This document shows, one piece after another, positions 1 through 64,000 of a stretch of 64,000 bases of DNA. The notes below the pieces were generated by a model that was given only the letters and a program-made list of their open reading frames with translations, did not search any database and had not been told where the DNA came from. Each line of letters begins with the position of its first letter. Positions within the stretch are counted from its first letter, which is position 1. The translations under genes were made by a program, and so were the position numbers. Source of the DNA: Cyclobacteriaceae bacterium (GTDB lineage: Bacteria; Bacteroidota; Bacteroidia; Cytophagales; Cyclobacteriaceae); assembly GCA_016787665.1 (NCBI GenBank), contig JAEUUC010000001.1:1-64000 (forward strand). Reading direction: 5' to 3'.

Positions 1-117
1 GATTTCAAATGATCTACTTGCTTGTCTCACAGTGTCACTAAAAGTTTGTTCAGTTGTCGCTCTCTGATTCGTACAACCAATTGTCAAAAGGAATATGATT
101 ATTGAAACTTGTCTCAT
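1..117 (-). CDS. Partial cassette gene, N-terminus of a small lipoprotein
   Basis: The first 39 codons of a minus-strand gene that runs off the left edge. The protein begins MRQVSIIIFLLTIGCTNQ, a short hydrophobic signal sequence ending in a lipobox-like T-I-G-C, so an exported lipoprotein is expected. The start codon lies 16 nt from the AAC of the first attC-like repeat, like the other cassette genes. The signal peptide resembles that of the frameshifted lipoprotein at 3609-4195. Function is unknown because the mature part is outside the window. Confidence 0.6.
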   Translation of the reverse strand, partial: MRQVSIIIFLLTIGCTNQRATTEQTFSDTVRQASRSFEI

Positions 118-133
118 TTTAGATATGCGCCAC

Positions 134-295
134 AACGTTTGTGTTTATGCAGTGCGGGGAATAGGAGGGCTAAAAAATGTAGCGCAGCGAAATGTTTAGC
201 CTGACCAGTACGTCTCTGTCCCCCGACACTGAACTAAATTAAGAAAATACTTTTAATACTTACACCAAACCCCCGCATTGCATAAACATGTTGTT
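134..295 (-). repeat. attC-like cassette site 1 (long class, 162 bp)
   Basis: Bounded by AAC on the left and GTT on the right. Inner arms TGTTTATGCAGTGCGGGG and CCCCGCATTGCATAAACA pair except for one G-T. The spacer between AAC and arm is 5 nt (GTTTG), and between arm and GTT 4 nt (TGTT). An extra hairpin (GGCTAAA with TTTAGCC) sits between AGGAG and GACC. A minus-strand TAATTTAG at 234-241 resembles a -7 promoter box. Confidence 0.8.
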
Positions 296-311
296 ACCGC
301 CAGTGCCCATT

Positions 312-1208
312 TCATTGTCCATCGATACTTTGAGTCCACCAATTAAAATTGTCGGAGATAATTATTTCATGTTTCTCCAAATGATGTGTCGTTTTCATCG
401 GAGTTGTCCTGAAGTCCAAATTGTATTTGTAAGCTAGATGACGTATTTCAGAAGTGTCGTCATACGTTAGCATGTACTTGCCTTTAAGCTTTGATGTCAA
501 GTAGAATAGTTTTTCGTGGTCAATGTCAAAGTGGGTATATAGTCGTTTACCAGCAACCGTATAAGGAGGGTCGATAAAAAAATATGCACTTTTATTGTCT
601 ATGTATTCGGCTAAGATTTCAAAGGCATCACCTTTTATAAAATCCATTTTGTTTTTTACAAAGTCGATTGCAACAATCCTGTCATGTAAAGTTTGAGGAT
701 ACCAGCGTGAAGAAATTCCCTTTCCATTCTCCCCGTTTTTTATCATTCCCGAACCCTTGGCGAGAATCCCTCCATGAAAAATTCGATTCTTTAGAATGGT
801 GCAGAATGCAATGTCATTTATGTTTTTATTAGGTTTATCTAATTCTTTCTTAACGTTCTCATGAGTGAGGTCAAACTTTAAAATCTTTTCTGCAAGCCAT
901 TTGTTTTTACCTGTCAAAATTACTTCCCAAACAGCAGCAATTTCTTCATCCATTTCAACCATTGTTATGTGGCTGGCTAACTTTTCAAATGCGGCTGTTA
1001 AACTTACAATGCCCCCACCAGCAAAGGGTTCAATCAATAGATTAGCTTGGGTTCCATTTTGCTTTAACCATTGCCGAACGATAGGAATTAACCATGTCTT
1101 TCCGCCTGGATATCTAAATGGACTTCGTTGAGGAACCGAAGCGACATTTACTATTGTATTCGCTGGTATACTGTTGCCAACTTCAAATATGGTAAGTTGG
1201 CTTTTCAT
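312..1208 (-). CDS. DNA adenine methyltransferase (D12 class, Dam-like), cassette-borne
   Basis: 298 aa. The motif FRYPGGK near residue 31 is the AdoMet-binding motif X of D12-class N6-adenine methylases. EPFAGGG near residue 60 is motif I, and the catalytic motif IV is DPPYT near residue 213. It should methylate adenine in a short target. It overlaps the stop of the upstream restriction gene (1205-2083) by 4 bp, so the two are translationally coupled and form a type II restriction-modification pair in one cassette. The methylase comes second in the transcript. The gene ends about 17 nt from the GTT junction at 293, leaving little spare sequence, as is typical of compact cassettes. The recognition site cannot be read from the sequence. 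Confidence 0.88.
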   Translation of the reverse strand: MKSQLTIFEVGNSIPANTIVNVASVPQRSPFRYPGGKTWLIPIVRQWLKQNGTQANLLIEPFAGGGIVSLTAAFEKLASHITMVEMDEEIAAVWEVILTGKNKWLAEKILKFDLTHENVKKELDKPNKNINDIAFCTILKNRIFHGGILAKGSGMIKNGENGKGISSRWYPQTLHDRIVAIDFVKNKMDFIKGDAFEILAEYIDNKSAYFFIDPPYTVAGKRLYTHFDIDHEKLFYLTSKLKGKYMLTYDDTSEIRHLAYKYNLDFRTTPMKTTHHLEKHEIIISDNFNWWTQSIDGQ

Positions 1209-2083
1209 TCGACTACAATATTTTCGTTGTCCGGGTCAGCCTTTCCAGCTCTCTTTGCGTCAAGTTTCTTCTGAAGCAATTCAGTAAACTCTTTTATTGA
1301 GCCAGCTTCAAACTTTGCAATTTGCTCTAAAGCCTTAGCAAACTTTGTATAAACTATCCTTTGTAGTTTTAATTCTAAAGTTTTGCTCTTCGTTGGAACG
1401 AGGTCATATAAGAAAAAGGCGAAATCAGATTCTGATTTGTCGAATTCGGGTAAATCTGGAAGGGTTTTATAAAAACTTGTTTGAAGTGCAACGACCTGTT
1501 TCTTTTTCCATTGTTTAAGAATTGAACCTTTAGCAATTATCTGAGGAATAAGTCTTTTCCTAGAAGATGAAAGGTAGTCTGGTTTAGGAAATTTGAATGC
1601 TTGAGTCCATGTAAAGCTCGGTGAAGGCTCTTCTAAGTAAGCTGTAAATGGTCCAGTTAAATTTCCGGAAATGTAAACTGCTTGAACCTCTAATGAGCCA
1701 AAGTCAACTACCCGACCTTTGTCGTCATAAGAAACAAGAACATAGTCGATGTTCCCCGCTGATTTACCATGCTTGTCCTTTAAGCGGACTTCACCCACAT
1801 GTGTCCATGTAGCTTTTTTGTCAAAGATGAAGCTTGCTGCATCGCTAATAATACTCCAATCCTCTCTAAATCTAATTGGGCAAATGATAACCGGCTTTTC
1901 CTTGTGATTTAAACTGCAAACACCTAAAGGAAATTCAATGCTATTCTTGGTGCAATTCGAAACAATGTTATTGAATGGACAAAGCTTGTTTTCTCTGTAA
2001 CGGTTTGCTCTTGCCGACTCATTATTTATCGGAAACCCAAAGACTTCTGCTAGCGGCTGGTTGGGTGCTTTTTCTTCAATCAT
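1205..2083 (-). CDS. NotI-like type II restriction endonuclease, cassette-borne
   Basis: 292 aa. The N-terminal part has the pattern FGFPINN, then CPF, then CTKNS, then PLGVCS, then ICPIRFRED. Cysteines near residues 35, 44, 56 and 69 resemble the Fe-Cys4 site reported for the NotI family (Pfam RE_NotI). A central GxIDYVLVSYD followed by DFGSLEVQAVYISG fits a PD-(D/E)xK nuclease core. The downstream coupled adenine methylase supports a restriction role. The 156-nt leader between the start and the cassette junction at 2242 is longer than for other cassettes and could hold its own promoter: TAAATTTG, a perfect -7 box, lies just before the start codon. Cleavage specificity is not inferable; an 8-bp NotI-type site is only possible. 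Confidence 0.75.
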   Translation of the reverse strand: MIEEKAPNQPLAEVFGFPINNESARANRYRENKLCPFNNIVSNCTKNSIEFPLGVCSLNHKEKPVIICPIRFREDWSIISDAASFIFDKKATWTHVGEVRLKDKHGKSAGNIDYVLVSYDDKGRVVDFGSLEVQAVYISGNLTGPFTAYLEEPSPSFTWTQAFKFPKPDYLSSSRKRLIPQIIAKGSILKQWKKKQVVALQTSFYKTLPDLPEFDKSESDFAFFLYDLVPTKSKTLELKLQRIVYTKFAKALEQIAKFEAGSIKEFTELLQKKLDAKRAGKADPDNENIVVE

Positions 2084-2239
2084 CCTTCAAATTTAGTCAA
2101 ATCTCGCAGTTTTTTCCACCCGAATTTGTCCGGCACCCAATTCTTTAAGGTCTGATTGTCAACCGTTTAATTTCTTGTCTGCGGAACTCAATCTTTCAGA
2201 TTTTGTCGTCACTGTCCGCGGACTCGGGGCATTGGCGGT

Positions 2240-2402
2240 AACGTTTGGGTTTGGGCAGTGGCGGGCTTAGGAGGCCTTAGCAATGGAGCATCGCGGAATG
2301 CTAAGGCCGACCAGGTCGTCACTGTCTACCGTGGGCAAACGTTGTAGCGAAGATAACACTTTATGTTTACACATCACCCCGCCATTGACCAAACCTGGTG
2401 TT
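2240..2402 (-). repeat. attC-like cassette site 2 (long class, 163 bp)
   Basis: AAC at 2240-2242 and GTT at 2400-2402. Arms GGTTTGGGCAGTGGCGGG and CCCGCCATTGACCAAACC pair with two non-Watson-Crick positions. The inner hairpin is GGCCTTAGCA with TGCTAAGGCC, bracketed by AGGAG and GACC. A minus-strand TATCTTCG at 2348-2355 is a candidate -7 box. About 90 percent identical to site 3 at 2954-3114, suggesting recent duplication. Confidence 0.85.
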
Positions 2403-2416
2403 GGTGGCCGTATTTT

Positions 2417-2932
2417 TCAACTCGATCCCAATAAGAAGTGTATTGTCTTAAGGGCACTTATTGCGTGTCGCCCCCAGTGTTTTTCAAAACCGAATTTCAT
2501 GTCCCACACTGCGTCTTCCTTGCTCGCCATAGTCCCGAGGTCAAAAATCATAAGTCCATATTTCATGTCCTTATAAATATCGCCAAGGTCGTCAACCAAA
2601 TCTCCACATACCGCCTCGGTGTCCTTTTCGTTCGTAGGATCGAAAACCTCCCAATAGTATCGATTTTGTCCAACCTTGTCAGCAATTACACTAAGTATCT
2701 TATCGAATTCCTCTTTTGATAATTTATCTTTAAATTCTTCTTCGTGTTCTAAGGTTGTCCAAGGGAGATTCGTTGCATTTAGATACAGTGTCAACAATAA
2801 GGACTGAAGTTTTCTTAGATATTCTATGTCAGTCGTGTCCGTTGATTCGATGAAAGCACAATAGTTTCTCGCAGTCAGCAAGAAGTCCTTTGTTTCTTTT
2901 AATTCAATAACTTTTTCGATCGAAGAATCCAT
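2417..2932 (-). CDS. DUF5063 family protein, cassette-borne
   Basis: 171 aa, acidic and helical, without signal peptide. It shows the features I associate with DUF5063: NYCAFIE near the N-terminus, LLLTLYLNATNLP in the middle, YYWEVFDP, then GDLVDDLGDIYKDMKYGL and a C-terminal FEKHWGRHAISALKTIH. The family has no established function that I know of; members are cytoplasmic. The start codon is 22 nt from the junction at 2956 and the stop 15 nt from the opposite GTT, so the gene fills the cassette completely. Transcription must therefore come from the preceding repeat or from read-through. Confidence 0.75.
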   Translation of the reverse strand: MDSSIEKVIELKETKDFLLTARNYCAFIESTDTTDIEYLRKLQSLLLTLYLNATNLPWTTLEHEEEFKDKLSKEEFDKILSVIADKVGQNRYYWEVFDPTNEKDTEAVCGDLVDDLGDIYKDMKYGLMIFDLGTMASKEDAVWDMKFGFEKHWGRHAISALKTIHFLLGSS

Positions 2933-2953
2933 TGTCCAAAAAATATAGCCACC

Positions 2954-3114
2954 AACGTTTGGGTTTGGGCAGTGGCGGGCTTAGGAGGCCTTAGCAATGG
3001 AGCATCGCGAAATGCTAAGGCCGACCAGGTCGTCACTGTCCGCATTGGGTAAACGTTGTAGCGAAGATAAACTTTATTGTACACATCACCCCGCCATTGG
3101 CCAAACCTGGTGTT
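2954..3114 (-). repeat. attC-like cassette site 3 (long class, 161 bp)
   Basis: AAC at 2954-2956 and GTT at 3112-3114. Near-copy of site 2 with the same arms and the same AGGAG-hairpin-GACC insert. TATCTTCG at 3062-3069 on the minus strand is a candidate -7 box. The cassette between sites 2 and 3 has complementary ends over 18 bp (GTTGGTGGC at the start), differing only at positions 10-11. Confidence 0.85.
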
Positions 3115-3129
3115 GTGCGTCCGTAGTTT

Positions 3130-3435
3130 TCAAAGTCCCAAATGTCGAGCGATGACTCTCTCTAACTCTCCAATGTCTGAGATGTTAAAGTCTCCTGCTG
3201 GCTCGTGAGGATAGTCGTCAGTCTCTTTTGAATTCTCCAACGCTACATAAAAGTCATTGTCCCCGTACACAGAAATATACACCAAGTGTTTTTCTTCATT
3301 GTCTGCAAGTCCGATTGCATTTAAGTCTTCGTCCCAGTGGTCTTTTATTTTAAAATTGTCTTTTCCAAACTTGTCCGTCATGTGTCGAACTACTGACTTA
3401 ATTTTGTCGTCTTTGTTTAATTTTTTATAGCTCAT
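3130..3435 (-). CDS. Hypothetical cassette protein (101 aa)
   Basis: Small soluble charged protein beginning MSYKKLNKDDKIKSVV. I chose the ATG at 3435 over an in-frame ATG at 3459, because the latter would start exactly on the recombination junction. The start is then 25 nt inside, like the neighbouring cassettes. The sequence has an internal HLVYISVYGDNDFYVALE beta segment and a C-terminal helix. I do not recognise a family. It could be an immunity or toxin-related small protein as in other integron cassettes, but nothing in the sequence shows that. Confidence 0.65.
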   Translation of the reverse strand: MSYKKLNKDDKIKSVVRHMTDKFGKDNFKIKDHWDEDLNAIGLADNEEKHLVYISVYGDNDFYVALENSKETDDYPHEPAGDFNISDIGELERVIARHLGL

Positions 3436-3459
3436 AATCGTCCGAAAACTATGGCGCAC

Positions 3460-3582
3460 AACGGTTAGTATTTATGACGGCTTGGGCTTTTGAAATCCAA
3501 TCCGTCCCACGAAACTAAATTAAGTAAAGAATATGAAACTACAATTTAACACTTCACCCCAAGCTGGCATAAATACAATGTT
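3460..3582 (-). repeat. attC-like cassette site 4 (short class, 123 bp)
   Basis: AAC at 3460-3462, GTT at 3580-3582. Arms GTATTTATGACGGCTTGGG and CCCAAGCTGGCATAAATAC. Pairing is broken only at two positions in the ACG versus CCA block, the same block as in sites 8, 9 and 10. It lacks the extra AGGAG hairpin. TAATTTAG at 3515-3522 on the minus strand has a TTG 19 nt upstream, a reasonable Bacteroidota promoter. Confidence 0.85.
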
Positions 3583-3608
3583 GTGGGTAGTGCCGCCTTC
3601 ACGTCACC

Positions 3609-4195
3609 TTATTCCTTAAACTTCAACGTCCCGAATGCTTGGAGTAATTGTCTCTCATTATCAGGTTGTAAGTTTCTCCCATTTATCTGCAAACGGTCAG
3701 TTCCAGAACCTTTCGTCCAGAGACTGTCGAAATAAACACCGGTCAATCCAGTTCCGGTTTGCTTTGGTTGAACAATCTTAGCTCGTTTACCGTCAATAGT
3801 CGTCCACCTACTTGTATCTTTTTTAAGTTTTTCGATGTCAACAGTGTCGACTTTGCCGTAGAATTTTAGATTGCCTTTCTCGTCTACTAAATTGACGTCA
3901 CTACCGTTAATGAATATTGATTCGTCTTCAAGTGAGTTTGAATACCAACCCAAATCAAATGATGCGGTGTCACCTTTGTCAAGTGCAATTAGTCCGACAT
4001 ACGAATCTATCCCTCTACCTTAACTTGTTTCCATGTCGGTGGTACTTGAATGGTGAAAGCTCTGAAGTCTAAAGTTGTCCAAGTGTCAGGAACTACAACC
4101 TTGTATTCTTCAAAGTTCTGTTTTTTTGTCTCTTGGTTCTGTCGGTCGGTACAACCCAGAACTGTGAATAGTATGATTGTTATTCGAAGTCTCAT
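3609..4195 (-). pseudogene. Frameshifted lipoprotein gene in a cassette
   Basis: Two minus-strand reading frames form one protein. The upstream part starts at 4195 with MRLRITIILFTVLGCTD, a lipoprotein signal peptide with lipobox V-L-G-C, and continues to FTIQVPPTWKQVKVEG followed by a stop at 4007. The downstream frame carries on seamlessly as IDSYVGLIALDKGDT to the stop at 3609. One extra G in the GGG run near 4012-4014 would restore a single ORF of about 196 aa. The stretch PPTWKQVKVEGIDSYVGL resembles proteins with a short membrane-associated beta domain, but I cannot name a family. Either a real inactivating deletion or a sequencing error in a short homopolymer. Confidence 0.65.
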
Positions 4196-4217
4196 CTGTC
4201 TTGGCGGCATTACCCAC

Positions 4218-4338
4218 AACGTTTGTGCTTCTGCAGTAGCGCGCTTTCGAAGCCGCGTCCTGTCCCCGAAACCAAACGCTGAACGAAGATAACACTTATA
4301 GCTTACACCTCACCGCGCTATTGCAGAAGCATTTTGTT
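4218..4338 (-). repeat. attC-like cassette site 5 (short class, 121 bp)
   Basis: AAC at 4218-4220, GTT at 4336-4338. Arms TGCTTCTGCAGTAGCGCG and CGCGCTATTGCAGAAGCA pair except for one G-T. Compared with site 12, arm differences are compensated on the opposite arm. TATCTTCG at 4284-4291 (minus) is a candidate -7 box. The preceding cassette has ends complementary over 15 bp with only position 11 mismatched. Confidence 0.88.
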
Positions 4339-4349
4339 GGCAGCCGTTT

Positions 4350-4847
4350 CTAATTTTCTTCAATCGCGTGTCCGATACTTTTAAAATATTCTCTCAATCT
4401 TTCGAATACTTTAGAGTCTGTCTTGATAGTATTAAAGTGTTCGTCCTCCACTCGGTCGCATGAAAGACAAATATTTAAGATAGACACAACTTTGTCCGAC
4501 TTGTCATAAAACACAATCATCTCTCTGAAAATTGGTGCGCACATCGAGTCATTATGGTTTTTATAGTCCAATGACAATATTGATAATAATTCAACTGTCT
4601 CAGGGTCCGATTTATTAAAAGTGTTTGTCCGTACAGCTGTCGGATGGGGTGTTCCAGTTTCAATTAAAATTTCCTTTGTCCCCCGTATTGTCAGGTCGAT
4701 TAGTTTTCTTTTTTCATTTTTATCTAGAGTCGTCTTTGCCTTCGTCTGCAAATTGTCAACGTAGTCCTTTGTCTCTTCCTCTCTAAGAAGAGAAAATGTC
4801 TTTATGTAGTCAAAGTCCACTTCTCTAATGTATTCTTTTGTCGTCAT
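4350..4847 (-). CDS. Hypothetical cassette protein (165 aa)
   Basis: Starts MTTKEYIREVDFDYIKTFS at 4847; an in-frame ATG at 4928 lies inside the attC-like repeat and is rejected. The start is 24 nt from the junction. The protein is soluble and charged, predicted helical in the N-terminal half, with a beta-type core REMIVFYDKSDKVVSILNIC followed by LSCDRVEDE. The C-x2-C spacing (NICLSC) could bind a metal or be coincidental. The final helix is FERLREYFKSIGHAI. I do not recognise a family. Confidence 0.65.
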   Translation of the reverse strand: MTTKEYIREVDFDYIKTFSLLREEETKDYVDNLQTKAKTTLDKNEKRKLIDLTIRGTKEILIETGTPHPTAVRTNTFNKSDPETVELLSILSLDYKNHNDSMCAPIFREMIVFYDKSDKVVSILNICLSCDRVEDEHFNTIKTDSKVFERLREYFKSIGHAIEEN

Positions 4848-4870
4848 GTTGTCGGGTAGAAATGGCTGCC

Positions 4871-4991
4871 AACGTTTGTGTTTGCGCAGTGGTGGCTTAT
4901 TGAAACCGCGTCCTATCCACGTGGGCAAACGTAATATAAAAACTAAACTTCATACCTTGATATCCCGCCACCATTGCGCAAACATTCTGTT
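4871..4991 (-). repeat. attC-like cassette site 6 (short class, 121 bp)
   Basis: AAC at 4871-4873, GTT at 4989-4991. Arms TGTTTGCGCAGTGGTGGC and CCACCATTGCGCAAACA, with the standard G-T at the CAGTG/CATTG step. Minus-strand TATATTACG at 4930-4938 is in the usual promoter position. The preceding cassette ends pair GTTGGCAGCC with GGCTGCCAAC and then resume after the position-11 mismatch. Confidence 0.85.
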
Positions 4992-5007
4992 GTGGGCTGG
5001 CAGGCTG

Positions 5008-5418
5008 TCATAGGTTATTTACAATTACCTGTCCCTTTACCCATTCAATCATCTGTCGTCTCTTGAAGTCAAACCATTTTTGTCTGAAGGGTCCCGATTG
5101 ATCAACCTCAAATTTGAAATTTCTAAAAGGTCCCGGTTTACTTAATGCTTCCTCAAATCTGTTCTTTAGTCTAGCGTCCCCAACCGTCTCAATAAAATTC
5201 GTCATTAGTCGAAATGATTCGTTGGTGTCCATCTTTTCAATTTCAACATATTTCTCAAAGTCGTTAACCTCGTTAAGTACTTTGTTCCAATATTTAAAGT
5301 TGTCCTCGTGTTCGTCAATGTCCAGCACAGTTACAATTTTCTTTTCTTGTCGGTGTACGAAACATCGTAGTCCGGAGTCCAGGTTGTCCGCGAGCTCAAC
5401 TATTTGTTCGTCAGTCAT
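5008..5418 (-). CDS. UPF0158 family protein, cassette-borne
   Basis: 136 aa from the ATG at 5418 (MTDEQIVELADNLDSGLRCF). The layout matches the UPF0158 family: an N-terminal helix-strand unit ending in DSGLRCFVHRQEKKIVTV, a central SFRLMTNFIETVGDARL helix, then RFEEALSKPGPFRNFKFEV and a C-terminal WFDFKRRQMIEWV. No molecular function is established for the family as far as I know. Cytoplasmic. Start is 33 nt from the junction at 5451; stop is 16 nt from the GTT at 4991. Confidence 0.75.
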   Translation of the reverse strand: MTDEQIVELADNLDSGLRCFVHRQEKKIVTVLDIDEHEDNFKYWNKVLNEVNDFEKYVEIEKMDTNESFRLMTNFIETVGDARLKNRFEEALSKPGPFRNFKFEVDQSGPFRQKWFDFKRRQMIEWVKGQVIVNNL

Positions 5419-5450
5419 AAGTTGTAGAATCTGTCCGCCTGCTTGCCCAC

Positions 5451-5610
5451 AACGTGAGTGCATATTCAGTTTGGCGGATTAGGAGCCTTGTTAAGGCCGA
5501 TAGGCCGACAAGGCGACCAAGTTGAAATCTGTCCCACGTGACAAATGTAAATAATGAAACTGAAACTTAATGAGGACACCGAGCCCGCCAAATTGAATAT
5601 GCACATTGTT
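5451..5610 (-). repeat. attC-like cassette site 7 (long class, 160 bp)
   Basis: AAC at 5451-5453, GTT at 5608-5610. Arms GTGCATATTCAGTTTGGCGG and CCGCCAAATTGAATATGCAC pair over 20 bp with a single G-T. The extra hairpin GCCTTGT with ACAAGGC is bracketed by AGGAG and GACC. Minus-strand TACATTTG at 5542-5549 matches the -7 consensus TAnnTTTG exactly. Confidence 0.88.
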
Positions 5611-5990
5611 GGCAACCGTTGGGCCTTCGTCCGTTATTGTCACACGTTTCTTAGTCTTTTCCAGTCGATTGTTTTGAAGTCGGCCAGTTGTCCACTGTCA
5701 ACGAAGCCCAACTCCATATTTAAAGAGTCGATTTCGTTTTTTTATTTTCGAGTTCACCGTTACTGTCAGCGGAAACGAAATTTAGTCCACGTGTTGCGTC
5801 CCGATTGTTATCGGGATGTCCACGGACTCTGAATTTCCTTTCAGTCCTTTTGTTTTTGAATTTTTCTCCACCGTCTACGGAAATGGAATTTGTCCACGTG
5901 TTGTAAACTGTCAGCGGAGCCTTTTGAATTTTTGTCGACCGAATTTGTCGGCTTACACGTCTCTGTCCACGAGCCGGCCCAATGGTTGCC
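5611..5990. other. Non-coding cassette body A (about 380 bp)
   Basis: Lies between sites 7 and 8 and has cassette ends complementary over 18 bp (GTTGGCAACC at the start) with one mismatch at position 11. No convincing ORF: frames are short, low in complexity and start inside repeats. It shares aligned blocks along its whole length with cassette 7093-7465, including CCTTCGTCCGTTATTGTC near the left end and TCAACGAAGCC further in. A palindrome TCCCGATTGTTATCGGGA lies at 5799-5816. Rich in TGTC on the plus strand. It may encode an RNA or be the remnant of a gene. Confidence 0.6.
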
Positions 5991-6152
5991 AACGTTGGTG
6001 CATGTGACGTATTGCGGCATAGGAGCTAAAGCCTAATGAGGAACGAATGGCTTTAGCGACCTGCTGCGTTTTGTCCCACGACACCGAACGAAATTAAGAA
6101 ACTAAAACTAAAATGCTACACTGAACCAGCAATATGGCACATGCACACTGTT
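5991..6152 (-). repeat. attC-like cassette site 8 (long class, 162 bp)
   Basis: AAC at 5991-5993, GTT at 6150-6152. Arms GTGCATGTGACGTATTGC and GCAATATGGCACATGCAC mismatch only in the ACG versus CCA block. Extra hairpin GCTAAAGCC with GGCTTTAGC between AGGAG and GACC. Minus-strand TAATTTCG at 6089-6096. Read on the minus strand the flanking core is GTTAGGT at the cassette start, a perfect match to the classical integron core GTTRRRY. Confidence 0.88.
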
Positions 6153-6174
6153 AGGTGCTGGCCGCTTCCCTCAT

Positions 6175-6909
6175 CTATTGAATTGGTCCAATTTTCGTTT
6201 CGTACCTTGCTATTTCTTGTTCAGTATTTGTCAATAAAATGGAACAAAATGTTTCTAATTGGATATTCTTGTGTCCCTTAGTCCTTGTTATTTCTAGAAG
6301 TCTCTTTAGTCCTTCATTAACAATAAGTTTAGCGTTTTCAAAAGTAAAACAGGCAAATCTCCATTCAACACCTACACCTAATTCCGGATGAGTAACTGCT
6401 TGTCCAACGTCACTTTTTGGATGAATAGCCATATCTCGAAATCTAAATATTTCCTTGATTGACTGTTTTAAAATCTTTGTTCCTTCATTCTTAATTTTGA
6501 AACCAAGTCTAATGGTTTCTGAAATCTGAATATGTCTAGCGGTTCTATTGTTTTTCCATTTGTCCGCTAAGTCCACTGGGATTTTAATCTTGCTTTTAAT
6601 TGAAGCATAAAAGGAGTCGTACGCTATGGCAATTGCAATGATTGCTTGCATTGAGTGCTCAAATTCTTTTTCCAAAGTCTGAGATTTTAAAATATTGTCA
6701 GAGGTTTTCCATGCATCCCGTCTTTTTACACTCCATTCTTTCGCTTGTTCTAGGTGGTCAACAGAAAGTTTAAGCCACGCTGGACAAATGTCATAGTGTA
6801 GACTCAGTGTAACTTTCATTTCAGTCTCTCCCTTTTCGTTGAGGGAGATAACCAAGTCACCCGGTTTTATTATTGGGGTAATTCCTTTTGAAATAAAAAT
6901 TCCTCCCAT
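6175..6909 (-). CDS. Hypothetical cassette protein with possible HEPN-like motif (244 aa)
   Basis: Soluble, mostly helical protein beginning MGGIFISKGITPIIKPGDLV. The segment IFRFRDMAIHPKSD near residue 160 contains R-x4-H, the signature spacing of HEPN RNases, set in a helical context after a long N-terminal helical domain (EHSMQAIIAIAIAYDSFYA). HEPN proteins often act as toxins or defence effectors, but the match is one motif and is inference only. The start is 60 nt from the junction at 6969 and the stop 23 nt from the GTT. No partner antitoxin is visible. Confidence 0.65.
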   Translation of the reverse strand: MGGIFISKGITPIIKPGDLVISLNEKGETEMKVTLSLHYDICPAWLKLSVDHLEQAKEWSVKRRDAWKTSDNILKSQTLEKEFEHSMQAIIAIAIAYDSFYASIKSKIKIPVDLADKWKNNRTARHIQISETIRLGFKIKNEGTKILKQSIKEIFRFRDMAIHPKSDVGQAVTHPELGVGVEWRFACFTFENAKLIVNEGLKRLLEITRTKGHKNIQLETFCSILLTNTEQEIARYETKIGPIQ

Positions 6910-6968
6910 GATTTTATTGTTGTCGTCCGTTGAAACTCAGTTGTCAACTCTGTCCGCGGCTTGCACCT

Positions 6969-7092
6969 AACGACCAGTGTTTATGACGGCTGCGGCTTTC
7001 GAAGCCGTTATTGTCCACCGTTGCGGAAGCTAATTTAAGAGAACAAAACTACAATTCAACCTATCGCCCGCAGCTGGCATAAACACGCTGTT
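6969..7092 (-). repeat. attC-like cassette site 9 (short class, 124 bp)
   Basis: AAC at 6969-6971, GTT at 7090-7092. Arms GTGTTTATGACGGCTGCGG and CCGCAGCTGGCATAAACAC, mismatched only at the ACG/CCA block. It contains a small GGCTTTCGAAGCC hairpin in place of the long-class insert. Minus-strand TAAATTAG at 7030-7037 is the promoter-position element. The preceding cassette core on the minus strand reads GTTAGGT and ACCTAAC, the classical integron pair. Confidence 0.88.
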
Positions 7093-7465
7093 GTGGCCTG
7101 TTGGCCTTCGTCCGTTATTGTCACACGTCTCTTAATTTTTCTTATCGATTAGTTTGAAGTCGATCAGTTGTCTCCAGTCAACGAAGCCAACTCTATATTT
7201 TTTGAGTCAATGTCATTTTCATTTTTTTTCAAGTCCACCGGTACTGTCAGCGGACTCAAATCTTGCCTGCCTGTCGGCAGACAGGTCCACCGATGAATTG
7301 TCCTCGGACACGAATTTTCCTCTCTGTCATTTTATTTCTCTGCGGAGATGTATCGTGTCCACGAGTTCTAAATGTCAGCGCAGAAGTCAAACGTCTTTTG
7401 AATTTTTGTCAGGCAGAATTTTTCAGTTACACATCACTGTCCACCGAGCCAGGCCAATTGGCCAC
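7093..7465. other. Non-coding cassette body B (about 370 bp), paralogue of body A
   Basis: Cassette between sites 9 and 10, with ends GTTGTGGCC and GGCCACAAC plus the TG/AA mismatch at positions 10-11. The best reading frames are short and cross the repeat boundaries, so I call no gene. It is homologous to body A (5611-5990) along its length but carries a different palindrome, around 7266-7285 (CCTGCCTGTCGGCAGACAGG), at roughly the equivalent place. Both palindromes resemble the short dispersed palindromes common in Cytophagales genomes (recalled, not searched). Confidence 0.6.
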
Positions 7466-7588
7466 AACGTTTCGTGTTTATGACGGCTGCGGTTTTCGAA
7501 GCCGTCTTTGTCCCCCGTGGGTGAACGAAATTAATAAAACCAAACTACATTTCACACTATCACCCGCAGTTGGCATAAACACGGTGTT
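7466..7588 (-). repeat. attC-like cassette site 10 (short class, 123 bp)
   Basis: AAC at 7466-7468, GTT at 7586-7588. Arms GTGTTTATGACGGCTGCGG and CCGCAGTTGGCATAAACAC. Very like site 9 in sequence. Minus-strand TAATTTCG at 7526-7533 sits in the promoter position. Confidence 0.88.
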
Positions 7589-7812
7589 AGCTGTAGTTGG
7601 CCTGTCTGGGTACGGGTGCGATGAACTGTCCAACGAAGTGCGCAAAAATATCGAACTCGTTGATAACGGCTCAGATGAAATGCGCACTATCGCGCGGTCG
7701 GGCGGGGGGACGGGTGAGGTGAATTGTCCTACAAGGTGCGCCAAAGGATCGTGATCGTTGATGAATTCTCTATGAAAGATAAACTGTCTGTGGGTCGGGG
7801 CCAATTACAGCT
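7589..7812. other. Non-coding cassette body C (about 225 bp)
   Basis: Shortest cassette. Its ends are complementary over 17 bp (GTTAGCTGTA at the start, TTACAGCTAAC at the end) with only position 11 mismatched. It includes a G-rich run and several TGTC words. No ORF with an initiation codon at the expected distance from the junction is visible on the minus strand. It may specify a small RNA or be a decayed gene. Confidence 0.55.
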
Positions 7813-7973
7813 AACGTTGGTGCATATGACGTTGCCGGGAAAGGAGCCAAAGTAAATGAGCGTAGCGAAATGACTTTGGCGACCTGCCGTCTTTGTCCCA
7901 CGTGAACAGACGTTGTTAAGTAACGAAACTACAAATAAACCCGAACCCCGGCAATGGCCATATGCACACTGTT
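7813..7973 (-). repeat. attC-like cassette site 11 (long class, 161 bp)
   Basis: AAC at 7813-7815, GTT at 7971-7973. Arms GTGCATATGACGTTGCCGG and CCGGCAATGGCCATATGCAC with a 3-versus-4 nt internal bubble. Extra hairpin GCCAAAGT with ACTTTGGC between AGGAG and GACC. The promoter position holds TAACAACG (minus, 7911-7918), the weakest match of the set. Confidence 0.85.
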
Positions 7974-7986
7974 GGGCGCTGTTTTG

Positions 7987-8424
7987 CTAATCGTGAAATA
8001 CAATTAGTCCGTAATGTCCAACGTCATGTCCCTCTTCAAATGTCGCAGCTATTATGTCGATACGATACTCAGCCGTAAATGGTGGTTTAAATGTCACAAT
8101 GGCGTTTGGTTTAACTTCTTCATCTTTCTCAACTAATGACCATTGGTTGTTGACCCATTTGTAAACTTTAATGTCAATGTCTTTAATACGAAAGTCTCCA
8201 AAAGCCAAAATGCCATACTCAAAATCTGCCGTCAGAGTTCGGAATGTCGATTTCGATGTTTGAACAATGTCGAACTCCATTCTTACAATTTCTTGTCCCA
8301 ATTCCATTTCAATTTTTTTTGCCAAGGTTCCAGCGTCAGACAGAATTGCCGCCATTGTCAATTCTTCTTTTTGTCCAAATGCAAAACATGGTACAAGTAA
8401 AATTGTCAAAAGAATATTTCTCAT
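7987..8424 (-). CDS. Hypothetical exported cassette protein (145 aa)
   Basis: The ATG at 8424 gives MRNILLTILLVPCFAFGQKEE, a clear signal peptide with likely cleavage after FAFG; an ATG farther upstream (8529) lies inside the repeat and is rejected. The mature protein has a helical start (ILSDAGTLAKKIEMELGQEIV), then a beta-rich body (GILAFGDFRIKDIDIKVYKWV) ending in GHYGLIVFHD. It is probably periplasmic or surface exposed. No family recognised. The start is 54 nt from the junction at 8479 and the stop 14 nt from the GTT at 7973. Confidence 0.65.
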   Translation of the reverse strand: MRNILLTILLVPCFAFGQKEELTMAAILSDAGTLAKKIEMELGQEIVRMEFDIVQTSKSTFRTLTADFEYGILAFGDFRIKDIDIKVYKWVNNQWSLVEKDEEVKPNAIVTFKPPFTAEYRIDIIAATFEEGHDVGHYGLIVFHD

Positions 8425-8478
8425 GATTTTATTCGTTTTATGTCCATTGTCTAATTTGTCACTAGCAAAATTGCGCCC

Positions 8479-8601
8479 AACGTTTGTGTTTCTGCAGTGG
8501 TGCGCTTCCGAAGCCGCGTATTGTCCCACGAAACCAAACGTGGAACGAAGATAAAAACTTATAGCTTACACGTCACCGCACCATTGCAGAAACATTTTGT
8601 T
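8479..8601 (-). repeat. attC-like cassette site 12 (short class, 123 bp)
   Basis: AAC at 8479-8481, GTT at 8599-8601. Arms TGTTTCTGCAGTGGTGCG and CGCACCATTGCAGAAACA with one G-T. It is the sister of site 5, and every arm difference between them is compensated. TATCTTCG at 8546-8553 (minus). The preceding cassette core on the minus strand is GTTGGGC / GCCCAAC, matching the integron core consensus. Confidence 0.88.
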
Positions 8602-9403
8602 AGCGGCTGGCTCGCTTCTCGGTCGTCTTATAAAAGTTACAAAAATCAGTCACGCCACATAGTTCACATTTAGGATTTGTCTCCAGACAGATACCTCCTT
8701 TTATTTTAAACATGTCGCTGGTACCTTGTTGTCCGTACTTAACAAATATGATGTCCACGTACCTAATTGGCTTCTTTGTCGCCTCTGAAAATTTACGTCC
8801 TTGAATAACTGTCTTTAATAGTTGTTTTTCATTTTCAATTAGTCCAAGTCGTTTAAAAATTCTTGCTAATACTCTGTCTGGTTTTATTGCGTTTAATCCT
8901 ATGTCAGTTAGAAAATGATAAACCGTTATTCCGCCTAAATAGTCAAACTTATACTCTAATTCTTCTTTGAGTAACATTAGATTTTCAAAAGAGTCGTTTG
9001 GTGAAAACTTGTCGATATAGTTTTGAAAAGTCCCGTTCTCTTTAACTATTTCTTCAAATGTCCTTGCGTTGTTAACTGTCGCTGAAATTTTCCCTTGATT
9101 CTTAATCATGTCTTTGTCTGACATAATTTTCTCTATTCCACTTTTGTCAATTCGTGAAACTGTTTTGTAGTCGGGGAAATGTTTATTGATTATAGGTTCT
9201 TTTTTCTCAACCGTCACCGCTTTAAACCCTGAGTAGAATACAATCATTTTAAGAATGTCGAAGTACTCGTCATCTGTTCTTTGTCTGAAGGATTGGTTGT
9301 AAAATCTTGAGTAGACTTGTTCAAATTCCTTCTCGGTCAAATCTGTCAGCCGTTTTAAGGAGTTCTCAACTCTGTCAAATATGTCTTTGTAGTTGTCTGT
9401 CAC
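8600..9403 (-). CDS. HhH-GPD base-excision DNA glycosylase with Fe-S type cysteines (TagI/Nth-like), cassette-borne
   Basis: 267 aa. The C-terminal CLETNPKCELCGVTDFC has the C-x6-C-x2-C-x5-C spacing of the [4Fe-4S] loop of endonuclease III-type glycosylases. The N-terminal half (YSGFKAVTVEKK, then HFPDYKTVSRI, then ISATVNNARTFEEIV) recalls 3-methyladenine glycosylase I, and GGITVYHFLTDIGLNAIKPDRVLARIF is the helix-hairpin-helix and catalytic-Asp region. Predicted to remove a damaged or modified base. It is the cassette nearest the recombinase. Its stop codon TAA is formed from the recombination core (CGCTAAC), so the gene ends exactly on the junction. Start 34 nt from the AAC at 9437. Confidence 0.78.
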   Translation of the reverse strand: MTDNYKDIFDRVENSLKRLTDLTEKEFEQVYSRFYNQSFRQRTDDEYFDILKMIVFYSGFKAVTVEKKEPIINKHFPDYKTVSRIDKSGIEKIMSDKDMIKNQGKISATVNNARTFEEIVKENGTFQNYIDKFSPNDSFENLMLLKEELEYKFDYLGGITVYHFLTDIGLNAIKPDRVLARIFKRLGLIENEKQLLKTVIQGRKFSEATKKPIRYVDIIFVKYGQQGTSDMFKIKGGICLETNPKCELCGVTDFCNFYKTTEKRASR

Positions 9404-9436
9404 TTTATTGTCTGGTTGTTCCGCGAGCTTGCCGCT

Positions 9437-9548
9437 AACGTATGTGCTTGTGCAATTGAATGTATTTTATTTATGGCATTTCCGCAACCAAAACCCCCAA
9501 AAAAGCCCTCAAGGGCCCTAAAATCGCGGATATATTTTTTGTGCAGTT
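9437..9548 (-). other. Candidate array-end site (attI-like) between array and recombinase
   Basis: AAC at 9437-9439 closes the last cassette, whose ends pair as GTTAGCGGC/GCCGCTAAC with TG/AA at positions 10-11. The following sequence begins like a repeat (GTATGTGCTTGTGCAATTG) but no right arm follows. Instead, the near-identical words TTGTGCAATT (9448-9457) and TTGTGCAGTT (9539-9548) form a direct repeat flanking about 80 bp and reaching the recombinase stop codon. An unfolded site with direct repeats beside the integrase is what an attI would look like. Inference only. Confidence 0.4.
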
Positions 9549-10719
9549 AGTCATCCCCCCGCAACTTCTTCGATTGCACAATCTGGTCAAGCGGGCTCAC
9601 AACCTTATCCAACCCAAACCGCGTAACCTGGGCGTAAATCTCGGTGGTCTTCGGGCTTTCATGCCCCAGCAACACCTGTATGTAACGGGTCGAGGTGCCC
9701 CCCTCCAGCAGGTGCGTAGCAAAAGAATGCCGCAACATGTGCAGGTGCACATGCTTACGAATGCCCGCCCCGGCTGCCGCCTGCTTCAGCACCGCCTGCA
9801 AACTCGTTTCGCTGTAACGCTGCCCGCGCTGCCCCTCAAAAAGCCAAAGGGCCGGCTCGTACTTAGCCAGGTACTCGCGCAAGAACGGCACCAGGCTGGC
9901 CGCTAATACACTCTGCCGGTCCTTTCTGCCCTTGCCTCCCCGAATAAATACCAGGTGGCGGTCCAGATCCACATCGCCTGTGCGCAACGCCAGCAGCTCA
10001 CTTCGCCTCAACCCGGCCGAGTAAATCACCATTAGCATCACGCGGTGTTTCAGATTACCGGCAGCCTCGAACAGCGCCATAATCTCCTGCTGACTCAATA
10101 CCTGCGGCAACTTCTTCTCTTTCATCGGGCGCTCCAGGTAATACACCTTCTTCTCCTGCTTCAGCACCTTCTCGTAAAAAAACTTAATGGCGTTAATGGC
10201 CTGGTTCTGCGTACTCTTCGCCACCTTCTTCTTGTCCACCAGGTACAGCAGGTAAGCCTGAATTTCATCTTCCCCCAAATCAGCCGGGTGGCTGCCTGGG
10301 AAAAAGCGCATAAACAAACTGAACTGATCCAGGTACGTTTTTTGGGTTGAAGCCGAGTAGCCCTTCAATTTTAGTTTTTGCTCAATCAGCCGTAAAGCCT
10401 GTAGCTGATCGGGGTGGGGCGTAGCTTCGCGAATGTTCGTGACGCGCGCAATCGACTTATCGCCAGCGTCTGCTTTGGGCTCAGCTGCCGGTTGGCTGCG
10501 CAGCGCATGTATATCCAGGTAGGCTTTGTCTTTAAACAATCGGAATAATTCCTTCAGCCGGTTGGGTGTGTCGTTAATGTACCAGCATCGGTGTGTCGCA
10601 CTGAAACGCGCATCGGGTATCGTTCGCACCAATTTCATTAACACCTCGTCTTTCGGGAAGCGAAGCGCCAAACGCGGTTCATTGCGGTGAAAAAGCTTCT
10701 CAACTTTAATCGTAATCAT
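9547..10719 (-). CDS. Tyrosine recombinase at the end of the cassette array
   Basis: 390 aa from the ATG at 10719 (MITIKVEKLFHRNEPRLALR). An upstream in-frame start at 10854 would add a low-quality stretch through a GC-rich palindrome. Residues 1-85 form an extra domain with FSATHRCWYIND. Residues about 105-195 are the SAM-like core-binding domain (GYSASTQKTYLDQF and STQNQAINAIKFFYEKVL, close to integron IntI wording). The catalytic domain has R in AGLRRSELL, K in GGKGRKD, HMLRH, LLGHES and the nucleophile in EIYAQV. All R-K-H-R-H-Y residues are present. The roughly 20-residue insertion that IntI carries between the lysine strand and the HxxR box is absent. It is read in the same direction as the cassettes, so it probably acts on the flanking repeats. 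Confidence 0.88.
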   Translation of the reverse strand: MITIKVEKLFHRNEPRLALRFPKDEVLMKLVRTIPDARFSATHRCWYINDTPNRLKELFRLFKDKAYLDIHALRSQPAAEPKADAGDKSIARVTNIREATPHPDQLQALRLIEQKLKLKGYSASTQKTYLDQFSLFMRFFPGSHPADLGEDEIQAYLLYLVDKKKVAKSTQNQAINAIKFFYEKVLKQEKKVYYLERPMKEKKLPQVLSQQEIMALFEAAGNLKHRVMLMVIYSAGLRRSELLALRTGDVDLDRHLVFIRGGKGRKDRQSVLAASLVPFLREYLAKYEPALWLFEGQRGQRYSETSLQAVLKQAAAGAGIRKHVHLHMLRHSFATHLLEGGTSTRYIQVLLGHESPKTTEIYAQVTRFGLDKVVSPLDQIVQSKKLRGDD

Positions 10720-10736
10720 GATTAAAATCAGATCAG

Positions 10737-10744
10737 CGAATATA
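10737..10744 (-). promoter_or_regulatory. Candidate -7 box for the recombinase
   Basis: Minus-strand TATATTCG about 18 nt upstream of the start codon. It resembles the TATCTTCG and TAATTTCG boxes inside the attC-like repeats. Confidence 0.4.
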
Positions 10745-10792
10745 ATGAATAAAATACCTCCAGGTGTGGCCGAGTTGTCCATTAAAAGTGGG

Positions 10793-10836
10793 CAGCCCCG
10801 CCCCGCCTTGCGGGGCGGCCGGGCTTTGCGGGGCTG
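10793..10836. repeat. GC-rich nested palindrome upstream of the recombinase
   Basis: Outer arms CAGCCCCGC and GCGGGGCTG enclose an inner CCCCGCC-TTG-CGGGG hairpin. The composition differs sharply from the AT-rich array and the segment marks the boundary between array and chromosome. It could be a dispersed palindromic repeat or a transcription barrier. The 10837-10899 stretch has nothing further recognisable. Confidence 0.6.
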
Positions 10837-10899
10837 TCGGTGCTGCGCACCCACGCTTCGCGCGGCCCCTTCAATCCCTGGCTGAGGTCAGTCCTCAAA

Positions 10900-10926
10900 A
10901 CTGAGCCAGCAAAGCGCGGGCTGGCT
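10900..10926 (-). terminator. Stem-loop at the end of the barrel-protein gene
   Basis: TGAGCCAGC and GCTGGCTCA form a perfect 9-bp stem that starts at the stop codon of the 10926-11612 gene; a short TTTT run follows on the minus strand. Confidence 0.55.
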
Positions 10927-11612
10927 CACTTGCCCGTTAAAATCACACCCAGCGAAAACTCAAGGCCAGTCAAATCAATGCGCGCATCCGCGTAGTCAAT
11001 CGGCAGTGTTTCCACAGCCAGGCCGCTAAAGCCCGTGTAACTCCCCGAAAGCGGAAAACGCGAACTGCCCATCAGGTAGTTCACCTCGAAGCTGATACCA
11101 AATTGCCGGGCCACATACCACGTCAACTCAATGCCGGCATGGTAGCCAAACCCCAACTTGCTCTGCCCGGTTAACTGTCCATCGGCCAGTTGCCAGCCCG
11201 TAAAGTCGCGCATGGCTTCGTCAAAGTTTCCATAATTGATTTTCTGATCAAACCCGTAAAACGCAAAGCCGCCCGCCTTGATGTCAAACTTCACTTGTTC
11301 TCCGGGAAACTGCAACACTAGTTCCAGCGGAACAAACACCGTGAAGTTAGGGCCCACCAGCGGCTTCTTCGATTCAAATGGCAATTCAATCACGTTCAGG
11401 CCGGCCATGCGGTAAAGCGAAAAACCGGTTTCAATGGCGATGTAGTCATTCAGATCAACCCCCACACCGCGCACGCTGAACGGACTGATAGGCGTGGAAA
11501 AATACCCGTTGCGCGGAATAAAATAGGAAAAGGATAACCCGACTTCCTGCGCCCAGGCACCCAGGGTTGTTGTCATCACCAGAATAACGGTGGCGATATG
11601 CTTTTTACTCAT
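10926..11612 (-). CDS. Outer-membrane beta-barrel protein, hypothetical (228 aa)
   Basis: Signal peptide MSKKHIATVILVMTTTLGAWAQ, cleaved after AWA. The rest alternates hydrophobic and polar residues in strands of 9-12 residues rich in glycine and aromatics (VKFDIKAGGFAFYGF, GFGYHAGIELTWYVA, QFGISFEVNYLMG) and ends in a typical barrel strand, GLEFSLGVILTGK. Probably a small 8-strand outer-membrane porin-like protein. No specific family recognised. Upstream region to 11745 is shared with the divergent amidohydrolase. Confidence 0.65.
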   Translation of the reverse strand: MSKKHIATVILVMTTTLGAWAQEVGLSFSYFIPRNGYFSTPISPFSVRGVGVDLNDYIAIETGFSLYRMAGLNVIELPFESKKPLVGPNFTVFVPLELVLQFPGEQVKFDIKAGGFAFYGFDQKINYGNFDEAMRDFTGWQLADGQLTGQSKLGFGYHAGIELTWYVARQFGISFEVNYLMGSSRFPLSGSYTGFSGLAVETLPIDYADARIDLTGLEFSLGVILTGK

Positions 11613-11745
11613 GCCAGTATTTTTTTGGCAAGGTAATCAGGTTCGGCTCAGCGTGCCATCCATCCGGCCCCGTGCGCGCTAACATCTTTTGTTTTGCCAA
11701 TCGGGTAAAAACGGTGTTACTTCGGTTCTTAATAATCATTTCCCT

Positions 11746-13446
11746 ATGCGGCTCTGCCTTTTCCTGCTACTCCTTCTTTTCGCTTCTGCCTGCCAGAAAA
11801 AAAATCCCCCGGCCGATAAAATCTTTCTCGGAGGTACCATCTACACGGTGAATGAAGCCCAACCTACGGCCGAAGTAGTGGCTATCGCGGGTGATAGCAT
11901 TGTGTTTGTTGGCTCCCGGCAGGATGCCGAAGCGTGGCGTGGCGCCAATACAGAAGTAGTGGACCTGGGCGGCCGCACGCTTACCCCCGGCTTCATCGAA
12001 ACACACGGCCACATTATGGGGCTGGGTTACAACGAACTCAACCTGGACCTGATGGATGTAAAAAGCTATGAGGAGCTGGTGGAGCGGGTGCGGCAGGCCG
12101 TAAGCAAAGCGCAGCCCGGCCAGTGGATTGTGGGCCGCGGGTGGCACCAGGATAAGTGGGATACCAAGCCTACCAAAATGGTTAAGGGTTTCCAGACGCA
12201 CGAATTGCTAAGCTCCGTGTCGCCCGATAACCCGGTGTACCTTCGCCATGCCAGTGGCCATGCCGGCTTTGCCAACGCCAGGGCCATGCAGATGGCCGGA
12301 GTGAATCAACTCTCCGTTGAACAATTGCGCGAGGCGAACTCGGAAGGCGGGGAAATCATACGCGATGACCTGGGCAACCCCACGGGTATTTTCAACGAAC
12401 GGGCGCAAAGCCTGATCACCCGTTTTATTCCCGAATCGACTACCGAGAGCGATACACAGGCATTGGAACTGGCCATGCAGGCCTGCGCCCGCAATGGCAT
12501 CACCAGCTTTCACGATGCAGGCGCCTCGCGTGCCAACATCGATTTGTTTCATCAGTTCAAAGCCGAGGGTAAACTCACCACTAACCTCTACGTCATGATT
12601 ACCGGCTTTGACAGCGACCTTATTTACGAGTGGCTACACAAGGGCCGCGAAGTTGATCCGCGTGGCAACCTCACCATACGGGCCATAAAACTGAACTGCG
12701 ATGGTGCACTGGGTTCGCGCGGGGCCTGGCTGCTGGAAGAATACACCGATCGGCCCGGCTTTTTTGGCATGGCTACGTTGCCGATGGATACGGTGATGAA
12801 AATTTCGCGCGAAGGATTGAAGAGCGGCTTCCAGGTGTGCGCGCACGCCATTGGCGATCGCGCCAATAAGGAAATTCTCGACCGCTACGAAATCGCCTTT
12901 GCCGAGAACCCCCAACCGGACCACCGCTTTCGCATCGAGCACGCGCAGCACATGCGCGGTGTGGATATTCCGCGTTTTGGGCAACTGAACGTTATCGCGG
13001 CTGTGCAGGCCAATCACCTCAGCAGCGACCGCCCCTGGGCGATTGACCGGCTGGGGGAGAAGCGCATTAAAGAAGGCGCTTACATGTGGCAATCGTTGCT
13101 GAAGTCGGGTGCCAAAGTGATCAACGGAACGGATGTGCCGGTGGAGCCGGTGAACCCGATGAATAGTTTTTATGCCTCCGTTACGCGCAAAACATTGAAG
13201 GGTGAGCCGGAAGGCGGCTATGAGCCGGAGGAAAAAATGACCCGCGAGCAAGCACTGCGCTCCTATACACTCGATGCCGCCTTTGGCGCATTTGAAGAAA
13301 AAATCAAAGGCTCACTGGAAGTTGGCAAGCGTGCCGATTTCACCGTGTTTTCGAAAGACATCATGACCGTGGCCGAGCCGGAAATCTTAACCACCGAAGT
13401 GGTGATGACGGTGATTGGCGGCAAGGTGATTTATGAGAAGAAGTAA
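11746..13446 (+). CDS. YtcJ-like metal-dependent amidohydrolase, lipoprotein
   Basis: 566 aa from the ATG at 11746. The start gives MRLCLFLLLLLFASACQ, a lipoprotein signal with lipobox A-S-A-C, so the enzyme is anchored in the cell envelope. Family motifs of amidohydrolase_3 follow: FLGGTIYTVN near the N-terminus, TPGFIETHGH (metal-binding HxH), HDAGAS mid-protein, CAHAIGDRANKEIL, RIEHAQH, and a C-terminal GTDVPVEPVNPM and GSLEVGKRADFTVFS. The family hydrolyses amide or ester-like bonds on unknown substrates. A start at 11689 would precede the signal peptide and is rejected. Confidence 0.88.
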   Translation: MRLCLFLLLLLFASACQKKNPPADKIFLGGTIYTVNEAQPTAEVVAIAGDSIVFVGSRQDAEAWRGANTEVVDLGGRTLTPGFIETHGHIMGLGYNELNLDLMDVKSYEELVERVRQAVSKAQPGQWIVGRGWHQDKWDTKPTKMVKGFQTHELLSSVSPDNPVYLRHASGHAGFANARAMQMAGVNQLSVEQLREANSEGGEIIRDDLGNPTGIFNERAQSLITRFIPESTTESDTQALELAMQACARNGITSFHDAGASRANIDLFHQFKAEGKLTTNLYVMITGFDSDLIYEWLHKGREVDPRGNLTIRAIKLNCDGALGSRGAWLLEEYTDRPGFFGMATLPMDTVMKISREGLKSGFQVCAHAIGDRANKEILDRYEIAFAENPQPDHRFRIEHAQHMRGVDIPRFGQLNVIAAVQANHLSSDRPWAIDRLGEKRIKEGAYMWQSLLKSGAKVINGTDVPVEPVNPMNSFYASVTRKTLKGEPEGGYEPEEKMTREQALRSYTLDAAFGAFEEKIKGSLEVGKRADFTVFSKDIMTVAEPEILTTEVVMTVIGGKVIYEKK

Positions 13447-13475
13447 GTGCGGGCTGCTGATGAGGCAGAAATGAC

Positions 13476-13503
13476 GCGGTCCCGCCATGGCTGGCGGGAC
13501 CGC
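13476..13503. terminator. Perfect palindrome between convergent genes
   Basis: GCGGTCCCGCCA and TGGCGGGACCGC form a 12-bp stem with a 4-nt loop between the convergent amidohydrolase and TerB genes. There is no strong T-run, so it may be a bidirectional terminator or a dispersed palindrome. Confidence 0.5.
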
Positions 13504-13530
13504 AGGTCAGGTTTAGGTAGATAGGTAAAG

Positions 13531-13923
13531 TTATTTCAGAAATTTGTGCGCCCGGTTGAATAAGTCCTTCCGGTCCGAAGTGATGGACGGATCGCTGAAA
13601 ATGCGGCCGGATAATTCGGAAACTACGCCTTTCTTATACCCCAGTTTCTCGGCCATTTGCTCGCAAAAATGAACCTCGCTCTTGAATACCTGGCCGTCAC
13701 TCTTCATCAACTGAATGAGGTGATAGAGGTTTTCGAAACGCTGCTCTTCACTAAAGGCCGAAAGATCGCCCACCGGCTTGGGCGACTTCATCATCGCATC
13801 CAAATCGGCCGCGCTAATGCCATTGGCTTTGGCAATCATCTGAATCACCTTGGCCTCCTTCTCACCGATGGTACGGTCGCTGGCAGCCAGGTTGATAAGC
13901 ACGTTGAGTTGTTCCTTAATCAT
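13531..13923 (-). CDS. TerB-like (tellurite-resistance fold) protein
   Basis: 130 aa, all helical, no signal peptide. The opening MIKEQLNVLINLAASDRTIGEKEAKVIQMIA with acidic residues following LAASD, and the later HLIQLMKSDGQVFKSEVHF with a second LMKSDG, match the duplicated acidic metal-binding helices of TerB/DjlA-N domains. Cytoplasmic. The role outside tellurite resistance is not known; many Bacteroidota carry such stand-alone copies. Confidence 0.75.
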   Translation of the reverse strand: MIKEQLNVLINLAASDRTIGEKEAKVIQMIAKANGISAADLDAMMKSPKPVGDLSAFSEEQRFENLYHLIQLMKSDGQVFKSEVHFCEQMAEKLGYKKGVVSELSGRIFSDPSITSDRKDLFNRAHKFLK

Positions 13924-13945
13924 AGAATTTGGAGAGGGTTTAGGG

Positions 13946-13953
13946 CAAACTTA
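13946..13953 (-). promoter_or_regulatory. -7 box for the TerB-like gene
   Basis: Minus-strand TAAGTTTG, an exact match to the Bacteroidota TAnnTTTG, 22 nt upstream of the start codon. Confidence 0.6.
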
Positions 13954-14083
13954 CATTTTTTGGGGTTGAAAAACCGCGTTTTTTGCGGCATTTCTTACAT
14001 TAAGGTCTTAATTTTTCAGAAAAAGTCAACTACTTCGCGCAACTATCGTAAAGGCAGCAGGTCTATAGGCTAAAATCAAAAGC

Positions 14084-14767
14084 ATGAAGTCGATACTGAG
14101 TTTCATTTGGCTGGTGAGCATTTCGGTGATGGCGTGGGGCCAGCAAACCGAGGAGCGTAAGCTGGATCCATTTAAAGGCGTGAAGGCTGCGCAGGCAGTT
14201 GATGTTTACTTGAAGAAAGGTGACAAGGAAAGTGCCCGCGTGGTGGTTTCCGGAGTGGACCCTGACGAAGTGGTGACCGAGGTGGCGGGCAGTTACCTGA
14301 AAGTGCACATGCGCGAAGGGAACTACCGCGGCTCCCGCTCAGTAAAAGTATACGTCACCTATGTAACGCTGGAGAAACTCAGCGCCAGCTCGGCTGCCAA
14401 TATCTTCTCAGAGAGCACAATTAAGACGTCCCGCCTGGATGTGAGCGCATCGAGTGCGGCATCCATTGAGGTGACCATTGACGCGGGCGATGTGCTTGCG
14501 GATGTATCGAGTGCGGCCGACATTGTGATGGAAGGCAAAGCCCGCTCCCTGGAGGCCGAAGCAAGCAGTGCAGGCGATATTGACGCCTATAATCTGGAAT
14601 GTGAATCGGTTGTGGCATCCGTAAGCAGTGCCGGCTCCGCCAAGGTCAACTGCACCAAAGAAATTGAAGCCCAGGCCAGCAGCGGTGGCACAATACGATA
14701 CCGCGGCAACCCGGGCCGCACCAACACGTCATCCAGCAGTGGCGGCTCAGTGAAGAAATCGAACTAA
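14084..14767 (+). CDS. DUF2807 (head GIN domain) exported protein
   Basis: 227 aa with signal peptide MKSILSFIWLVSISVMAWGQ. The mature part opens with LDPFKGVKAAQAVDVYLKKGD, the typical beginning of the DUF2807/GIN putative auto-transporter adhesin head domain. It continues as a right-handed beta-helix-like series of short serine-rich turns (SASSAANI, SASSAASI, VSSAADIV, ASSAGDI, VSSAGSA, ASSGGTI), each about 18-20 residues apart. The C-terminus is a low-complexity Ser/Gly tail. It is probably periplasmic or surface located; the function of the family is not established. Confidence 0.82.
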   Translation: MKSILSFIWLVSISVMAWGQQTEERKLDPFKGVKAAQAVDVYLKKGDKESARVVVSGVDPDEVVTEVAGSYLKVHMREGNYRGSRSVKVYVTYVTLEKLSASSAANIFSESTIKTSRLDVSASSAASIEVTIDAGDVLADVSSAADIVMEGKARSLEAEASSAGDIDAYNLECESVVASVSSAGSAKVNCTKEIEAQASSGGTIRYRGNPGRTNTSSSSGGSVKKSN

Positions 14768-14780
14768 TCAAAATCAACGC

Positions 14781-14809
14781 AAAAGGCCGGTTTAACCGGC
14801 CTTTTTTTC
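14781..14809 (+). terminator. Rho-independent terminator after DUF2807 gene
   Basis: AAAGGCCGG-TTTAA-CCGGCC stem followed by TTTTTTT, 15 nt after the stop codon. Confidence 0.9.
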
Positions 14810-14897
14810 TGTCTTTTCGCAATATAACCTTCCCCTGACGGCCCTGTTCCATACGGTAAACGGTGCCGCCCAAAATCCCCGGCAAATCAACCGCTCG

Positions 14898-15065
14898 TTA
14901 CCCTTGCTTGAGCAAGGCTAAGGCCACGCGGCTTCGTTTATGCCCCGGACGCCCGTTGTACCATACCTCCAGATTCTGTATGGCAGTGGCGAACTGGCGG
15001 TTGTACGAAGCATCTACCCGGGCGCCTTTTGTCCACGGTTTCGCCTGTAATTTCAGATTAATCAT
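14898..15065 (-). CDS. Possible small basic protein (55 aa)
   Basis: A minus-strand ORF in an otherwise empty 320-bp gap. It starts MINLKLQAKPWTKGARVDAS at 15065 and ends ALALLKQG. It is basic, has several aromatics (FATAIQNLEVWYNGRPGH) and reads like a real folded small protein or a conserved domain fragment. AGAGG lies 7-11 nt upstream and may act as a ribosome site. No family recognised; it could be chance. Confidence 0.4.
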   Translation of the reverse strand: MINLKLQAKPWTKGARVDASYNRQFATAIQNLEVWYNGRPGHKRSRVALALLKQG

Positions 15066-15131
15066 AACTCTTGCCTCTAAGACGAAAAAGCATTGGTTTT
15101 AGTTTAGGTTCGCCCGTAATTTTGTTCGGTT

Positions 15132-15899
15132 ATGCCGGGCGTTTGGAGCACCAATTATTGGATCATCTTACTGATCATATTTCTGCGCTATGCCGTACTG
15201 TCGTTGGTAGCCTACCTGATGTATTATGTGATCTTCCGAAACCGGTGGGCCTTCCGGAAAATTCAAATCAGGTTCCCGCAAGGCTCGGACTACCGGAGGG
15301 AGTTTCTGTACTCGGTGTTCACGGCCTTTATTTTTGCCGGTGTCGGGTATTCACTTTTTGGCACCGGGCTGCGTAACTATACGCAGCTCTACCTGAATGT
15401 GGCAGATTACGGCTGGGTCTATTTCGGGCTTAGCATCCCGCTCATGTTGATTATCCACGACACGTACTTTTACTGGACTCATCGGGCCATGCACCACCCT
15501 TCGGTTTTCCGGTGGTTTCATAAGGTGCACCACCTCAGCACCAATCCGTCACCCTGGGCTTCCTTCGCCTTTCACCCGCTGGAAGCCATCGTGGAGGCCG
15601 GGATCATCGTGGTTATCGCCCTCATCATGCCGGTGCATCCGCTGGCCATCGGGCTGTTTCTGCTCATCATGATGGTGTACAACGTGTATGGGCATCTGGG
15701 GTATGAAGTATACCCGAAGGGATTTTCACGTTCTTGGCTCGGCCGGTGGATCAATACCTCCGTTAACCACAACCAGCACCACCAGTTCTTCAAAGGAAAT
15801 TACGGCCTGTATTTTTTGTGGTGGGATCGCTGGATGGGCACGCTGCGCAGTGACTACGACCGGCAGTTCGATGACGTCAAGAGTCGCGTGGCCGCCTAA
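15132..15899 (+). CDS. Fatty acid hydroxylase / sterol desaturase superfamily membrane protein
   Basis: 255 aa. Four or more transmembrane helices and the three histidine boxes of the superfamily: HDTYFYWTHR near residue 110, HKVHH near 130 and NHNQHH near 215. These bind a di-iron centre that hydroxylates or desaturates lipids in the membrane. The substrate is unknown; Bacteroidota members include carotenoid and sphingolipid/ornithine-lipid hydroxylases. It converges on the glycosyltransferase gene with a 4-bp overlap. Confidence 0.88.
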   Translation: MPGVWSTNYWIILLIIFLRYAVLSLVAYLMYYVIFRNRWAFRKIQIRFPQGSDYRREFLYSVFTAFIFAGVGYSLFGTGLRNYTQLYLNVADYGWVYFGLSIPLMLIIHDTYFYWTHRAMHHPSVFRWFHKVHHLSTNPSPWASFAFHPLEAIVEAGIIVVIALIMPVHPLAIGLFLLIMMVYNVYGHLGYEVYPKGFSRSWLGRWINTSVNHNQHHQFFKGNYGLYFLWWDRWMGTLRSDYDRQFDDVKSRVAA

Positions 15900-16831
15900 C
15901 GCGCGCCCTGGATCACTTCGCGCACCACGTAGGTTTTCTTGTTCTGCGATTCGTAATACGTGCGCATCATCAGTTCGGCAATCAAGCCGAAAGTGAGAAA
16001 CTGAATGCCGGCCAGCACCAGCAAGAAGCCCAGCAGTAACAACGGCCGCCCCCAGATGTCGTGCCCCATGATTTTCACCACCAGCAGGTAGAGGTTAATG
16101 ACGATGCCGGCAAACAAGGTGACAAAGCCCAACGGCCCGAACAGGTGGATGGGCCTTCGGAAATATTTTTGAAAGAATACCATGAGCAACAGGTCGCTCA
16201 TAACTTTCAGCGTGCGGCCTAATCCATATTTGGATTGCCCATGAATGCGCGCGTGGTGTTTCACGGGCACATCGGTAATCTTGCCGCCTTGCAGCACCGC
16301 GAGGATGGGAATGAAGCGGTGCAGTTCGCCATACAGGCCGAGGTTCTTTGCAATTTGTGATTTGAACACTTTCAGTGTGCAGCCATAATCGCGAATGTGC
16401 ACGCCCGTGAGTTGGCGAATGAGGTAATTGGCAATTTTGCTGGGGAACTTGCGCACCAGCGCTTTGTCTTGCCGGTTTTGCCGAAAACCAGCTACTACAT
16501 CCCACTTTTCATTCTTCAGTTTCTCCAGCATCATGGGTATGTCGGCCGGGTCATTCTGCAAATCGCCATCGAGTGTCACAATGTACTGTCCGCTGGCGTG
16601 TTCAATACCCGCTGCCATGGCCGGGGTCTGCCCGTAGTTGCGGTTGAGCACCACCAATTTGGTGCGCGTGTTAGCCAGTGCGCGAATCCGTTCCACGGTG
16701 GCATCGGTGGAGCCATCGTCCACCAGAATGAGTTCGTAGTCGAATGCGTGAAGTTCGCGGTAAATGCTCTCCAACAGGGGCGCCACATTGTCCTCCTCAT
16801 TGAGGAGGGTAATCACCAGGGATAATTCCAT
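15896..16831 (-). CDS. Family 2 glycosyltransferase, DPM1/ArnC-like with two C-terminal membrane helices
   Basis: 311 aa. The GT-A fold is shown by SLVITLLNEEDNVAPL, ILVDDGSTDAT and TLDGDLQNDP (the metal-binding DxD region). Two hydrophobic helices follow (LGFVTLFAGIVINLYLLVV and PLLLLGFLLVLAGIQFLTFG). This architecture transfers a sugar from a nucleotide donor to polyprenyl phosphate at the cytoplasmic face. It follows the PAP2 gene by 3 nt and faces an ArnT-like gene upstream, so it probably supplies the lipid-linked sugar used by the latter. Confidence 0.88.
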   Translation of the reverse strand: MELSLVITLLNEEDNVAPLLESIYRELHAFDYELILVDDGSTDATVERIRALANTRTKLVVLNRNYGQTPAMAAGIEHASGQYIVTLDGDLQNDPADIPMMLEKLKNEKWDVVAGFRQNRQDKALVRKFPSKIANYLIRQLTGVHIRDYGCTLKVFKSQIAKNLGLYGELHRFIPILAVLQGGKITDVPVKHHARIHGQSKYGLGRTLKVMSDLLLMVFFQKYFRRPIHLFGPLGFVTLFAGIVINLYLLVVKIMGHDIWGRPLLLLGFLLVLAGIQFLTFGLIAELMMRTYYESQNKKTYVVREVIQGAR

Positions 16832-16834
16832 GAA

Positions 16835-17458
16835 TCAGACTTTCGCAAAAGTCGGATTTTTTGGGGAAAGTGAATAAAAAATGTAGCTCACCGAACTGCC
16901 GACAATCATACCGGCCGTTACATCGGCTGGCGAATGTACCCCCAAATACACACGCGAGAACGCAATGGCACAGGCCCAAAGCAGCGCGGGCAACACCACA
17001 TACCAACGTGGCCACAGCAGGCTCATCATCACCGCTGCGGCAAAGGCCTCGGCCGAATGCCCCGAGGGAAATGAAAAGCTGCCACCGGTGCTCAACTGTA
17101 AAATGCGCGTATCGGCTTCAAATGGCCGCAGGCAACGGGCTGAAATTTTGATGAGGTAGTTGACCAGGCCAGCCAACCCCACGCTCAGGCCGGTAAACAG
17201 AAAAAAGTAACGGGTCCACCGGGTGCGCCACTTCCATTCGCCCACCAATAGCACACCAAACGGAATGCCGAGGCTCACCAGCGTTACCCAATTGGTGAAA
17301 AGCTGCCAACCGCCAATCGGCCCGGCTGCCCGCTGATTCTGCATTTGGGCAATCCACTCAAACTGCGGAGGCGCGGCCTGTACCTGATAAAGAGAAAATA
17401 CGACCACCGTTGCTCCGGCTAACACGGCCAGCAATTGAAGGGGTTGTTTCGGTTTCAT
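16835..17458 (-). CDS. PAP2-family lipid phosphatase
   Basis: 207 aa, multiple transmembrane helices. All three motifs of the PAP2 active site are present: K-x6-RP in KISARCLRP, PSGH in FSFPSGHSAEAF, and SR-x5-H-x3-D in SRVYLGVHSPAD. It probably dephosphorylates undecaprenyl pyrophosphate or another lipid phosphate on the outer face of the membrane. It is in an operon with the GT2 gene (3-nt gap) and diverges from the ArnT-like gene. Confidence 0.88.
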   Translation of the reverse strand: MKPKQPLQLLAVLAGATVVVFSLYQVQAAPPQFEWIAQMQNQRAAGPIGGWQLFTNWVTLVSLGIPFGVLLVGEWKWRTRWTRYFFLFTGLSVGLAGLVNYLIKISARCLRPFEADTRILQLSTGGSFSFPSGHSAEAFAAAVMMSLLWPRWYVVLPALLWACAIAFSRVYLGVHSPADVTAGMIVGSSVSYIFYSLSPKNPTFAKV

Positions 17459-17496
17459 GGATTAAGATCGCGCTTCGATTTACTAATTTTAGGGCG

Positions 17497-19047
17497 ATGA
17501 AGCGTTTCGGCTGGGTTATTTTATTGTCAATCGTATCGTACTCGGCCAACTTCTGGGGTTACCCGATTTACATTTTGGATGAAGCCCGCAACGCGGCCTG
17601 TGCCATGGAGATGGCCGCCCGCCACGATTGGGTGGTACCCACGTTCAACAACGAATTGCGTACGGATAAACCACCGCTGCATTATTTCTTCATGCGGGCA
17701 GCTTATGCGGTCTTTGATGTCAACCCGTTTTCGGCCCGCCTGTTTTCGATTCTCATGGGCGTGCTCACGGTTTGTGTGGTTTACTTTTTTACCACGCGGC
17801 TCGTTAACGAAAAAACCGGCTGGCTCGCCAGCCTCATCCTGATCGCTTCGCTGCAGATGATGTTTCAGTTCCATCTGGCCGTGCCCGATCCGTACCTGAT
17901 TTTTTTCTTCACGCTGGGCATGTTCAGTTTTGTTTACGCCTGGCGAACGCACCGGAAGATTTTTTTCTATCTCACGTACGCCTCACTCGCCCTGGCCTTT
18001 ATGGCAAAAGGCCCGCTGGCACCGGGGTTGGCCGGGCTCACCGTCCTGTTGTTTTTGATTTTGCGCAAAGAGTTCTCCTTTCACACCCTTAACCGCATTC
18101 AGGTTTGGGGCGGTGCCGTTTTGTTTCTGGCGTTGGTGCTGCCGTGGTGGGTGGCGGTTACCCTGCAAACGCAGGGGGAGTGGACGCGCGGATTTTTTTT
18201 CGAGCACAATCTCCAGCGTTTTTCATCTTCTATGGAAGGTCACACGGGTTTTCCCGGTCTGGCGATCGCCTATTTTCTGGCGGCCCTGTTACCCCTCGGC
18301 TTTTTTGCACCCGGTGCATTGGTTAAAGCGTGGCGCGCGCGCCACGATCAGCCGGTGATTTTCTTCGTGGCCCTTAGCGCGCTGGTGGTGGTCGTGTTTT
18401 TCAGTGTGTCGCGTACGATTTTGCCCGGATACCTCAGCCCGGCCGTGCCGTTTGCGGCCGTTGTCCTGGCGTGGCACTTCGAACAACTTCGGCAGGTAAG
18501 GGCTGTTCATCACGTGTTGGTTGGCCTGCTGGCGCTCGTCTCGCTGGCGCTGCCGGTAGTCGGGTTTGTGGCGTTGCGGCAAGATCCGCTGGTGAGCAGC
18601 GAAGCCTCGCTGGCATGGTGGATTCTGTTGGCCGTGCCGGGCGTGGGGGTGGGCTGGTACTACCTCGCTAACCGCAAGGTGGTTCAATTTGTGTACGCCA
18701 CCCTGTTGAGCTTTGCCGTGATGGGGGTGATGTTGTTTTACCTGGTGATGCCACGCCTGATGCAGCATAACCCGGTTGCGTTAAGCGTGGCGGGGTTGTC
18801 AATCGGGGCCCAAACCCCCGTGGCCTGTTTCGTGCGAACCAATGCCGCCTACGTGTTTAACCTCAGGCGAACCTACCCGTACCTCGGTTCACCCGAGCAG
18901 GTTCAGGAATGGCTGAACGCTAACCCGGGCGGTTTTATCCTGACCCGCGATGATGAAGCCCCGGCCCTGCAGCGCTTGAACCTGAAAACAAGGTTTACCG
19001 GGCGGGATTTGTTCGAGAACCACACCACCGTGGTGCTCAGCAACTAA
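17497..19047 (+). CDS. ArnT/GT39-like membrane glycosyltransferase
   Basis: 516 aa from the ATG at 17497, 38 bp from the divergent PAP2 gene. A first membrane helix is followed by the periplasmic catalytic loop with ILDEARNAACAMEMAARHD, then NELRTDKPPLHYF, the hallmark of the dolichyl-phosphate-mannose mannosyltransferase/ArnT family. About 11 further hydrophobic segments (ILMGVLTVCVVYFF, LAFMAKGPLAPGLAGL) and a small C-terminal periplasmic domain follow. It uses a polyprenyl-phosphate sugar as donor to modify lipid A, glycans or proteins; the acceptor is unknown. Confidence 0.85.
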   Translation: MKRFGWVILLSIVSYSANFWGYPIYILDEARNAACAMEMAARHDWVVPTFNNELRTDKPPLHYFFMRAAYAVFDVNPFSARLFSILMGVLTVCVVYFFTTRLVNEKTGWLASLILIASLQMMFQFHLAVPDPYLIFFFTLGMFSFVYAWRTHRKIFFYLTYASLALAFMAKGPLAPGLAGLTVLLFLILRKEFSFHTLNRIQVWGGAVLFLALVLPWWVAVTLQTQGEWTRGFFFEHNLQRFSSSMEGHTGFPGLAIAYFLAALLPLGFFAPGALVKAWRARHDQPVIFFVALSALVVVVFFSVSRTILPGYLSPAVPFAAVVLAWHFEQLRQVRAVHHVLVGLLALVSLALPVVGFVALRQDPLVSSEASLAWWILLAVPGVGVGWYYLANRKVVQFVYATLLSFAVMGVMLFYLVMPRLMQHNPVALSVAGLSIGAQTPVACFVRTNAAYVFNLRRTYPYLGSPEQVQEWLNANPGGFILTRDDEAPALQRLNLKTRFTGRDLFENHTTVVLSN

Positions 19048-19152
19048 AGCTATTCTTTAAGGTGGGGTTGTTTTCACCCCTGATGGGCATCAGATTGATA
19101 TGTTTTTTTCTCTTTTGGGTTGATTTTTACCCGGGCGTATGAAAAAACGGGC

Positions 19153-19160
19153 TATTTTTG
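19153..19160 (+). promoter_or_regulatory. -7 box for glutamine synthetase
   Basis: TATTTTTG, an exact TAnnTTTG match, 33 nt upstream of the start codon; a T-rich stretch about 25 nt further upstream may serve as the -33 element. Confidence 0.6.
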
Positions 19161-19192
19161 CCCCGTTTTTACGACAAATCAACCACTACCAT

Positions 19193-21355
19193 ATGTCACA
19201 CCTACGTTTTGAAGCCCTGAAAAAGCTCAATGAACGCGAACGCGTGCCGGTGGAGGCCCCCGCTTCGGTGGTCTCCAAGTTCTTCGGTGAAAATGTGTTC
19301 GGCATTGAGCAAATGCGCGCCACGCTTGCCCCGGCCGTATTTAAAAAGGTGGCCAGTGCCATCAAGAACCACGAAAAAATTGATGAGGCAACGGCCGATG
19401 CCGTAGCTTCCGCGGCCAAGAGCTGGGCCATGAGCAAAGGAGCCACACACTTCACGCATTGGTTCCAGCCCATGACGGGCGGCACTGCCGAGAAGCACGA
19501 TTCATTCTTTGATGCGCTGGCTGGCATTGAAAAATTTAAAGGGAGCGAGCTCGTGCAGCAGGAGCCCGATGCGTCTTCGTTCCCCAGCGGAGGTATCCGC
19601 AGTACATTCGAAGCGCGGGGCTACACGGCATGGGATCCTACTTCGCCCATGTTCCTCTATGGCAAAACGTTGAGTATCCCGACCATCTTCGTGTCGTACA
19701 CAGGCGAGACGCTCGATACCAAATCGCCTTTGCTTAAGGCGCTTAAGGCGGTTGACCTGGCGGCCACCAAAGTGTGCCAGTTGTTCGACAAAGACATTCA
19801 GCATGTGACGGCCTCGCTGGGCCCGGAGCAGGAATACTTTGTGGTTGACAAGGCCCTGTTTATGGCCCGCCCGGATCTGGTCATGGCCGGTCGTTCGGTG
19901 TTCGGTCATGCCCCGGCCCGCGGTCAGCAAATGGAAGATCATTACTTCGGCTCCATTCCGGGCCGCGTATATGATTTCATGAAGGAATTTGAAATTGAAT
20001 GCTGGCGATTGGGCATTCCGGTACGTACGCGGCACAACGAAGTAGCGCCCAGCCAGTTTGAAGTGGCTCCGCTGTTTGAGGATGTGAATGTGGCCAACGA
20101 CCACAACCAGTTGATGATGGATGTGATGGGCCGCGTGGCCGAAAAGCACAACCTGAAGGTACTCTTCCACGAGAAGCCGTTTGCCGGCCTCAACGGTACG
20201 GGTAAGCACAACAACTGGTCGCTTATTACCGACAGTGGCATCAACCTGTATGCACCCAGCAGCAGCGCCCGGGACAACCTGTTGTTCCTTACGTTTTTTG
20301 TGACCACCATCAAGGCTGTTCATGAGCATGGTGATTTGTTGCGAGCCTCGATCGCTACTGCGGCCAACGACTTCCGCCTCGGTGCCAACGAGGCTCCTCC
20401 GGCCATCATGTCGGTGTTCATTGGCTCGCAAATGAGTGCCGTACTCGATGAATTGGAGAAGAAAGGCAACGTGAAGATTGAGAAGGGCGACAACATGTAC
20501 ATGAAGCTGGGCATCGATCAGATCCCGGAAATCATCCTGGATGCTACGGACCGCAACCGTACTTCGCCCTTTGCATTCACCGGAAACAAGTTTGAGTTCC
20601 GTGCCGTGGGAGGTAGCGACAATTGCGCCACGGCCATGACTGCGTTGAACACCATTGTAGCCGATCAGTTGGAGAAATTCTTCGAGTCGGTGAACAAGGA
20701 GATTGAAAAGGGTGAGGAGAAACGTATGGCCATTGTAAACGTGCTGCGCAAGTACATCAAGGAGTCCAAGGACGTGCGCTTTGAAGGCGATGGCTATTCG
20801 GACGAATGGGTAAAAGAGGCGGCCAAACGCAAACTGGGTAATGTGAAAAATACACCCCGCGCCCTGGAGGCTTACCTCACCAAGAAGTCGGCTGATTTAT
20901 TCGAACGCCATGGCATCATGAGCCATAAGGAGAACGAGGCTCGTGTGGAAATCCGCCTGGAAGGGTACATCAAGCGGGTGCAAATTGAGGCACGTGTGAT
21001 TGGCGACCTGGTGATGAACCACATCGTGCCTACGGCCATCAACTACCAAAGCAAACTGATTACCAATGCCAACGGCCTTAAAGGGCTCGGTATTGATAAT
21101 AAGGCCGTGGTGCAGACCATCAAGGAGATTTCGGGTCACATCGACACCATCAAAACCAATGTGCGGGCGATGATTGAAGAGCGGAAGCGAATCAACAAGA
21201 TAACCGATACGCACAAGCGCGCGGTGGCCTATTGCGATGATATCAAGGAGAAGTACTTTGACGTAATCCGCGACTCAGTGGATAAACTGGAGTTGCTGGT
21301 AGACGATGAGGACTGGCCATTGGTGAAGTACCGGGAATTGCTGTTCCTGCGTTAA
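19193..21355 (+). CDS. glnN: Glutamine synthetase type III
   Basis: 720 aa, the length of the large type III enzyme typical of Bacteroidota. I chose the ATG at 19193 (MSHLRFEALKKLNERERV), since the frame-open ATG at 19139 lies upstream of the -7 box. Family landmarks: THFTHWFQPMTGGTAEKHDSF, SFPSGGIRSTFEARGYTAWD, LGPEQEYFVVD (metal-binding glutamates), PVRTRHNEVAPSQFE, and GTGKHNNWSL with the ATP-binding HNNWS loop. It condenses ammonia and glutamate into glutamine in the cytoplasm. It stands alone with its own promoter and terminator. Confidence 0.95.
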   Translation: MSHLRFEALKKLNERERVPVEAPASVVSKFFGENVFGIEQMRATLAPAVFKKVASAIKNHEKIDEATADAVASAAKSWAMSKGATHFTHWFQPMTGGTAEKHDSFFDALAGIEKFKGSELVQQEPDASSFPSGGIRSTFEARGYTAWDPTSPMFLYGKTLSIPTIFVSYTGETLDTKSPLLKALKAVDLAATKVCQLFDKDIQHVTASLGPEQEYFVVDKALFMARPDLVMAGRSVFGHAPARGQQMEDHYFGSIPGRVYDFMKEFEIECWRLGIPVRTRHNEVAPSQFEVAPLFEDVNVANDHNQLMMDVMGRVAEKHNLKVLFHEKPFAGLNGTGKHNNWSLITDSGINLYAPSSSARDNLLFLTFFVTTIKAVHEHGDLLRASIATAANDFRLGANEAPPAIMSVFIGSQMSAVLDELEKKGNVKIEKGDNMYMKLGIDQIPEIILDATDRNRTSPFAFTGNKFEFRAVGGSDNCATAMTALNTIVADQLEKFFESVNKEIEKGEEKRMAIVNVLRKYIKESKDVRFEGDGYSDEWVKEAAKRKLGNVKNTPRALEAYLTKKSADLFERHGIMSHKENEARVEIRLEGYIKRVQIEARVIGDLVMNHIVPTAINYQSKLITNANGLKGLGIDNKAVVQTIKEISGHIDTIKTNVRAMIEERKRINKITDTHKRAVAYCDDIKEKYFDVIRDSVDKLELLVDDEDWPLVKYRELLFLR

Positions 21356-21376
21356 GCGTTACGTAAACCGATAGCG

Positions 21377-21407
21377 AAAAGAGCCCCGAAAACGGGGCTC
21401 TTTTTTT
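21377..21407 (+). terminator. Rho-independent terminator after glnN
   Basis: AGAGCCCCG-AAAA-CGGGGCTC followed by TTTTTTT, starting 22 nt after the stop codon. Confidence 0.92.
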
Positions 21408-21484
21408 GGTATTGATTCTGTTGTGGACAACGGTGACTGGCAATGAAGTGAATATTTTGTAGTTTGGACGCTCATCTTAAAGTC

Positions 21485-22960
21485 ATGAACAAAATCCTTC
21501 TTACGGCAGTGTTAATCGGTATGCTGGTGAACGCGCCTGCTCAAAAAAAGCCACTTCCCGAGATTGCCCGGGTGGTAACCAAATCAGAAACCGAGGCGCA
21601 CCTTCGTTTTCTGGCGTCCGATGAATTGCGGGGACGCGACACCGGTTCGCCTGAGTTGGATATCGCGGCTGCCTACATCGCGTCTGAATTCAGCCGGTGG
21701 GGCGTTAAGAAGGTGGCCGGGGCCAATGACTATTACCAGCCCGTGGCGCTGGAAAAGAAGAAATATGCCAGCACCGTTGACATTACGGTTGGCGATTTGA
21801 CGCTGAAAAACAAAGAAGATCTGATCTTGCTGGACGGTAGCAACCTCACGTGGGAAGGTGAAGCCGTGTTTGTTGGCTACGGGTCAGAAGCCGATATGCA
21901 GCAAGCCAACGTAAAAGGGAAGTGGGTCGTCAGTTACATCGGAGCATCGGCCAACAGCAACATTCAACAGGCTTTTGGGGAGTCGGACGAAAAAGTAAAA
22001 CGCGCCAAACAATTGGGAGCCAGTGGCCTTACCGAGATTGTGGCTACACCGGGTGTGCCGTGGCAAATTCTGGTGAATTTTCTTACGCGCGAACGCATCG
22101 CCTTGAAAGGCGATGAGCCTACGTCTTTACCTCATTTGATGATGCGCAATTCAGACGCGGCAGCCGTCAAGACATTCCTCGAGAGCAGGACCGGGCGGGT
22201 GAAGGTAACGCTGGTACAGGCTGTTGGTGAAACACTACCCGGGAAGAACGTGCTGGGGATCATCCCGGGAACCGACCCCAAATTGAAAAATGAATATGTG
22301 GCACTCACGGCACACTACGATCACGTGGGCATCGGCCGAGCCGTCAGTGGCGATTCGATTTACAACGGGACGCGCGACAATGCCATCGGCACCACGGCTG
22401 TGCTTCAGGCGGCTCGCTACTTCGCGGCCAATCCACCCAAGCGATCTATCCTGGTGATGACGGTAACAGCCGAAGAGAAAGGATTGCTGGGTAGCAAGTG
22501 GTTTGCCGACCATCCGCTCATTCCGCTGAAACAAATCATCTTCAACCTCAACTGTGACGGTGCCGGGTATAACGATACCACTCGCGTTACCCTGTTTGAT
22601 GTCAACCGCACCAGTGCCGATGAGATGTTGAAGTCGGCTGCCGCCTCGGTAGGCGCCACGCTGAACGGAGATCCTGCGCCTGAGCAGGGTTTATACGATC
22701 GTTCGGACAATGTCAGCTTTGCGGCCAAAGGGGTGCCGGCTGTAACGTTCACCACGGGCTTCAATGCGTTTGACAATGAGATCATGAAGTATTATCACCA
22801 GCCGGCCGACCACGTGAGCAACGTTAATCTCAATTATGTGAACCGGTTTGTGCGGGCGTATGTGTATGCGGCCTTATTGATTGCCAACAACCCGGCACCG
22901 CCTGCCTGGAAGCCGGGTGACAAATACGAAGCCGCTGGAAAAGCCCTGTACGGAAGGTAA
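21485..22960 (+). CDS. M28-family zinc aminopeptidase with PA domain, exported
   Basis: 491 aa from the ATG at 21485. Signal peptide MNKILLTAVLIGMLVNAPAQ. LRFLASDELRGRDTGSPELD is the usual opening of bacterial M28 peptidases. A PA insert follows around residues 110-230. Zinc ligands can be seen as AHYDHVG (His), RDNAIG (Asp), AEEKGLLGS (Glu pair), NLNCDG (Asp) and the C-terminal YYHQPADH (His). It degrades peptides in the periplasm or outside. Monocistronic, it appears. Confidence 0.9.
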   Translation: MNKILLTAVLIGMLVNAPAQKKPLPEIARVVTKSETEAHLRFLASDELRGRDTGSPELDIAAAYIASEFSRWGVKKVAGANDYYQPVALEKKKYASTVDITVGDLTLKNKEDLILLDGSNLTWEGEAVFVGYGSEADMQQANVKGKWVVSYIGASANSNIQQAFGESDEKVKRAKQLGASGLTEIVATPGVPWQILVNFLTRERIALKGDEPTSLPHLMMRNSDAAAVKTFLESRTGRVKVTLVQAVGETLPGKNVLGIIPGTDPKLKNEYVALTAHYDHVGIGRAVSGDSIYNGTRDNAIGTTAVLQAARYFAANPPKRSILVMTVTAEEKGLLGSKWFADHPLIPLKQIIFNLNCDGAGYNDTTRVTLFDVNRTSADEMLKSAAASVGATLNGDPAPEQGLYDRSDNVSFAAKGVPAVTFTTGFNAFDNEIMKYYHQPADHVSNVNLNYVNRFVRAYVYAALLIANNPAPPAWKPGDKYEAAGKALYGR

Positions 22961-23092
22961 CTATTCTTTCGTCCAGATTCGGGTGTTGAGATCCAGTAGC
23001 TCCACGATGGTCATGCAGAGGCTCACGAGGTAGTGGTACTCCTCAATTTGTTTGAAATTATCGATGGATTCCCACAACCTGGACAACTGAAG
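22961..23092 (-). pseudogene. Possible gene remnant between M28 peptidase and membrane protein
   Basis: A 43-codon minus-strand open frame (reading QLSRLWESIDNFKQIEEYHY through TRIWTKE and a stop at 22961-22963) without a credible ATG at its start; it opens after a TAA. The amino-acid composition looks protein-like and helical. Either a leftover C-terminus or a very short gene using TTG. Confidence 0.3.
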
Positions 23093-23123
23093 TTATCGAA
23101 AAAGTTGAGGAATCGGGCTGCGC

Positions 23124-23903
23124 TTAGTCAAAAAACAAGGGTATGCCATTCAATGCCAGGGCATGAAGCAGCAGACTCACCAGTGCAAAGATGACGACAA
23201 AGCCGAGTACGACCGCACGCGGATTGCTTGTGTGCCGGCCAATGAGCCACCAGAACAAAGGCACCGCTTGCAGACCGTGCATCGTAAAGAAGTGAGGAAT
23301 GCGCAAGTCACCTGCGCGCGTGCTCCAGTTAAAAAAAGAAATGCCCGGGCCACCATCGGCCGCCCCTACGGTATGGGCAAGGTGTTGAATCATCAACCCA
23401 CCAGCCAGCGATCCGGCAAAAAAGAAAAATAATCCCGCGCGCCACGCCAGTAGTTGTGCGCCTTCGAGTGTGGTGCGCCCCGGCAACATAAAGAGCACCC
23501 ACACTGCGGCATTCATCACGGTGTTTACACCAATAAACAGGCCCATAGTAGCAAACAAAGCAGCATTCAGCGGAGATGAGGTGTTATAGTGCGAGGTCTC
23601 ACCCCGGGCGGCCTGCAGTGCAATAACCAAAATCTCGGCCGACATGCACACGATCAACGTCCAGCCGATCACGTTCCGGTGGCGTTCGCTTTTCAAATAG
23701 GACAGCAGCCACGCAAACGTGAAACTGTACAGGGCTATCGACAAGGCGAACTTCAGCGGTTTGATCCATGCATTGATTCCCATGACAGCCGCATCCGTGC
23801 TTCCCCAGAAGATCAGGAAAAGCAACGCGAGCGCCAGGTTAAGCCAGCCAAAAGTAACGAGGCTGCGGCCGCGACTTTGAAGTTCGGCCAAAAACTCACG
23901 CAT
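23124..23903 (-). CDS. Integral membrane protein, unknown (259 aa)
   Basis: About seven transmembrane segments (LNLALALLFLIFWGS, FALSIALYSFTFAWLLSYL, VIGWTLIVCMSAEILVIAL and others), short loops and a final hydrophobic helix. It overlaps the ABA4-like gene by 8 bp and is probably co-transcribed with it. No family recognised. The loop residues HYNTSSPLNAALF and RIPHFFTMHGLQ contain histidines that could matter in a membrane enzyme, but this is speculation. Confidence 0.7.
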   Translation of the reverse strand: MREFLAELQSRGRSLVTFGWLNLALALLFLIFWGSTDAAVMGINAWIKPLKFALSIALYSFTFAWLLSYLKSERHRNVIGWTLIVCMSAEILVIALQAARGETSHYNTSSPLNAALFATMGLFIGVNTVMNAAVWVLFMLPGRTTLEGAQLLAWRAGLFFFFAGSLAGGLMIQHLAHTVGAADGGPGISFFNWSTRAGDLRIPHFFTMHGLQAVPLFWWLIGRHTSNPRAVVLGFVVIFALVSLLLHALALNGIPLFFD

Positions 23904-24330
23904 GCTCTACCTTCAGCTTGTAGGTGAATGCCAAGCGCAGCATGAAATACAGAAGCAGTCCGATAGGTCCGAACATGAAGGTAAAAAACAAACAGGGCAC
24001 AACCAGCCAGTGCGGGATGTTATGTTTTTGTGCGTTTTGTACTTCCCAACTGCCGATGAAAAGATCAAACGCCAGGTAGTGTACCCAGCCGGCCGTAACG
24101 GCTCCCGGTTGTTGAAATAGTTTCATCACGCCAGCCAGGCTTCCAAAGTCACCCTCACCCTGGCCAAAGTAAAGCAGGATAAGCGTGGCATACACAGCGG
24201 CATATGCGAGGGGCCAGGCACCGGAATGCACCAGCAAATTGGTGAATCGCCAGCGGGGAGCCACCGCCAGCAGTAACCAGGCCGGCAGGGCCATGGCGTT
24301 GCAAATGGAAAAGAGAGTTTCCAGGGTCAT
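23896..24330 (-). CDS. ABA4-like (DUF4281) membrane protein
   Basis: 144 aa with four transmembrane helices. The signature GWVHYLAFDLFIGSWEVQNAQKHNIPHW near residues 80-107 and MFGPIGLLLYF at the end match the DUF4281 family, which includes plant ABA4 (neoxanthin-related). Bacterial members have no proven function. First gene of a likely two-gene operon with the membrane protein 23124-23903. Divergent from the SGNH hydrolase. Confidence 0.75.
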   Translation of the reverse strand: MTLETLFSICNAMALPAWLLLAVAPRWRFTNLLVHSGAWPLAYAAVYATLILLYFGQGEGDFGSLAGVMKLFQQPGAVTAGWVHYLAFDLFIGSWEVQNAQKHNIPHWLVVPCLFFTFMFGPIGLLLYFMLRLAFTYKLKVEHA

Positions 24331-24348
24331 GGTAGAATTGTATTTTTG
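24318..24348 (+). promoter_or_regulatory. Promoter of the SGNH hydrolase gene
   Basis: -7 box TATTTTTG at 24341-24348; a TTT-rich -33 region lies 19-20 nt upstream. It overlaps the start of the divergent ABA4-like gene. Confidence 0.6.
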
Positions 24349-24367
24349 AATCCTTACCTAAAGGTAC

Positions 24368-25033
24368 ATGAAGCCATCAATTGCTCTGCTTTTTTTTGTT
24401 TCAATACTTACTGTTTCCGGTATGCAAGCACAAACTCCTCTACGATACCTCGCCCTGGGCGATTCCTATACGATTGGCGAAGCTGTGGCTGAGGCCGAGC
24501 GTTGGCCGGTGCAATTGGTGAAACGGTGGCGCGATGCCGGTCGCGCGGTGGCCGATCCCCGCATTATTGCGACAACCGGTTGGCGCACGGATAATCTGAA
24601 GGCGGCCATGACCGCGGCCAACCTGGCGAATGACTGGGATATTGTGTCCTTGCTCATTGGCGTCAACAACCAATACCAGGGCAAACCGGCCGATCAATAT
24701 GCGATTGAGTTCGAAGGCTTGCTCAACGATGCCATTCGCCTGGCCGGTGGTCGGAAGGATCGTGTCTTTGTGGTTTCGATTCCCGATTACGGCTACACAC
24801 CATTCGGCCAGCCGAAGCAAGAGGCGATTACCCGGGCGCTTAACGAATTTAATGCCATCAACGAACGTATTACGCGCGCACACGGAGTCACCTACGTTCC
24901 CATTACCGATATTTCCCGCGAGGGTCTGGATAAGCCTGAACTGGTGGCCACCGATAAACTACATCCTTCCGGTGCCATGTACACGCGGTGGACCGATCGG
25001 ATTTTTGCGCAGTTTGTGTTACCCCGGCCGTAA
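24368..25033 (+). CDS. SGNH/GDSL-family hydrolase, exported
   Basis: 221 aa with signal peptide MKPSIALLFFVSILTVSGMQAQ. Block I LALGDSYTIGE holds the nucleophilic serine, block III IGVNNQYQG the oxyanion Asn, and block V DKLHPSGAMYTRW the catalytic Asp and His. It hydrolyses ester bonds (lipids, acetylated sugars or similar) in the periplasm; substrate unknown. Convergent with the Rieske oxygenase gene. Confidence 0.9.
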   Translation: MKPSIALLFFVSILTVSGMQAQTPLRYLALGDSYTIGEAVAEAERWPVQLVKRWRDAGRAVADPRIIATTGWRTDNLKAAMTAANLANDWDIVSLLIGVNNQYQGKPADQYAIEFEGLLNDAIRLAGGRKDRVFVVSIPDYGYTPFGQPKQEAITRALNEFNAINERITRAHGVTYVPITDISREGLDKPELVATDKLHPSGAMYTRWTDRIFAQFVLPRP

Positions 25034-25040
25034 TGTACGG

Positions 25041-26126
25041 TCACTTCGTTTCAAAAAACTCGGCAATAAGGCGGTGGAAGTGATGCGTGCCCGTTTCGCG
25101 CGTGGCGCTGTATCGTCCGTAGCGATAAAAGCGGGATTGAATTCCTTTTTGAACGTTTTGAACCACTTCTTCGTCTTCCAGTTCTACCTTGTGCAAGTCG
25201 CCACCTGCACCCTGCCGAAGGAAACTTTCATTCCACACATAGCTGAGAAAGGAAACAACACACGAAGAAGGTGATACCGGTTTGACAACATTGATGGATA
25301 AACCCCAGGGATAAAAATTGAACATCAAGTTGGGAAACACCCAGAAGTAATACCCTGCGATTTTTTTTCCATAATCCGGAGACGAAGCGGGCAAATCAAA
25401 AACCAGTTCACCGTCTTTGGCAATGCCCAACTGCAAACTCGAATACCGGTGCAGTTCCACCGCGTAGTTGGAGTAGTCAATGACGGAATTCAGACCGGCA
25501 TGAACAAACGGAATATGAAAACCCTCCAGGTAGTTCTCGCAATACAACGCCCAGTTGGCCTGCACGGGGTAATCGCGCGATAACCCGGGATGAAACACAA
25601 ACTGATCAAACGGCATCCATCCGATGCGGTCGATCATGGGCTTAAAAAAAGCCTGGGCATCGGCTCCTGTTGATAACCGGGTAAAAAGCCATTTGCCCAT
25701 TTGAAATAAGGGCAATGACGTCAGGTGATCATCGGCAGTTGGAAAATTTTCAACCTCTTTGAATTCCGGCATCGACAGGAATTGTCCATCGAGGGAAAAG
25801 CGTCTGCCGTGATACTTGCAGCGCAGGTCGTTGAGTTTGCAGGGTTTATCCACCACCAGGTTGCCCCGGTGTGTGCATGCGTTGCTCAGGCAATGAAGAT
25901 CATTCTTTTTATCGCGGGTAAGCAACAGCGGTTCTGCCAGATAGTGCGGCAGTAACTCTACCGGTGTGGTCCAGCCCGGTTCTTTCACCTGATCCGTGTC
26001 GCCCACCAGTTGCCAACTTCGGGCAAAGACTTTCTCTTTGGATTCGTCAAACCAGTGAATCGACCGATAAAACTCCGGGGGTAAGGTTTGTGCCCGCGCG
26101 ATGTTGGGGTCAACCGAGAGCTTCAT
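25041..26126 (-). CDS. Rieske non-heme iron oxygenase, alpha-subunit type
   Basis: 361 aa from the ATG at 26126. The Rieske [2Fe-2S] motif is CTHRG ... CKYHGRRF near residues 80-105. The catalytic domain carries NYLEGFHIPFVHAGL, with the Asn/Glu and two histidines of the mononuclear iron site. Aromatic-ring hydroxylating dioxygenases and several betaine/choline-type oxygenases share this layout; the substrate cannot be deduced. No ferredoxin or reductase partner lies nearby. It shares a 26-bp intergenic gap with the divergent serine hydrolase. Confidence 0.88.
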   Translation of the reverse strand: MKLSVDPNIARAQTLPPEFYRSIHWFDESKEKVFARSWQLVGDTDQVKEPGWTTPVELLPHYLAEPLLLTRDKKNDLHCLSNACTHRGNLVVDKPCKLNDLRCKYHGRRFSLDGQFLSMPEFKEVENFPTADDHLTSLPLFQMGKWLFTRLSTGADAQAFFKPMIDRIGWMPFDQFVFHPGLSRDYPVQANWALYCENYLEGFHIPFVHAGLNSVIDYSNYAVELHRYSSLQLGIAKDGELVFDLPASSPDYGKKIAGYYFWVFPNLMFNFYPWGLSINVVKPVSPSSCVVSFLSYVWNESFLRQGAGGDLHKVELEDEEVVQNVQKGIQSRFYRYGRYSATRETGTHHFHRLIAEFFETK

Positions 26127-26152
26127 GCATGAATATTTTGTTAAATTTAGCC

Positions 26153-27538
26153 ATGAACCGTTTAACCACAAGCATTCTTTTCGGTGTTGTCTGGCTCGCG
26201 CTTACATCGTGCAGCCGAAAGCAGGATCCGCTGCCGTTGCGGTTGGATACCTACCTTCAAGCCGCCCAGCAGCATGAGCAGTTTCAAGGGTCAGTGTTGG
26301 TGGCTACAGGCGATCGAATCGAATACGAGCGGCAGGTTGGGTATGCTGATATCGGGACCAAAGGGTTGATTGATGCCGAAACGATGTTTGAACTGGCCTC
26401 GGTATCGAAACAGTTTACGGCCACCGGTGTGCTGATTCTGGCGGAGCGTGGCAAACTTTCGCTCACCGATTCGTTACGACATTTTTTTCCGGATTTGCCC
26501 TACACGGGTGTCACGTTGCATCACTTGCTTACGCACACCTCCGGGATGCCGGATTATGAAGAACTGGCGTACGAAAAGTGGGATCATAGCCGCATTGCAT
26601 TTAATGCTGATATCATTCGTTTGTTGGCTGAGCACAAGCCTGCCCCGCTGTTCCGGCCTGGCGAGGAGTGGCGCTACAGCAATACAGGATTTATGTTGCT
26701 GGCGTCCATCATCGAAAAGGTGTCGGGCCAGTCATACGGTGAATTCTTACAAGCTCATATTTTTGAGCCGCTGGGCATGGCTCGCACGCGTGTCTATAAC
26801 ACCAGGCGAAGTGGCGAAAAGATTGACAACTATGCGTACGGGTATGTTTCGGATAGCACCGGCAATTGGGTGTTGCCCGACAGCTTGCCCGCTTTTCGGG
26901 AAGTTTATTACCTGGATGGCATCCAGGGCGATGGTGTGGTGAATTCCACCGCGCGCGATTTATTGAAGTGGCATCTGGGGCTTCGCGATGGCAAAGTGGT
27001 GTCGGCTGAATGGTTGACGAAAGCCTACACGCCTGTCGTCCTCAATTCGGGCAAAACGGCCGACTACGGGTACGGCTGGAGTTTACGCACCGACTCCGTT
27101 CGGGGGAAGATTGTGGAGCACGGTGGTAGTTGGCCGGGTTACGGAACCTACATCACCCGGCTTCTCGACCAGGACAAGGTGATTATTATTCTTTCCAATT
27201 CGCAAAAATATATTCAGGATGCTGTGGAGGCTCTGGTATTCAATGAACCGGTCGAAATGCCGAACAGGCGCGAACGGGTTGATCCCCCTTCTGATTTGTC
27301 GCCCTGGGTGGGTCAATTTGTGTCGCTGAGCGAGTCGGATACCCTTGTGTTCTTTGCCAAAGAGGCAAACCTATACAGCAAGTACGAGGCTCAGGAATTC
27401 CAATGGCGGTATGCAAGTGATGGACGATTTTACCTTGAAGCGCAACCGGGGTTGGCGTTCGGCATTGACCAGAATGCGTCCCAAGATGAGCACTACCTGG
27501 TGGTGCGAAGTGTGAAAAAAAGGCTTGTAAAACTGTAG
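26153..27538 (+). CDS. Serine hydrolase of the beta-lactamase class C / S12 family, lipoprotein
   Basis: 461 aa from the ATG at 26153 (MNRLTTSILFGVVWLALTSC), a lipoprotein signal with lipobox L-T-S-C. Active-site motifs: SVSK in ELASVSKQFTA (S-x-x-K), YSN in WRYSNTGFM, and HGG in VEHGGSWPGY. The family includes penicillin-binding proteins, esterases and D-aminopeptidases; a clinical beta-lactamase role is not implied. A small beta domain follows the catalytic part (residues about 380-461). Confidence 0.9.
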   Translation: MNRLTTSILFGVVWLALTSCSRKQDPLPLRLDTYLQAAQQHEQFQGSVLVATGDRIEYERQVGYADIGTKGLIDAETMFELASVSKQFTATGVLILAERGKLSLTDSLRHFFPDLPYTGVTLHHLLTHTSGMPDYEELAYEKWDHSRIAFNADIIRLLAEHKPAPLFRPGEEWRYSNTGFMLLASIIEKVSGQSYGEFLQAHIFEPLGMARTRVYNTRRSGEKIDNYAYGYVSDSTGNWVLPDSLPAFREVYYLDGIQGDGVVNSTARDLLKWHLGLRDGKVVSAEWLTKAYTPVVLNSGKTADYGYGWSLRTDSVRGKIVEHGGSWPGYGTYITRLLDQDKVIIILSNSQKYIQDAVEALVFNEPVEMPNRRERVDPPSDLSPWVGQFVSLSESDTLVFFAKEANLYSKYEAQEFQWRYASDGRFYLEAQPGLAFGIDQNASQDEHYLVVRSVKKRLVKL

Positions 27539-27592
27539 GGGCTGTCGGGTACGCGACAAACTCCCGGTGCCCGGACCTCGTTACTTAACCTC

Positions 27593-28000
27593 ATGAAAAT
27601 ACATCCCTTTTTGGTTACGGTGGCTCGTTTTGCTGCGGCCATCATCTTGTTACAGACCTTGTACTTCAAATTCAGCGGATCAGCGGAATCGGTTTACATC
27701 TTTTCGACCATTGGCATGGAACCGTGGGGTCGCTGGGCGGTCGGTTTTATGGAACTGGTGGCTGGTGGTTTCCTGATCAGCCGATCCTGGAATTGGTTAG
27801 GTGCGTTGCTGGGTATCGGTTTGATGGTGGGCGCCATCGGCATGCACCTGACGTTGCTCGGGATCAGTGTGATGGATGATGGAGGCTACCTCTTTTTTCT
27901 GGCGGTGGTGGTAGCCGTGTTGTGTGGATTGGTGTTTACCACCAACCGCCATCAAATCCCCGCTGCGATCCGGAAGTTCTTACCCGCCTTTCTTCAATGA
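27593..28000 (+). CDS. DoxX-like integral membrane protein
   Basis: 135 aa with four transmembrane helices. The opening FAAAIILLQTLYFKFSGSAESVYIF and the later GFMELVAGGFLIS match DoxX/DoxD-like proteins, which occur with respiratory or oxidative-stress proteins but have no single function. Its 3' end overlaps the opposing gene 27980-28744 by 21 bp. Confidence 0.75.
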   Translation: MKIHPFLVTVARFAAAIILLQTLYFKFSGSAESVYIFSTIGMEPWGRWAVGFMELVAGGFLISRSWNWLGALLGIGLMVGAIGMHLTLLGISVMDDGGYLFFLAVVVAVLCGLVFTTNRHQIPAAIRKFLPAFLQ

Positions 28001-28744
28001 TTCTCTGACCGCCTTCCACTTCTCCAGTAGTTCCGGTTGTGCGCTGAGCAAGTTGGTAAACCCCTCGAGCAGATAGTTGGGAAGTGTTTCGTTGTTGGAT
28101 GACCGCTTGATGATATCGGCCAGCATGTCTTCAGCATCTTTCTTATTCGGAAAGTCCGCTTCTGATAACTCTTGCTGAAGGCGCGTCAGTTCGGCAATAG
28201 CCGCTGAAGCAGCAGGTGGGGTCGCGGGTGCTGTGGCTCGTTCTAAAGTTCGTTTATCAATGCAGGCGTTGAACACTTGAATGATGGAGTCGATATCATT
28301 TCGACCGAGTTTACCTTCCTTAATATCTTCAGAAACCGATGGGCACTCCTGCAGGAATTCGGACAATTGTTTTTTGAAGCCGATGTTGGGTAAGTCAATT
28401 TGGTTTTGATTCGCCAATTGCAAGAGACGCCCGTCAAATCGGGTGCTGTTGCCCATGCGGTAAGCAAAAAAACTCAGGTAGCCCGACTGAAGTTCTTGCA
28501 TGAACCGAACGGCATTGGCCTGGCGAACCGGTCGGTAGGTAACACCTTCCAGCCGTACGGCTCGCACTTGAAGTGCGGTCAACACTTGTTTACGGTCGTT
28601 CTGAATCTGAACCCGGTCCAGTAAGTCGTACGACATTAGTTTAACCTTGCCTTGCAGGGTATCCTGGGTATTAAGCACCACGTAGTCCTGGGCATGTCCG
28701 ACAGCTGCTGCTAAGCCGACAAGCGCAAAAAGAAGCCATTTCAT
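27980..28744 (-). CDS. Exported protein of unknown function (254 aa)
   Basis: Signal peptide MKWLLFALVGLAAAVGHAQ from the ATG at 28744. The N-terminal half is beta-rich (DYVVLNTQDTLQGKVKLMSY opens with a motif common in Bacteroidota exported proteins that bear short SH3-like strands). The C-terminal half is helical and acidic with conserved-looking PNYLLEGFTNLL. Two cysteines in QECPSVSEDI and NACIDKRT could form a disulphide. No family name can be given. Confidence 0.7.
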   Translation of the reverse strand: MKWLLFALVGLAAAVGHAQDYVVLNTQDTLQGKVKLMSYDLLDRVQIQNDRKQVLTALQVRAVRLEGVTYRPVRQANAVRFMQELQSGYLSFFAYRMGNSTRFDGRLLQLANQNQIDLPNIGFKKQLSEFLQECPSVSEDIKEGKLGRNDIDSIIQVFNACIDKRTLERATAPATPPAASAAIAELTRLQQELSEADFPNKKDAEDMLADIIKRSSNNETLPNYLLEGFTNLLSAQPELLEKWKAVRESLKKGG

Positions 28745-28821
28745 GCGGGTAAAATTAAAAAGTTTTCGGCTAGTGGCATTTTCGTTGGTCAATCCGGGGC
28801 TAATGAGTTTATTCGCAGGTC

Positions 28822-29703
28822 ATGATCAAGTACAATCCCAAGGTTTGGTTGTCCATCATCTTCCACAGTTACAGCCGGCAGGTGATGAAGCTCTTGATGC
28901 CGGCTCTGATTTTCCTGACGATCTACTCGGCTTTGGTGTGTTACCTCATCCTGGATGTCTTCCGGCTGCATGAACAGGAGTTTCACAGCACCATTGCCAT
29001 GCATTCACTGCTGGGTATTGTATTGGGTTTATTCCTGGTCTTCCGCACCAACTCGGCTTACGACCGTTGGTGGGAGGGACGAAAGCTGTGGGGCAGTATG
29101 GTAAACAATACCCGAAACCTGGCACACAAGATGAGCGCGTTTCTGGATCGGGGAGACCAGATGAACCGGAGTTGGTATGCCGCGATGATCCCGAATTTTG
29201 TGGTGGCGGTAAAAGACCACCTTCGTGATGACGCGGATGTGAAATATTTTGTTAATACCGGAGATGATGTGATCAGCCGGTTGGAAAAGTGGGACCACCT
29301 TCCCAATGGCGTATCAACCTTGTTGTATGAGCGCACCAACCAGTTGTATCTGCGAAATGTGATCACAGGCGATCACCTTTTTTTGGTTGACAAGGAGTTG
29401 AAGGAGTTTTCGGACATTTTGGGCGCCTGTGAACGGATTAAGAATACGCCTATTCCGTACTCGTACTCGATGTATGTGAAGAAGTTCATTTTCATTTACC
29501 TGATCACCCTTCCGTTTGGTTTTGTGACCACCTCAGGTTATACCACCATACCCATTGTGTTACTCATTGCCTTTGTGTTGCTGAGTATTGAGTTGATTGC
29601 TGAAGAAATTGAAGATCCGTTTGGCAAAGATGTCAATGATCTGCCAACGGATGAGCTTTCGGCCAAAATTCGGGACAATGTTCAGGAGATCTTGCTGCGT
29701 TAG
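28822..29703 (+). CDS. Bestrophin family ion channel (UPF0187)
   Basis: 293 aa. MIKYNPKVWLSIIFHSYSRQ, then FRTNSAYDRWWEGRKLWGSMVNNTRNLAH is the core signature of bacterial bestrophins, followed by ILGACERIKNTPIPYSYS and the C-terminal LLSIELIAEEIEDPFGKDVNDL. Bacterial members form pentameric inner-membrane channels, mostly sodium-selective. Four transmembrane helices are visible. The stop codon overlaps a possible opposing small gene. Confidence 0.92.
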   Translation: MIKYNPKVWLSIIFHSYSRQVMKLLMPALIFLTIYSALVCYLILDVFRLHEQEFHSTIAMHSLLGIVLGLFLVFRTNSAYDRWWEGRKLWGSMVNNTRNLAHKMSAFLDRGDQMNRSWYAAMIPNFVVAVKDHLRDDADVKYFVNTGDDVISRLEKWDHLPNGVSTLLYERTNQLYLRNVITGDHLFLVDKELKEFSDILGACERIKNTPIPYSYSMYVKKFIFIYLITLPFGFVTTSGYTTIPIVLLIAFVLLSIELIAEEIEDPFGKDVNDLPTDELSAKIRDNVQEILLR

Positions 29704-29822
29704 CGCGTCAGCGTATAAAGGGCGTACGCCAGTATTAATATGATCATGACGGCATACATGATCAGGTCTACCCGCACCCACTCGCGGTATTCGCGATACA
29801 ATTCTTTGAGCTTTCGGAACAC
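29700..29822 (-). CDS. Possible single-pass membrane microprotein (40 aa)
   Basis: Reading from a GTG at 29822: an amphipathic, arginine/glutamate-rich N-terminus (FRKLKELYREYREWVRVDL) and one membrane helix (MYAVMIILILAYALYTL). An exact -7 box TATTTTTG lies on the minus strand at 29827-29834, just before the GTG, which would make the transcript nearly leaderless. The stop overlaps the bestrophin stop codon. Plausible but unproven. Confidence 0.4.
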   Translation of the reverse strand: MFRKLKELYREYREWVRVDLIMYAVMIILILAYALYTLTR

Positions 29823-29890
29823 CCGGCAAAAATAAATGTTTTGCAGGCGCAAACCTCAGGGCAGCCCGGGCGTTAATTAGGCTGTTATTT

Positions 29891-32269
29891 ATGCGAAAAC
29901 TGCTCGTTATCCCTTTCCTTTTTTGTTGCGCTTTGGCGGCCAATGGCCAAACACGTGTTACGGTAAGTGGCTACATCCGCGACCAATCGAACGGGGAAGC
30001 CTTGATTGGCGCTACGCTGTATGTGAAGGAATTGCAAACGGGTGCGGCCGCCAATGAATATGGATTTTACTCGTTGACGATTGCGCCCGGCACGTATACG
30101 CTGGTTTTCAGCTATGTGGGGTACGTCACGCAAACCCAGTCGGCCGAGTTGGTGGAAAACCAGCGACTGGATATTCAGCTGGTGCCGGAAGCCGAGCAAC
30201 TCGAGGAAGTGGTGGTCGAGGCCGAAGGCCAGCCTACGGCACGCAATTTTGAAATGAGCACGAACAAACTCGACATCAAGACAATATCAAAGGTGCCTAC
30301 GTTGCTGGGCGAAGTAGATGTCTTTCGAAGCCTGTTATTACTGCCGGGCGTTAGTACGGTGGGCGAGGGGGCATCGGGCTTTAATGTGCGCGGAGGCTCC
30401 GTGGGGCAAAATCTGGTCTTGCTGGACGAGGCGCCCGTTTATAATTCGTCACACCTGTTCGGTTTCTTCTCGGTCTTTAACCCCGATGCGGTAAAAGACA
30501 CGAAGCTCTATAAAGGCGCCATTCCTTCGCGGTATGGTGGTCGCCTCGCCTCATTGCTTGACATCCGCATGAAGGAAGGAAACAGCAAAGAATTCGAAGC
30601 CAACGGAGGGATCGGCACCATTTTCAGCCGGTTGGCGATTGAAGCTCCGATCGTCAAGGACAAAGCCTCGTTTATCGTGGCGGGTCGCAGGTCCTACATT
30701 GATGTGCTGGGCCGCCCGTTTGTGCCGCTGCTGCAAGAGGGCGGAGCGCTCAACTTCTACGATCTCACTGCGAAGGCCAATTATAATCTGAATGAACGCA
30801 ACCGGCTGTACGCCTCCGGGTATTTTGGCCGTGATAAGTTTTTGTTTGACGCCAATCAGGGTTTCAGCTGGGGGAACACGACCGGGTCGCTGCGCTGGAA
30901 TCACCTCTTTAACGATCGGCTTTTTTCCAACTTCACTCTTATTTACAGTAACTACGACTACGAACTTCAATTTGGCGAAGACAATCAAAATCGGTTTAAC
31001 TGGGATTCGTCCATTTCCAATCTGATTGCCAAGCCGGAGTTTACCTATTTTATCAATAGCCGGAATGAGCTCAACTTCGGTGGTGAGTTGATCTACTACA
31101 CCTTTGAGCCCGCGAATGCTGTGGGGATTACCAATGGCGAATCGGTAGACATCAGTTTACCGCGCAAATACAACCTGGAAGGTGCCTTGTACATCGGCAA
31201 TCGGCAGCAGGTGGGCAACAAACTGGAGCTGGAATACGGTTTGCGTTTCTCGCATTTCCGGGCACTTGGACCCGGTGTACAGTACACCTACAACGACACC
31301 ATCCCCGGGCGGAGGCGCTCTGTAGTTGATTCCGAATCGTTTGCGTCAGGTGAAACGATGTCGACCTATCAAAACTGGGAACCCCGTTTTGCATTTAAGT
31401 ACCAGGTTAACCCGCATACATCTGTAAAGGGAAGCTACAACCGCATGGTGCAGTACCTGCACCTCATCAGTAACACCACCGCCTCCAATCCGCTGGATGT
31501 CTGGACTCCGACTTCGAACAACATCAAACCTGAATTGGGCGACCAGTTTACATTAGGCGTATTCAAAAATGTGGGACCGCAACGGAACTACGAAGTCTCC
31601 CTCGAAGCCTATTATCGCACAACCCAAAATCAAATCGACTACATTGACGGTGCCGACCTGTTGATTAACCAGTTTCTGGAGGGTGATTTGTTGAGCGGAC
31701 AAGGCCGCGCGTATGGCCTGGAAACGTTCTTTCAGAAGAAGACAGGCAAGGTCACCGGCTGGATCAGCTACACCGTTGGTCGAACTGAACTCCAGGTAGA
31801 AGGAATCAATCGGGGAGCCTGGTACCCCACGCGTTTTGACCAACTGCACAATCTGAAGGTGGTGGGATTCTATGAACTCAGCAAGCGATGGTCCGCTTCG
31901 GCCAATTTTGTGCTTACCTCGGGAACGCCCACAACATTTCCAACGTCACGCTTTTTACAGCAAGGCATTCTCATTCCGTTTAACGCCAACGACTCACGCA
32001 ATAATTTGCGACTGCCGGCCTATCACCGGCTTGACATCAGTTTCCGACTGGAGGGCAAGACGGTGCGCAATAATGGCAAAGTCCGCAAGAACCGCGACTA
32101 CTGGGTATTTGCCGTGTACAACGTGTACAGCCGAAAAAATCCGTTCAGCATCTATTTCTCGCAACGCGATGAACGGGTGCCGGCTGGCCAACCAATCGAT
32201 ACGCAAGCCACACAATTGGCGATCATTGGCTCACTTGTTCCCTCGGTGTCTTACAATTTCAACTTTTAA
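29891..32269 (+). CDS. TonB-dependent outer-membrane receptor with carboxypeptidase-D-like N-terminal domain
   Basis: 792 aa with signal peptide MRKLLVIPFLFCCALAANGQ. Residues about 22-110 form the regulatory-like beta-sandwich (VSGYIRDQSNGEALIGATL, APGTYTLVFSYVGYVTQ). The plug domain follows (VDVFRSLLLLPGVSTVG, GFNVRGGSVGQNLVLLDEAP), then a 22-strand type barrel to the C-terminal SLVPSVSYNFNF. It imports a large nutrient or siderophore with energy from TonB. It is in an operon with a DUF4249 lipoprotein 3 nt downstream, a pairing common in Bacteroidota. Confidence 0.92.
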   Translation: MRKLLVIPFLFCCALAANGQTRVTVSGYIRDQSNGEALIGATLYVKELQTGAAANEYGFYSLTIAPGTYTLVFSYVGYVTQTQSAELVENQRLDIQLVPEAEQLEEVVVEAEGQPTARNFEMSTNKLDIKTISKVPTLLGEVDVFRSLLLLPGVSTVGEGASGFNVRGGSVGQNLVLLDEAPVYNSSHLFGFFSVFNPDAVKDTKLYKGAIPSRYGGRLASLLDIRMKEGNSKEFEANGGIGTIFSRLAIEAPIVKDKASFIVAGRRSYIDVLGRPFVPLLQEGGALNFYDLTAKANYNLNERNRLYASGYFGRDKFLFDANQGFSWGNTTGSLRWNHLFNDRLFSNFTLIYSNYDYELQFGEDNQNRFNWDSSISNLIAKPEFTYFINSRNELNFGGELIYYTFEPANAVGITNGESVDISLPRKYNLEGALYIGNRQQVGNKLELEYGLRFSHFRALGPGVQYTYNDTIPGRRRSVVDSESFASGETMSTYQNWEPRFAFKYQVNPHTSVKGSYNRMVQYLHLISNTTASNPLDVWTPTSNNIKPELGDQFTLGVFKNVGPQRNYEVSLEAYYRTTQNQIDYIDGADLLINQFLEGDLLSGQGRAYGLETFFQKKTGKVTGWISYTVGRTELQVEGINRGAWYPTRFDQLHNLKVVGFYELSKRWSASANFVLTSGTPTTFPTSRFLQQGILIPFNANDSRNNLRLPAYHRLDISFRLEGKTVRNNGKVRKNRDYWVFAVYNVYSRKNPFSIYFSQRDERVPAGQPIDTQATQLAIIGSLVPSVSYNFNF

Positions 32270-32272
32270 CCG

Positions 32273-33184
32273 ATGCAGACGATCACGAAAACCCTATTCT
32301 ACCTGATGCTGCTGGGATTGGTTACAGCCTGCGAAACGATCATTGAGCCCGAGTTGGAAGATGCCGCACCCGTGTTGGTGGTCGATGCCTGGCTCACCAA
32401 TCAGGAGAAAGCGCAGGAGATCATCCTGACGCAGACGCAACCCTATTTTGAAAATGAACTGCCGGTGGGTGTAACCGGTGCCAGTGTAACCGTGCGCGCC
32501 CGGCAATCCGGCAGGCTGTTTTCTTTTGTTGAAAGCGGGAACGGCATCTACCGGTGGACACCGGCTGCCAACGACAGCCTCGGGCCCGTGGGCGAGCAAT
32601 TTGATTTGACGATTCAATGGCAGGGTGATACGTATAACGCCAGCGCCCGGACCGGCCGCGTTCCGAAACTCGACAGCATTTCATATTTCTTTGAAGAAGA
32701 GACGGCCATTTCAGTTGAGCAATGGGTGGGCGAGTTCTGGGCGCGCGACCCGGTGGGCAAGGGCGATACCTATTGGATCCGGACGTGGAAAAATGGCGTG
32801 CTGTTGAATAAACCAGCTGAGTTGACGGTCGCTTTCGATGCCGGATTTTCAGAAGGCGGGAACCTGGATGGCGTGACGTTCATTACACCGGTCAGACGGG
32901 GTATGAATCCCATCGAGCAAAACGAAGATGACGAATTCTTGCCCGCCTACGCTCCGGGCGATTCGGCTTATGTCGAAATTTGTTCCATTTCGAAAGAGGC
33001 ATTTAACTTTTTGAACGAAGTCATTATCCAGACGGACCGGCCGGGCGGCTTCTCCGAGTTGTTTGCCCGACCTATTGCCAACGTATCGACCAACGTGGTG
33101 AACAGTAATCCGCAAGGCCCGCGCGCGGTGGGGTTCTTCAATGTGTCCGCAGTGTCGGGTGCCGGCAAGCGACTGGTCCCCTGA
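32273..33184 (+). CDS. DUF4249 lipoprotein
   Basis: 303 aa. Signal peptide MQTITKTLFYLMLLGLVTAC with lipobox V-T-A-C, then CETIIEPELEDAAPVLVVDAWLT, the usual DUF4249 opening, and paired beta-sandwich segments (GASVTVRARQSGRLFSFVE). Starts 3 nt after the TonB receptor stop, so it is probably a surface-exposed partner of that receptor. Substrate unknown. Confidence 0.85.
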   Translation: MQTITKTLFYLMLLGLVTACETIIEPELEDAAPVLVVDAWLTNQEKAQEIILTQTQPYFENELPVGVTGASVTVRARQSGRLFSFVESGNGIYRWTPAANDSLGPVGEQFDLTIQWQGDTYNASARTGRVPKLDSISYFFEEETAISVEQWVGEFWARDPVGKGDTYWIRTWKNGVLLNKPAELTVAFDAGFSEGGNLDGVTFITPVRRGMNPIEQNEDDEFLPAYAPGDSAYVEICSISKEAFNFLNEVIIQTDRPGGFSELFARPIANVSTNVVNSNPQGPRAVGFFNVSAVSGAGKRLVP

Positions 33185-33233
33185 CTTTTTTTTTCCACGC
33201 TGATTCCCGTACTTACCATCAAACCGGTAAGAC

Positions 33234-36209
33234 GTGAGGAGATTTATTTTTTGTTGCGTGGCCTTCATCGGGTGGTTGACTGCAAACGCCCAGGAGCAGT
33301 CGGCTGAAAACACCAACCCGCCCTCAATCAAGTGGTCCCAGGTCCGCACTTCTCATTTCAAAATTCTTTATCCGGATGGCTTCGAGGCGCAGGCGCAACG
33401 CATGGCCAATACACTGGAACACATTTACGAGCCGGAGTCACGTTCACTGGGCGCCCGACCCCGCAGATTTTCCGTGGTGCTTCAAAATCAATCGGCCTTA
33501 TCGAATGGTTTTGTCAGCATGGCGCCCAAGCGATCTGAGTTTTATGCCATGCCTACACAGCGATACAATTTTCTGGGTACAAATGATTGGCTGGATCTGC
33601 TGGCTGTGCACGAGTTTCGGCATATGGTGCAGTTTCAGCGATCCTCAACCGGCTTTAACAAGTTGGTGCATGTGGCGTTTGGGCCGGCCACGCTTAGTGC
33701 GATGGCGTTTGCGGGCGCCCCTCAATGGTTTTGGGAAGGTGATGCGGTGGCTGTAGAGACAGCCGTAACGCCCAGTGGCCGGGGCAACATCCCGAATTTT
33801 GACATGGTGTTTCGCACTAATTTGCTGGAGGGGCGCACATTTAATTATCACAAACAGTATTTGCGATCGTACAAGCACAACATTCCCGACCACTATGTGT
33901 TGGGCTATCACCTGGTGAGCTACCTGCGTCAGCACACGAACCGGCCCGATGTTTGGGGCAACGTAGCGGGCCGCGCCTGGAACTGGTCATTTGTTCCGTT
34001 TACCTTCTCCAATGCGCTGCGCAAAGAGACCGGTTTGTTTGTAACTGATCTTTATGAGGAAGCAGCGGACCACCTGCGGTTGCAATGGCAGGCGCAGTTG
34101 GATACCCTCACGTTGACGTCCTTTGAAACAATTCAAGCCAACGCAAACCGGGCCTACACCGACTATCGTTTTCCTCAGGAGTTACCGGATGGCAGCGTGG
34201 TGGCACTCAAAAACGGGATCGGGGATATTGAGCAATATGTGCAGGTAAAAGAAGGTGTTGAAAAAGTGTTGCACACTCCGGGGTTTTTGAATGAATCGGA
34301 TATGCTCTCCGTGGCGGACGGCAAGATCGCGTGGAATGAATATGGCTTTGATCCCCGCTGGCGGGCGCGCACGTATTCCGTGATCAAGGTTTACGACATC
34401 AACACCAGACGCACCGCCCGCATCACCGGTAAATCCCGATACGCGGGTGCTGCACTCTCACCCGATGGCAAGCAACTCGCCACCGTTGAGACTACTACGG
34501 GTTATCAAACGCGATTGGTTATTCTTTCGGTTGCTGACAGCGGCCGCGTGTTGAAGATATTTGAAAATGATTCCAATGCCTATTATTCCATGCCGCGGTT
34601 CAGTGCCGATGGTCAACACCTGGTTGTGCTGAAGACTACAGCCAGAGGCAGAACCATCACGCGCATCCGGATTGACAATGCCGAAGCCGTTGACCTGTTG
34701 CCGGTAGCTCACGAGAACATCGGCCACCCCGTGTTGTGGCAGGATTACGTCTTGTTTAATGCGCCTCTCAATGGCATCGATAACATTTCCGCTGTTCGGC
34801 TGTCCACGGGTGAGCGGTTCCAGGTGACGGAAAGCCGGTACGGGGCCTACAGCCCCTGCGTGTCAGCTGACGGGCGCACGCTGTACTACAGCGACCAGAC
34901 GAAGGACGGTCTTCGGATTGTTCGCACCGCCTTTGATCCGGCCACCTGGCGAAAATGGACTGGAAAGATTTATGCCCGTCCGTTTGCAGCTCAACTTCGC
35001 GAGCAGGAAGGTAATCCCAACCTCCTGGCCAACGTGCCGCAACAGGCCTTCGCCTCCAAACGGTACCGGCCGATTTCCGGAATCGTCAACCCGTATGCGT
35101 GGGGTGCTTACCTGAATACCAACCTGACAGGGGGTACGATCGGCATTACCTCTCAGGACGTACTCAGCACCACCAAATTTTCGGCCGGGTATGACTATGA
35201 CATTAATGAACAGGTCGGAGGATGGAACGTTACGGCCAGCCTTCAACGCTGGTTCCCGATTCTCGATATCTCCGCTAGCTGGCGCGATCGCAGTCTGAAT
35301 GAAGGAGATTTAACCTACTTGAAAATCGTTCCCGGAGATACGATTGTGGCCACTGAAAATCTGACGCTGAAGTGGAGGGAAAAGACGGTTGAGGCGGGTG
35401 TTCGTATTCCGCTGATTACTACATCATCTCGGTTCATCGGCAACGTGACCCTGGCCAATTATGTGGGGTACACCCACACATCAGACTTAACCAATTCGAT
35501 CACCGGCACCGGAAGGATAGTTACCCCGGCCCTGCCGGTTTACTTTAACCGTAACATTACCGGCAATGGTGATTTGCTCTATAACCATTTTTTTGTGTCG
35601 GCCTATCGGATTCAGAAAACCAGCAGGCGAGACATTAACACGAAATGGGGGCAAGCGTTTACGTTGCACGGCTATGGAACTCCGTATGGCGGAGACTATT
35701 CGGGTAACCAGTTTTCGTTTTATACCACGTTGTTCTTCCCAGGCCTTTTTAAGCACCACTCGTTTTGGGGTTATTGGGGTTACCAAAAAACGGAGATTGA
35801 TTTATTGTCGCGTACCCAGAGTACTCAGGAGTTTGCTGATAACAATACCTACATTTTCCGCAACCAGGTGCCCCTGCCCCGGGGCGTAAGCGTGAACCGA
35901 TGGGAACAATTCTACACCATGTCGGCCAACTACACGTTGCCGGTCTGGTACCCGGACATCGCCCTTGGCCCCGTACTCAATATCCAACGTTTTCGCCTCA
36001 ACGGCTTTGTGGATTATGGGTTCGGCAGCCTGGCCCGACAGCAGGATACACTGAGCGAGAGCTACCTCTCGGCTGGCGTGGAAGCCAAGTTTGACATCAA
36101 TGTCTTGCGCTTTTTGCCGCAGCTCGACATCGGCTTCCGGTACTCCTATGGGTTCCAGCCTGTGGCGGTTAGCCGGTTCGAGTTCTTGCTGGGAACGATC
36201 AACTTCTGA
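33234..36209 (+). CDS. Exported HExxH metallopeptidase-like protein with propeller and outer-membrane barrel (991 aa)
   Basis: Starts at a GTG (33234) with signal peptide RRFIFCCVAFIGWLTANAQ. Residues about 100-180 contain HEFRHMVQF and, about 35 residues later, WFWEGDAVAVE, the H-E-x-x-H plus Glu arrangement of a gluzincin zinc peptidase. Residues about 290-600 read as a TolB-like beta-propeller (SRYAGAALSPDGKQLATVE). The last 350 residues are barrel-like and end in an aromatic strand, FEFLLGTINF. This suggests a surface-anchored peptidase. It may continue the receptor operon (49-nt gap). Confidence 0.75.
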   Translation: MRRFIFCCVAFIGWLTANAQEQSAENTNPPSIKWSQVRTSHFKILYPDGFEAQAQRMANTLEHIYEPESRSLGARPRRFSVVLQNQSALSNGFVSMAPKRSEFYAMPTQRYNFLGTNDWLDLLAVHEFRHMVQFQRSSTGFNKLVHVAFGPATLSAMAFAGAPQWFWEGDAVAVETAVTPSGRGNIPNFDMVFRTNLLEGRTFNYHKQYLRSYKHNIPDHYVLGYHLVSYLRQHTNRPDVWGNVAGRAWNWSFVPFTFSNALRKETGLFVTDLYEEAADHLRLQWQAQLDTLTLTSFETIQANANRAYTDYRFPQELPDGSVVALKNGIGDIEQYVQVKEGVEKVLHTPGFLNESDMLSVADGKIAWNEYGFDPRWRARTYSVIKVYDINTRRTARITGKSRYAGAALSPDGKQLATVETTTGYQTRLVILSVADSGRVLKIFENDSNAYYSMPRFSADGQHLVVLKTTARGRTITRIRIDNAEAVDLLPVAHENIGHPVLWQDYVLFNAPLNGIDNISAVRLSTGERFQVTESRYGAYSPCVSADGRTLYYSDQTKDGLRIVRTAFDPATWRKWTGKIYARPFAAQLREQEGNPNLLANVPQQAFASKRYRPISGIVNPYAWGAYLNTNLTGGTIGITSQDVLSTTKFSAGYDYDINEQVGGWNVTASLQRWFPILDISASWRDRSLNEGDLTYLKIVPGDTIVATENLTLKWREKTVEAGVRIPLITTSSRFIGNVTLANYVGYTHTSDLTNSITGTGRIVTPALPVYFNRNITGNGDLLYNHFFVSAYRIQKTSRRDINTKWGQAFTLHGYGTPYGGDYSGNQFSFYTTLFFPGLFKHHSFWGYWGYQKTEIDLLSRTQSTQEFADNNTYIFRNQVPLPRGVSVNRWEQFYTMSANYTLPVWYPDIALGPVLNIQRFRLNGFVDYGFGSLARQQDTLSESYLSAGVEAKFDINVLRFLPQLDIGFRYSYGFQPVAVSRFEFLLGTINF

Positions 36210-36213
36210 TCCC

Positions 36214-36243
36214 TTGTAAATCGGCCTTTTAGGCTTAATTTTG
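36214..36243 (+). promoter_or_regulatory. Promoter of the E2 gene
   Basis: TTG at 36214-36216 and TAATTTTG at 36236-36243 with a 19-nt spacer, a full Bacteroidota promoter 21 nt before the start codon. Confidence 0.7.
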
Positions 36244-36263
36244 GCCTCTTTCATACAACAATC

Positions 36264-37880
36264 ATGGCTGAAATTGTACGAATGCCCAAAATGAGCGACA
36301 CCATGACCGAAGGTGTCATCGCGAAGTGGCACAAGAAGGTGGGCGATGCGGTAAAGTCGGGCGAATTGATGGCCGAAATTGAGACCGACAAAGCCACCAT
36401 GGACTACGAGAGTTACCACAGTGGAACGGTATTGTATTTGGGCGCGCAGGAGAAAGGAACGGTTCGCGTGAACGATGTGTTGGCCATTGTTGGAAAGCCG
36501 GGCGAGGATTTCAAAGGACTATTAAATGCTGCAGCATCCGGCACTACCGGTGGTGAAGCACCTAAGCCGGAAGCAGCCAAAGCCGAAGCGGCCACTCCGG
36601 CCGGCCCGGCCATCGATACCAGTAAAATAAAGGCCGAGATTGTGCTCATGCCCAAGATGAGCGATACCATGACGGAAGGCGTTATCGCAGCGTGGCACAA
36701 GAAAATTGGCGATGCCGTAAAATCAGGCGAACTGCTGGCCGAAGTGGAAACCGACAAGGCGACCATGGAATACGAGTCGTACAATACGGGCACGCTGTTG
36801 TATGTGGGAGCTGAAAAGGGGAAAGCCGTTAAAGTGAACGATGTGTTAGCCATTATCGGTGAAAAAGATGCCGACTGGAAAACCTTGCTTGCGGCTCACC
36901 AGCAAAAGAACTCAGCCGGAGCATCGGCACCCGTTGCCCCAGCGCCTGTACAAGCAGTCTCAGCACCGGCCCCTGCGCCCGCACCGGTAGCAGCGTCAGC
37001 ACCAGCGGCTACGGCCAACGGCCGTGTTAAAGCATCACCACTGGCCAAACGTTTGGCGAAAGAAAAAGGCATTGATCTGAATCGCGTTACGGGGTCTGGC
37101 GACCATGGGCGCATCACCAAGCGCGATATCGAAAACTTCAAGCCGGGCGCTGCGGGTGCCGGCTATGTAGCGCCCCGCATTGTGGCGCAGGAAAGTTTTG
37201 AAGAAGTGCCTGTGTCGCAGATGCGCAAGACCATTGCACGCAGACTTTCAGAAAGTATGTTCACTGCTCCGCACTTCTACCTGACCATGGAAATCAACAT
37301 GGACAAGGCGGTGGAGGTGCGCAAGAGCATCAATGAGGTAAGTCCGGTTAAGATTTCGTTTAATGATATTGTGTTGAAGGCGGTAGCGGCTGCGTTACGG
37401 CAGCATCCGGATGTGAACGTATCCTGGTTGGGTGAGAAAATCCGGAAGAATCATCACATTCACATTGGGGTGGCGGTGGCCGTTAAGGATGGCCTCGTGG
37501 TGCCGGTGGTGCGTTTTGCCGACAATAAATCACTGCCCCACATTGCCACTGAGGTGAAAGAACTGGCACAGAAAGCGCAAGACAAAAAACTGCAGCCCAG
37601 CGATTGGGAGGGCAGCACGTTCACCATTTCCAACCTGGGGATGTTTGGCATCGAAGAATTCACCGCGATCATTAATCCTCCGGATGCCTGTATCCTGGCC
37701 GTTGGCGGAATTAAAGAAACACCGGTGGTGAAGAACGGGACTATTGTGCCCGGTAATGTGATGAAGGTGACGCTGTCGTGCGATCACCGCGCGGTAGATG
37801 GGGCCGTGGGTGCCGCATTCCTGAAAACGCTCAAGACGTTGCTGGAAGATCCGATTCGCTTCCTGGTTCAACTCTCCTGA
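36264..37880 (+). CDS. pdhC: Dihydrolipoamide acetyltransferase, E2 of pyruvate dehydrogenase
   Basis: 538 aa. Two lipoyl domains in tandem, each with the modified lysine in ETDKATM (residues about 37-47 and 160-170) and near-identical openings (MPKMSDTMTEGVIAKWHKK). An Ala/Pro-rich linker follows, then the E3-binding domain ASPLAKRLAKEKGIDLNRV with GSGDHGRITKRDIE. The catalytic domain ends with CDHRAVDGAVGA, holding the active-site His and Asp. It transfers acetyl to CoA in the cytoplasmic complex. The E1 and E3 genes are not in the window. Confidence 0.92.
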   Translation: MAEIVRMPKMSDTMTEGVIAKWHKKVGDAVKSGELMAEIETDKATMDYESYHSGTVLYLGAQEKGTVRVNDVLAIVGKPGEDFKGLLNAAASGTTGGEAPKPEAAKAEAATPAGPAIDTSKIKAEIVLMPKMSDTMTEGVIAAWHKKIGDAVKSGELLAEVETDKATMEYESYNTGTLLYVGAEKGKAVKVNDVLAIIGEKDADWKTLLAAHQQKNSAGASAPVAPAPVQAVSAPAPAPAPVAASAPAATANGRVKASPLAKRLAKEKGIDLNRVTGSGDHGRITKRDIENFKPGAAGAGYVAPRIVAQESFEEVPVSQMRKTIARRLSESMFTAPHFYLTMEINMDKAVEVRKSINEVSPVKISFNDIVLKAVAAALRQHPDVNVSWLGEKIRKNHHIHIGVAVAVKDGLVVPVVRFADNKSLPHIATEVKELAQKAQDKKLQPSDWEGSTFTISNLGMFGIEEFTAIINPPDACILAVGGIKETPVVKNGTIVPGNVMKVTLSCDHRAVDGAVGAAFLKTLKTLLEDPIRFLVQLS

Positions 37881-37886
37881 TGTCTT

Positions 37887-38426
37887 GTGGCTGAACTGAA
37901 ATCCACCACCGTATTGGCCGTGAAACACAACGGCATGGTGGCCATCGGGGCCGATGGCCAGGCGACCATGAACAATTACGTAGCGAAAAGCAACGTGAAG
38001 AAAATCCGTAAGCTGATGGACGGCAAAGTGGTGACGGGTTTTGCCGGCTCCACCGCTGATGCCTTTACGCTGCTCGACCGCTTTGATGAAAAACTCAATG
38101 CTTACGGTGGCAACATGAAGCGGGCAGCCATTGAATTGGCAAAGGATTGGCGCACCGATCGGTATTTGCGAAGGCTCGAATCCATGTTAATCGCCATCAA
38201 TAAGGAAGAGGTGTTGATCATCTCCGGCACAGGCGATGTGCTGGAGCCCGACCATGAAGTGGCGGCTATCGGTTCGGGTGCTATGTATGCCCAGTCGGCT
38301 GCGTTGGCATTGAAAAAGCACGCACCCCACCTGACGGCCGAAGACATGGTGCGCGAAGCACTCCACATTGCGGCTGACATTTGCATCTACACCAACCACA
38401 ATCTGGTGGTGGAAAAAATCGGTTAA
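37887..38426 (+). CDS. hslV: ATP-dependent protease proteolytic subunit HslV
   Basis: 179 aa from a GTG. After the propeptide residues the mature chain starts with the catalytic threonine in TTVLAVKHNGMVAIGADGQATM. Further family motifs are VKKIRKLMDGKVVTGFAGSTADAFTLLDRF and ILTH-equivalent DICIYTNHNL at the C-terminus. It forms the double-ring peptidase of the HslUV complex. The HslU ATPase is not adjacent. It lies 6 nt after the E2 stop, so they are likely co-transcribed. It overlaps the opposing aminotransferase gene by 4 bp. Confidence 0.93.
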   Translation: MAELKSTTVLAVKHNGMVAIGADGQATMNNYVAKSNVKKIRKLMDGKVVTGFAGSTADAFTLLDRFDEKLNAYGGNMKRAAIELAKDWRTDRYLRRLESMLIAINKEEVLIISGTGDVLEPDHEVAAIGSGAMYAQSAALALKKHAPHLTAEDMVREALHIAADICIYTNHNLVVEKIG

Positions 38427-39610
38427 TCCGTTTCGCGAATAGCCTGGAGAATCAGCCCGCAGGCTTCCTGAATTTCGGCAGTCGTAATGGTGAGTGGAGG
38501 GGCAATCCGGAAGCTATGCGGATGGGACAGGAACCAGTACGTAATCACGCCCAATTCTTTTGCGCGCTGCACAATCCGGTTTACGCGGTCACCCGAGTCA
38601 AAATCAATGGCAAACAGCAACCCTTTTCGCCTGATTTCCCGAATGTCCGGGTGGCGCAGCAGGGATTCGATGAGCTGCCCTTTTTCTTCCACGTGGTCAA
38701 TTCGTTTTTCTTCCTCCAGCGCACATAACGTGGCCCAGGCAGCGGCAGCACACACGGGGTTGCCACCGAAGGTGGTAATGTGCCCTAGCATGGGGTCGCG
38801 GGCGAGTAGTTGCATGCGTTCCTCGGAAGAAACAAACGTGCCGATCGGCAGTCCCCCGCCAAACGATTTGGCCAGTGTGAGGATATCCGGAACAATGTTG
38901 AAATGCTGAAAGGCAAACCACTTTCCGGTTCTGCCGAGGCCGCATTGAATTTCATCGAGAATCAGCAGCGCGCCAACCTCCGTGCATCGCTGGCGCAAGG
39001 CTTGCATGTAATCGTAGGAGGGAATACGCACACCGGCATCGCCCTGAATGGTTTCGGCAATAACACAGGCGGTACGCGTGGTGATCAGGTCGAGTTGATC
39101 GGGCTCGTTAAAGTCCAGGAAGCGCACATCCGGCAGGAGCGGACGGAACGCGGATTTCTTGACTTCATTGCCGGACACGCTCAGCGAACCATGCGTGCTG
39201 CCATGGTAGGATTTCCGAAACGAAATGATCTCCGTGCGGCCCGTGGCACGCTTGGCCAGTTTCAAGGCCGCTTCATTCGCTTCGGTGCCGCTGTTGACCA
39301 GGTAACAACAATTCAGGGAGGCTGGCAACAGTGACGTGAGTTTTTGGGCGAGCCGATTTGAAGCCGATTGGATGTATTCGCCATACACCATCACGTGCAG
39401 GTGCTTGTTGAGTTGCTCCTGAATGGCCTGGATTACGCGCGGGTGCCGATGGCCCAGACTGCTCACGGCAATTCCACTAATCATGTCGATGTAGCGTTTG
39501 CCGTCAGGACTATATAGATAAATGCCCTCGGCCCGCTCTACTTTGATGAGGAACGGATCGGGTGAGGTGGGGGCCAGCCGGTGAAGGAAAACGTCTTCGC
39601 TAAAGTCCAT
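38423..39610 (-). CDS. Class III PLP-dependent aminotransferase (ornithine/acetylornithine type)
   Basis: 395 aa from the ATG at 39610. YLYSPDGKRYIDMISGIAVSSLGHRHPRV is the typical N-terminal region. NSGTEANEAALKLAKRATG binds the cofactor phosphate; LLILDEIQCGLGRTGKWFAF holds the PLP-binding Asp; LTLAKSFGGGLPIGTF has the Schiff-base lysine. Similar enzymes act on acetylornithine, ornithine, GABA or related omega-amines; I cannot choose among them. No arginine-biosynthesis neighbours are present. Confidence 0.88.
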   Translation of the reverse strand: MDFSEDVFLHRLAPTSPDPFLIKVERAEGIYLYSPDGKRYIDMISGIAVSSLGHRHPRVIQAIQEQLNKHLHVMVYGEYIQSASNRLAQKLTSLLPASLNCCYLVNSGTEANEAALKLAKRATGRTEIISFRKSYHGSTHGSLSVSGNEVKKSAFRPLLPDVRFLDFNEPDQLDLITTRTACVIAETIQGDAGVRIPSYDYMQALRQRCTEVGALLILDEIQCGLGRTGKWFAFQHFNIVPDILTLAKSFGGGLPIGTFVSSEERMQLLARDPMLGHITTFGGNPVCAAAAWATLCALEEEKRIDHVEEKGQLIESLLRHPDIREIRRKGLLFAIDFDSGDRVNRIVQRAKELGVITYWFLSHPHSFRIAPPLTITTAEIQEACGLILQAIRETD

Positions 39611-39649
39611 CAAGTCAAAAGTAGGTGGGCAGGGCCATAAAATAAAGAA

Positions 39650-39667
39650 CCCCGCATTGCTGCGGGG
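39650..39667 (-). terminator. Terminator of the small exported protein gene
   Basis: CCCCGCA-TTGC-TGCGGGG stem; the minus strand continues TTCTTTATTTT. It lies 27 nt beyond the stop of the 39694-39999 gene. Confidence 0.75.
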
Positions 39668-39693
39668 CCCTTCTACCAAACACCTTATCTTAT

Positions 39694-39999
39694 TTACTCA
39701 TTTTCGGTCGAAGCTACCGTCTCGTACTTGCGCACATAACCCGGAGGGTCTACTTCAGCCAAAGCCTTGTATTTGGGGGCTTTGGTTTTTACCTGGAAGC
39801 GGGCGATGAGGGGCTGACGGGGCATCTTATTCCGTTTGCGCGTCATGATCTCACATTCGCGACCGGCCACGCGCAGTTGCTTCTTATACTTCACCTTGAA
39901 GTGCTTCTCTTTCGCCTTGAAGTAGCTTTGCGCCTGTGTGGAGGGAGCAGCCAGCATCATCATCAAGATCACGCCAATGGCGATGATCAGGTTGTGCAT
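39694..39999 (-). CDS. Small basic exported protein (101 aa), unknown
   Basis: Signal peptide MHNLIIAIGVILMMMLAAPS, cleaved near TQAQS. The mature part is strongly basic (YFKAKEKHFKVKYKKQLRVAG) with a single Cys in GRECEIMTRKRNKMP. No family recognised; it may bind nucleic acid, anionic polymers or the outer membrane. It is flanked by its own terminator. Confidence 0.65.
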   Translation of the reverse strand: MHNLIIAIGVILMMMLAAPSTQAQSYFKAKEKHFKVKYKKQLRVAGRECEIMTRKRNKMPRQPLIARFQVKTKAPKYKALAEVDPPGYVRKYETVASTENE

Positions 40000-40283
40000 T
40001 TTTCGGTTGTTCGCTCTCGTCTCGATAACTCCCCCTTTTTTATGTTGTAAAGGTGCAGGGCACCGTCACGTTATTTTGTGCATTTCATAATTGGATACTA
40101 CATCCGTATCAATATGTGTTCCGGAAGGGGGATGCCAGGGACCAAAGTCGTTCCAAACGCTAATAAGCTTTAAAATCTGGCCAAAAAGGGTATTTTTTTC
40201 GAAATGCATCCGTTTGCGCTGGAGCCCGAAAAGCCGGCCAAGTGCCAAATCGGGAGCGAAAAACTCTCAAAACGGGATAAAAA
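40000..40283. other. Intergenic stretch with no gene recognised
   Basis: AT-rich to mixed sequence between the small basic protein and the gapA terminator. I see no ORF with protein-like composition. A TATTTTGTG word near 40072 and a TATTTTTTTC run near 40191 are the only promoter-like elements. Confidence 0.5.
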
Positions 40284-40311
40284 AAGGTGCTCCGGGGGGA
40301 GCACCTTACAT
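40284..40311 (-). terminator. Rho-independent terminator of gapA
   Basis: AAGGTGCTCC and GGAGCACCTT stem; a T-run (TTTTTTT) follows on the minus strand, 25 nt after the gapA stop. Confidence 0.9.
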
Positions 40312-40335
40312 GGCGGTTTTTTTGCAAAAGCGGGA

Positions 40336-41358
<1,023 letters not shown>

Positions 41359-41359
41359 T

Positions 41360-41367
41360 CAAAAATA
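41360..41367 (-). promoter_or_regulatory. -7 box of gapA
   Basis: Minus-strand TATTTTTG 26 nt upstream of the gapA start codon, exact TAnnTTTG match. Confidence 0.65.
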
Positions 41368-41422
41368 GGGGTTAAAGCATGGAAAAAGCCCTGAAAAACG
41401 CCTTTTTTTTTAAGCACCGGGC

Positions 41423-41452
41423 TTGCAAATCGGGGTGAGGAATCTATCTTTG
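41423..41452 (+). promoter_or_regulatory. Promoter of tRNA-Glu
   Basis: TTG at 41423-41425 and TATCTTTG at 41445-41452 with a 19-nt spacer, 14 nt before the mature tRNA. Confidence 0.75.
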
Positions 41453-41466
41453 CACCACTTTTTTAA

Positions 41467-41538
41467 GGCCCGTTCGTCTAGGGGTTAGGACATCAGATTT
41501 TCATTCTGGTAACAGGGGTTCGATTCCCCTACGGGCTA
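41467..41538 (+). tRNA. tRNA-Glu (anticodon TTC)
   Basis: 72 nt cloverleaf: acceptor GGCCCGT with ACGGGCT, D-arm around CTAGGGGTTAGGAC, anticodon loop ATTTTCATT with TTC, T-arm GGGGTTCGATTCCCC. CCA is not encoded. A promoter precedes it and a terminator follows at 41545. Confidence 0.95.
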
Positions 41539-41544
41539 CTACGG

Positions 41545-41572
41545 AGGCCGCTGTTTTCAGCGGCCTTTTTTT
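41545..41572 (+). terminator. Terminator after tRNA-Glu
   Basis: GGCCGCTG-TTTT-CAGCGGCC stem followed by TTTTTTT. Confidence 0.9.
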
Positions 41573-41694
41573 GTTTCCCGATCATGCCGCGGCCTGATTT
41601 GCCCCGGGCCAATTGCCCAATTTGGATTATCTTGAACCTCGGGATGCCTTCCTCTGCGAGACAATTCAACGCCTTCGAAAAATAAATCATCACG

Positions 41695-42570
41695 ATGAAG
41701 AGACTCATCATATTGTTATTGATCACCAGCTGGTCGTTTGGTTTGGTTGCCCAGGTGAAATCCACCGGGCTGCAGGGTTATCAGGCCAGCGGTCACGTTC
41801 ATCACAATTCAGCGGAAGTCAAAAAAGTTGCGCGCTCACGCGGCACTTCGGTTTCCGTTGCTGGCAACCTGATCAAGCTGAAGGCGGTGCTGCTGGTTGG
41901 GCCCATCGAGTCGGACCGCGATGCCACTACACTGGAGTACATCAACAACCTGAAGGCGGCCGCCAAAGTTCTTCGCGACAACAAAGTGGACGTGAAGGAA
42001 TTTTACACGCCCAACAACAATTGGGAGGAAATCAAGAAGGCAGCAGCCGGTGCGCACTTTCTGATCTACAAGGGCCACGGAGTGTATGACGGATCGGAGC
42101 CGCCCAAATGGGTGGGTGGCTTTTGTCTCAAGGGCAGTTTTCCATCGCCTGATGAAGTACGGAGTGACCTGGCGCTGGCGGATAACTCGGTTATTCTGAT
42201 TTCCGGATGCTTCACGGCCGGTAATGCCGGCTATGATATTGGAAAGATTGACATCAACGAAGCCAAACGCAGGGTCGCCATGTACTCCGAGCCTTTCTTT
42301 AGCAACCGTTCGGCTGTGTATTATGCTAACTGGTACCCGGATGCGTTCGCCACGATGCTGCAAAATTTGTTTGCTGGGCAAACGTTTGGACAGGCGTACC
42401 GAAGCTATCCAAATGGAAACAACCCGGCCAAGATTTTGGACTTCCCGTATCCCCACCGCAGCGGACTGAAGATGTGCATCGGCAGTGAGGATTACAGCGG
42501 GCAAACGGCTTTTAACAATGCGTTTGTCGGTGATGAGGGTAAGACGCTGATGGATTTTTTTAAGAAGTAA
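41695..42570 (+). CDS. Exported minimal clan-CD (caspase-like) peptidase domain protein (291 aa)
   Basis: Signal peptide MKRLIILLLITSWSFGLVAQ. The core has hydrophobic strand-turn motifs typical of caspase-fold enzymes: KAVLLVGPIESDRD, HFLIYKGHGVYDG (catalytic His near residue 126) and SVILISGCFTAGNAG (candidate catalytic Cys near residue 171). The final part contains HRSGLKMCIG. No extra domain is present, so this is a stand-alone protease module in the periplasm or outside. It opens the caspase/CHAT cluster that fills the next 22 kb. Confidence 0.65.
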   Translation: MKRLIILLLITSWSFGLVAQVKSTGLQGYQASGHVHHNSAEVKKVARSRGTSVSVAGNLIKLKAVLLVGPIESDRDATTLEYINNLKAAAKVLRDNKVDVKEFYTPNNNWEEIKKAAAGAHFLIYKGHGVYDGSEPPKWVGGFCLKGSFPSPDEVRSDLALADNSVILISGCFTAGNAGYDIGKIDINEAKRRVAMYSEPFFSNRSAVYYANWYPDAFATMLQNLFAGQTFGQAYRSYPNGNNPAKILDFPYPHRSGLKMCIGSEDYSGQTAFNNAFVGDEGKTLMDFFKK

Positions 42571-42653
42571 ATCTGGTATTACCGATTCATGCGGATTTGG
42601 AACCGAATCGACATGTTGTGGCTTAACACATTTTTTTGATCGAAACAATTCTA

Positions 42654-43127
42654 TTATAGAGATCCGAACTTCTCTCTAATCCGTTTCCCTTTCACTTGAC
42701 CGAGCTGGCAGAACTTGCATCCGCAAGGAGGCTTGCCGTTCGCGTGGGGTTGGTAGCGCCATCCGATGTTTTGCGGCAGATGTCGGATTTTTTCTATCTC
42801 CCCTGAGGTGATTTTCCGGTCGAGGATCAACTCATAACCCAGCGGGTCTTCGATCGACATGATTTCGCGGATGGCTTCACCCAGTTCGATGTGGCGGTGG
42901 GGTTCGTTGTAACGTCCGGCATAAACTTTTTCGGAGCTTTCCATTTTGAAGTAAACGCCTACAAAGGTTTTTCCTCCGAAACGTTTCAGTTCCCGCAGCC
43001 ATTGATGCGACACATAAAAGTGGGGCAGCACCGGCATGCAAAACAAACCGCGCCTTCCCATTTTCAAGCCGTTCTTTTTGATTTTGGCCGCGTGACGTTC
43101 GTCTGCTAAGTGAACCAGGGTGGGCAT
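42654..43127 (-). CDS. Hypothetical protein with C-terminal CxC-x2-C cluster (157 aa)
   Basis: Starts MPTLVHLADERHAAKIKKNG, followed by RRGLFCMPVLPHFYVSHQWL. The opening pattern (H near the N-terminus, a helix ending in K/RNGL) is reminiscent of ADP-ribosyltransferase-fold proteins such as DarT or KptA, but this is weak. The tail PCGCKFCQLGQ could bind zinc. Cytoplasmic. It sits inside the protease cluster, on the opposite strand to the first protease. Function unknown. Confidence 0.65.
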   Translation of the reverse strand: MPTLVHLADERHAAKIKKNGLKMGRRGLFCMPVLPHFYVSHQWLRELKRFGGKTFVGVYFKMESSEKVYAGRYNEPHRHIELGEAIREIMSIEDPLGYELILDRKITSGEIEKIRHLPQNIGWRYQPHANGKPPCGCKFCQLGQVKGKRIREKFGSL

Positions 43128-43180
43128 TCAGATTCGTTTCGATAAGCCAATGGTTACTATCACCTCAAGACGTTAATCAT

Positions 43181-46100
43181 TTACTTGACCATTTCCGTTG
43201 CCCAACCCAACACCTCGCTGGCCAATTTGGTCAGCTCTTTGGTGTCACCTTTTAACTGCGTAGTCTTCATTACCTCACCGCGGTGAAGGAGAAAGACGTT
43301 GAGCGTAACCGTGGTGCCGCTCACTGCGTAGCGACCGGTTAACTGGTACGCTTCAGTGCTGGTGCTGCCGGGGTAGAATACAATGGAGTTGTCCGCATTG
43401 CGCGAAGCCAGGTCCGAGAGTTCTTTGTCCAGCAACTTGTTGAGGTTGAGTTTGTCGACCGGAACTGCTTCATCCTGAAAAATACAATTGCTGAACACGG
43501 GTTTTTCTTTAGCAAGGACAATCTTCTTCCGCACCTCCTCGTCCACTACGCCAATGTTGAAGTTGGTGGTGCGCACCACCTGCGGCTGCTGGCGGGCGCC
43601 ACTGCTGGCGGCAATGTCTTCCACCAGCTTTTGCGCCACATCAAACCACTGGCCCAGGTTGAGGAACTGGCGGCCCTCCAACACGCTGGGATCTTCCTTG
43701 GCGGATTTCAACAACGCATAGGTCAACACCCCCTGGTTGTAGCGCCCCATTTCATAGGCACTCTGATCACTGGCGGCTGCGGAGAGAATGAACAAGCCCG
43801 AACGCTCGTTGAGCTTGTCGATGGCCTTAATGAACTTGCCCTGCTCATCGCTGCGGGCACCAGTGTAGCCCTGGTTGGCGTCACCGAGTTTCACGATGTC
43901 GTTAATCGCCTGGCCGCTGTTGCAGGCATCCAGAATGAGCACCCGCTTCTGCGCCTTGATGCGCGAAGGCTGAATCCACTCGAAGAGTTCTTTGGTGGAA
44001 ATACCCGCGCCCTCGGGGTTGGCCATGGCCGAGGCATCGGCCGTGAGGAAGTAGAACTGCTGATCGGAAGGGTTCATCACCCCGTGGCCGGCAAAGAAGA
44101 TGAGCAGCACATCGTTGGGCTGCGCCTGCTTGCCGATGGATTCAAAAACCGATTGAATCGATTTTTTATCCGGAAAGAACTTGCGATCGGCTTCTGTGTG
44201 GATAGGGTAGAGGTGAATGCGGTTGGTGCCATCGAAGTTGAAGAGCTTGCCGGCTGCGGTGTTCAGGGCGTTGCTGAAGTCGCGGGCATCTTTGGCGGCA
44301 TACTTGAGGTCGAGCGCATCGCCTTTGTAATCACTTACGCCCACCACCACGGCATGCAGGGCCGGGGGGTCTGATTTTTTTTCACTCACCGTTTCCACCG
44401 CGGCCCCACGCGAGCCGATGTCGTTTTTCTTCGTGAAGGCCCGCACCGACACCTGGTTGGGCTGGCCTGGTTTAAAGAGAGGTTCGACTTCACTGATTGG
44501 CAGCACCAACAGGTAATCATTTCCCGAGGGTACGAGTTGTTTGACCTCCAACCGTTTCACTTCAATGCCGTTGACGAACACCACCGTTTGGCCGAGGCCA
44601 CCCCTGCGGGGGGTGATGCGAAACTGGTAAGCTCCCTCTTTACCATGTTCCAATTCTTCGACGGTGGGAATAAGGTCACACAGGTCGAGGTCAGAGAGTT
44701 TGGGCGAGTTGATTTCTTCGCCTTTCATGATGCGTTCGGCCAGGTTGGGCACCCACAGTTGGTCTTTCACCTGGTCGAGTTCGATTACTTCCGTGCCGCA
44801 CGTAAAGTACAACAGCTTGCGGGCATTTTCGGTACCATCATAACGATAGTGTTCATCATACACGAGGTAGTCGGTGGAGTCGATGGCTAGGAGCGTGTAT
44901 TTCAGTTTTCCGGTTTCGGCATCCCATATTTTTGCGGTATTGTCGACAGAGGCCGTCACAATCAGCTGCGCATCGGGGCTGAAGGTAGCTGAGATCACTC
45001 TATTGGAATGTCCCACCAAACTGGCGAGCTGTGCTCCGTTCCGAGCATCCCAAATTTTGGCGGTGTTGTCAGTAGATGCGGTCAAAATCCGGTGCCCATC
45101 TCGGTTGAAGGTGGCTGAGTTCACCCCGTCTGAGTGGCCCCCAAGGCTCATGACCAGTGTTCCGTTTCGGACATCCCATATTTTGGCTGTTTTGTCATGT
45201 GATGCCGTCACGATCCACTGCCCATCCGGGCTGAAAGCGGCTGACCACACGTAACCTGAGTGCCCCTCCAGGCTCGCTAGCAGTTTGCCGTTCAGGGCAT
45301 CCCAGATTTTGGCTGTGTTGTCCAAGGATGCCGTGACGATCCGCTGCCCATCGGGGCTGAAGGTGGCTGACTTCACGGGGCTTGAATGACCCACCAAGCT
45401 GACGAGCAGGACTCCGTTCCGGGCATCCCAGATTTTGGCAGTCGTATCGGAAGATGCCGTTACTATCCTTTGCCCATTGGGGCTGAAGGCGGCAGAGTAT
45501 AACCAACTGGAATGTCCCATTAGGATGGCGAGCAGTGCTCCATCACGGACATCCCAGATTTTGGCGGTGTTTTCGAAGTTAGATGCCGTGACAATCTGCT
45601 GTCCATCGGGGCTAAAGGTGGTTGAGGTCACCGACTTGGAATGCCCCAGACTGGTGAGTAGTGTGCCTTTATGAGCATCCCAGATTTTGGCAGTGTTGTC
45701 GAAGTTACCTCCTGTTACAATTCGTTGCCCATCGGGCCTGAAGCAGGCAGAATACACATAGCCTGAATGCCCCTCCAAGCTCGCGAGCAGCGGACCGTTG
45801 CGGGCATCCCAGATTTTGGCGCTGTTGTCAACAGATGTCGTCAGAATCCGTTGCCCATCGGGGCTAAAGGCGGCTGAGTTCAATCCACCGTCATGTCCCA
45901 CTAGCCTGTCAAGCAGCGCTCCGTTCAGGGCATCCCAGATTCTGGCGGTGTTGTCGCGTGAAGCCGTCACAATCAACTGCCCATCAGGGCTGAACGAAGC
46001 TGACTTCACCGAGCTTGCATGCCCTTCTAGGCTGGCGAGCAGTGTTCCGTTCTGGGCGTTCCAGATTTTGGCGGTGCTGTCATATGATGCGGTTACAATC

Positions 46101-46876
46101 CGCTGGCCATCTGGGCTGAAGATGGCTGATTTCACCAACTCTGAATGCTCGTCCAGGCTGGCAAGCAACGCACCGTTCCGAGCGTCCCAAATCTTGGCAG
46201 TGTTGTCGTCAGATGCTGTCACACTCCACTGCCCATTGGGGCTAAAGGAGGCTGAGTTCAATCCGCTGGCATGCCCCATGAGGCTCACGAGTAGTGCTCC
46301 GTTACGTGCATCCCAGATTTTGGCGGTTTTGTCGCGTGAGGCGGTCATAATCCGTTGGCCATCGGGACTAAAGGTGGCTGAGTTCAATCCGCTGGAATGC
46401 CCAACCAGGGTGGCGAGCAATGCTCCGTTATTTGCATCCCATATTCTGGCGGTATAGTCGTTAGATGCTGTTACAATCCGCTGGCCATTGGGGCTGAAAG
46501 TAGCCGAGTTCACCGACCTTGAATGCCCAACCAGACTTATGAGCAGCGCTCCGTTCCGGGCGTCCCAGATTTTTGCCGTGTTGTCAACAGATGCTGTCAC
46601 AATCCGCTGGCCATCGGGGCTGAAGGTGGCCGAGTACACCCAATTAGAATGCCCCACCAGGCTGGCAAGCAGCGCCCCGTCCCGAGCATCCCAAATTTTG
46701 GCAGTGTTGTCCGTAGATGCCGTCACAATCCGCTGCCCATAGGGGCTAAAGGTGCCTGACCAAACTGTACCCGTATGCCCCACCGGCAGCATAATTTTGG
46801 GCTGCTGCTGGGCGTTGGCGGTGAGTATGGGTAGCCCAAAAAGGAAAGTGAACGTAACGAGAATTCGGCTAAACAT
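43181..46876 (-). CDS. Exported WD40-repeat caspase (C14) protein, 1231 aa
   Basis: Signal peptide MFSRILVTFTFLFGLPILTANA. Residues about 33-663 hold 15 WD40 repeats of about 42 residues (each GHxxxVxSATFSPDGQ, then NTAKIWDA), enough for two beta-propellers. After a linker with beta domains comes the caspase domain at about 835-1100 (HAVVVGVSDYKGD). His is in FFAGHGVM (about residue 930) and Cys in LILDACNSGQ (about 983). A C-terminal domain (about 1130-1231) starts FSNCIFQDEAVPV. The propellers probably sense a ligand or partner and control the protease. Confidence 0.9.
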   Translation of the reverse strand: MFSRILVTFTFLFGLPILTANAQQQPKIMLPVGHTGTVWSGTFSPYGQRIVTASTDNTAKIWDARDGALLASLVGHSNWVYSATFSPDGQRIVTASVDNTAKIWDARNGALLISLVGHSRSVNSATFSPNGQRIVTASNDYTARIWDANNGALLATLVGHSSGLNSATFSPDGQRIMTASRDKTAKIWDARNGALLVSLMGHASGLNSASFSPNGQWSVTASDDNTAKIWDARNGALLASLDEHSELVKSAIFSPDGQRIVTASYDSTAKIWNAQNGTLLASLEGHASSVKSASFSPDGQLIVTASRDNTARIWDALNGALLDRLVGHDGGLNSAAFSPDGQRILTTSVDNSAKIWDARNGPLLASLEGHSGYVYSACFRPDGQRIVTGGNFDNTAKIWDAHKGTLLTSLGHSKSVTSTTFSPDGQQIVTASNFENTAKIWDVRDGALLAILMGHSSWLYSAAFSPNGQRIVTASSDTTAKIWDARNGVLLVSLVGHSSPVKSATFSPDGQRIVTASLDNTAKIWDALNGKLLASLEGHSGYVWSAAFSPDGQWIVTASHDKTAKIWDVRNGTLVMSLGGHSDGVNSATFNRDGHRILTASTDNTAKIWDARNGAQLASLVGHSNRVISATFSPDAQLIVTASVDNTAKIWDAETGKLKYTLLAIDSTDYLVYDEHYRYDGTENARKLLYFTCGTEVIELDQVKDQLWVPNLAERIMKGEEINSPKLSDLDLCDLIPTVEELEHGKEGAYQFRITPRRGGLGQTVVFVNGIEVKRLEVKQLVPSGNDYLLVLPISEVEPLFKPGQPNQVSVRAFTKKNDIGSRGAAVETVSEKKSDPPALHAVVVGVSDYKGDALDLKYAAKDARDFSNALNTAAGKLFNFDGTNRIHLYPIHTEADRKFFPDKKSIQSVFESIGKQAQPNDVLLIFFAGHGVMNPSDQQFYFLTADASAMANPEGAGISTKELFEWIQPSRIKAQKRVLILDACNSGQAINDIVKLGDANQGYTGARSDEQGKFIKAIDKLNERSGLFILSAAASDQSAYEMGRYNQGVLTYALLKSAKEDPSVLEGRQFLNLGQWFDVAQKLVEDIAASSGARQQPQVVRTTNFNIGVVDEEVRKKIVLAKEKPVFSNCIFQDEAVPVDKLNLNKLLDKELSDLASRNADNSIVFYPGSTSTEAYQLTGRYAVSGTTVTLNVFLLHRGEVMKTTQLKGDTKELTKLASEVLGWATEMVK
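44888..46782 (-). repeat. 15 tandem WD40-coding repeats of about 126 bp
   Basis: Each repeat encodes one WD unit. Neighbouring units are highly similar at DNA level, including silent positions (the block encoding TAKIWDARNGALL recurs nearly verbatim). Two units carry a 3-6 bp insertion (GGNFDNTAKIW and SNFENTAKIW). The near-identity generates long spurious open frames on the plus strand. Confidence 0.9.
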
Positions 46877-46929
46877 GAACGGAAGTTAAGTCGGTAACTC
46901 TGTTCCCACAAACTGGCTTTCCCCGCTCG

Positions 46930-47568
46930 CTATCCCCCGGCAAAATCCATCACGCAATTCCACTGGTATGTTTTATGCCGCTGGATCGATAACCCCACCA
47001 CCTGGTAGGCGGGCGACAGGATGTTCTTGCGATGCCCCAGCGAGGGCACACCCTCGTCCACCAGCAATTGCATGAGGATGTCCATGGCATCGGCATACCC
47101 GTACGAACAGTTTTCGGCCATGGCCACGGACTTGTTGTAATATTTTCGCACACGATCAAAGCAAGGTGTACCATCAGTCGAGTCGTGACCAATTTCGCCC
47201 GTGCGCCCCATGTCCAGTGCGTGAGCGCGGGCCGATTGAAACAATCCCGCGCACGTGTTTAGCATGGTGAGGTTGGCAACTTTTTCAAGATCGGTAACCA
47301 GAGATCGGGTAAACCGGTTGTCCTCACCCGTGCTGGCCAGGTAAGGTTGTGCCAGCGTGTTCCAGAATTTCCTGCCGTTGAGCCGGCTCAGGTTCATGAG
47401 CAATACCAAATCTTTCTCCTGCTGGGTGAGGGCGGCATCCTGAGCCGCAGTGTTGGCTTTTTCAATTTCAGCCGCAGTCCACGAGGCGCGGGCGCGCTCC
47501 ACCCAGTTGGTTTGGGCGTGCAGCAGCGCTGACGAAAAGGCGAAAAGGATGGCTAGCCACGTTTTCAT
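46930..47568 (-). CDS. CAP (SCP/PR-1) domain exported protein
   Basis: 212 aa with signal peptide MKTWLAILFAFSSALLHAQ. The CAP core is recognised from SARAHALDMGRTGEIGHDSTDG (the HALDM and GHD/S motifs), AENCSYGYADAMDILMQLLVDEGVPSLGHRKNIL (the long GHRKNIL motif) and the terminal WNCVMDFAGG. Cysteines may pair. Bacterial CAP proteins are extracellular and some bind lipids or have protease-like sites, but activity is mostly unproven. It is divergent from the caspase-TPR gene 47704-50457, with an operator-like palindrome between them. Confidence 0.88.
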   Translation of the reverse strand: MKTWLAILFAFSSALLHAQTNWVERARASWTAAEIEKANTAAQDAALTQQEKDLVLLMNLSRLNGRKFWNTLAQPYLASTGEDNRFTRSLVTDLEKVANLTMLNTCAGLFQSARAHALDMGRTGEIGHDSTDGTPCFDRVRKYYNKSVAMAENCSYGYADAMDILMQLLVDEGVPSLGHRKNILSPAYQVVGLSIQRHKTYQWNCVMDFAGG

Positions 47569-47611
47569 ATGACATTGGGTTGGTGTTTGCCTGTTGATGG
47601 GTAAGACAAGC

Positions 47612-47681
47612 GAAAGTCAACCGTGTGACCTTGTCAAATATTGACCTTGGTTGACTTTCTACCGTTCAAGACATAACTTAG
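47612..47681 (+). promoter_or_regulatory. Operator-like palindrome and promoter of the caspase-TPR gene
   Basis: GAAAGTCAACC (47612-47622) and GGTTGACTTTC (47649-47659) form a perfect 11-bp inverted repeat enclosing a second, GTCAA-ATA-TTGAC. TTG at 47651 and TAACTTAG at 47674-47681 give a promoter with a 20-nt spacer overlapping the right arm. GGTTGAC half-sites recur upstream of other cluster genes. Confidence 0.5.
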
Positions 47682-47703
47682 ACGGGAAATAATTTCAGTT
47701 GGC

Positions 47704-50457
47704 ATGGCTAAAGAAAAAAACGCCTTCTGCGCATTGCTTTTATTTGCAGCGCTGTTCTCTATTCCAGTGCTTTCGCTGGCCCAAACCAACACCAAAGGTG
47801 CTGAAGCCGAGATGGCCGTGCCGCCTATGAAGGGCAAGGTCTACGCTCTGGTGGTAGGTGTTTCGGACTACAAAAACGACATGATCAATGATTTACGGTA
47901 TGCCGCAGCCGATGCCCGTGCTGTGGCCGAATATCTGAAGACAGGCCCGTTGAAAGTTGAGAAGCTGATCGAGCTGTATGACAAGGACGCTACCCGCAGC
48001 GGCATTCAAAACAAGGGCCTGGCCGTGATTGATGGTTTGGTTTTCGACCACGTGATCCAACCCGAAGATATGATTCTGGTGTACCTGTCGGGCCACGGAG
48101 GCGCGTTTACGAAAGACAACAGTTTCTTCTTTCCCCACGATGCCGCCCATGCCACGGATGCCGGTACCTCGTTTAGCATCAAACGCATTAAGGGTAAAAT
48201 CCGCGACTGGTCTACCGAGAGCAAAGCAACGGTAATTTTTGTCTTTGATGCCTGCCGCTCGGCCACGCTGGCGAAAGGGCAGAGTGAAATGGACCTTACG
48301 GAAGTGAGCAAGTTTTTGGAGGAAGATACCGGAGAGTTGTTACTCGCGGCATCAGAAGGAGGTGAACCCGCATTGGAGAAAGCCGAGTTGCGGCACGGTG
48401 TCTTTTCCTTTTGCCTCCTGGAGGCTTTGTATGGCAAAGCGGACCAAAACAAAGATGGGTGGGTATCGGTGGGTGAGTTGAAAACATATCTGGATGCAAA
48501 CGTGCCCGACCGCACGAAGTCGGATCCGACACCCCAGCGCCCTATGGTGAAGTACCCCGCTGGGTTTGGGAAGAAATTGGTGGCACCCGTTACTCCGGAG
48601 TTGCTCGCGAAGGCCGATGAAAAACTGAAACTGGATTTGAGCAGCGCTCCGGTGGTACAATTGGCCGCCAAAGGTGGAAGTTCCAATGCCAAAGCCAATC
48701 AACTTAGCGAACTCATAGGCAAGTTTCGCGAGGCGCTGGACAAAGGCAACCTGGTGCGCCCAGCAACAGCGTGCGCCTACCACTATTTTCAGCAAATGAC
48801 CAAGTTGGTGCCTGTTTCTAGTTTACAAGCCGAACTTACGGATTTGAAGGTGGCCCTATACGACAAAGCCCTCACCACACTTAACGAAGATATCAATGGC
48901 GAACGCAAGTATATGCGAGGTGTCGGGCGGACAACATACAACACCAATTATTATAACGATGCGCGGCAGGGTGTGGAAATATATAAAAGGCTGAGTCAGG
49001 GGCGATCAATCGATCCCGACCTTGAGGCTCTTGAGTCATACTTGGAGGCGCGGGACCTCAGTGTCCAATTTGTGAATAGTGGTTTTGAGGAACATAAGCT
49101 AAGTAAGCGGGCAATAAAAACCCTTCAAACTGCATTGGAAAAGCATCCCGATCAGGCCTTTTTATGGCAGGGTTTAGCAATGGCATATCATGATGCTACA
49201 AGTTATTCCGATGGCATTAACGCGGCAGAGAAGGCAAAAGCCTTTGCGCCTTTTTGGAGTTATCCCCTCGTAACCATGGCTGATTGCTATTTTCACCAAG
49301 AGGATTTTGAGACAGCGTCTGCATACTTGAAGGAGGCATTGGAACTCAATCAGCAAGATGTTTGCGCCTTTCAATGGGCGGGGCGAGTACTCATGGAGTT
49401 TGACCGAGTTGATGAGGCGGAGGAGATGTTGCAAAAGGCGGTGGATTTGAATCCGGAAGACTCAGAATTGTACCGGGAACTGGGTGATATCCTTGGTCGG
49501 TTGGGCAAAGAAGAAGAAGCCATCGAAAAGTACAAGAAGGCAACGGAATTAAGTCCGAACTATGCTGGTGCTTACTTCGGCTGGGGCGTTGCCTTACATC
49601 TACTCGGCCGTCATGAAGAAGCCATTGAAAAGTTCAAAAAGGTCACCAGTTTAGACCCGGAATTTGGTCCTTATACAATATGGGGCGTTGCTCTCAACGA
49701 CCTAGGTCGTCATGAAGAAGCCATTGAAAAGTACAAAAAGGCTATCGAACTGAATATAACTGACGCGTTCGCTTATTACAACTGGGGCGTTACTCTCAAC
49801 GACCTAGGCCGCCATGAAGAAGCTATTGAAAAGTACAAAAAGGCTATCGAACTGGATCCAAGTGATGTCGATGCTTACCTCGACTGGGGCGTTACTCTCA
49901 ACGACCTAGGCCGCCATGAAGAAGCTATTGAAAAGTACAAAAAGGCTATCGAACTGGATCCAAGTGATGCCGATGCTTACTATAACTGGGGCAATTCCCT
50001 TTATCATCTCGGTAAATATGACGAGGCTATTGAAAAGTACAAAATGGTTATTGAACTGGATCCAAGCGATGCCTGGAGTTATTACGAAATCGGTGCACTT
50101 CATAGCAAGCTTGGGCGGGCTGTCGAGGCGGCTGCGAATTATCAGAGAGCAATTGACCTTGCCGGAGAAGATAAGGCGCTTTTAGCCTGGAGCTATCTTA
50201 GGCTTAAAGAATGGGACAAGAGCAAGAGTCTGTTTGAGGAGTCGATTCGGTTAGCACCCGATGAGAATTCTGGCTATTATGATTACGCGTGCTTCTTCGC
50301 GTTAACCGAGAAGCCCAGCGAAGCCCTGAAGCAACTGGAGATTGCCTTTTCCAAGGGTTGGAAGGATTGGCCATACCTGGAACGCGATGAAGATCTGAAA
50401 TCGCTGCGGGGGTTGAAGGAGTTCAATGACCTCGTGGCAAAGTACAAGAAGCCGTAA
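47704..50457 (+). CDS. Exported caspase (C14) - TPR protein, 917 aa
   Basis: Signal sequence near residues 5-25 (AFCALLLFAALFSIPVLSLAQ). The caspase domain follows immediately, at about 40-300. VYALVVGVSDYKND marks its first strand, the catalytic His is in VYLSGHGGAF (about residue 130), and the Cys in FVFDACRSATL (about 182). From about 430 to 880 there are roughly 12 TPR units (AIEKYKKAIELDPSDADAYY). The order protease-then-TPR is opposite to the TPR-CHAT protein at 59579. It probably acts in the periplasm with TPRs as a docking platform. Confidence 0.9.
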   Translation: MAKEKNAFCALLLFAALFSIPVLSLAQTNTKGAEAEMAVPPMKGKVYALVVGVSDYKNDMINDLRYAAADARAVAEYLKTGPLKVEKLIELYDKDATRSGIQNKGLAVIDGLVFDHVIQPEDMILVYLSGHGGAFTKDNSFFFPHDAAHATDAGTSFSIKRIKGKIRDWSTESKATVIFVFDACRSATLAKGQSEMDLTEVSKFLEEDTGELLLAASEGGEPALEKAELRHGVFSFCLLEALYGKADQNKDGWVSVGELKTYLDANVPDRTKSDPTPQRPMVKYPAGFGKKLVAPVTPELLAKADEKLKLDLSSAPVVQLAAKGGSSNAKANQLSELIGKFREALDKGNLVRPATACAYHYFQQMTKLVPVSSLQAELTDLKVALYDKALTTLNEDINGERKYMRGVGRTTYNTNYYNDARQGVEIYKRLSQGRSIDPDLEALESYLEARDLSVQFVNSGFEEHKLSKRAIKTLQTALEKHPDQAFLWQGLAMAYHDATSYSDGINAAEKAKAFAPFWSYPLVTMADCYFHQEDFETASAYLKEALELNQQDVCAFQWAGRVLMEFDRVDEAEEMLQKAVDLNPEDSELYRELGDILGRLGKEEEAIEKYKKATELSPNYAGAYFGWGVALHLLGRHEEAIEKFKKVTSLDPEFGPYTIWGVALNDLGRHEEAIEKYKKAIELNITDAFAYYNWGVTLNDLGRHEEAIEKYKKAIELDPSDVDAYLDWGVTLNDLGRHEEAIEKYKKAIELDPSDADAYYNWGNSLYHLGKYDEAIEKYKMVIELDPSDAWSYYEIGALHSKLGRAVEAAANYQRAIDLAGEDKALLAWSYLRLKEWDKSKSLFEESIRLAPDENSGYYDYACFFALTEKPSEALKQLEIAFSKGWKDWPYLERDEDLKSLRGLKEFNDLVAKYKKP
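49684..49989 (+). repeat. Three near-identical 102-bp TPR-coding units
   Basis: Units start at 49684, 49786 and 49888. Each encodes one 34-residue TPR. Units 2 and 3 differ at only a handful of bases, including silent sites, over 102 bp. Confidence 0.85.
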
Positions 50458-50464
50458 CGATATC

Positions 50465-50605
50465 ATGGCTAACAAAGCAATGAACACCGAACACAGTGGG
50501 GGAAAAAACCGGGGCACGGGTTACTATGGCAAACGGGCCAACGCCAAGCGCGAAAGCAATAAAGCACGCAGGGAGGCCGCCAAAAAAATACTTCGGGATT
50601 CCTAG
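50465..50605 (+). CDS. Small basic protein (46 aa) after the caspase-TPR gene
   Basis: MANKAMNTEHSGGKNRGTGY begins 7 nt after the preceding stop codon, then YGKRANAKRESNKARREAAK and ILRDS. It is strongly basic, with no signal peptide. The close spacing suggests translational coupling to the protease gene. The composition looks like a ribosome- or nucleic-acid-binding microprotein. No family recognised. Confidence 0.5.
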   Translation: MANKAMNTEHSGGKNRGTGYYGKRANAKRESNKARREAAKKILRDS

Positions 50606-50712
50606 CACCGCACCGGCTCCACATCATGCACCGGTAAGCAAGCCGGGTGCCGATTACTCGTTGTTGCCGTCAACCTCTGAAAATGGTTTATTGTGCCGTT
50701 ATTTGCCCTCGT

Positions 50713-53700
50713 ATGCGTTTGTTGTTCCTTACATTTTTTTTGGCTCTGTCGCTGGTCAGCCAGGCCACGTTGGCGCAATCGATCGTAACTCCATCTTCGG
50801 TACACATCGCCAGCCTTAGTCACGATAAGCAATGGGTGGTGTATGCGGATGCCAGCCATGTATACCTGGCGCGTACCAGCGACCTGGGGGTGGTCGATCA
50901 ATGGCCGTATTCCCTCGCCTCACAGGGTCGTGTTACACAACTTTCGTTTTCTGAGGGAAATTCAAACGTGTTCCGCGTGCAGTACAGCCGCTGGAACGGG
51001 GACTTCGCGCCAATGGATATCAACGTGTACCCTGCGGACAGCGTGTTCTTTTACAACCACGCGCAAAAGAAAAAGGTTGCTGCCCTGCCGGGCAACATGA
51101 TGGTGGCGTATGCAACTGAAAACAACCGATATGCCGTGGCGGCCAATGAGTTTTTCCGATATCCTTTTGAAGGTAAAGACCATTATGCGGCACGGAAGGG
51201 TATCATCGGGTTATTCCCGGGCAATACGCGTCACCCGCTGCCCAAAGTGGCTTTGCAAGTGGCGATGAGCCGTGATGGCGCGTTGCTGGCGTTGGCGTAC
51301 TTTGATTCATTGGCGCGAGGAGGTTCCTCCCTCTATTCCATGGAGGTGAGACGATTTCATGACTTCAGCCTGGTGGCTCAGCGCGGAGGGCTCACCGAAA
51401 AACCCGGCCGGTTAACATTCAGTAAAAACGGAAAGCACGTGGTCTGGCAGCCGGAGTCCGATGCGAACGACCGACCTGTTTCAATCTGGAATTCAAACAC
51501 CTTAATGGATGCCAAGCTCTCGGCCGGAGATACCGTTGAGGTCCATCCGATTGTTCGAGACAACAACTTGGTGGAATACCTGGATCGTGGCTTGAAGATT
51601 ACCCGCAGAAATTTGATCACTAACGAGGTGGAATGGACACTCTGGCCTGGCATAACCGGAGTTTTCCACAAAGGGGTTTTGCCGCTTGATGATCGCTACG
51701 TGCTTGTGTACGGAGACGAGAAGGCCAATAACGGACTGTTATCCGGAAGAGGGATACTGAAGAAAATTGATCTGGAAGAGTTTAGCATCTATTCGAAGAA
51801 TGAGCCTTCCAAACGAACCGATACGTTGTTTCATCCTCAGTCTCTCCGGATTCAGGAGAATGTACTACTGACAGAAAAGTTCGTAGCATCGGATGATGGT
51901 CGCGTGCTGGTCGGCACTTTCGAAAACGTGCTGGAAGTATGGTCGGCCGATTCGCGAAGAAAACTAGCAACTCACCGTTTCAATGACGACATCAAAGCCT
52001 ACCCGGACCAAACAGGCCAGTCCATTCTTGTTTTTGAGAAATACGTTCAGCGTAGCTATGGAGAGTTCAAGGTCCATGTTTTGGATTTGAGTCAAGGCGT
52101 TCTCACCTCACAAATAGTTCAAACAGAGGAAAGGGATTTTATGGATCCCACGCTCTTCTGCAATTGCTTTGCTATTGCGCAGGAGCCGGGCACCTGGGTT
52201 TGCAACGATCAGGGGACCTCGTTCTGGAGGTTAACGAGCAAGAGTCTAATGCCTGAGCGATTGGTGGTGGTAGAGGTGGAGGAAAAGAAAAAGTATGCAT
52301 ACCGGGTTGATCACGTGATCATGACGTTGCAGCCGGATGTTCTCCAGTTCCGGCTCAGCAGGCGGCTGTGGGACAGTCATGATTATCAACCCGTGTCACG
52401 GCACCAGCTCGATATCCGAACCCGCGAAGTGAAGCTCATTGGGAAAAGCGAATCTACTGGGCCCTATTGGCAACTGACAGCCGATGCTGCCATTTATCAG
52501 GAGGCTAATGCGTTGATTCTGGTGGCCAGCGATAGAAAGCAGGAGCTCATACCTCACGTAAACGCACTGTCGAGGTTGGACGTGCAGCCGTGGGGACAAC
52601 AGGCAGCTATTTTTTACCGGCTCAAATCTGCAGCCGACAGTGTAAATGTCACCATCGTGCAGGTGCCTGATGGCCGTATCGTACATCAGGCGATGCTGCC
52701 AGATATGGACAGCTACAGCTTTGTAAATAGCCGGATTCATTTCCGCTTTCGCGAAAATCTGTATTCGTGGATACCGGATTCCCACAGCATTGTTCATTGG
52801 GACAAGGCCGAGTTCAATCAGGAGTCGTATAAAAGATTAACTCAGGAGGGAGATCTGCAATTTGACGGCCATGAGCAATTACTCCTCAAAGGTTCAGTGC
52901 TGGTGAACCTGGCCGATCTGCAGACCCGGGTGATTTTGCCTACCTATGTTTTTGGTGCACTCCTAAACGGGAAGTACAAGGGCAGTATTGTGTATACCGT
53001 TGACAGCACGTACCGGCAAATGGATGGTACCTACGGGGCCGGGCTCAAGTATCCGTTTTATCACCTGGTTTTAGCAAAGGTAAATCAGCCTGGCCGCCCC
53101 GTGGCCAGATCAGCTATGATCCGGCTTGGTGAAAGTGAGCGAATTCAACACCCTTTTTGGGTTTCCAAAACTGGTCGATACGTGGCCTTCCAGTTGGAGG
53201 ACCACAGGAGCAAGGGAGTTAGCTATCAGTTCAACTTGCTCGATGTTGAAACTATGAAAGTGACTACGCTTGCTCATGAGGAAGTAAGAACAGTTTTGTT
53301 CTCGCCCGATGATAGGTCGATAGCCTGGGCTGCACCAAATATTTTTTTACAAATGGGGTCAATCACCTATAAGATATTTGACCTTACCTCCGGACGCAAA
53401 AAAGCGGTGTCATCCGGAGTAATAGCGGACTTACTCGATGGGCAGGTGCTAAAAGCAGTTTGGGGTGGTGTATCAGTGGGAACTGTTTCTGGCGACTCCG
53501 TTCAACAAATTCGTTTCTTGCACTCGAGGGAAAACATGACCAGCGCGACCTTCGCAATTGACCAAAAGCTCGTCATTGGGGGCAGCGATCAGGGAAATGT
53601 TTTTGTATGGAACCTTGAAAAATCATCGCCTATCGCCCGAATACCGTGTGGCTTTGGCGAAGTGAAAAAACTAATTGTATCCAAAGACAAGTTGTACGTG

Positions 53701-55164
53701 TTACTGGCCAACATGCGCCTCGCGGTGGTTGACCTCACCACCCGCAAGTTGAGTCTCACGGCCCAGTTTCAGCGGCAGGAATCCGAGGCCCATGTTTCGT
53801 GGTTTACGCCCGAAGGGTATTACTGGGTTGGTCGTGACCAGGTGCGCAGGTATCATTTTGTCCGCGGGCTGGAGGCATTCGCGCTGTCCAGTTTTGAAGT
53901 CCGACTTAACCGGCCGGACATTATCCTCAGCCGAACCGGGTTTTCAACACCGGAACTGATTACTGGATTTCATGAGGCCTACCAAAAGAGATTAGCCCGA
54001 TACCCGGCCTTTTCAAAAAACGAGGACTGGAGCACCCGTTTGCCATCCGTAGTAACCATTGAAGGGAAGTCCAATTTTCCGCAGGTGACCCGGAATGTCG
54101 AATTTGACATGAGCGTGATGGCACGCTCGAACGGCAGCCGATTAAGGACCATTTTTATTTACGTCAATGGAAACCCGGTGAACGGGCAACAGGGCCTTGC
54201 CACCGGTGCGGTGAATGAATTCCGGACGCAGGTCAGACTCAAGCTGTCGACCGGTACCAATACGATACGGGTCGTGGCGGAAGATGAGACGGGCCTCGAA
54301 AGTTTTCCGGAGTCACATGAGGTGGAACTGCAACGGGAGTACACGCCAAGAATATATTTTGTCGGTGTGGGTGTTTCGAAATACCAGGATACGACCATGA
54401 ATTTGCGGTATGCTGATGTTGATGTGAGGCGAATGGCAGAGTATTTCAGCTGGCGATTTAAAGATCGGTTGATGGTCGATACGCTACTTAACGAACAGGT
54501 TACCGCTGACAATCTGGTGGCGTTGAAGGAGCGGCTGGCCCATACCAATGAAGATGATTATGTCATCGTGGCGTTTTCAGGGCATGGCGTGCTGAACAAA
54601 AAGATGGATTTTTATTTTTCCACCCACGACATCGATTTTGGTCAACCCGAAAAAGCCGGATTCTCCTACGCCCAAATGGAAGCACTCACCGATAATCTGC
54701 CGGCCAGGCGAAAGCTGATGCTGATTGATGCGTGTCATGGTGGAGAGGTCGATCGGGATGCACCAACCGTTCGGGCAGGCGAATCCCTTGCGCCATCGGT
54801 TCAGGTCTATCAATCGAGGGGCGCAGAGGCTGAAGTGGAGGCCCGACACACGTCTTCTTTCCGGCTGATGCAGGGTTTGTTTTCGGATATGAAACAGTCC
54901 AATGGAACGTTTGTGATTTCGGCTTCGTCCGGTGATGAGTTTGCGTTTGAAAGTCCGGAGTGGCGCGGGGGTGTGTTCACGTACAGTTTTTTACATACGC
55001 TCGATGAACTGTATGACGAAGCCCGTGGCAAGCCGATCTTCCAGGTATCCACGCTGCGCAACCGGGTTTATGACATGGTGATTGGACTAACTCAGAATCG
55101 CCAGCGCCCCACCTCGCGTGCTGAGAACCTGGATTGGAATTGGCGGTTTCCGGAGTTGAATTGA
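50713..55164 (+). CDS. Exported giant beta-propeller caspase (C14) protein, 1483 aa
   Basis: I chose the ATG at 50713, which gives the signal peptide MRLLFLTFFLALSLVSQATL; an earlier in-frame start lacks one. Residues about 25-1080 are beta-rich, with degenerate WD40/TolB-like segments (VHIASLSHDKQWVVYAD, VLVGTFENVLEVWSADSRRK, LVIGGSDQGNVFVWNLEKS). A bridging Ig-like domain lies near 1110-1200 (NFPQVTRNVEFDMSVMA). The C-terminal caspase domain has IYFVGVGVSKYQD (about 1212), VAFSGHGVLN (His about 1287) and LMLIDACHGGEVD (Cys about 1339). Same plan as the WD40-caspase at 43181 but much more diverged. Confidence 0.88.
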   Translation: MRLLFLTFFLALSLVSQATLAQSIVTPSSVHIASLSHDKQWVVYADASHVYLARTSDLGVVDQWPYSLASQGRVTQLSFSEGNSNVFRVQYSRWNGDFAPMDINVYPADSVFFYNHAQKKKVAALPGNMMVAYATENNRYAVAANEFFRYPFEGKDHYAARKGIIGLFPGNTRHPLPKVALQVAMSRDGALLALAYFDSLARGGSSLYSMEVRRFHDFSLVAQRGGLTEKPGRLTFSKNGKHVVWQPESDANDRPVSIWNSNTLMDAKLSAGDTVEVHPIVRDNNLVEYLDRGLKITRRNLITNEVEWTLWPGITGVFHKGVLPLDDRYVLVYGDEKANNGLLSGRGILKKIDLEEFSIYSKNEPSKRTDTLFHPQSLRIQENVLLTEKFVASDDGRVLVGTFENVLEVWSADSRRKLATHRFNDDIKAYPDQTGQSILVFEKYVQRSYGEFKVHVLDLSQGVLTSQIVQTEERDFMDPTLFCNCFAIAQEPGTWVCNDQGTSFWRLTSKSLMPERLVVVEVEEKKKYAYRVDHVIMTLQPDVLQFRLSRRLWDSHDYQPVSRHQLDIRTREVKLIGKSESTGPYWQLTADAAIYQEANALILVASDRKQELIPHVNALSRLDVQPWGQQAAIFYRLKSAADSVNVTIVQVPDGRIVHQAMLPDMDSYSFVNSRIHFRFRENLYSWIPDSHSIVHWDKAEFNQESYKRLTQEGDLQFDGHEQLLLKGSVLVNLADLQTRVILPTYVFGALLNGKYKGSIVYTVDSTYRQMDGTYGAGLKYPFYHLVLAKVNQPGRPVARSAMIRLGESERIQHPFWVSKTGRYVAFQLEDHRSKGVSYQFNLLDVETMKVTTLAHEEVRTVLFSPDDRSIAWAAPNIFLQMGSITYKIFDLTSGRKKAVSSGVIADLLDGQVLKAVWGGVSVGTVSGDSVQQIRFLHSRENMTSATFAIDQKLVIGGSDQGNVFVWNLEKSSPIARIPCGFGEVKKLIVSKDKLYVLLANMRLAVVDLTTRKLSLTAQFQRQESEAHVSWFTPEGYYWVGRDQVRRYHFVRGLEAFALSSFEVRLNRPDIILSRTGFSTPELITGFHEAYQKRLARYPAFSKNEDWSTRLPSVVTIEGKSNFPQVTRNVEFDMSVMARSNGSRLRTIFIYVNGNPVNGQQGLATGAVNEFRTQVRLKLSTGTNTIRVVAEDETGLESFPESHEVELQREYTPRIYFVGVGVSKYQDTTMNLRYADVDVRRMAEYFSWRFKDRLMVDTLLNEQVTADNLVALKERLAHTNEDDYVIVAFSGHGVLNKKMDFYFSTHDIDFGQPEKAGFSYAQMEALTDNLPARRKLMLIDACHGGEVDRDAPTVRAGESLAPSVQVYQSRGAEAEVEARHTSSFRLMQGLFSDMKQSNGTFVISASSGDEFAFESPEWRGGVFTYSFLHTLDELYDEARGKPIFQVSTLRNRVYDMVIGLTQNRQRPTSRAENLDWNWRFPELN

Positions 55165-55471
55165 TTCGGGGTGGCGCCAGGGTTGCCGGTACTTTTGCTC
55201 ATCCAAGAGCCCGTTTTTGGCTACCCTGTTCAAAACCTGTCTGCTGCGGGAAGCCCAACCATGGTATTATTACTTTCAACGCGTTGAAGATGTGCCTTGA
55301 AAAGTCACAACCCGAGCCCTGTCCCGGTGAGTTTGACAGTCATGAACCCGGGGAGACTTTCTTATGCTTACTCAAAAGAGGCAGGCGCAGTCTGATTTCC
55401 AGTTGTTTAAGTGTTGGCCGTCTTAAATGAACACGAATACCCTCTGGTCCTTAAAAAAATTAGTTTTCGCA
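55165..55471. other. Intergenic stretch, no gene recognised
   Basis: About 300 bp between the giant caspase gene and the promoter of the next operon. It has no convincing ORF. A CCCGGTGAG...CCCGGGGAGAC segment near 55323-55362 contains short G/C-rich repeats that could fold in a leader RNA, but no known riboswitch is recognised. Confidence 0.45.
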
Positions 55472-55505
55472 GGTTGACTTTTGCCGAATTCATTCATTAA
55501 CTTTC
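55472..55505 (+). promoter_or_regulatory. Promoter of the small-protein/trypsin/caspase/CHAT operon
   Basis: GGTTGACTTT at 55472-55481 and TAACTTTC at 55498-55505. The first word is identical to the right arm of the palindrome at 47649-47658, and the TAACTT core recurs in both promoters. Confidence 0.5.
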
Positions 55506-55538
55506 AAAACACAATTCTTAACCTAATTTCAAACCCTT

Positions 55539-55943
55539 ATGAAAAAATCAGTATTAGTGGGCACGATCCTTTCGGCCTTCGTTTTTATGCTGCTGCTTTC
55601 CACAGAAAGCTACGCGCAGAAAGAACTGACGGGTGCCAAAGTTGAAAAGTCCAGAGGCGCTGCACGTGCCATGCCGGATGACTCCAAGCCGGAGGCAAAA
55701 CCGGAAAAGTCACGTGGTTCCGGACCCGGCACTTGCTGTCTGTCGTTCAGTAATTACACCGGCTACTACGTTGACATCTGGGTAGACAATGTTTACCGCG
55801 GTCGCCTCAATCCGTGGGATGACGGAGATGTGTGTGTAGGCAATGGCTTTACCTCATGGTATGCGGAATCTTCTGGTGGTACCGTGTTCTGGAGCGATGC
55901 CAGCAATTGCAACGGCAACAAGATCTGGAACCTGAAGTACTAA
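55539..55943 (+). CDS. Small exported protein with paired cysteines (134 aa)
   Basis: Signal peptide MKKSVLVGTILSAFVFMLLL, cleaved near SYAQ. The mature N-terminus (residues about 27-65) is low-complexity and charged, with the SRG word repeated (VEKSRGAARA, PEKSRGSGP). A compact domain follows from GTCCLSFSNYTGYYVDIWVD to the C-terminus, with cysteines CC, DVCVG and SNCNGN. The domain resembles small beta-sandwich modules. It is first in the operon with the trypsin-like protease and two caspase/CHAT genes and could be their substrate or regulator; that is inference. Confidence 0.65.
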   Translation: MKKSVLVGTILSAFVFMLLLSTESYAQKELTGAKVEKSRGAARAMPDDSKPEAKPEKSRGSGPGTCCLSFSNYTGYYVDIWVDNVYRGRLNPWDDGDVCVGNGFTSWYAESSGGTVFWSDASNCNGNKIWNLKY

Positions 55944-56019
55944 TCAGCCAAACATCAACACAAGAAAAGGCACGGGTTAACATCTGTGCCTTTTTCCTTC
56001 CAACCCCAAACCACCCCAT

Positions 56020-57471
56020 ATGCGCAACCGTCTGCTTGTTGGCTTACTGTTATTGTTTTGCCTGGCCCACGGGCCCGGGTGGAGCCAAACCACAACCCCG
56101 GACATGCTGGAGAATGCCATTACCAGCGTAGTAACCGTTGGGGTTTATCAAACCGATGTACTGAACAAAGTATACGGTTTCCGCGGAGGCCTTAACATCC
56201 CGGAAAAAGCCTATGAAAAAGCCCTTGATCTGACAGGCACCGAATGGACGGGCTCCGGCTTTTTGTATGAGTACAAAGGAAGGAAATATGCCATCACCAA
56301 CGCTCACGTGATCGAGAATGCCTCTACGGAGGACAGCAGCGTTTTTGTTTTTATGTACGACCGCTCCAAACACATGGTAAAAGTATTGGGTGCGGATTCG
56401 TTTTACGACATTGCCGTGCTGGAGTTTGCCCAGGCACCCGGCACAGCCTACCCGGCTATGGCGTTTAAACAAGAGCCCGCTCGTTTGGGCGAGCCTGTCT
56501 ACGCCATCGGTAATCCGCTGGGAGAGTTCCCGTATTCGGTTTCCGAAGGTATCATCAGCGGCAAAAATCGCGTACGGGGTTCGTTCAAAGGTAAATTTGG
56601 ATTTCTGCAATCAACCGCCACCATCATCTGGGGTAATAGCGGGGGTCCGCTCGTAGATCAGAAAGGAAAAGTGGCGGGCATCAACTCGCAAATTGAAATC
56701 ACCAGCAACGGTTACATTCAACCGCAAATCAATTTTGCCCTCGAGGCCGGTTTGTCCGAACGTCTGGTACGCGAACTCATCGACAACCGCGGCCGCGTGG
56801 TGCGCACCTATTTGGGCGTAGGCCTGGCTCAGCAATACGATGGTTATTCGGCCATGACCTATCCCGTGTACCTAAGTCAGGTGGTGGAAAATTCACCGGC
56901 AGCCAACGAATTGATTAAGTATATCGGTAGTCCGCTCACACACATTAACGGTGAAGCCATTGCCAGTGTAGAGCAGGCATTGGGAATACTGGAGGCTATT
57001 AAACCCGGACGGCCAGTCGAGTTCACCTTGCAGGTGTTTGGTGAAGTGCGCAAAGTCTCGGTAACGGGTCGTCAGTTGGACGATGCCGCGTTGTCGTCAT
57101 TGGCTTCGCATGTGCTGCGCCAAAGCCAGTTTTTCAGCTTTGATCAGGATGCGCCCCAGGCCATTGTGAGGTACAACCACCGAACCACGCTGGCCATGCA
57201 GGATAACCTGATGGTGATTAAGCCGACCGGTAATACCGAGAGTGCAACCTACCAGGTGGTGGCCGCGGGGATTTCCAGCCCGGATAACAATACCGATTTT
57301 TACAAGGTGGTGACCATGGCCGAGTTAGGATCGGCTATCCGCCTGTCGTCAATGAGCGGGGCGCTTGACCTGGCGGTGGTGCGCACCGATGATGAATTTC
57401 AAAACGTAGTCAACTTCCGGTTTTTCTTTTCCGGAGACGAGAATATTGTGATGTCCACGTTGTTTTATTAA
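56020..57471 (+). CDS. Exported trypsin-like (S1C) serine protease with PDZ domain
   Basis: 483 aa with signal peptide MRNRLLVGLLLLFCLAHGPG. Catalytic His in ITNAHVIEN, Asp in FYDIAVLEF and Ser in WGNSGGPLVDQ, the full HtrA/DegP-type triad. A PDZ-like segment follows (TYLGVGLAQQ ... VVENSPAANELI ... HINGEAIASVEQALGIL), then a further C-terminal domain of about 110 residues of unknown type. It sits 22 nt upstream of the metacaspase-like gene in one operon, so a functional link with caspase-type protease activation is likely. Confidence 0.9.
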   Translation: MRNRLLVGLLLLFCLAHGPGWSQTTTPDMLENAITSVVTVGVYQTDVLNKVYGFRGGLNIPEKAYEKALDLTGTEWTGSGFLYEYKGRKYAITNAHVIENASTEDSSVFVFMYDRSKHMVKVLGADSFYDIAVLEFAQAPGTAYPAMAFKQEPARLGEPVYAIGNPLGEFPYSVSEGIISGKNRVRGSFKGKFGFLQSTATIIWGNSGGPLVDQKGKVAGINSQIEITSNGYIQPQINFALEAGLSERLVRELIDNRGRVVRTYLGVGLAQQYDGYSAMTYPVYLSQVVENSPAANELIKYIGSPLTHINGEAIASVEQALGILEAIKPGRPVEFTLQVFGEVRKVSVTGRQLDDAALSSLASHVLRQSQFFSFDQDAPQAIVRYNHRTTLAMQDNLMVIKPTGNTESATYQVVAAGISSPDNNTDFYKVVTMAELGSAIRLSSMSGALDLAVVRTDDEFQNVVNFRFFFSGDENIVMSTLFY

Positions 57472-57492
57472 ACATTACCAAACCCCTTTCAT

Positions 57493-59571
57493 ATGAAATC
57501 GATGAGAATTATTTCGGTCAGCCTGTTGGGGTTGGCCTGGCTAACCTTAACGTTGTCAGCGTTCCGGCCGGCAGCGCCCCCGCTTCAGAAGCATGCCCTG
57601 ATTATTGCAATCGGTGCTTACGATCAACGATCCACCGGCTGGCAGGAAATCAGTTCGCAAAATGACATCCCCCTGATTAAATCTGCGTTGCAAAAGCAAG
57701 GCTTTCCGGATGGCAATATCACCGTGCTTCAGGATGCCAAGGCCGATCGGGCTGGCATACTGGCTGCCCTGGCTGCCCTGGAACAACGTGTGAAAGCGGG
57801 CGATATGGTGGTAATCCACTTCTCCAGTCATGGCCAGCAGATTCCCGACAACAACGGTGAAGAAGTGGATGGTTATGATGAAGCCATTGTGGCGTTTGGG
57901 GCGCCCTCTACGAATTCATATTACAAAAGATCCCGTGGAGCCGACTATGACGGAAGTCTTCATTTGAGGGATGAGGAAGTTGGCACAGCCATTAATGGTG
58001 TCCGGTCGAAGATCGGCAAGGAAGGACATGTCCTGGTCATCATGGATGCGTGCCACTCGGGCACAGGTACCCGCGGTGCAGCCAAGACACGGGGCGGAGT
58101 GCCTCCGTTGGATATTCCTGGGGGAGCAGTTGCGCCAACCGGGAAGGCCGAAGACGGGGGGTTTGGTATTGCCGGTGAAGGTGCCGTGAAATCACGCGGC
58201 ACGTCCGGTGAAATGGGTAAGATGATCCTGATCTCGGGAGCCCAATCGCAGGAAGTTAACTATGAAACCGAAGATGATTCCGGAAATGGAGTGGGCTCGC
58301 TGTCGTATTGCGTGTCGAAAGCACTATCGAACATGAAGCCGGGCACCACCACGTACCGCGCGCTGTTTGCCCAGGTGCTCTCGGAAATGGCGGTGAAAGC
58401 TCCGAAACAGACTCCGCAAATTGAAGGAGACATCGACTATGCCATCTTCGGTGGCAATTTTGTGGCTCAGAAAAAGTATTTCACCGCTACACAGCTGGTC
58501 GATAATCAAACCATTAAGATTAACGCAGGCCGGTTGATGAACATATCGGAGGGGCTCACGGTAGCCGTGGAGAAAGCCGGCACGCCCGCTCCGGGAAAAA
58601 CTCCGCTGGCTACGGGAAAAGTAACGAGCGTGACCAACTTCGAGGCCACCGTCAAACTTGACAAGCCGACCAATATTAAGAATAAGGTTGATGTTTGGGT
58701 ATTTGCAACCGGGCAACTCGTACCGGATGTGAAGGTGAAGGTGTTTCTGGATTCCCTGGGCAACACGGAATTGAAGGCCGCTTTGGCGCAGGCTATTGGC
58801 GCCATGGGCATGGCGGAAGTGAGCAAAGGCGTCAGCGACATTACGGTAAAGGAAGAAAGTTCGCGGGGAGTAGTATCGGTCAATCTGCGCAGTACGGCTT
58901 ATGGCAACTATATTAATGGAGACATTCCGATTACAGCCAACTCAACAGATGAAGCCGTAAAGGCTATTACGGATCGTATTCAGAATTTTGCCCAGGGCAA
59001 AATGTTTAAAGCGCTGAATCTCGAGTCATCCGACTACGATGTGCGGATCACCCGTGTTATCCCCTCAAGTACCAATAAGATCACCGATACACTAAGTTAT
59101 AAGACGCTTGTGGACAAAGGTAATTTTGTCAACGTGCCGGGCGGTACCTATATTTTTCTTGAGCTTACCAACTGGGGCGATAAGGTGGCCTACTACAATA
59201 TTGTGGACATTGAACCCAGTGGTAAGATCAACGCCTTGCTGCCGCGGGTACAGGCCGATGGCGTGCAGCCTCCGGTTACGGAGTTGATGTTGAACCCGGG
59301 GCAGAAGAAAGTAATCCCCTACGCCATTCGCATTTCTCCTCCCTATGGCAACGAAGTATTTAAAGTAATCGCCACCGGGCAGGCCTTTGATTTGGCTTCT
59401 ACAATCAAGGCACCTACGGCTGCTACGCGGGGCGGGGGCAATCCGATCCAGCAATTGGTGGGGAAATCGTTCAATAGTAGTTTCAGCACGCGCGGTGCCG
59501 ATGCCGAATTCAGCGATGAGATGGGCACCAACACGTCTGAGTTTACATTTAAGATTGTGAAGAAGCCGTAG
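57493..59571 (+). CDS. Exported metacaspase-like (C14) protein with DUF4384-like C-terminus
   Basis: 692 aa. Signal sequence (MRIISVSLLGLAWLTLTLSA). Caspase domain from HALIIAIGAYDQ (about residue 34), with His in IHFSSHGQQI (about 111) and Cys in VIMDACHSGTG (about 186). The NNGEEVDGYDEAIV insert after the His is typical of type I metacaspases. From about residue 315 a beta-rich region follows. The segment NVPGGTYIFLELTNWGDKVAYYNIVDIEP with the final PYAIRISPPYGNE is DUF4384-like, a domain often attached to caspase-type proteins in bacteria. Same operon as the trypsin-like and CHAT genes. Confidence 0.9.
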   Translation: MKSMRIISVSLLGLAWLTLTLSAFRPAAPPLQKHALIIAIGAYDQRSTGWQEISSQNDIPLIKSALQKQGFPDGNITVLQDAKADRAGILAALAALEQRVKAGDMVVIHFSSHGQQIPDNNGEEVDGYDEAIVAFGAPSTNSYYKRSRGADYDGSLHLRDEEVGTAINGVRSKIGKEGHVLVIMDACHSGTGTRGAAKTRGGVPPLDIPGGAVAPTGKAEDGGFGIAGEGAVKSRGTSGEMGKMILISGAQSQEVNYETEDDSGNGVGSLSYCVSKALSNMKPGTTTYRALFAQVLSEMAVKAPKQTPQIEGDIDYAIFGGNFVAQKKYFTATQLVDNQTIKINAGRLMNISEGLTVAVEKAGTPAPGKTPLATGKVTSVTNFEATVKLDKPTNIKNKVDVWVFATGQLVPDVKVKVFLDSLGNTELKAALAQAIGAMGMAEVSKGVSDITVKEESSRGVVSVNLRSTAYGNYINGDIPITANSTDEAVKAITDRIQNFAQGKMFKALNLESSDYDVRITRVIPSSTNKITDTLSYKTLVDKGNFVNVPGGTYIFLELTNWGDKVAYYNIVDIEPSGKINALLPRVQADGVQPPVTELMLNPGQKKVIPYAIRISPPYGNEVFKVIATGQAFDLASTIKAPTAATRGGGNPIQQLVGKSFNSSFSTRGADAEFSDEMGTNTSEFTFKIVKKP

Positions 59572-59578
59572 CTCTTTC

Positions 59579-62500
59579 ATGAAGCGCCAAGTTCTATTGG
59601 GCTTGTTTTTTTCGGTGAGTTTGGGCCTGGCCGGACAGGACTGTCAACGCCTGTATGACCAGGCCTATAAACTTTATCAGGCTGACAAATACGATGAGGC
59701 CATCAAAGCAATTGATAAATCACTCGCCACCTGCAAGATCACTGGAGCGACCGACACGGTAACACATAACTTTTTCCGGCTTAAAGGTTTGTGCTTTTTT
59801 TACAAAGAGAATTACAAGCAGGCAAAATCCGAGCTCTTGCGAAGTACAAAAGAACTGGACCGAGCTGGACTGCAATTTACATGGCGAAGAGTGTGGCTTA
59901 ACCTTGGAGATACCTACCGCAAGCTTAATCAAATGGATAGCGCAGCGTGGAGCTATTCCACCGGTATAGGTTATTATGCTGGTACCCCGGCCAACGAGGT
60001 GTTGGCGGATCTGTTGTACAAGTATGGAGAACTGCTCAAGGAGCGTGAGCGATACGAAGAAGCGAGCGTGGAATTGGTCCGGGCTACTCACCTATACGAT
60101 AGCCTTCAGGCGAAAGATAAATGTTACGATGCGTTGGATTATCTGGCGGAGGTAACCATTGACTTGCAGCGGTATGAGTTGGCAAAAACCTACCTTTCTC
60201 AACAAGAGAGCCTTTTAACGGAGTTGTGCAATGAAAAATTAATTGATCGCGAAGAGTGTGCTACCAATTACTCATTGCTCGGAAGTAATTATTTTGATGC
60301 CAACGACAACGGCAAGGCGGCCCGAATGTATGAAACATCGGAATCCCTTTACGCTGAATTAAAAGGCAAAGAGCATCTGCCGGATTGGCTCAGTACCAAA
60401 ATTGAGTTGTCAAGAGCCTACTTAGACAATAAGGAGGTGCAGAAGGCGGATTCGAAAATCAATGAAGCGCTGCAATTGGCTCTTTCACTGAAGGACGAAG
60501 AAAGTCAGGCCTACTGCTTTTATGTTATGGGCGACATTCAGCTCGCGGAGGGTAAACTGGATTTGGCCGAAAAAAGTATGCTGGAGAGCAAACGGCTATA
60601 TGAAAAGATAGACCCCGGGAGTGATAACGTGAGCGATGCCTATAAACAATTGGCCAAGCTTTATAAAAAGCAGAATCTATTGGTGAAAGAAGGAGAATGC
60701 CTGGTAGCCTACGTTGCGTTGAAGGAAAAGAATTTTGGTGCCACCGATAGTTACGCGACTGCCTTACGCTCGCTGGCCTCAGCCTATGCAGCATCGGGGC
60801 AGTTTATGAAAGCCGAAAAGGCTTATCTCGAAGCAATTTCGATTTACTATGCCCAAAATGAAGCGGGCATGAATTATGAAAGCGCACTCGAGGCGCTCGG
60901 CCATTTATATCGAAGGAACGATCAATATGATCGAGCGGACTCTGCCTATCAGCTGTGTAAAGAACTTTATGAATTCAATAAAGAAGTTGGTGTGGAATAC
61001 GGCAACCTTTTTTACTTCATGGCCTTGAACAGCAATGCCAGAGGCGATAATCAAACTGCGATTGATCAGTTAAAGGAATCGTTGACGATTATCAGGGAAA
61101 AGGCAGGCAAACAGCAGGATTACTTTGATGCGTTGCATCAAATTGCGGGTGTTTATCAAAGCAATGGCGACTACGTTACCGCTGATCGCTTCTATCGCCA
61201 GGCGCTATCGCTGGCCGATAGTCTCAAACGGGTAGACTCAAAAGTCGTTTCCCTCAGGAGTTTAGGGGGGCTTTATTTTGGTTGGGGTAAAAAGGAGGCA
61301 GCTTTTCGATTTAAACGGCAGGCATTGCAACTTGCCCGTCAACAGCCGTTCCCATCGCTGGCCATTGCCAATGCAGAGTTTGAGCTGGGCGCATTACACC
61401 GGCTGGTGTTCCAATTTGACAGTGCCTTGTTCTTTTACAAGCGGGTGCAAACGGCTTACCTGCACGAATTTGGAACAAGAAGCACAGAGTACGCGTCCAT
61501 ACTTTACCAACTGGCACAAACGTATTATTACCTCGGGACAACCGACAGCACAGAGACGATCCTGAAAAGAAGACTGGAGATTTTCAAAATGATTAATCCG
61601 AAAAGTGTGTCCATGGCAAGCGGGTTGTTTCATTTGGGTGAGTATTACGGCAACGTGGGTAACGTGAAGGAAGCCGAGAAACTTTTTCTGCAGTCTTACA
61701 ATCTGGAAAGCGACTTAACCGGGCCGACCCTGTCGCTGGCGGGAAAACTCGGTTCTATTGGCTGGTTCCATATGAATCTTGGTAACTACACGGATGCTGA
61801 GAAATACTATAAGCAAGCCATGGCCATGGTGGAGTCAATCAATGGGAAGGAGTGTGTCCAATATGGTGCGCGGTTAAACGAGATGGGTACACTGTACAAA
61901 CTCAAGGGCCTTTATGCGAAGTCGGAGGATCTTTTGACCCAGTACTTACAGATTGAGGAACGAAAGAGAGGACCCGGTTCTTCGGGGTATGCTATCGCCA
62001 AAAACAATCTGGGTAGCCTCTATGACGTCATGGGATTGGAAAGCAAAGCACTACAGTACTACCTGGAGGCCGCCAAAATTAATGAGGCAATCTATGGACG
62101 GGATTCTGAGGAGTTTGCGTTCTATGCGAGTAACGCGGCAGGGGCCTATCGTGATCTGAAGAACTATAAAAAAGCGGATTCACTGTATGCCATGGTGGTG
62201 GCCATTCGCTCGAAATACTTCGGGCCTCACCATCCGAAAACGATTGGGACAATAAGCAGTTTAGCGTTGTTCGAAAAGTTGCGGGGGAGATACCAGCAAT
62301 CGAGTGCTTACTATGACGCGGTGATTGAGAATAGGAAACGCGCCTACGGAGACCAAAACCTGAACACCCTTTATGCAGTGGAGGGTAAAGGTGACCTATT
62401 GACTAAGATGGGAAGTTACCGGGAGTCGGTGGCTTTGCTCCAGTCGGTCATACCTGTCTACAAAGCTTCACTGGGAGAAAATCATCCGTCCTACTCGGGC

Positions 62501-64000
62501 ATCAACAGGAAACTTGGGGTAAATTTTTTGAACCAGCGCGATTTCAAGAGCGCAGCCAGGTATTTTAAGACGATGCTGGATGTTCGGTTTTTTCAGATTG
62601 ACAAAACGTTCAGTTCACTGACCGAGCGGCAACGCGAGGATTTCTACGCAGCCATTAAGTTAGATTTTAACTTGTTTAACGCGTTTGCGTTAATCGCTTC
62701 GGCAAAAGTGGATTATTTGGGCAAATCAAATCCAACCCCGGACACTGGGCTCATCGAAGATCTGTACAACAATCAAATCGCCACCAAAGCGCTGTTGCTC
62801 TCCAGCACCGCCCGTTTGCGCAAACAAATTATCAGTGGCTCTGATAAAGTCTTGAAAGAGAAATTTTTTGAGTGGGAAAAATTAAAGGCACAGTTGGCGA
62901 GTTATTATCAAAAGGGGGAAGCCAAGGCCGAAGAGGTCGAAACATCGACTAAAAAAGCAATACGCGATAGTTTGGAGTTTCAGGTCGATAAGCTCGAGCG
63001 TGAGCTTTCGATTAAATCGGAACGCTTTGCCAAAGCAGAGGATAAAAAGCGATATACCTGGAAAGACATTCAGCAAAAGTTAAAACCAGGAGAAGCGGCC
63101 ATTGAAATCATACGTATTCAGAAATACGGGCACGAAGGCTGGACAATCGATGGGAGTGACCCGAAAGAGCCACGATATGCGAACCATGATTTGACCGATA
63201 CGATCGTCTATGCAGCGCTGGTGGTAACCCCCCAAACCCTGGCCGGGCCAGAATTGGTATTGTTTCCGGAGGGCAACGCGATGGAAACCAGTTTTTTGAA
63301 GGTGTATCAGAATAGCATTTACCAGCGGGAAGATGATCTTCAATCGTACGGTCGATTTTGGAAACCCATTGCGGAACACCCTTCGGTAAAGGGAAAGGTG
63401 AAGAAGATTTTTCTTTCGCCAGATGGTATTTATAATCAAATCAGCATCAATTCCCTCAAGAACCCGGCAACCCGTCAATTTGTCGTTGACGAAATGGACG
63501 TGCAGTTGGTCACGAATTCCAGGGATATACTGGTGGCAAAAAAAGCGGACGAACTGAATTACTACTGCCTGTTTATCGGAAACCCGAGCTTCTATGCCGT
63601 AAAAAAATTAACGAAAAGTGCCCCGGGCACTCAAAGCTATTCCCTGACGCGCGGTGGCACACTCTCGAGTTTGCCGGGTGCTGAGCGGGAGGTAGATTTG
63701 ATTGGTGACTTGTTGGATAGCGCATCATCATCCTGGCAAAAGGATATCTTGAAGGGCAAGGAGGCGACCGAGCAACGGATCAAAACGATGGACAATCCAC
63801 GCGTACTTCACATTGCAACACACGGCTTTTTTGAACAGTCAGCGGGTGTACCGGGTACCCGCGGTGCCGTTGTGGAGGTGGACGATAGTAAGTCAGTAGC
63901 CAGTGGCCCGCAGTTGAACCCGATGTTGGCATCCGGACTTTTTCTGGGGGGTGGGGGAGATGCGTTGGCAAGCCTGAAGACGTTTGACTATGAACTGCTG
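59579..64000 (+). CDS. Exported TPR-CHAT protease, incomplete at the right edge (1474 codons seen)
   Basis: Starts 7 nt after the metacaspase stop with MKRQVLLGLFFSVSLGLAGQ, a signal peptide. More than 20 TPR-like units extend from about residue 20 to 1060 (LYDQAYKLYQADKYDEAI and similar). A charged coiled-coil region precedes the CHAT domain, which begins near residue 1170 (GEAAIEIIRIQKYGHEGW). CHAT landmarks: FLSPDGIYNQISINSL, LSSLPGAEREVDL and LHIATHGFFE with the catalytic His near 1413. The catalytic Cys should lie beyond the window. TPR-CHAT proteins are caspase-fold proteases known in defence and cell-death systems, usually cytoplasmic; this one is exported. Confidence 0.9.
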   Translation, partial: MKRQVLLGLFFSVSLGLAGQDCQRLYDQAYKLYQADKYDEAIKAIDKSLATCKITGATDTVTHNFFRLKGLCFFYKENYKQAKSELLRSTKELDRAGLQFTWRRVWLNLGDTYRKLNQMDSAAWSYSTGIGYYAGTPANEVLADLLYKYGELLKERERYEEASVELVRATHLYDSLQAKDKCYDALDYLAEVTIDLQRYELAKTYLSQQESLLTELCNEKLIDREECATNYSLLGSNYFDANDNGKAARMYETSESLYAELKGKEHLPDWLSTKIELSRAYLDNKEVQKADSKINEALQLALSLKDEESQAYCFYVMGDIQLAEGKLDLAEKSMLESKRLYEKIDPGSDNVSDAYKQLAKLYKKQNLLVKEGECLVAYVALKEKNFGATDSYATALRSLASAYAASGQFMKAEKAYLEAISIYYAQNEAGMNYESALEALGHLYRRNDQYDRADSAYQLCKELYEFNKEVGVEYGNLFYFMALNSNARGDNQTAIDQLKESLTIIREKAGKQQDYFDALHQIAGVYQSNGDYVTADRFYRQALSLADSLKRVDSKVVSLRSLGGLYFGWGKKEAAFRFKRQALQLARQQPFPSLAIANAEFELGALHRLVFQFDSALFFYKRVQTAYLHEFGTRSTEYASILYQLAQTYYYLGTTDSTETILKRRLEIFKMINPKSVSMASGLFHLGEYYGNVGNVKEAEKLFLQSYNLESDLTGPTLSLAGKLGSIGWFHMNLGNYTDAEKYYKQAMAMVESINGKECVQYGARLNEMGTLYKLKGLYAKSEDLLTQYLQIEERKRGPGSSGYAIAKNNLGSLYDVMGLESKALQYYLEAAKINEAIYGRDSEEFAFYASNAAGAYRDLKNYKKADSLYAMVVAIRSKYFGPHHPKTIGTISSLALFEKLRGRYQQSSAYYDAVIENRKRAYGDQNLNTLYAVEGKGDLLTKMGSYRESVALLQSVIPVYKASLGENHPSYSGINRKLGVNFLNQRDFKSAARYFKTMLDVRFFQIDKTFSSLTERQREDFYAAIKLDFNLFNAFALIASAKVDYLGKSNPTPDTGLIEDLYNNQIATKALLLSSTARLRKQIISGSDKVLKEKFFEWEKLKAQLASYYQKGEAKAEEVETSTKKAIRDSLEFQVDKLERELSIKSERFAKAEDKKRYTWKDIQQKLKPGEAAIEIIRIQKYGHEGWTIDGSDPKEPRYANHDLTDTIVYAALVVTPQTLAGPELVLFPEGNAMETSFLKVYQNSIYQREDDLQSYGRFWKPIAEHPSVKGKVKKIFLSPDGIYNQISINSLKNPATRQFVVDEMDVQLVTNSRDILVAKKADELNYYCLFIGNPSFYAVKKLTKSAPGTQSYSLTRGGTLSSLPGAEREVDLIGDLLDSASSSWQKDILKGKEATEQRIKTMDNPRVLHIATHGFFEQSAGVPGTRGAVVEVDDSKSVASGPQLNPMLASGLFLGGGGDALASLKTFDYELL

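Follow-up and report, generated by a model that had tools for sequence, protein, structure and literature searches.

Why should two sister repeats, lying between genes on a contig of a Cyclobacteriaceae bacterium, differ at paired positions only in ways that preserve their folding? The window analysed here, meaning the whole stretch of 64,000 nucleotides at positions 1 to 64,000 of contig JAEUUC010000001.1 (assembly GCA_016787665.1, forward strand), carries twelve such repeats. A first-pass annotation, made from the sequence alone, had noted that repeats 5 and 12 differ at three positions, each balanced on the opposite arm, with an unpaired step retained, and took this as direct evidence of selection for a folded single strand or RNA. 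We find that the repeats are attC-like sites separating the cassettes of an integron-like array, and that the neighbouring tyrosine recombinase, which we infer to act on them, lacks the extra domain that every known integron integrase uses to read such hairpins.

Covariation of the repeat arms

The observation on repeats 5 and 12 is correct. The arms of repeat 5 lie at 4226-4243 / 4314-4331 and those of repeat 12 at 8487-8504 / 8577-8594; they differ at stem positions 3, 13 and 15 (C-G to T-A, A-T to G-C, C-G to T-A), and each change is compensated on the other arm. The step described as unpaired is position 11, and here one correction is needed: it is a G.T pair on the + strand and an A.C mismatch on the - strand, and since the conserved step is usually a G.T wobble in the + strand, that strand is not strictly unpaired there.

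Covariation over many repeats, proposed beforehand as the check on this point, showed the pairing to be far beyond chance. Arms of 182 related sites pair at 15.5 of 18 positions, against 10.6 when arms are swapped between sites. Over 36 disjoint sister pairs from related genomes, 148 stem positions changed on both sides, 134 of them Watson-Crick in both sisters, and 52 on one side; with partners slid by 1-2 bases the figures are 64-71 and 171-185, with only 1-5 Watson-Crick-kept doubles.

The interpretation given in the first-pass annotation is supported only in part. Selection for strand-internal pairing is well supported, by the sister-pair covariation and above all by the one mismatch position kept in every stem, which duplex DNA would not register as a mismatch. 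The RNA alternative is not supported, for reasons given below. Nor is compensation alone direct evidence, since arm-to-arm copying within inverted repeats could produce it, although copying would erase the position-11 mismatch, and that mismatch is kept.

Anatomy of the array

The repeats separate cassettes, mostly of a single gene, over positions 1-9439, beside the tyrosine recombinase. The features, in order from the recombinase and with hairpins before cassettes, are:

9547-10854 (-): tyrosine recombinase (likely start 10719, 390 aa), with an N-terminal domain of ~70 aa, a core-binding SAM-like domain and a catalytic domain; lacks the IntI additional domain (I2 helix)
9440-9546 (-): attI-like region between the int stop and the first cassette; junction CATAC|GTT at 9439/9440
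8482-8598 (+): attC-like hairpin 12 (repeat 12)
7816-7970 (+): attC-like hairpin 11
7469-7585 (+): attC-like hairpin 10
6972-7089 (+): attC-like hairpin 9
5994-6149 (+): attC-like hairpin 8
5454-5607 (+): attC-like hairpin 7
4874-4988 (+): attC-like hairpin 6
4221-4335 (+): attC-like hairpin 5 (repeat 5)
3463-3579 (+): attC-like hairpin 4
2957-3111 (+): attC-like hairpin 3
2243-2399 (+): attC-like hairpin 2
137-292 (+): attC-like hairpin 1; the array runs on to the contig end
8599-9439 (-): first cassette, DNA glycosylase-like ORF 8600-9403; ends GTTAGCGGC(AA)GCTCGC / GTTAGCGGC(TG)GCTCGC
7971-8481 (-): cassette, ORF about 7987-8463, no family; own ends complementary over 9+8 nt around position 11
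7586-7815 (-): cassette of 230 nt, no clear ORF
7090-7468 (-): cassette without a clear sense ORF, 70% similar to cassette 5608-5993
6150-6971 (-): cassette, 244-aa ORF 6175-6909, no family
5608-5993 (-): cassette without a clear ORF
4989-5453 (-): cassette with UPF0158 protein (ORF in 5008-5463)
4336-4873 (-): cassette, ORF in 4350-4928, no family
3580-4220 (-): cassette; relative with the same right end in another genome (L076)
3112-3462 (-): cassette, ORF 3130-3459
2400-2956 (-): cassette with DUF5063 protein 2417-2932
293-2242 (-): two-gene cassette, NotI-like restriction enzyme (1205-2083) and D12-class adenine methyltransferase (312-1208)

The 12 sites of the window all lie on one strand, the genome holds 35, and 103 of 116 cassettes have their longest ORF in one sense. 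Each site fits the description of an attC site, an inverted repeat folding to a stem with R and L boxes and an unpaired central spacer: it has two stems separated by 4-5 unpaired bases per side. The stems pair without the bulged bases of attC sites, and carry instead a conserved G.T pair.

The two ends of each cassette follow the same pairing rule across 230-2974 bases of coding sequence. The cassette's own ends are complementary in 106 of 118 cases, for ~17 nt, and position 11 is paired in 0 of these 106. G.T occupies that position in 68 of 74 distinct stems, against 23 of 1258 elsewhere; in other families of sites it is found in 27 of 27 stems, and only 1 of 31 cassettes is paired there. To compare these rules with those of true integrons of the same phylum we needed control arrays: two initial attempts yielded no usable ones, and a cyanobacterial plasmid integron had no usable array, but a looser hairpin search combined with an nhmmer profile succeeded. 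In these true integrons the cassette ends are complementary for ~11 nt, unbroken, and position 11 is paired in 74%. The consensus GTTRRRY / RYYYAAC for R boxes was dropped as a discriminator: it fits 8% of ends here, but only 22% in the true integrons of the phylum.

A recombinase without the IntI domain

The recombinase has the catalytic domain of its family (Pfam PF00589, 132.7 bits) with HxLRHSFATH and GHxSxxTTEIY motifs. Its best NCBIfam hit is the integron integrase model TIGR02249, at 221.3 bits, below the curated cut-off of 265, and its best solved relative is VchIntIA. The IntI-specific additional domain around patch III (I2 helix), stated to be defining and necessary for integron integrases (PMC9668308, PMC2426708, PMC7790495), is absent: 12 of 12 array recombinases have 76 residues between motifs where 7 of 7 IntI have 118, a difference of ~42 residues, and residues 184-237 of VchIntIA, which hold the K209, Y210, W219 and P232 that touch bulged bases, are unmatched. 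Structure prediction from a three-sequence alignment gave a pLDDT of 55, too poor to use.

Sites occur in 81 of 149 Bacteroidia genomes, across the class, and track the recombinase: strong recombinase hits were found in 13 of 14 site-bearing genomes against 2 of 10 site-less ones (Fisher p = 0.0005). In the loci with a first site, all such sites lie downstream of the int stop and on the opposite strand label; a GTT junction follows shortly after the int stop in nearly every locus, often preceded by a short palindrome. There are exceptions: one genome, G366, has the recombinase in the opposite orientation, and another, G361, has sites with no strong recombinase.

Movement of cassettes

Cassettes have moved, to judge by the footprints left in the sequences. 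In genome G023, two copies 99.8% identical and 1 Mb apart share one hairpin plus one gene and stop exactly at the CAACG junction, the left hairpin being 0.99 identical and the right only 0.74. Single cassettes with 11/11 matching ends also lie at shared palindromic targets. A possible empty attI-like site, at C5:421628, turned out to carry a cassette end with a mutated junction.

A probable integron-like platform

We judge, with good though not full confidence, that the repeats are the recombination sites of an integron-like gene-cassette platform. In this view each mobile unit is one hairpin plus the gene to its right in window coordinates (in gene sense, the gene followed by its site). The adjacent recombinase would probably take the folded + strand, the bottom strand relative to the genes, as substrate and exchange it at the conserved AAC/GTT junction, inserting cassettes at the attI-like junction behind its own stop codon and, singly, at dispersed palindromic attI-like sites. 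Lacking the I2 helix with which integron integrases hold bulged bases, it would meet in both stems of each site one fixed non-Watson-Crick pair, usually G.T, about 11 positions from the junction, which probably gives the enzyme its register and/or tells the two strands apart. The sequences themselves show the hairpins, the cassette ends, the mismatch rule, the co-location with the recombinase and the movement of cassettes; that this recombinase carries out the recombination, that its substrate is a folded single strand, and what the G.T does, are inferred.

Some observations do not sit easily with this view. The predicted energy gap between the two folded strands is small, about 1 kcal/mol, with the + strand better in 107 of 163, and for the three window sites folded individually the - strand is equal or better in two, so that strand choice by stability alone is weak. 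In the array, the cassette ends flanking one hairpin match each other no better than shuffled ends, so the long outer stem exists only in an excised circle.

The alternative that survives best, though we consider it unlikely, is that the platform is the same but the recombinase works on double-stranded sites as Xer does, the arms being ordinary half-sites, G versus A at position 11 marking left and right half-site, and arm similarity being kept by copying between the arms. The absence of the IntI single-strand domain and the small difference in folding energy between strands are consistent with this, and in duplex form the asymmetry could serve as a half-site label. However, half-site recognition in duplex gives no reason for arms to co-vary site by site, or for the two ends of each cassette to match for ~17 nt when they lie up to 3 kb apart, and copying would erase the position-11 difference, which is kept in 150+ cases.

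Still less likely is an ordinary integron cassette cluster (CALIN) that lost its IntI, with the neighbouring recombinase a bystander. The overall layout is attC-like, and clusters without integrase are common in surveys (PMC9024848); but the neighbour recurs beside the sites in genome after genome in one orientation and co-occurs with them, no match over the IntI cut-off exists in this genome (completeness 100), and true integron sites of the phylum follow different rules. Structured RNA or transcription signals (terminators, riboswitches, small RNAs), or REP/MITE-like repeats, would account for stem-loops with compensated changes between genes, but can be all but dismissed: an Rfam search matched nothing besides a tRNA, pairing also joins cassette ends across whole genes, a tyrosine recombinase sits next to the array, and the repeat travels with the gene on one side only and is cut at AAC/GTT.

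A bolder reading remains possible, though on present evidence slightly less likely than not: that this is a second, separate kind of folded-strand gene-cassette system, class-wide in Bacteroidia, in which a recombinase without the I2 helix reads a conserved G.T mismatch, either as an independent invention or as something close to the missing intermediate from which integrons arose. Integrons are held to have arisen when a double-strand recombinase gained the I2 helix, and the authors of that work call it a chicken-and-egg paradox: how could the helix be selected before hairpin sites existed, or the sites before the helix (PMC4792948)? A platform with hairpin sites, moving cassettes and an integrase without the helix makes that question testable. 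Our literature searches, confined to open-licence papers and without preprints, found no description of such a system; the surveys we read required the IntI domain or IntI/attC models built on it, so such arrays would be missed. If our view is right, about half of sampled Bacteroidia genomes carry sites of an uncounted gene-exchange system, whose cargo includes restriction-modification genes.

Comparison with known systems

The closest system is the integron (IntI / attI / attC), including sedentary chromosomal integrons and CALINs. It shares with this locus an array of single-gene cassettes in one sense, each followed by a palindromic site, a GTT/AAC junction of exchange, complementarity of the cassette's own two ends, a recombinase next to the array and cassettes that move singly. 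Here, however, the recombinase lacks the IntI additional domain and points toward the array, a fixed G.T in both stems replaces bulged bases on one arm, cassette-end pairing is longer and leaves position 11 unpaired, and the attI-like sites are short palindromes, also present without a recombinase.

XerCD/dif and CTXphi-type integration, in which Xer recombinases use a folded phage strand, likewise involves a tyrosine recombinase without I2 helix, and a hairpin without bulged bases is discussed as recombining there (PMC4792948). CTXphi uses host Xer and has no cassette array (PMC4792948), whereas here a dedicated recombinase forms its own clade apart from the two Xer sequences in our tree, whose rooting, with only these two long-branched Xer rows, cannot tell whether the recombinase is sister to IntI; and every stem carries a conserved mismatch.

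Archaeal-type XerA (NF040815) is the second-best family model for the recombinase, at 212.9 bits against 221.3 for integron integrase, and needs no IntI insert. The score is below its cut-off of 220 bits; XerA is a housekeeping dimer-resolution enzyme, while here there is an extra N-terminal domain and an array.

Covariation between the arms of the repeats

The first-pass annotation had claimed that repeats 5 and 12 differ at three stem positions, each change being balanced on the other arm, and this proved correct letter for letter. The 'unpaired step' that it described as kept is position 11 of the stem, where G lies opposite T on the + strand and A opposite C on the - strand. The interpretation attached to the observation, selection for a folded single strand or RNA, is partly supported, as described below.

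To determine whether this compensation exceeds chance, we built a covariance model from the 12 window repeats and used it to collect 182 anchored sites from this genome and its relatives. The arms of one site pair at 15.5 of 18 positions on average, whereas arms swapped between sites pair at 10.6. To respect shared ancestry, we then examined 36 disjoint sister pairs chosen on loop similarity: 148 stem positions had changed on both sides, 134 of them Watson-Crick in both sisters, and 52 had changed on one side only. Sliding the partner by one or two bases gave 64-71 changed on both sides against 171-185 changed on one, with 1-5 Watson-Crick-kept doubles. The compensation is thus general.

The repeats as sites of a cassette array

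The repeats lie between genes that run on the minus strand, all in one orientation, and every junction reads ...AAC/G...hairpin.../GTT... (slashes mark the junctions), which is the layout of an integron cassette array. In 118 cassettes between neighbouring sites, the two ends of one cassette match at 5.47 of the 6 variable positions 4-9; shuffled ends and the two flanks of one hairpin both give 2.80. In 103 of 116 cassettes the longest ORF is in the same sense. Cargo in the window includes a NotI-like restriction enzyme with a methyltransferase, DUF5063, UPF0158 and a DNA glycosylase-like protein. Two window cassettes, at 5608-5993 and 7090-7468, have no clear sense ORF; they are 70% alike, carry an imperfect internal direct repeat (CTGTCAGCGGA motifs), and are also related to a cassette (locus L075) in genome G008.

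The sites come in two length classes, about 117 and 156 nt, the long class having an extra inner stem-loop in the loop (e.g. GGCCTTAGCAATGG..GCATCGCG..GCTAAGGCC), as noted for these window positions:
137-292
2243-2399
2957-3111
5454-5607
5994-6149
7816-7970

A second array of about a dozen sites (locus L038) lies at the end of contig C4 of this genome (G000:C4:462408-472582); it may continue into the window's array, both ending at contig breaks.

Footprints of cassette movement

In genome G023, two copies of a 1-kb gene, 99.8% identical, sit in arrays 1 Mb apart. Identity starts at CAACG left of the left hairpin and stops after CAACGTT on the right; the left hairpin is 0.99 identical, the right one 0.74 against a background of 0.62. 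A second pair, in genome G007, behaves alike. The moving unit is thus the hairpin plus the gene to its right, cut at AAC/GTT, as an integron would predict.

Solitary sites of this genome are single cassettes: in four of seven tested the partner end is found with 11 of 11 matches, although in two of those four one of 60 control scans also reached 11, and the cassettes begin at short palindromic, attI-like targets shared between loci. One such target is a dispersed element of ~95 bases (AATTTA..CATACGCSTRACGC..T-run plus a short palindrome; loci L227-L231), present in this genome at:
C5:413211-413286 (-)
C5:144111-144187 (+)
C4:88184-88260 (+)
C5:421582-421657 (-)
C5:370415-370445 (+)

Four of these five copies carry a cassette end at the same junction, while the fifth looks unoccupied or decayed; they are probably orphan attI-like insertion sites without a recombinase. 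Two further single cassettes, at L039 (G000:C7:29.5k) and L044 (G000:C4:331k), start at a second, different shared palindromic target (TATATTCGTTTGCCGAACGTATATAGCGAGAC/GTT in gene sense).

The neighbouring recombinase

ORF 9547-10854 (-) is a tyrosine recombinase whose best NCBIfam model is integron integrase, though below the cut-off (221 against 265 bits), and whose best solved relative is the Vibrio integron integrase 2A3V. The alignment skips VchIntIA residues 184-237, which hold K209, Y210, W219 and P232, the residues that contact the bulged bases of attC (PMC3053210); H240 and H241 align with Gln and Arg. All 12 array recombinases compared have 76 residues between GKGxKDR and HxLRHSFATH, where seven true IntIs of the same phylum have 118. 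The N-terminal ~70 residues (window 10400-10719, -) form a conserved domain with a W(S)xTxxCWYVP-like motif, matching DUF5710 in one relative (E 3e-7), and are possibly a nucleic-acid binding addition specific to this recombinase family.

In the loci examined the recombinase lies upstream of the array and runs in the cassette sense, with a GTT junction soon after its stop codon in nearly every locus, preceded in several by a short perfect palindrome. The array recombinases form one clade (95/94) apart from the IntI clade (100/98). Across 24 genomes of the class, strong recombinase hits occur in 13 of 14 with sites and in 2 of 10 without (p = 0.0005).

A conserved mismatch in the stems

Stem positions are 88-100% Watson-Crick except two: position 11, which is G.T in 94% of 124 sites, and position 9, at 71%. 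Counting distinct stems, G.T is found in 68 of 74 at position 11 and in 23 of 1258 elsewhere. The cassette ends obey the same rule: the sense start has A at position 11 in 106 of 106, and the other end never pairs with it, being G in 90. Other families of the class keep it, 27 of 27 distinct stems having one G.T at one fixed place and 30 of 31 cassettes being unpaired at position 11.

As a control we took true integrons (IntI with the insert) from the same phylum. In their 38 cassettes the ends are complementary without interruption for 10-12 nt, position 11 is paired in 74%, and positions 12-17 show 37% identity, against 82% here. In duplex DNA each arm is ordinary base pairs; the mismatch exists only when one strand folds on itself. 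Its conservation is the strongest sign that the folded strand is what is read.

Inferred mode of action

In an excised circle the cassette's own ends would come together, and hairpin plus ends would make one long stem with a 4-5 base gap at the junction; joining the ends lowers the predicted energy from -27.6 to -38.8 kcal/mol on average, in 102 of 103 cases. Whereas the compensation, the cassette boundaries and the mismatch rule are read from the sequences themselves, the activity of the enzyme is inferred: we suppose that the recombinase binds the two stems of the folded strand, uses the G.T step in each for register or strand choice, and exchanges at AAC/GTT with an attI-like or array junction. 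In classical integrons bulged bases and the I2 helix do this work (PMC2727003, PMC7790495). The strand is inferred by analogy; the energy difference between strands is small.

Distribution and relation to known systems

Sites are found in 33 of 39 genomes of the nearest relatives and in 81 of 149 genomes drawn from the class (60 of 100 genera). Named relatives of the recombinase come from Cyclobacteriaceae and Flammeovirgaceae metagenome-assembled genomes.

We found no description of the present system in the literature searched, which comprised open-licence papers without preprints. Integron surveys require the IntI domain (PMC9668308, PMC2426708), and the IntegronFinder 2.0 survey reports one complete integron in Bacteroidetes itself, in Salinibacter (PMC9024848). 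The system touches the question stated in PMC4792948: which came first, the helix or the hairpin sites. Judged from sequence, it works like an integron but fails two of the features that define one, the IntI domain and bulged bases.

Follow-up and report, generated by a model that had tools for sequence, protein, structure and literature searches.

The window, a stretch of 64,000 nucleotides from a Cyclobacteriaceae bacterium, carries a tyrosine recombinase (integrase) gene at 9547-10719 on the minus strand, with the start codon at 10719 and the end of the stop codon at 9547. The sequence-only reading had placed the gene correctly. The product of 390 amino acids comprises an N-terminal domain (residues 1-79; 10483-10719), a SAM-like core-binding domain (residues 113-189; 10153-10383; Pfam PF13495) and a catalytic domain (residues 207-366; 9622-10101; Pfam PF00589), all encoded on the minus strand. 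The catalytic set of R238, K263, H327, R330, H353 and Y362 is invariant across 16 aligned members, and the earlier statement that no catalytic residue is missing holds. So does the resemblance of the core-binding domain to IntI: the best solved relative by sequence is VchIntIA (PDB 2a3v, E 8e-44). VchIntIA is also the top structural match of the predicted integrase (Foldseek E 9e-17), followed by XerA. The best NCBIfam model was the integron integrase TIGR02249 with 221 bits, under its cut-off of 265 bits. The XerC and XerD equivalog models also stayed under their cut-offs (177.9 of 335 and 175.1 of 330 bits).

The insertion specific to IntI is absent, as the sequence-only reading had noticed. 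In a MAFFT alignment, the stretch from the GGKG lysine motif to H-x-L-R-H has 71 residues in the window integrase and 113 residues in 31 of 31 canonical IntI, IntI1 counted. All 52 family rows, including the window enzyme, have 71-76 residues. The stretch spans 74-82 residues in six Xer-like controls and 72 residues in two rhizobial plasmid integrases. The size given for the missing part, a helix of about 20 residues, was too small; the gap amounts to about 42 residues in two blocks. The I2 helix of IntI is described as necessary for cassette capture, as conferring recombination of single strands and as unknown outside IntI, and evolutionary intermediates towards it are described as lacking (PMC7790495). 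The rhizobial plasmid integrases (L111, 12001-12807; L112, 12001-12804) are related to IntI and have neither the insertion nor the N-terminal domain nor detectable arrays.

An array of hairpin sites follows on the 3′ side of the integrase gene. The site detector searched for AAC, an arm, the complement of the arm and GTT; it was tuned on the window and favours gap-free arms. It found 12 imperfect hairpin sites between 134 and 8601, all 3′ of the integrase and identical with the 12 sites picked beforehand by eye from a repeat list. The attC-like sites on the minus strand are site 1 at the end of cassette 1 (8479-8601), site 2 (7813-7973), site 3 (7466-7588), site 4 (6969-7092), site 5 (5991-6152), site 6 (5451-5610), site 7 (4871-4991), site 8 (4218-4338), site 9 (3460-3582), site 10 (2954-3114), site 11 (2240-2402) and site 12 (134-295). 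Site 5 has a 97% identical copy at another place of the genome (G000:C5:413947). In the remaining 55 kb of the window, the detector found no site. Repeats of another kind are fifteen tandem units of 126 nt at 44890-46860, probably within a large protein on the minus strand, and repeats with a spacing of 102 nt at 49480-50071 (61-90% alike).

The array extends beyond the window. Past site 12, it continues into contig C4 (L308): the contig end is identical to the first 141 bases of the window, and this overlap falls inside the array. Joined, window and contig hold 22 sites in about 19 kb. A 23rd detector hit lies 4.5 kb further on and fails the cassette rule described below.

Cassette genes with Pfam matches encode a D12 methylase, a NotI endonuclease, DUF5063, UPF0158 and a methyladenine-glycosylase-like protein; five of ten cassette open frames tested had no Pfam match. 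The NotI-family endonuclease and the D12 adenine methylase share a two-gene cassette (315-2083, minus strand). Two cassettes, 5611-5990 and 7093-7465, are related to each other (74-92% in repeat blocks) and have no open frame of 60 amino acids in the usual direction; they may be non-coding. An Rfam search on positions 1-12000 of the window gave no match, and promoter and terminator scans gave no signal clearly over that of shuffled sequence.

An integron cassette moves as a circle with one site. Therefore, the bases that follow the crossover at the cassette start have to pair with the R″ box at the end of the same cassette. In the window, every one of the 11 adjacent pairs has an unbroken match of 5-7 bases after GTT. 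Between the two boxes of one site, the match is limited to 0-3 bases. A candidate attI is located at 9437-9500 on the minus strand, with the crossover GTT at 9439-9437 (minus-strand reading), 109 nt 3′ of the integrase. Six bases after this GTT pair with the end of cassette 1, so that 12 of 12 window cassettes obey the G^TT rule when attI is counted. In the joined array, 19 of 21 adjacent pairs keep the rule, and the two breaks are probably missed sites. At other loci (sites scoring at least 16), 63% of 95 adjacent pairs match over at least five bases, compared with 4% when both boxes belong to one site and 3% among 480 other pairs of the same arrays. Among the 41 loci listed for having a good match, the first junction, as attI candidate, lies 39-157 nt past the protein match in 27 and farther away in 14. 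The attI candidates of L166, L161, L183 and L155 have, by eye, a short palindrome 4-6 nt ahead of the first junction, as if attI were a small hairpin too.

The cassette rule is symmetric and hence blind to orientation. By comparison of the loci, the start of each cassette pairs with the R″ box that closes it, which marks the cassette as a former circle with one site. The same comparison puts the cassette boundaries at G^TT, lets the cassettes read away from the integrase and sets the first junction, the putative attI, just 3′ of the integrase gene.

The anatomy of the sites was deduced from 133 verified sites in agreement with the cassette rule (29 loci, the window among them) and from 129 more in viral contigs. 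AACA and CGTT-purine are nearly invariant. The central spacer on the L′ side is longer by 1-4 nt in 132 of the 133 sites. Nucleotide 15 after AAC is an A on L″ opposed to a G on the complement of L′ in 101 of 133; this pair is an A.C mismatch on the strand read and a T.G wobble on the opposite strand. A second conserved mismatch is located at nucleotide 11 of the R stem, with A in R′ (98-100%) and G in the complement of R″ (74-91%). The canonical R box has the consensus GTTRRRY/RYYYAAC. GTTRRRY boxes occur in 2 of 12 window sites, and in 8 of 121 and 11 of 129 sites elsewhere. Arms without gaps over 20 nt are present in 11 of 12 window sites, and a one-base bulge brings a gain of at least 3 in 23 of the 133 verified sites; the detector behind these sites has a preference for gap-free arms. 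The search next to canonical IntI gave no more than a handful of canonical attC sites, so that the presence of bulges in canonical sites rests mainly on the literature. As long as a site is part of an array, most of its R stem is mispaired; thus, excision may be weak.

The arms covary. On average, 16.0 of 20 positions pair between the arms of one site and 10.0 with arms from sites of other loci. Within arrays, own arms pair at 14-19 of 20 positions, against a mean of 11.5 with other sites of the same array. This comparison characterises the sites as imperfect hairpins, and a folded single strand is likely the substrate. The bottom strand folds better in 9 of 12 window sites, by 1.6 kcal/mol on average, a difference in folding energy that hints at the bottom strand as the one used.

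Recombination of ordinary double-stranded DNA in the manner of Xer, with palindromes that are incidental or extruded as cruciforms, would suit a core of Xer size without the single-strand adaptation known from IntI, sites without bulged bases and the second rank of XerA among the structural matches. XerC, XerD and XerA resemble the window enzyme in having a catalytic domain of about the same length without the insertion. Unlike them, the window enzyme is linked to cassette arrays and stands on a separate tree branch, and no dif site is known here. An exchange between double strands is improbable because the long arms stay complementary while their sequence varies from site to site. Moreover, the pairing of R″ with the start of its own cassette is what a site folded in the circle would give, and a double-stranded exchange needs no L″ arm. 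A precedent for folded sites served by such an enzyme is the integration of CTXphi by XerCD, in which a recombinase without I2 acts on a hairpin that imitates double-stranded DNA and has no extrahelical bases; CTXphi differs by having neither an integrase of its own nor a cassette array (PMC4792948, PMC7790495).

The enzyme family is frequent in relatives of the strain. It was detected in 103 of 291 genomes of the order at E 1e-60 and in 187 of 395 genomes of the class at E 1e-55. Named relatives are metagenome bins of Flammeovirgaceae and Cyclobacteriaceae. The open frame of the closest relative (L036, 8187-8939; 80% identical) matches residues 1-177 only, perhaps owing to a frameshift or an assembly fault. 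Altogether, 82 integrase regions were scanned, the window and 81 relatives. On the 3′ side of the integrase, 214 sites were detected in 783 kb, 12 of them in the window. The 5′ side had 15 sites in 405 kb, equal to the rate in shuffled DNA (142 in 3.83 Mb). Of the 82 loci, 40 had at least two sites 3′ of the integrase, and 2 had at least two sites 5′ of it. No 3′ site was detectable in 25 of 82 loci, and 42 of 82 had fewer than two. Many contigs end shortly past the integrase, as expected of repeats in draft assemblies; some loci had undetected or fewer than two 3′ sites despite 14 kb of sequence (L045, L051, L064, L070, L073). A plasmid copy of the integrase in Persicobacter had no site. A large array of 21 sites in G1070 has an integrase with 46% identity at its end.

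Array DNA of the window was searched in 98 genomes of the taxonomic family and matched in 29, the own genome counted. The sites make up 27% of the query, and 57 of 67 non-self matches fall within them. Thus, genera have the sites in common, but for the most part not the intervening genes.

In some genomes, sites are present and no integrase of the family was detected at the cut-offs used (e.g., G064, G211 and G280). Such cases agree with a relict array (CALIN) that owes its past mobility to a canonical IntI and has the recombinase as a neighbour by chance. This origin is very improbable for several reasons. Canonical IntI exceeds the cut-off in 1 of 395 genomes of the class (and in 105 of 395 genomes of the phylum), against 187 of 395 for the family studied here. 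The sites keep to the 3′ side of the integrase in Bacteroidia, and in viral contigs most of them are 5′ of it. This type of site is missing from canonical loci: a score of at least 16 was reached by no site at 12 canonical IntI loci, nor at five insertion-less outgroup loci (two rhizobial, three viral). The scarcity of GTTRRRY boxes in the window also speaks against IntI.

Together, cassette rule, attI position and the 3′ arrays of relatives indicate that the window integrase almost certainly serves the neighbouring repeats. The sequence-only reading held that the enzyme, if it handles folded repeats, does so in a way different from IntI. The service of the repeats stands on the same three observations; the N-terminal domain as the implied cause of the difference is not supported, as detailed below.

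Viral contigs provided a second group of relatives. The IMG/VR profile search gave at least 539 relatives, of which the best 80 were kept. Among these 80, 75 enzymes have no insertion (66-73 residues) and five are canonical (113 residues). At least two detector sites were present in 55 of these 80 loci. In 50 viral loci, mostly chosen for having sites, 181 strong sites were located in 318 kb on the 5′ side of the integrase and five in 373 kb on the 3′ side. The cassette rule applied to 86 of 134 adjacent pairs in the 50 loci. With the viral sites read in the direction leading away from the integrase, 107 of 129 verified ones have the A/G combination at nucleotide 15; the site orientation in viral contigs was taken from this mismatch and the spacers. 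Compared with Bacteroidia, the integrase gene has the reverse orientation in the viral contigs, and the direction of the array is unchanged. Next to the integrase of L226, three of six proteins tested belong to phage-type helicase, ATPase and HNH families.

Isolated phages allow a view on cassette gain. The Freya phages of Polaribacter were described with genomes of 44.0-48.9 kb, 66-78 ORFs and one integrase, taken as a sign of temperate life (PMC8776804). The literature search did not find the word ‘integron’ in what it covered of PMC8776804. The Freya enzyme is 35% identical to a viral member and only a distant relative; the trees took in no Freya enzyme. It has 271 residues, no N-terminal domain and, by eye, about 70 residues in the critical stretch. 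Six Freya records, of at least nine listed, have a common backbone of 42,063 bp in which 0-4 positions are mismatched. They differ by inserts of 0, 842, 1744, 2216, 4040 and 4635 bp just upstream of the integrase. Every insert starts in the same GTT, which precedes the integrase start codon by about 46 nt, and stops at a pre-existing GTT. The insert of Freya_2 (L327) was parsed fully into two cassettes that both follow the rule; one of them has a gene inside the hairpin of its site, with 399 nt between R″ and R′. Parsing of Freya_5, 6, 8 and 9 stopped early because boxes were imperfect or were located around a gene in a long hairpin. Freya_8 lacks a 902-bp unit common to Freya_5, 6 and 9. Cassette units seem to be lost as well as gained in these phages.

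Viral-contig enzymes, in the best 80 of at least 539, are the closest outside relatives of the window integrase, and the authors of the flavophage study regarded integrases as signs of temperate life (PMC8776804). Both facts would suit an integrase of a phage or an integrative and conjugative element (ICE) that acts at an unrelated attachment site. Such a role is extremely unlikely, since arrays and the attI junction adjoin the gene in the window and in many relatives, and the inserts in the phages adjoin the integrase and change cassette by cassette. There is good support for cassette movement through site-specific recombination at G^TT next to enzymes of this family. Cassette arrays in phages have been reported as phage-borne integrons and CALINs; those were found with IntegronFinder and attC models (PMC9892861). 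IntegronFinder asks for an IntI domain (PMC9892861), which the viral enzymes described here lack.

The phylogenetic analysis placed canonical IntI in one clade in all trees (support 99, 100 and 100/100) and the window enzyme outside this clade. The window enzyme grouped with insertion-less enzymes of Bacteroidia and viruses with a support of 96 in a quick tree of 111 rows, which is weaker evidence than the careful tree of 52 rows. With the careful tree, several deep orders of IntI, insertion-less and alphaproteobacterial enzymes were compatible: insertion-less rows as one clade (p-AU 0.30), insertion-less rows with IntI (p-AU 0.37) and all rows with the N-terminal domain together (p-AU 0.24) were not rejected. 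Consequently, I2 may have been gained in IntI or lost in the lineage studied here. The sequence-only reading had regarded a position among phage integrases acting elsewhere as an argument against its view. The grouping with phage enzymes was indeed obtained, but these enzymes have the same kind of cassette array.

An extra N-terminal part had been noticed in the sequence, and it is present: the core-binding domain begins only at about residue 113 and is preceded by a compact predicted domain. Residues 1-70 were predicted with a pLDDT of 88-95 and residues 77-98 as a disordered linker. Five strands and two larger helices make up the predicted fold. HARP, a domain of five strands and two helices that is also found in UvsW of phage T4, is counted as a DNA-binding domain specific for junctions (PMC4666394). 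A Pfam search with the window's own domain alone gave no match, HARP (PF07443) included. Six of seven relatives matched HARP with E values of 0.001-0.22, all under the gathering score of 25. The top structural alignment of the domain was T4 UvsW (Z 6.9; 2.9 Å over 66 residues), which is not significant alone. In Foldseek, the HARP domain of SMARCAL1 was ranked 2-3 without significance (E 0.16-0.2), and no match of the window domain was under E 0.1. Middling Z values of VIA-align also cover unrelated folds of ribosomal proteins and initiation factors. With the HARP domain of SMARCAL1 and the N-terminal domain of T4 UvsW, the window domain shares the predicted fold, and its relatives share a W-containing motif; it differs by the lack of a significant match and by its fusion to a recombinase. 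On this moderate evidence, the N-terminal domain looks HARP-like.

The sequence-only reading implied that this domain replaces the IntI helix. A HARP-like domain that took over the role of the helix and recognises folded sites gains some appeal from its presence in most Bacteroidia members looked at, by eye with two or three tandem copies in several. The sub-threshold HARP matches of the relatives and the folds of UvsW and SMARCAL1 point to junction-binding domains (PMC4666394), though the structural matches are not significant on their own. The replacement is unlikely in view of the enzymes that do without the domain. In the complete chromosome of L072, an open frame of 285 amino acids without it accompanies an array of six sites. 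The enzymes of L197 and L202 also lack it, and each has one site and an attI candidate. Nearly all of the best 80 of at least 539 viral enzymes start near the core-binding domain; nearly all of the 75 insertion-less ones among them lack the N-terminal domain, and yet the site signature is present at their loci. Because L072, L197, L202 and viral relatives have sites without it, the domain appears dispensable within the enzyme family. Viral and Freya enzymes without helix and N-terminal domain adjoin the same type of site or inserts at G^TT; hence, neither part seems necessary.

Sedentary chromosomal integrons with IntI, such as that of Vibrio cholerae with VchIntIA, are the nearest known system. 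They share with the window the cassette array, attI beside the integrase, imperfect hairpin sites, the G^TT boundary, cassettes that read away from the integrase and related core-binding and catalytic domains. In contrast to them, the window enzyme has no IntI insertion, the boxes are not GTTRRRY, and the sites have two conserved A.C mismatches instead of bulged extrahelical bases. In addition, the integrase gene of the window points towards the array, with attI at the 3′ end of the gene. The locus is thus integron-like in its working, yet the tests for the IntI type failed for insertion, curated model, clade, boxes and bulged bases. The locus is most likely a chromosomal cassette array of the integron type, and the integrase in charge belongs to a lineage outside the IntI clade.

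The following course of cassette capture is proposed. The integrase would capture the cassette circle in single-stranded, folded form, with the bottom strand as the probable substrate. On this strand, the two conserved mismatches would become T.G wobbles, and the helix formed by the arms would be almost continuous, in imitation of a double-stranded core site. Without bulged bases and a helix to read them, the reaction would start like an exchange by Xer or of CTXphi. One strand would be exchanged with double-stranded attI, and replication would resolve the junction. The unequal central spacers and the conserved mismatch may set the orientation. The HARP-like N-terminal domain would be an optional aid in junction binding.

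Beyond the window, we lean towards a second integron lineage that is independent of I2 and common in the class Bacteroidia and in the phages of this class, in which a minimal tyrosine recombinase of about 265-285 amino acids captures cassettes via folded sites imitating double-stranded DNA. The literature covered comprised open-access articles in PMC, few subscription papers and no preprints, and an earlier description may exist. If the proposal is true, the I2 helix would have been added to IntI later as a refinement, recombination of folded single strands having been possible before it, and much of the integron world would have escaped tools that require I2. Cassette movement without I2 in a natural family would make the origin of folded-site recombination directly testable, and the Freya phages are a ready comparison of cassette gain between isolates. 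The family would add a large reservoir of mobile genes, which in the window includes a restriction-modification pair of the NotI type. An integrase without a supposedly essential part, present across a class of bacteria and their phages, raises the question of how gene capture on folded DNA evolved.
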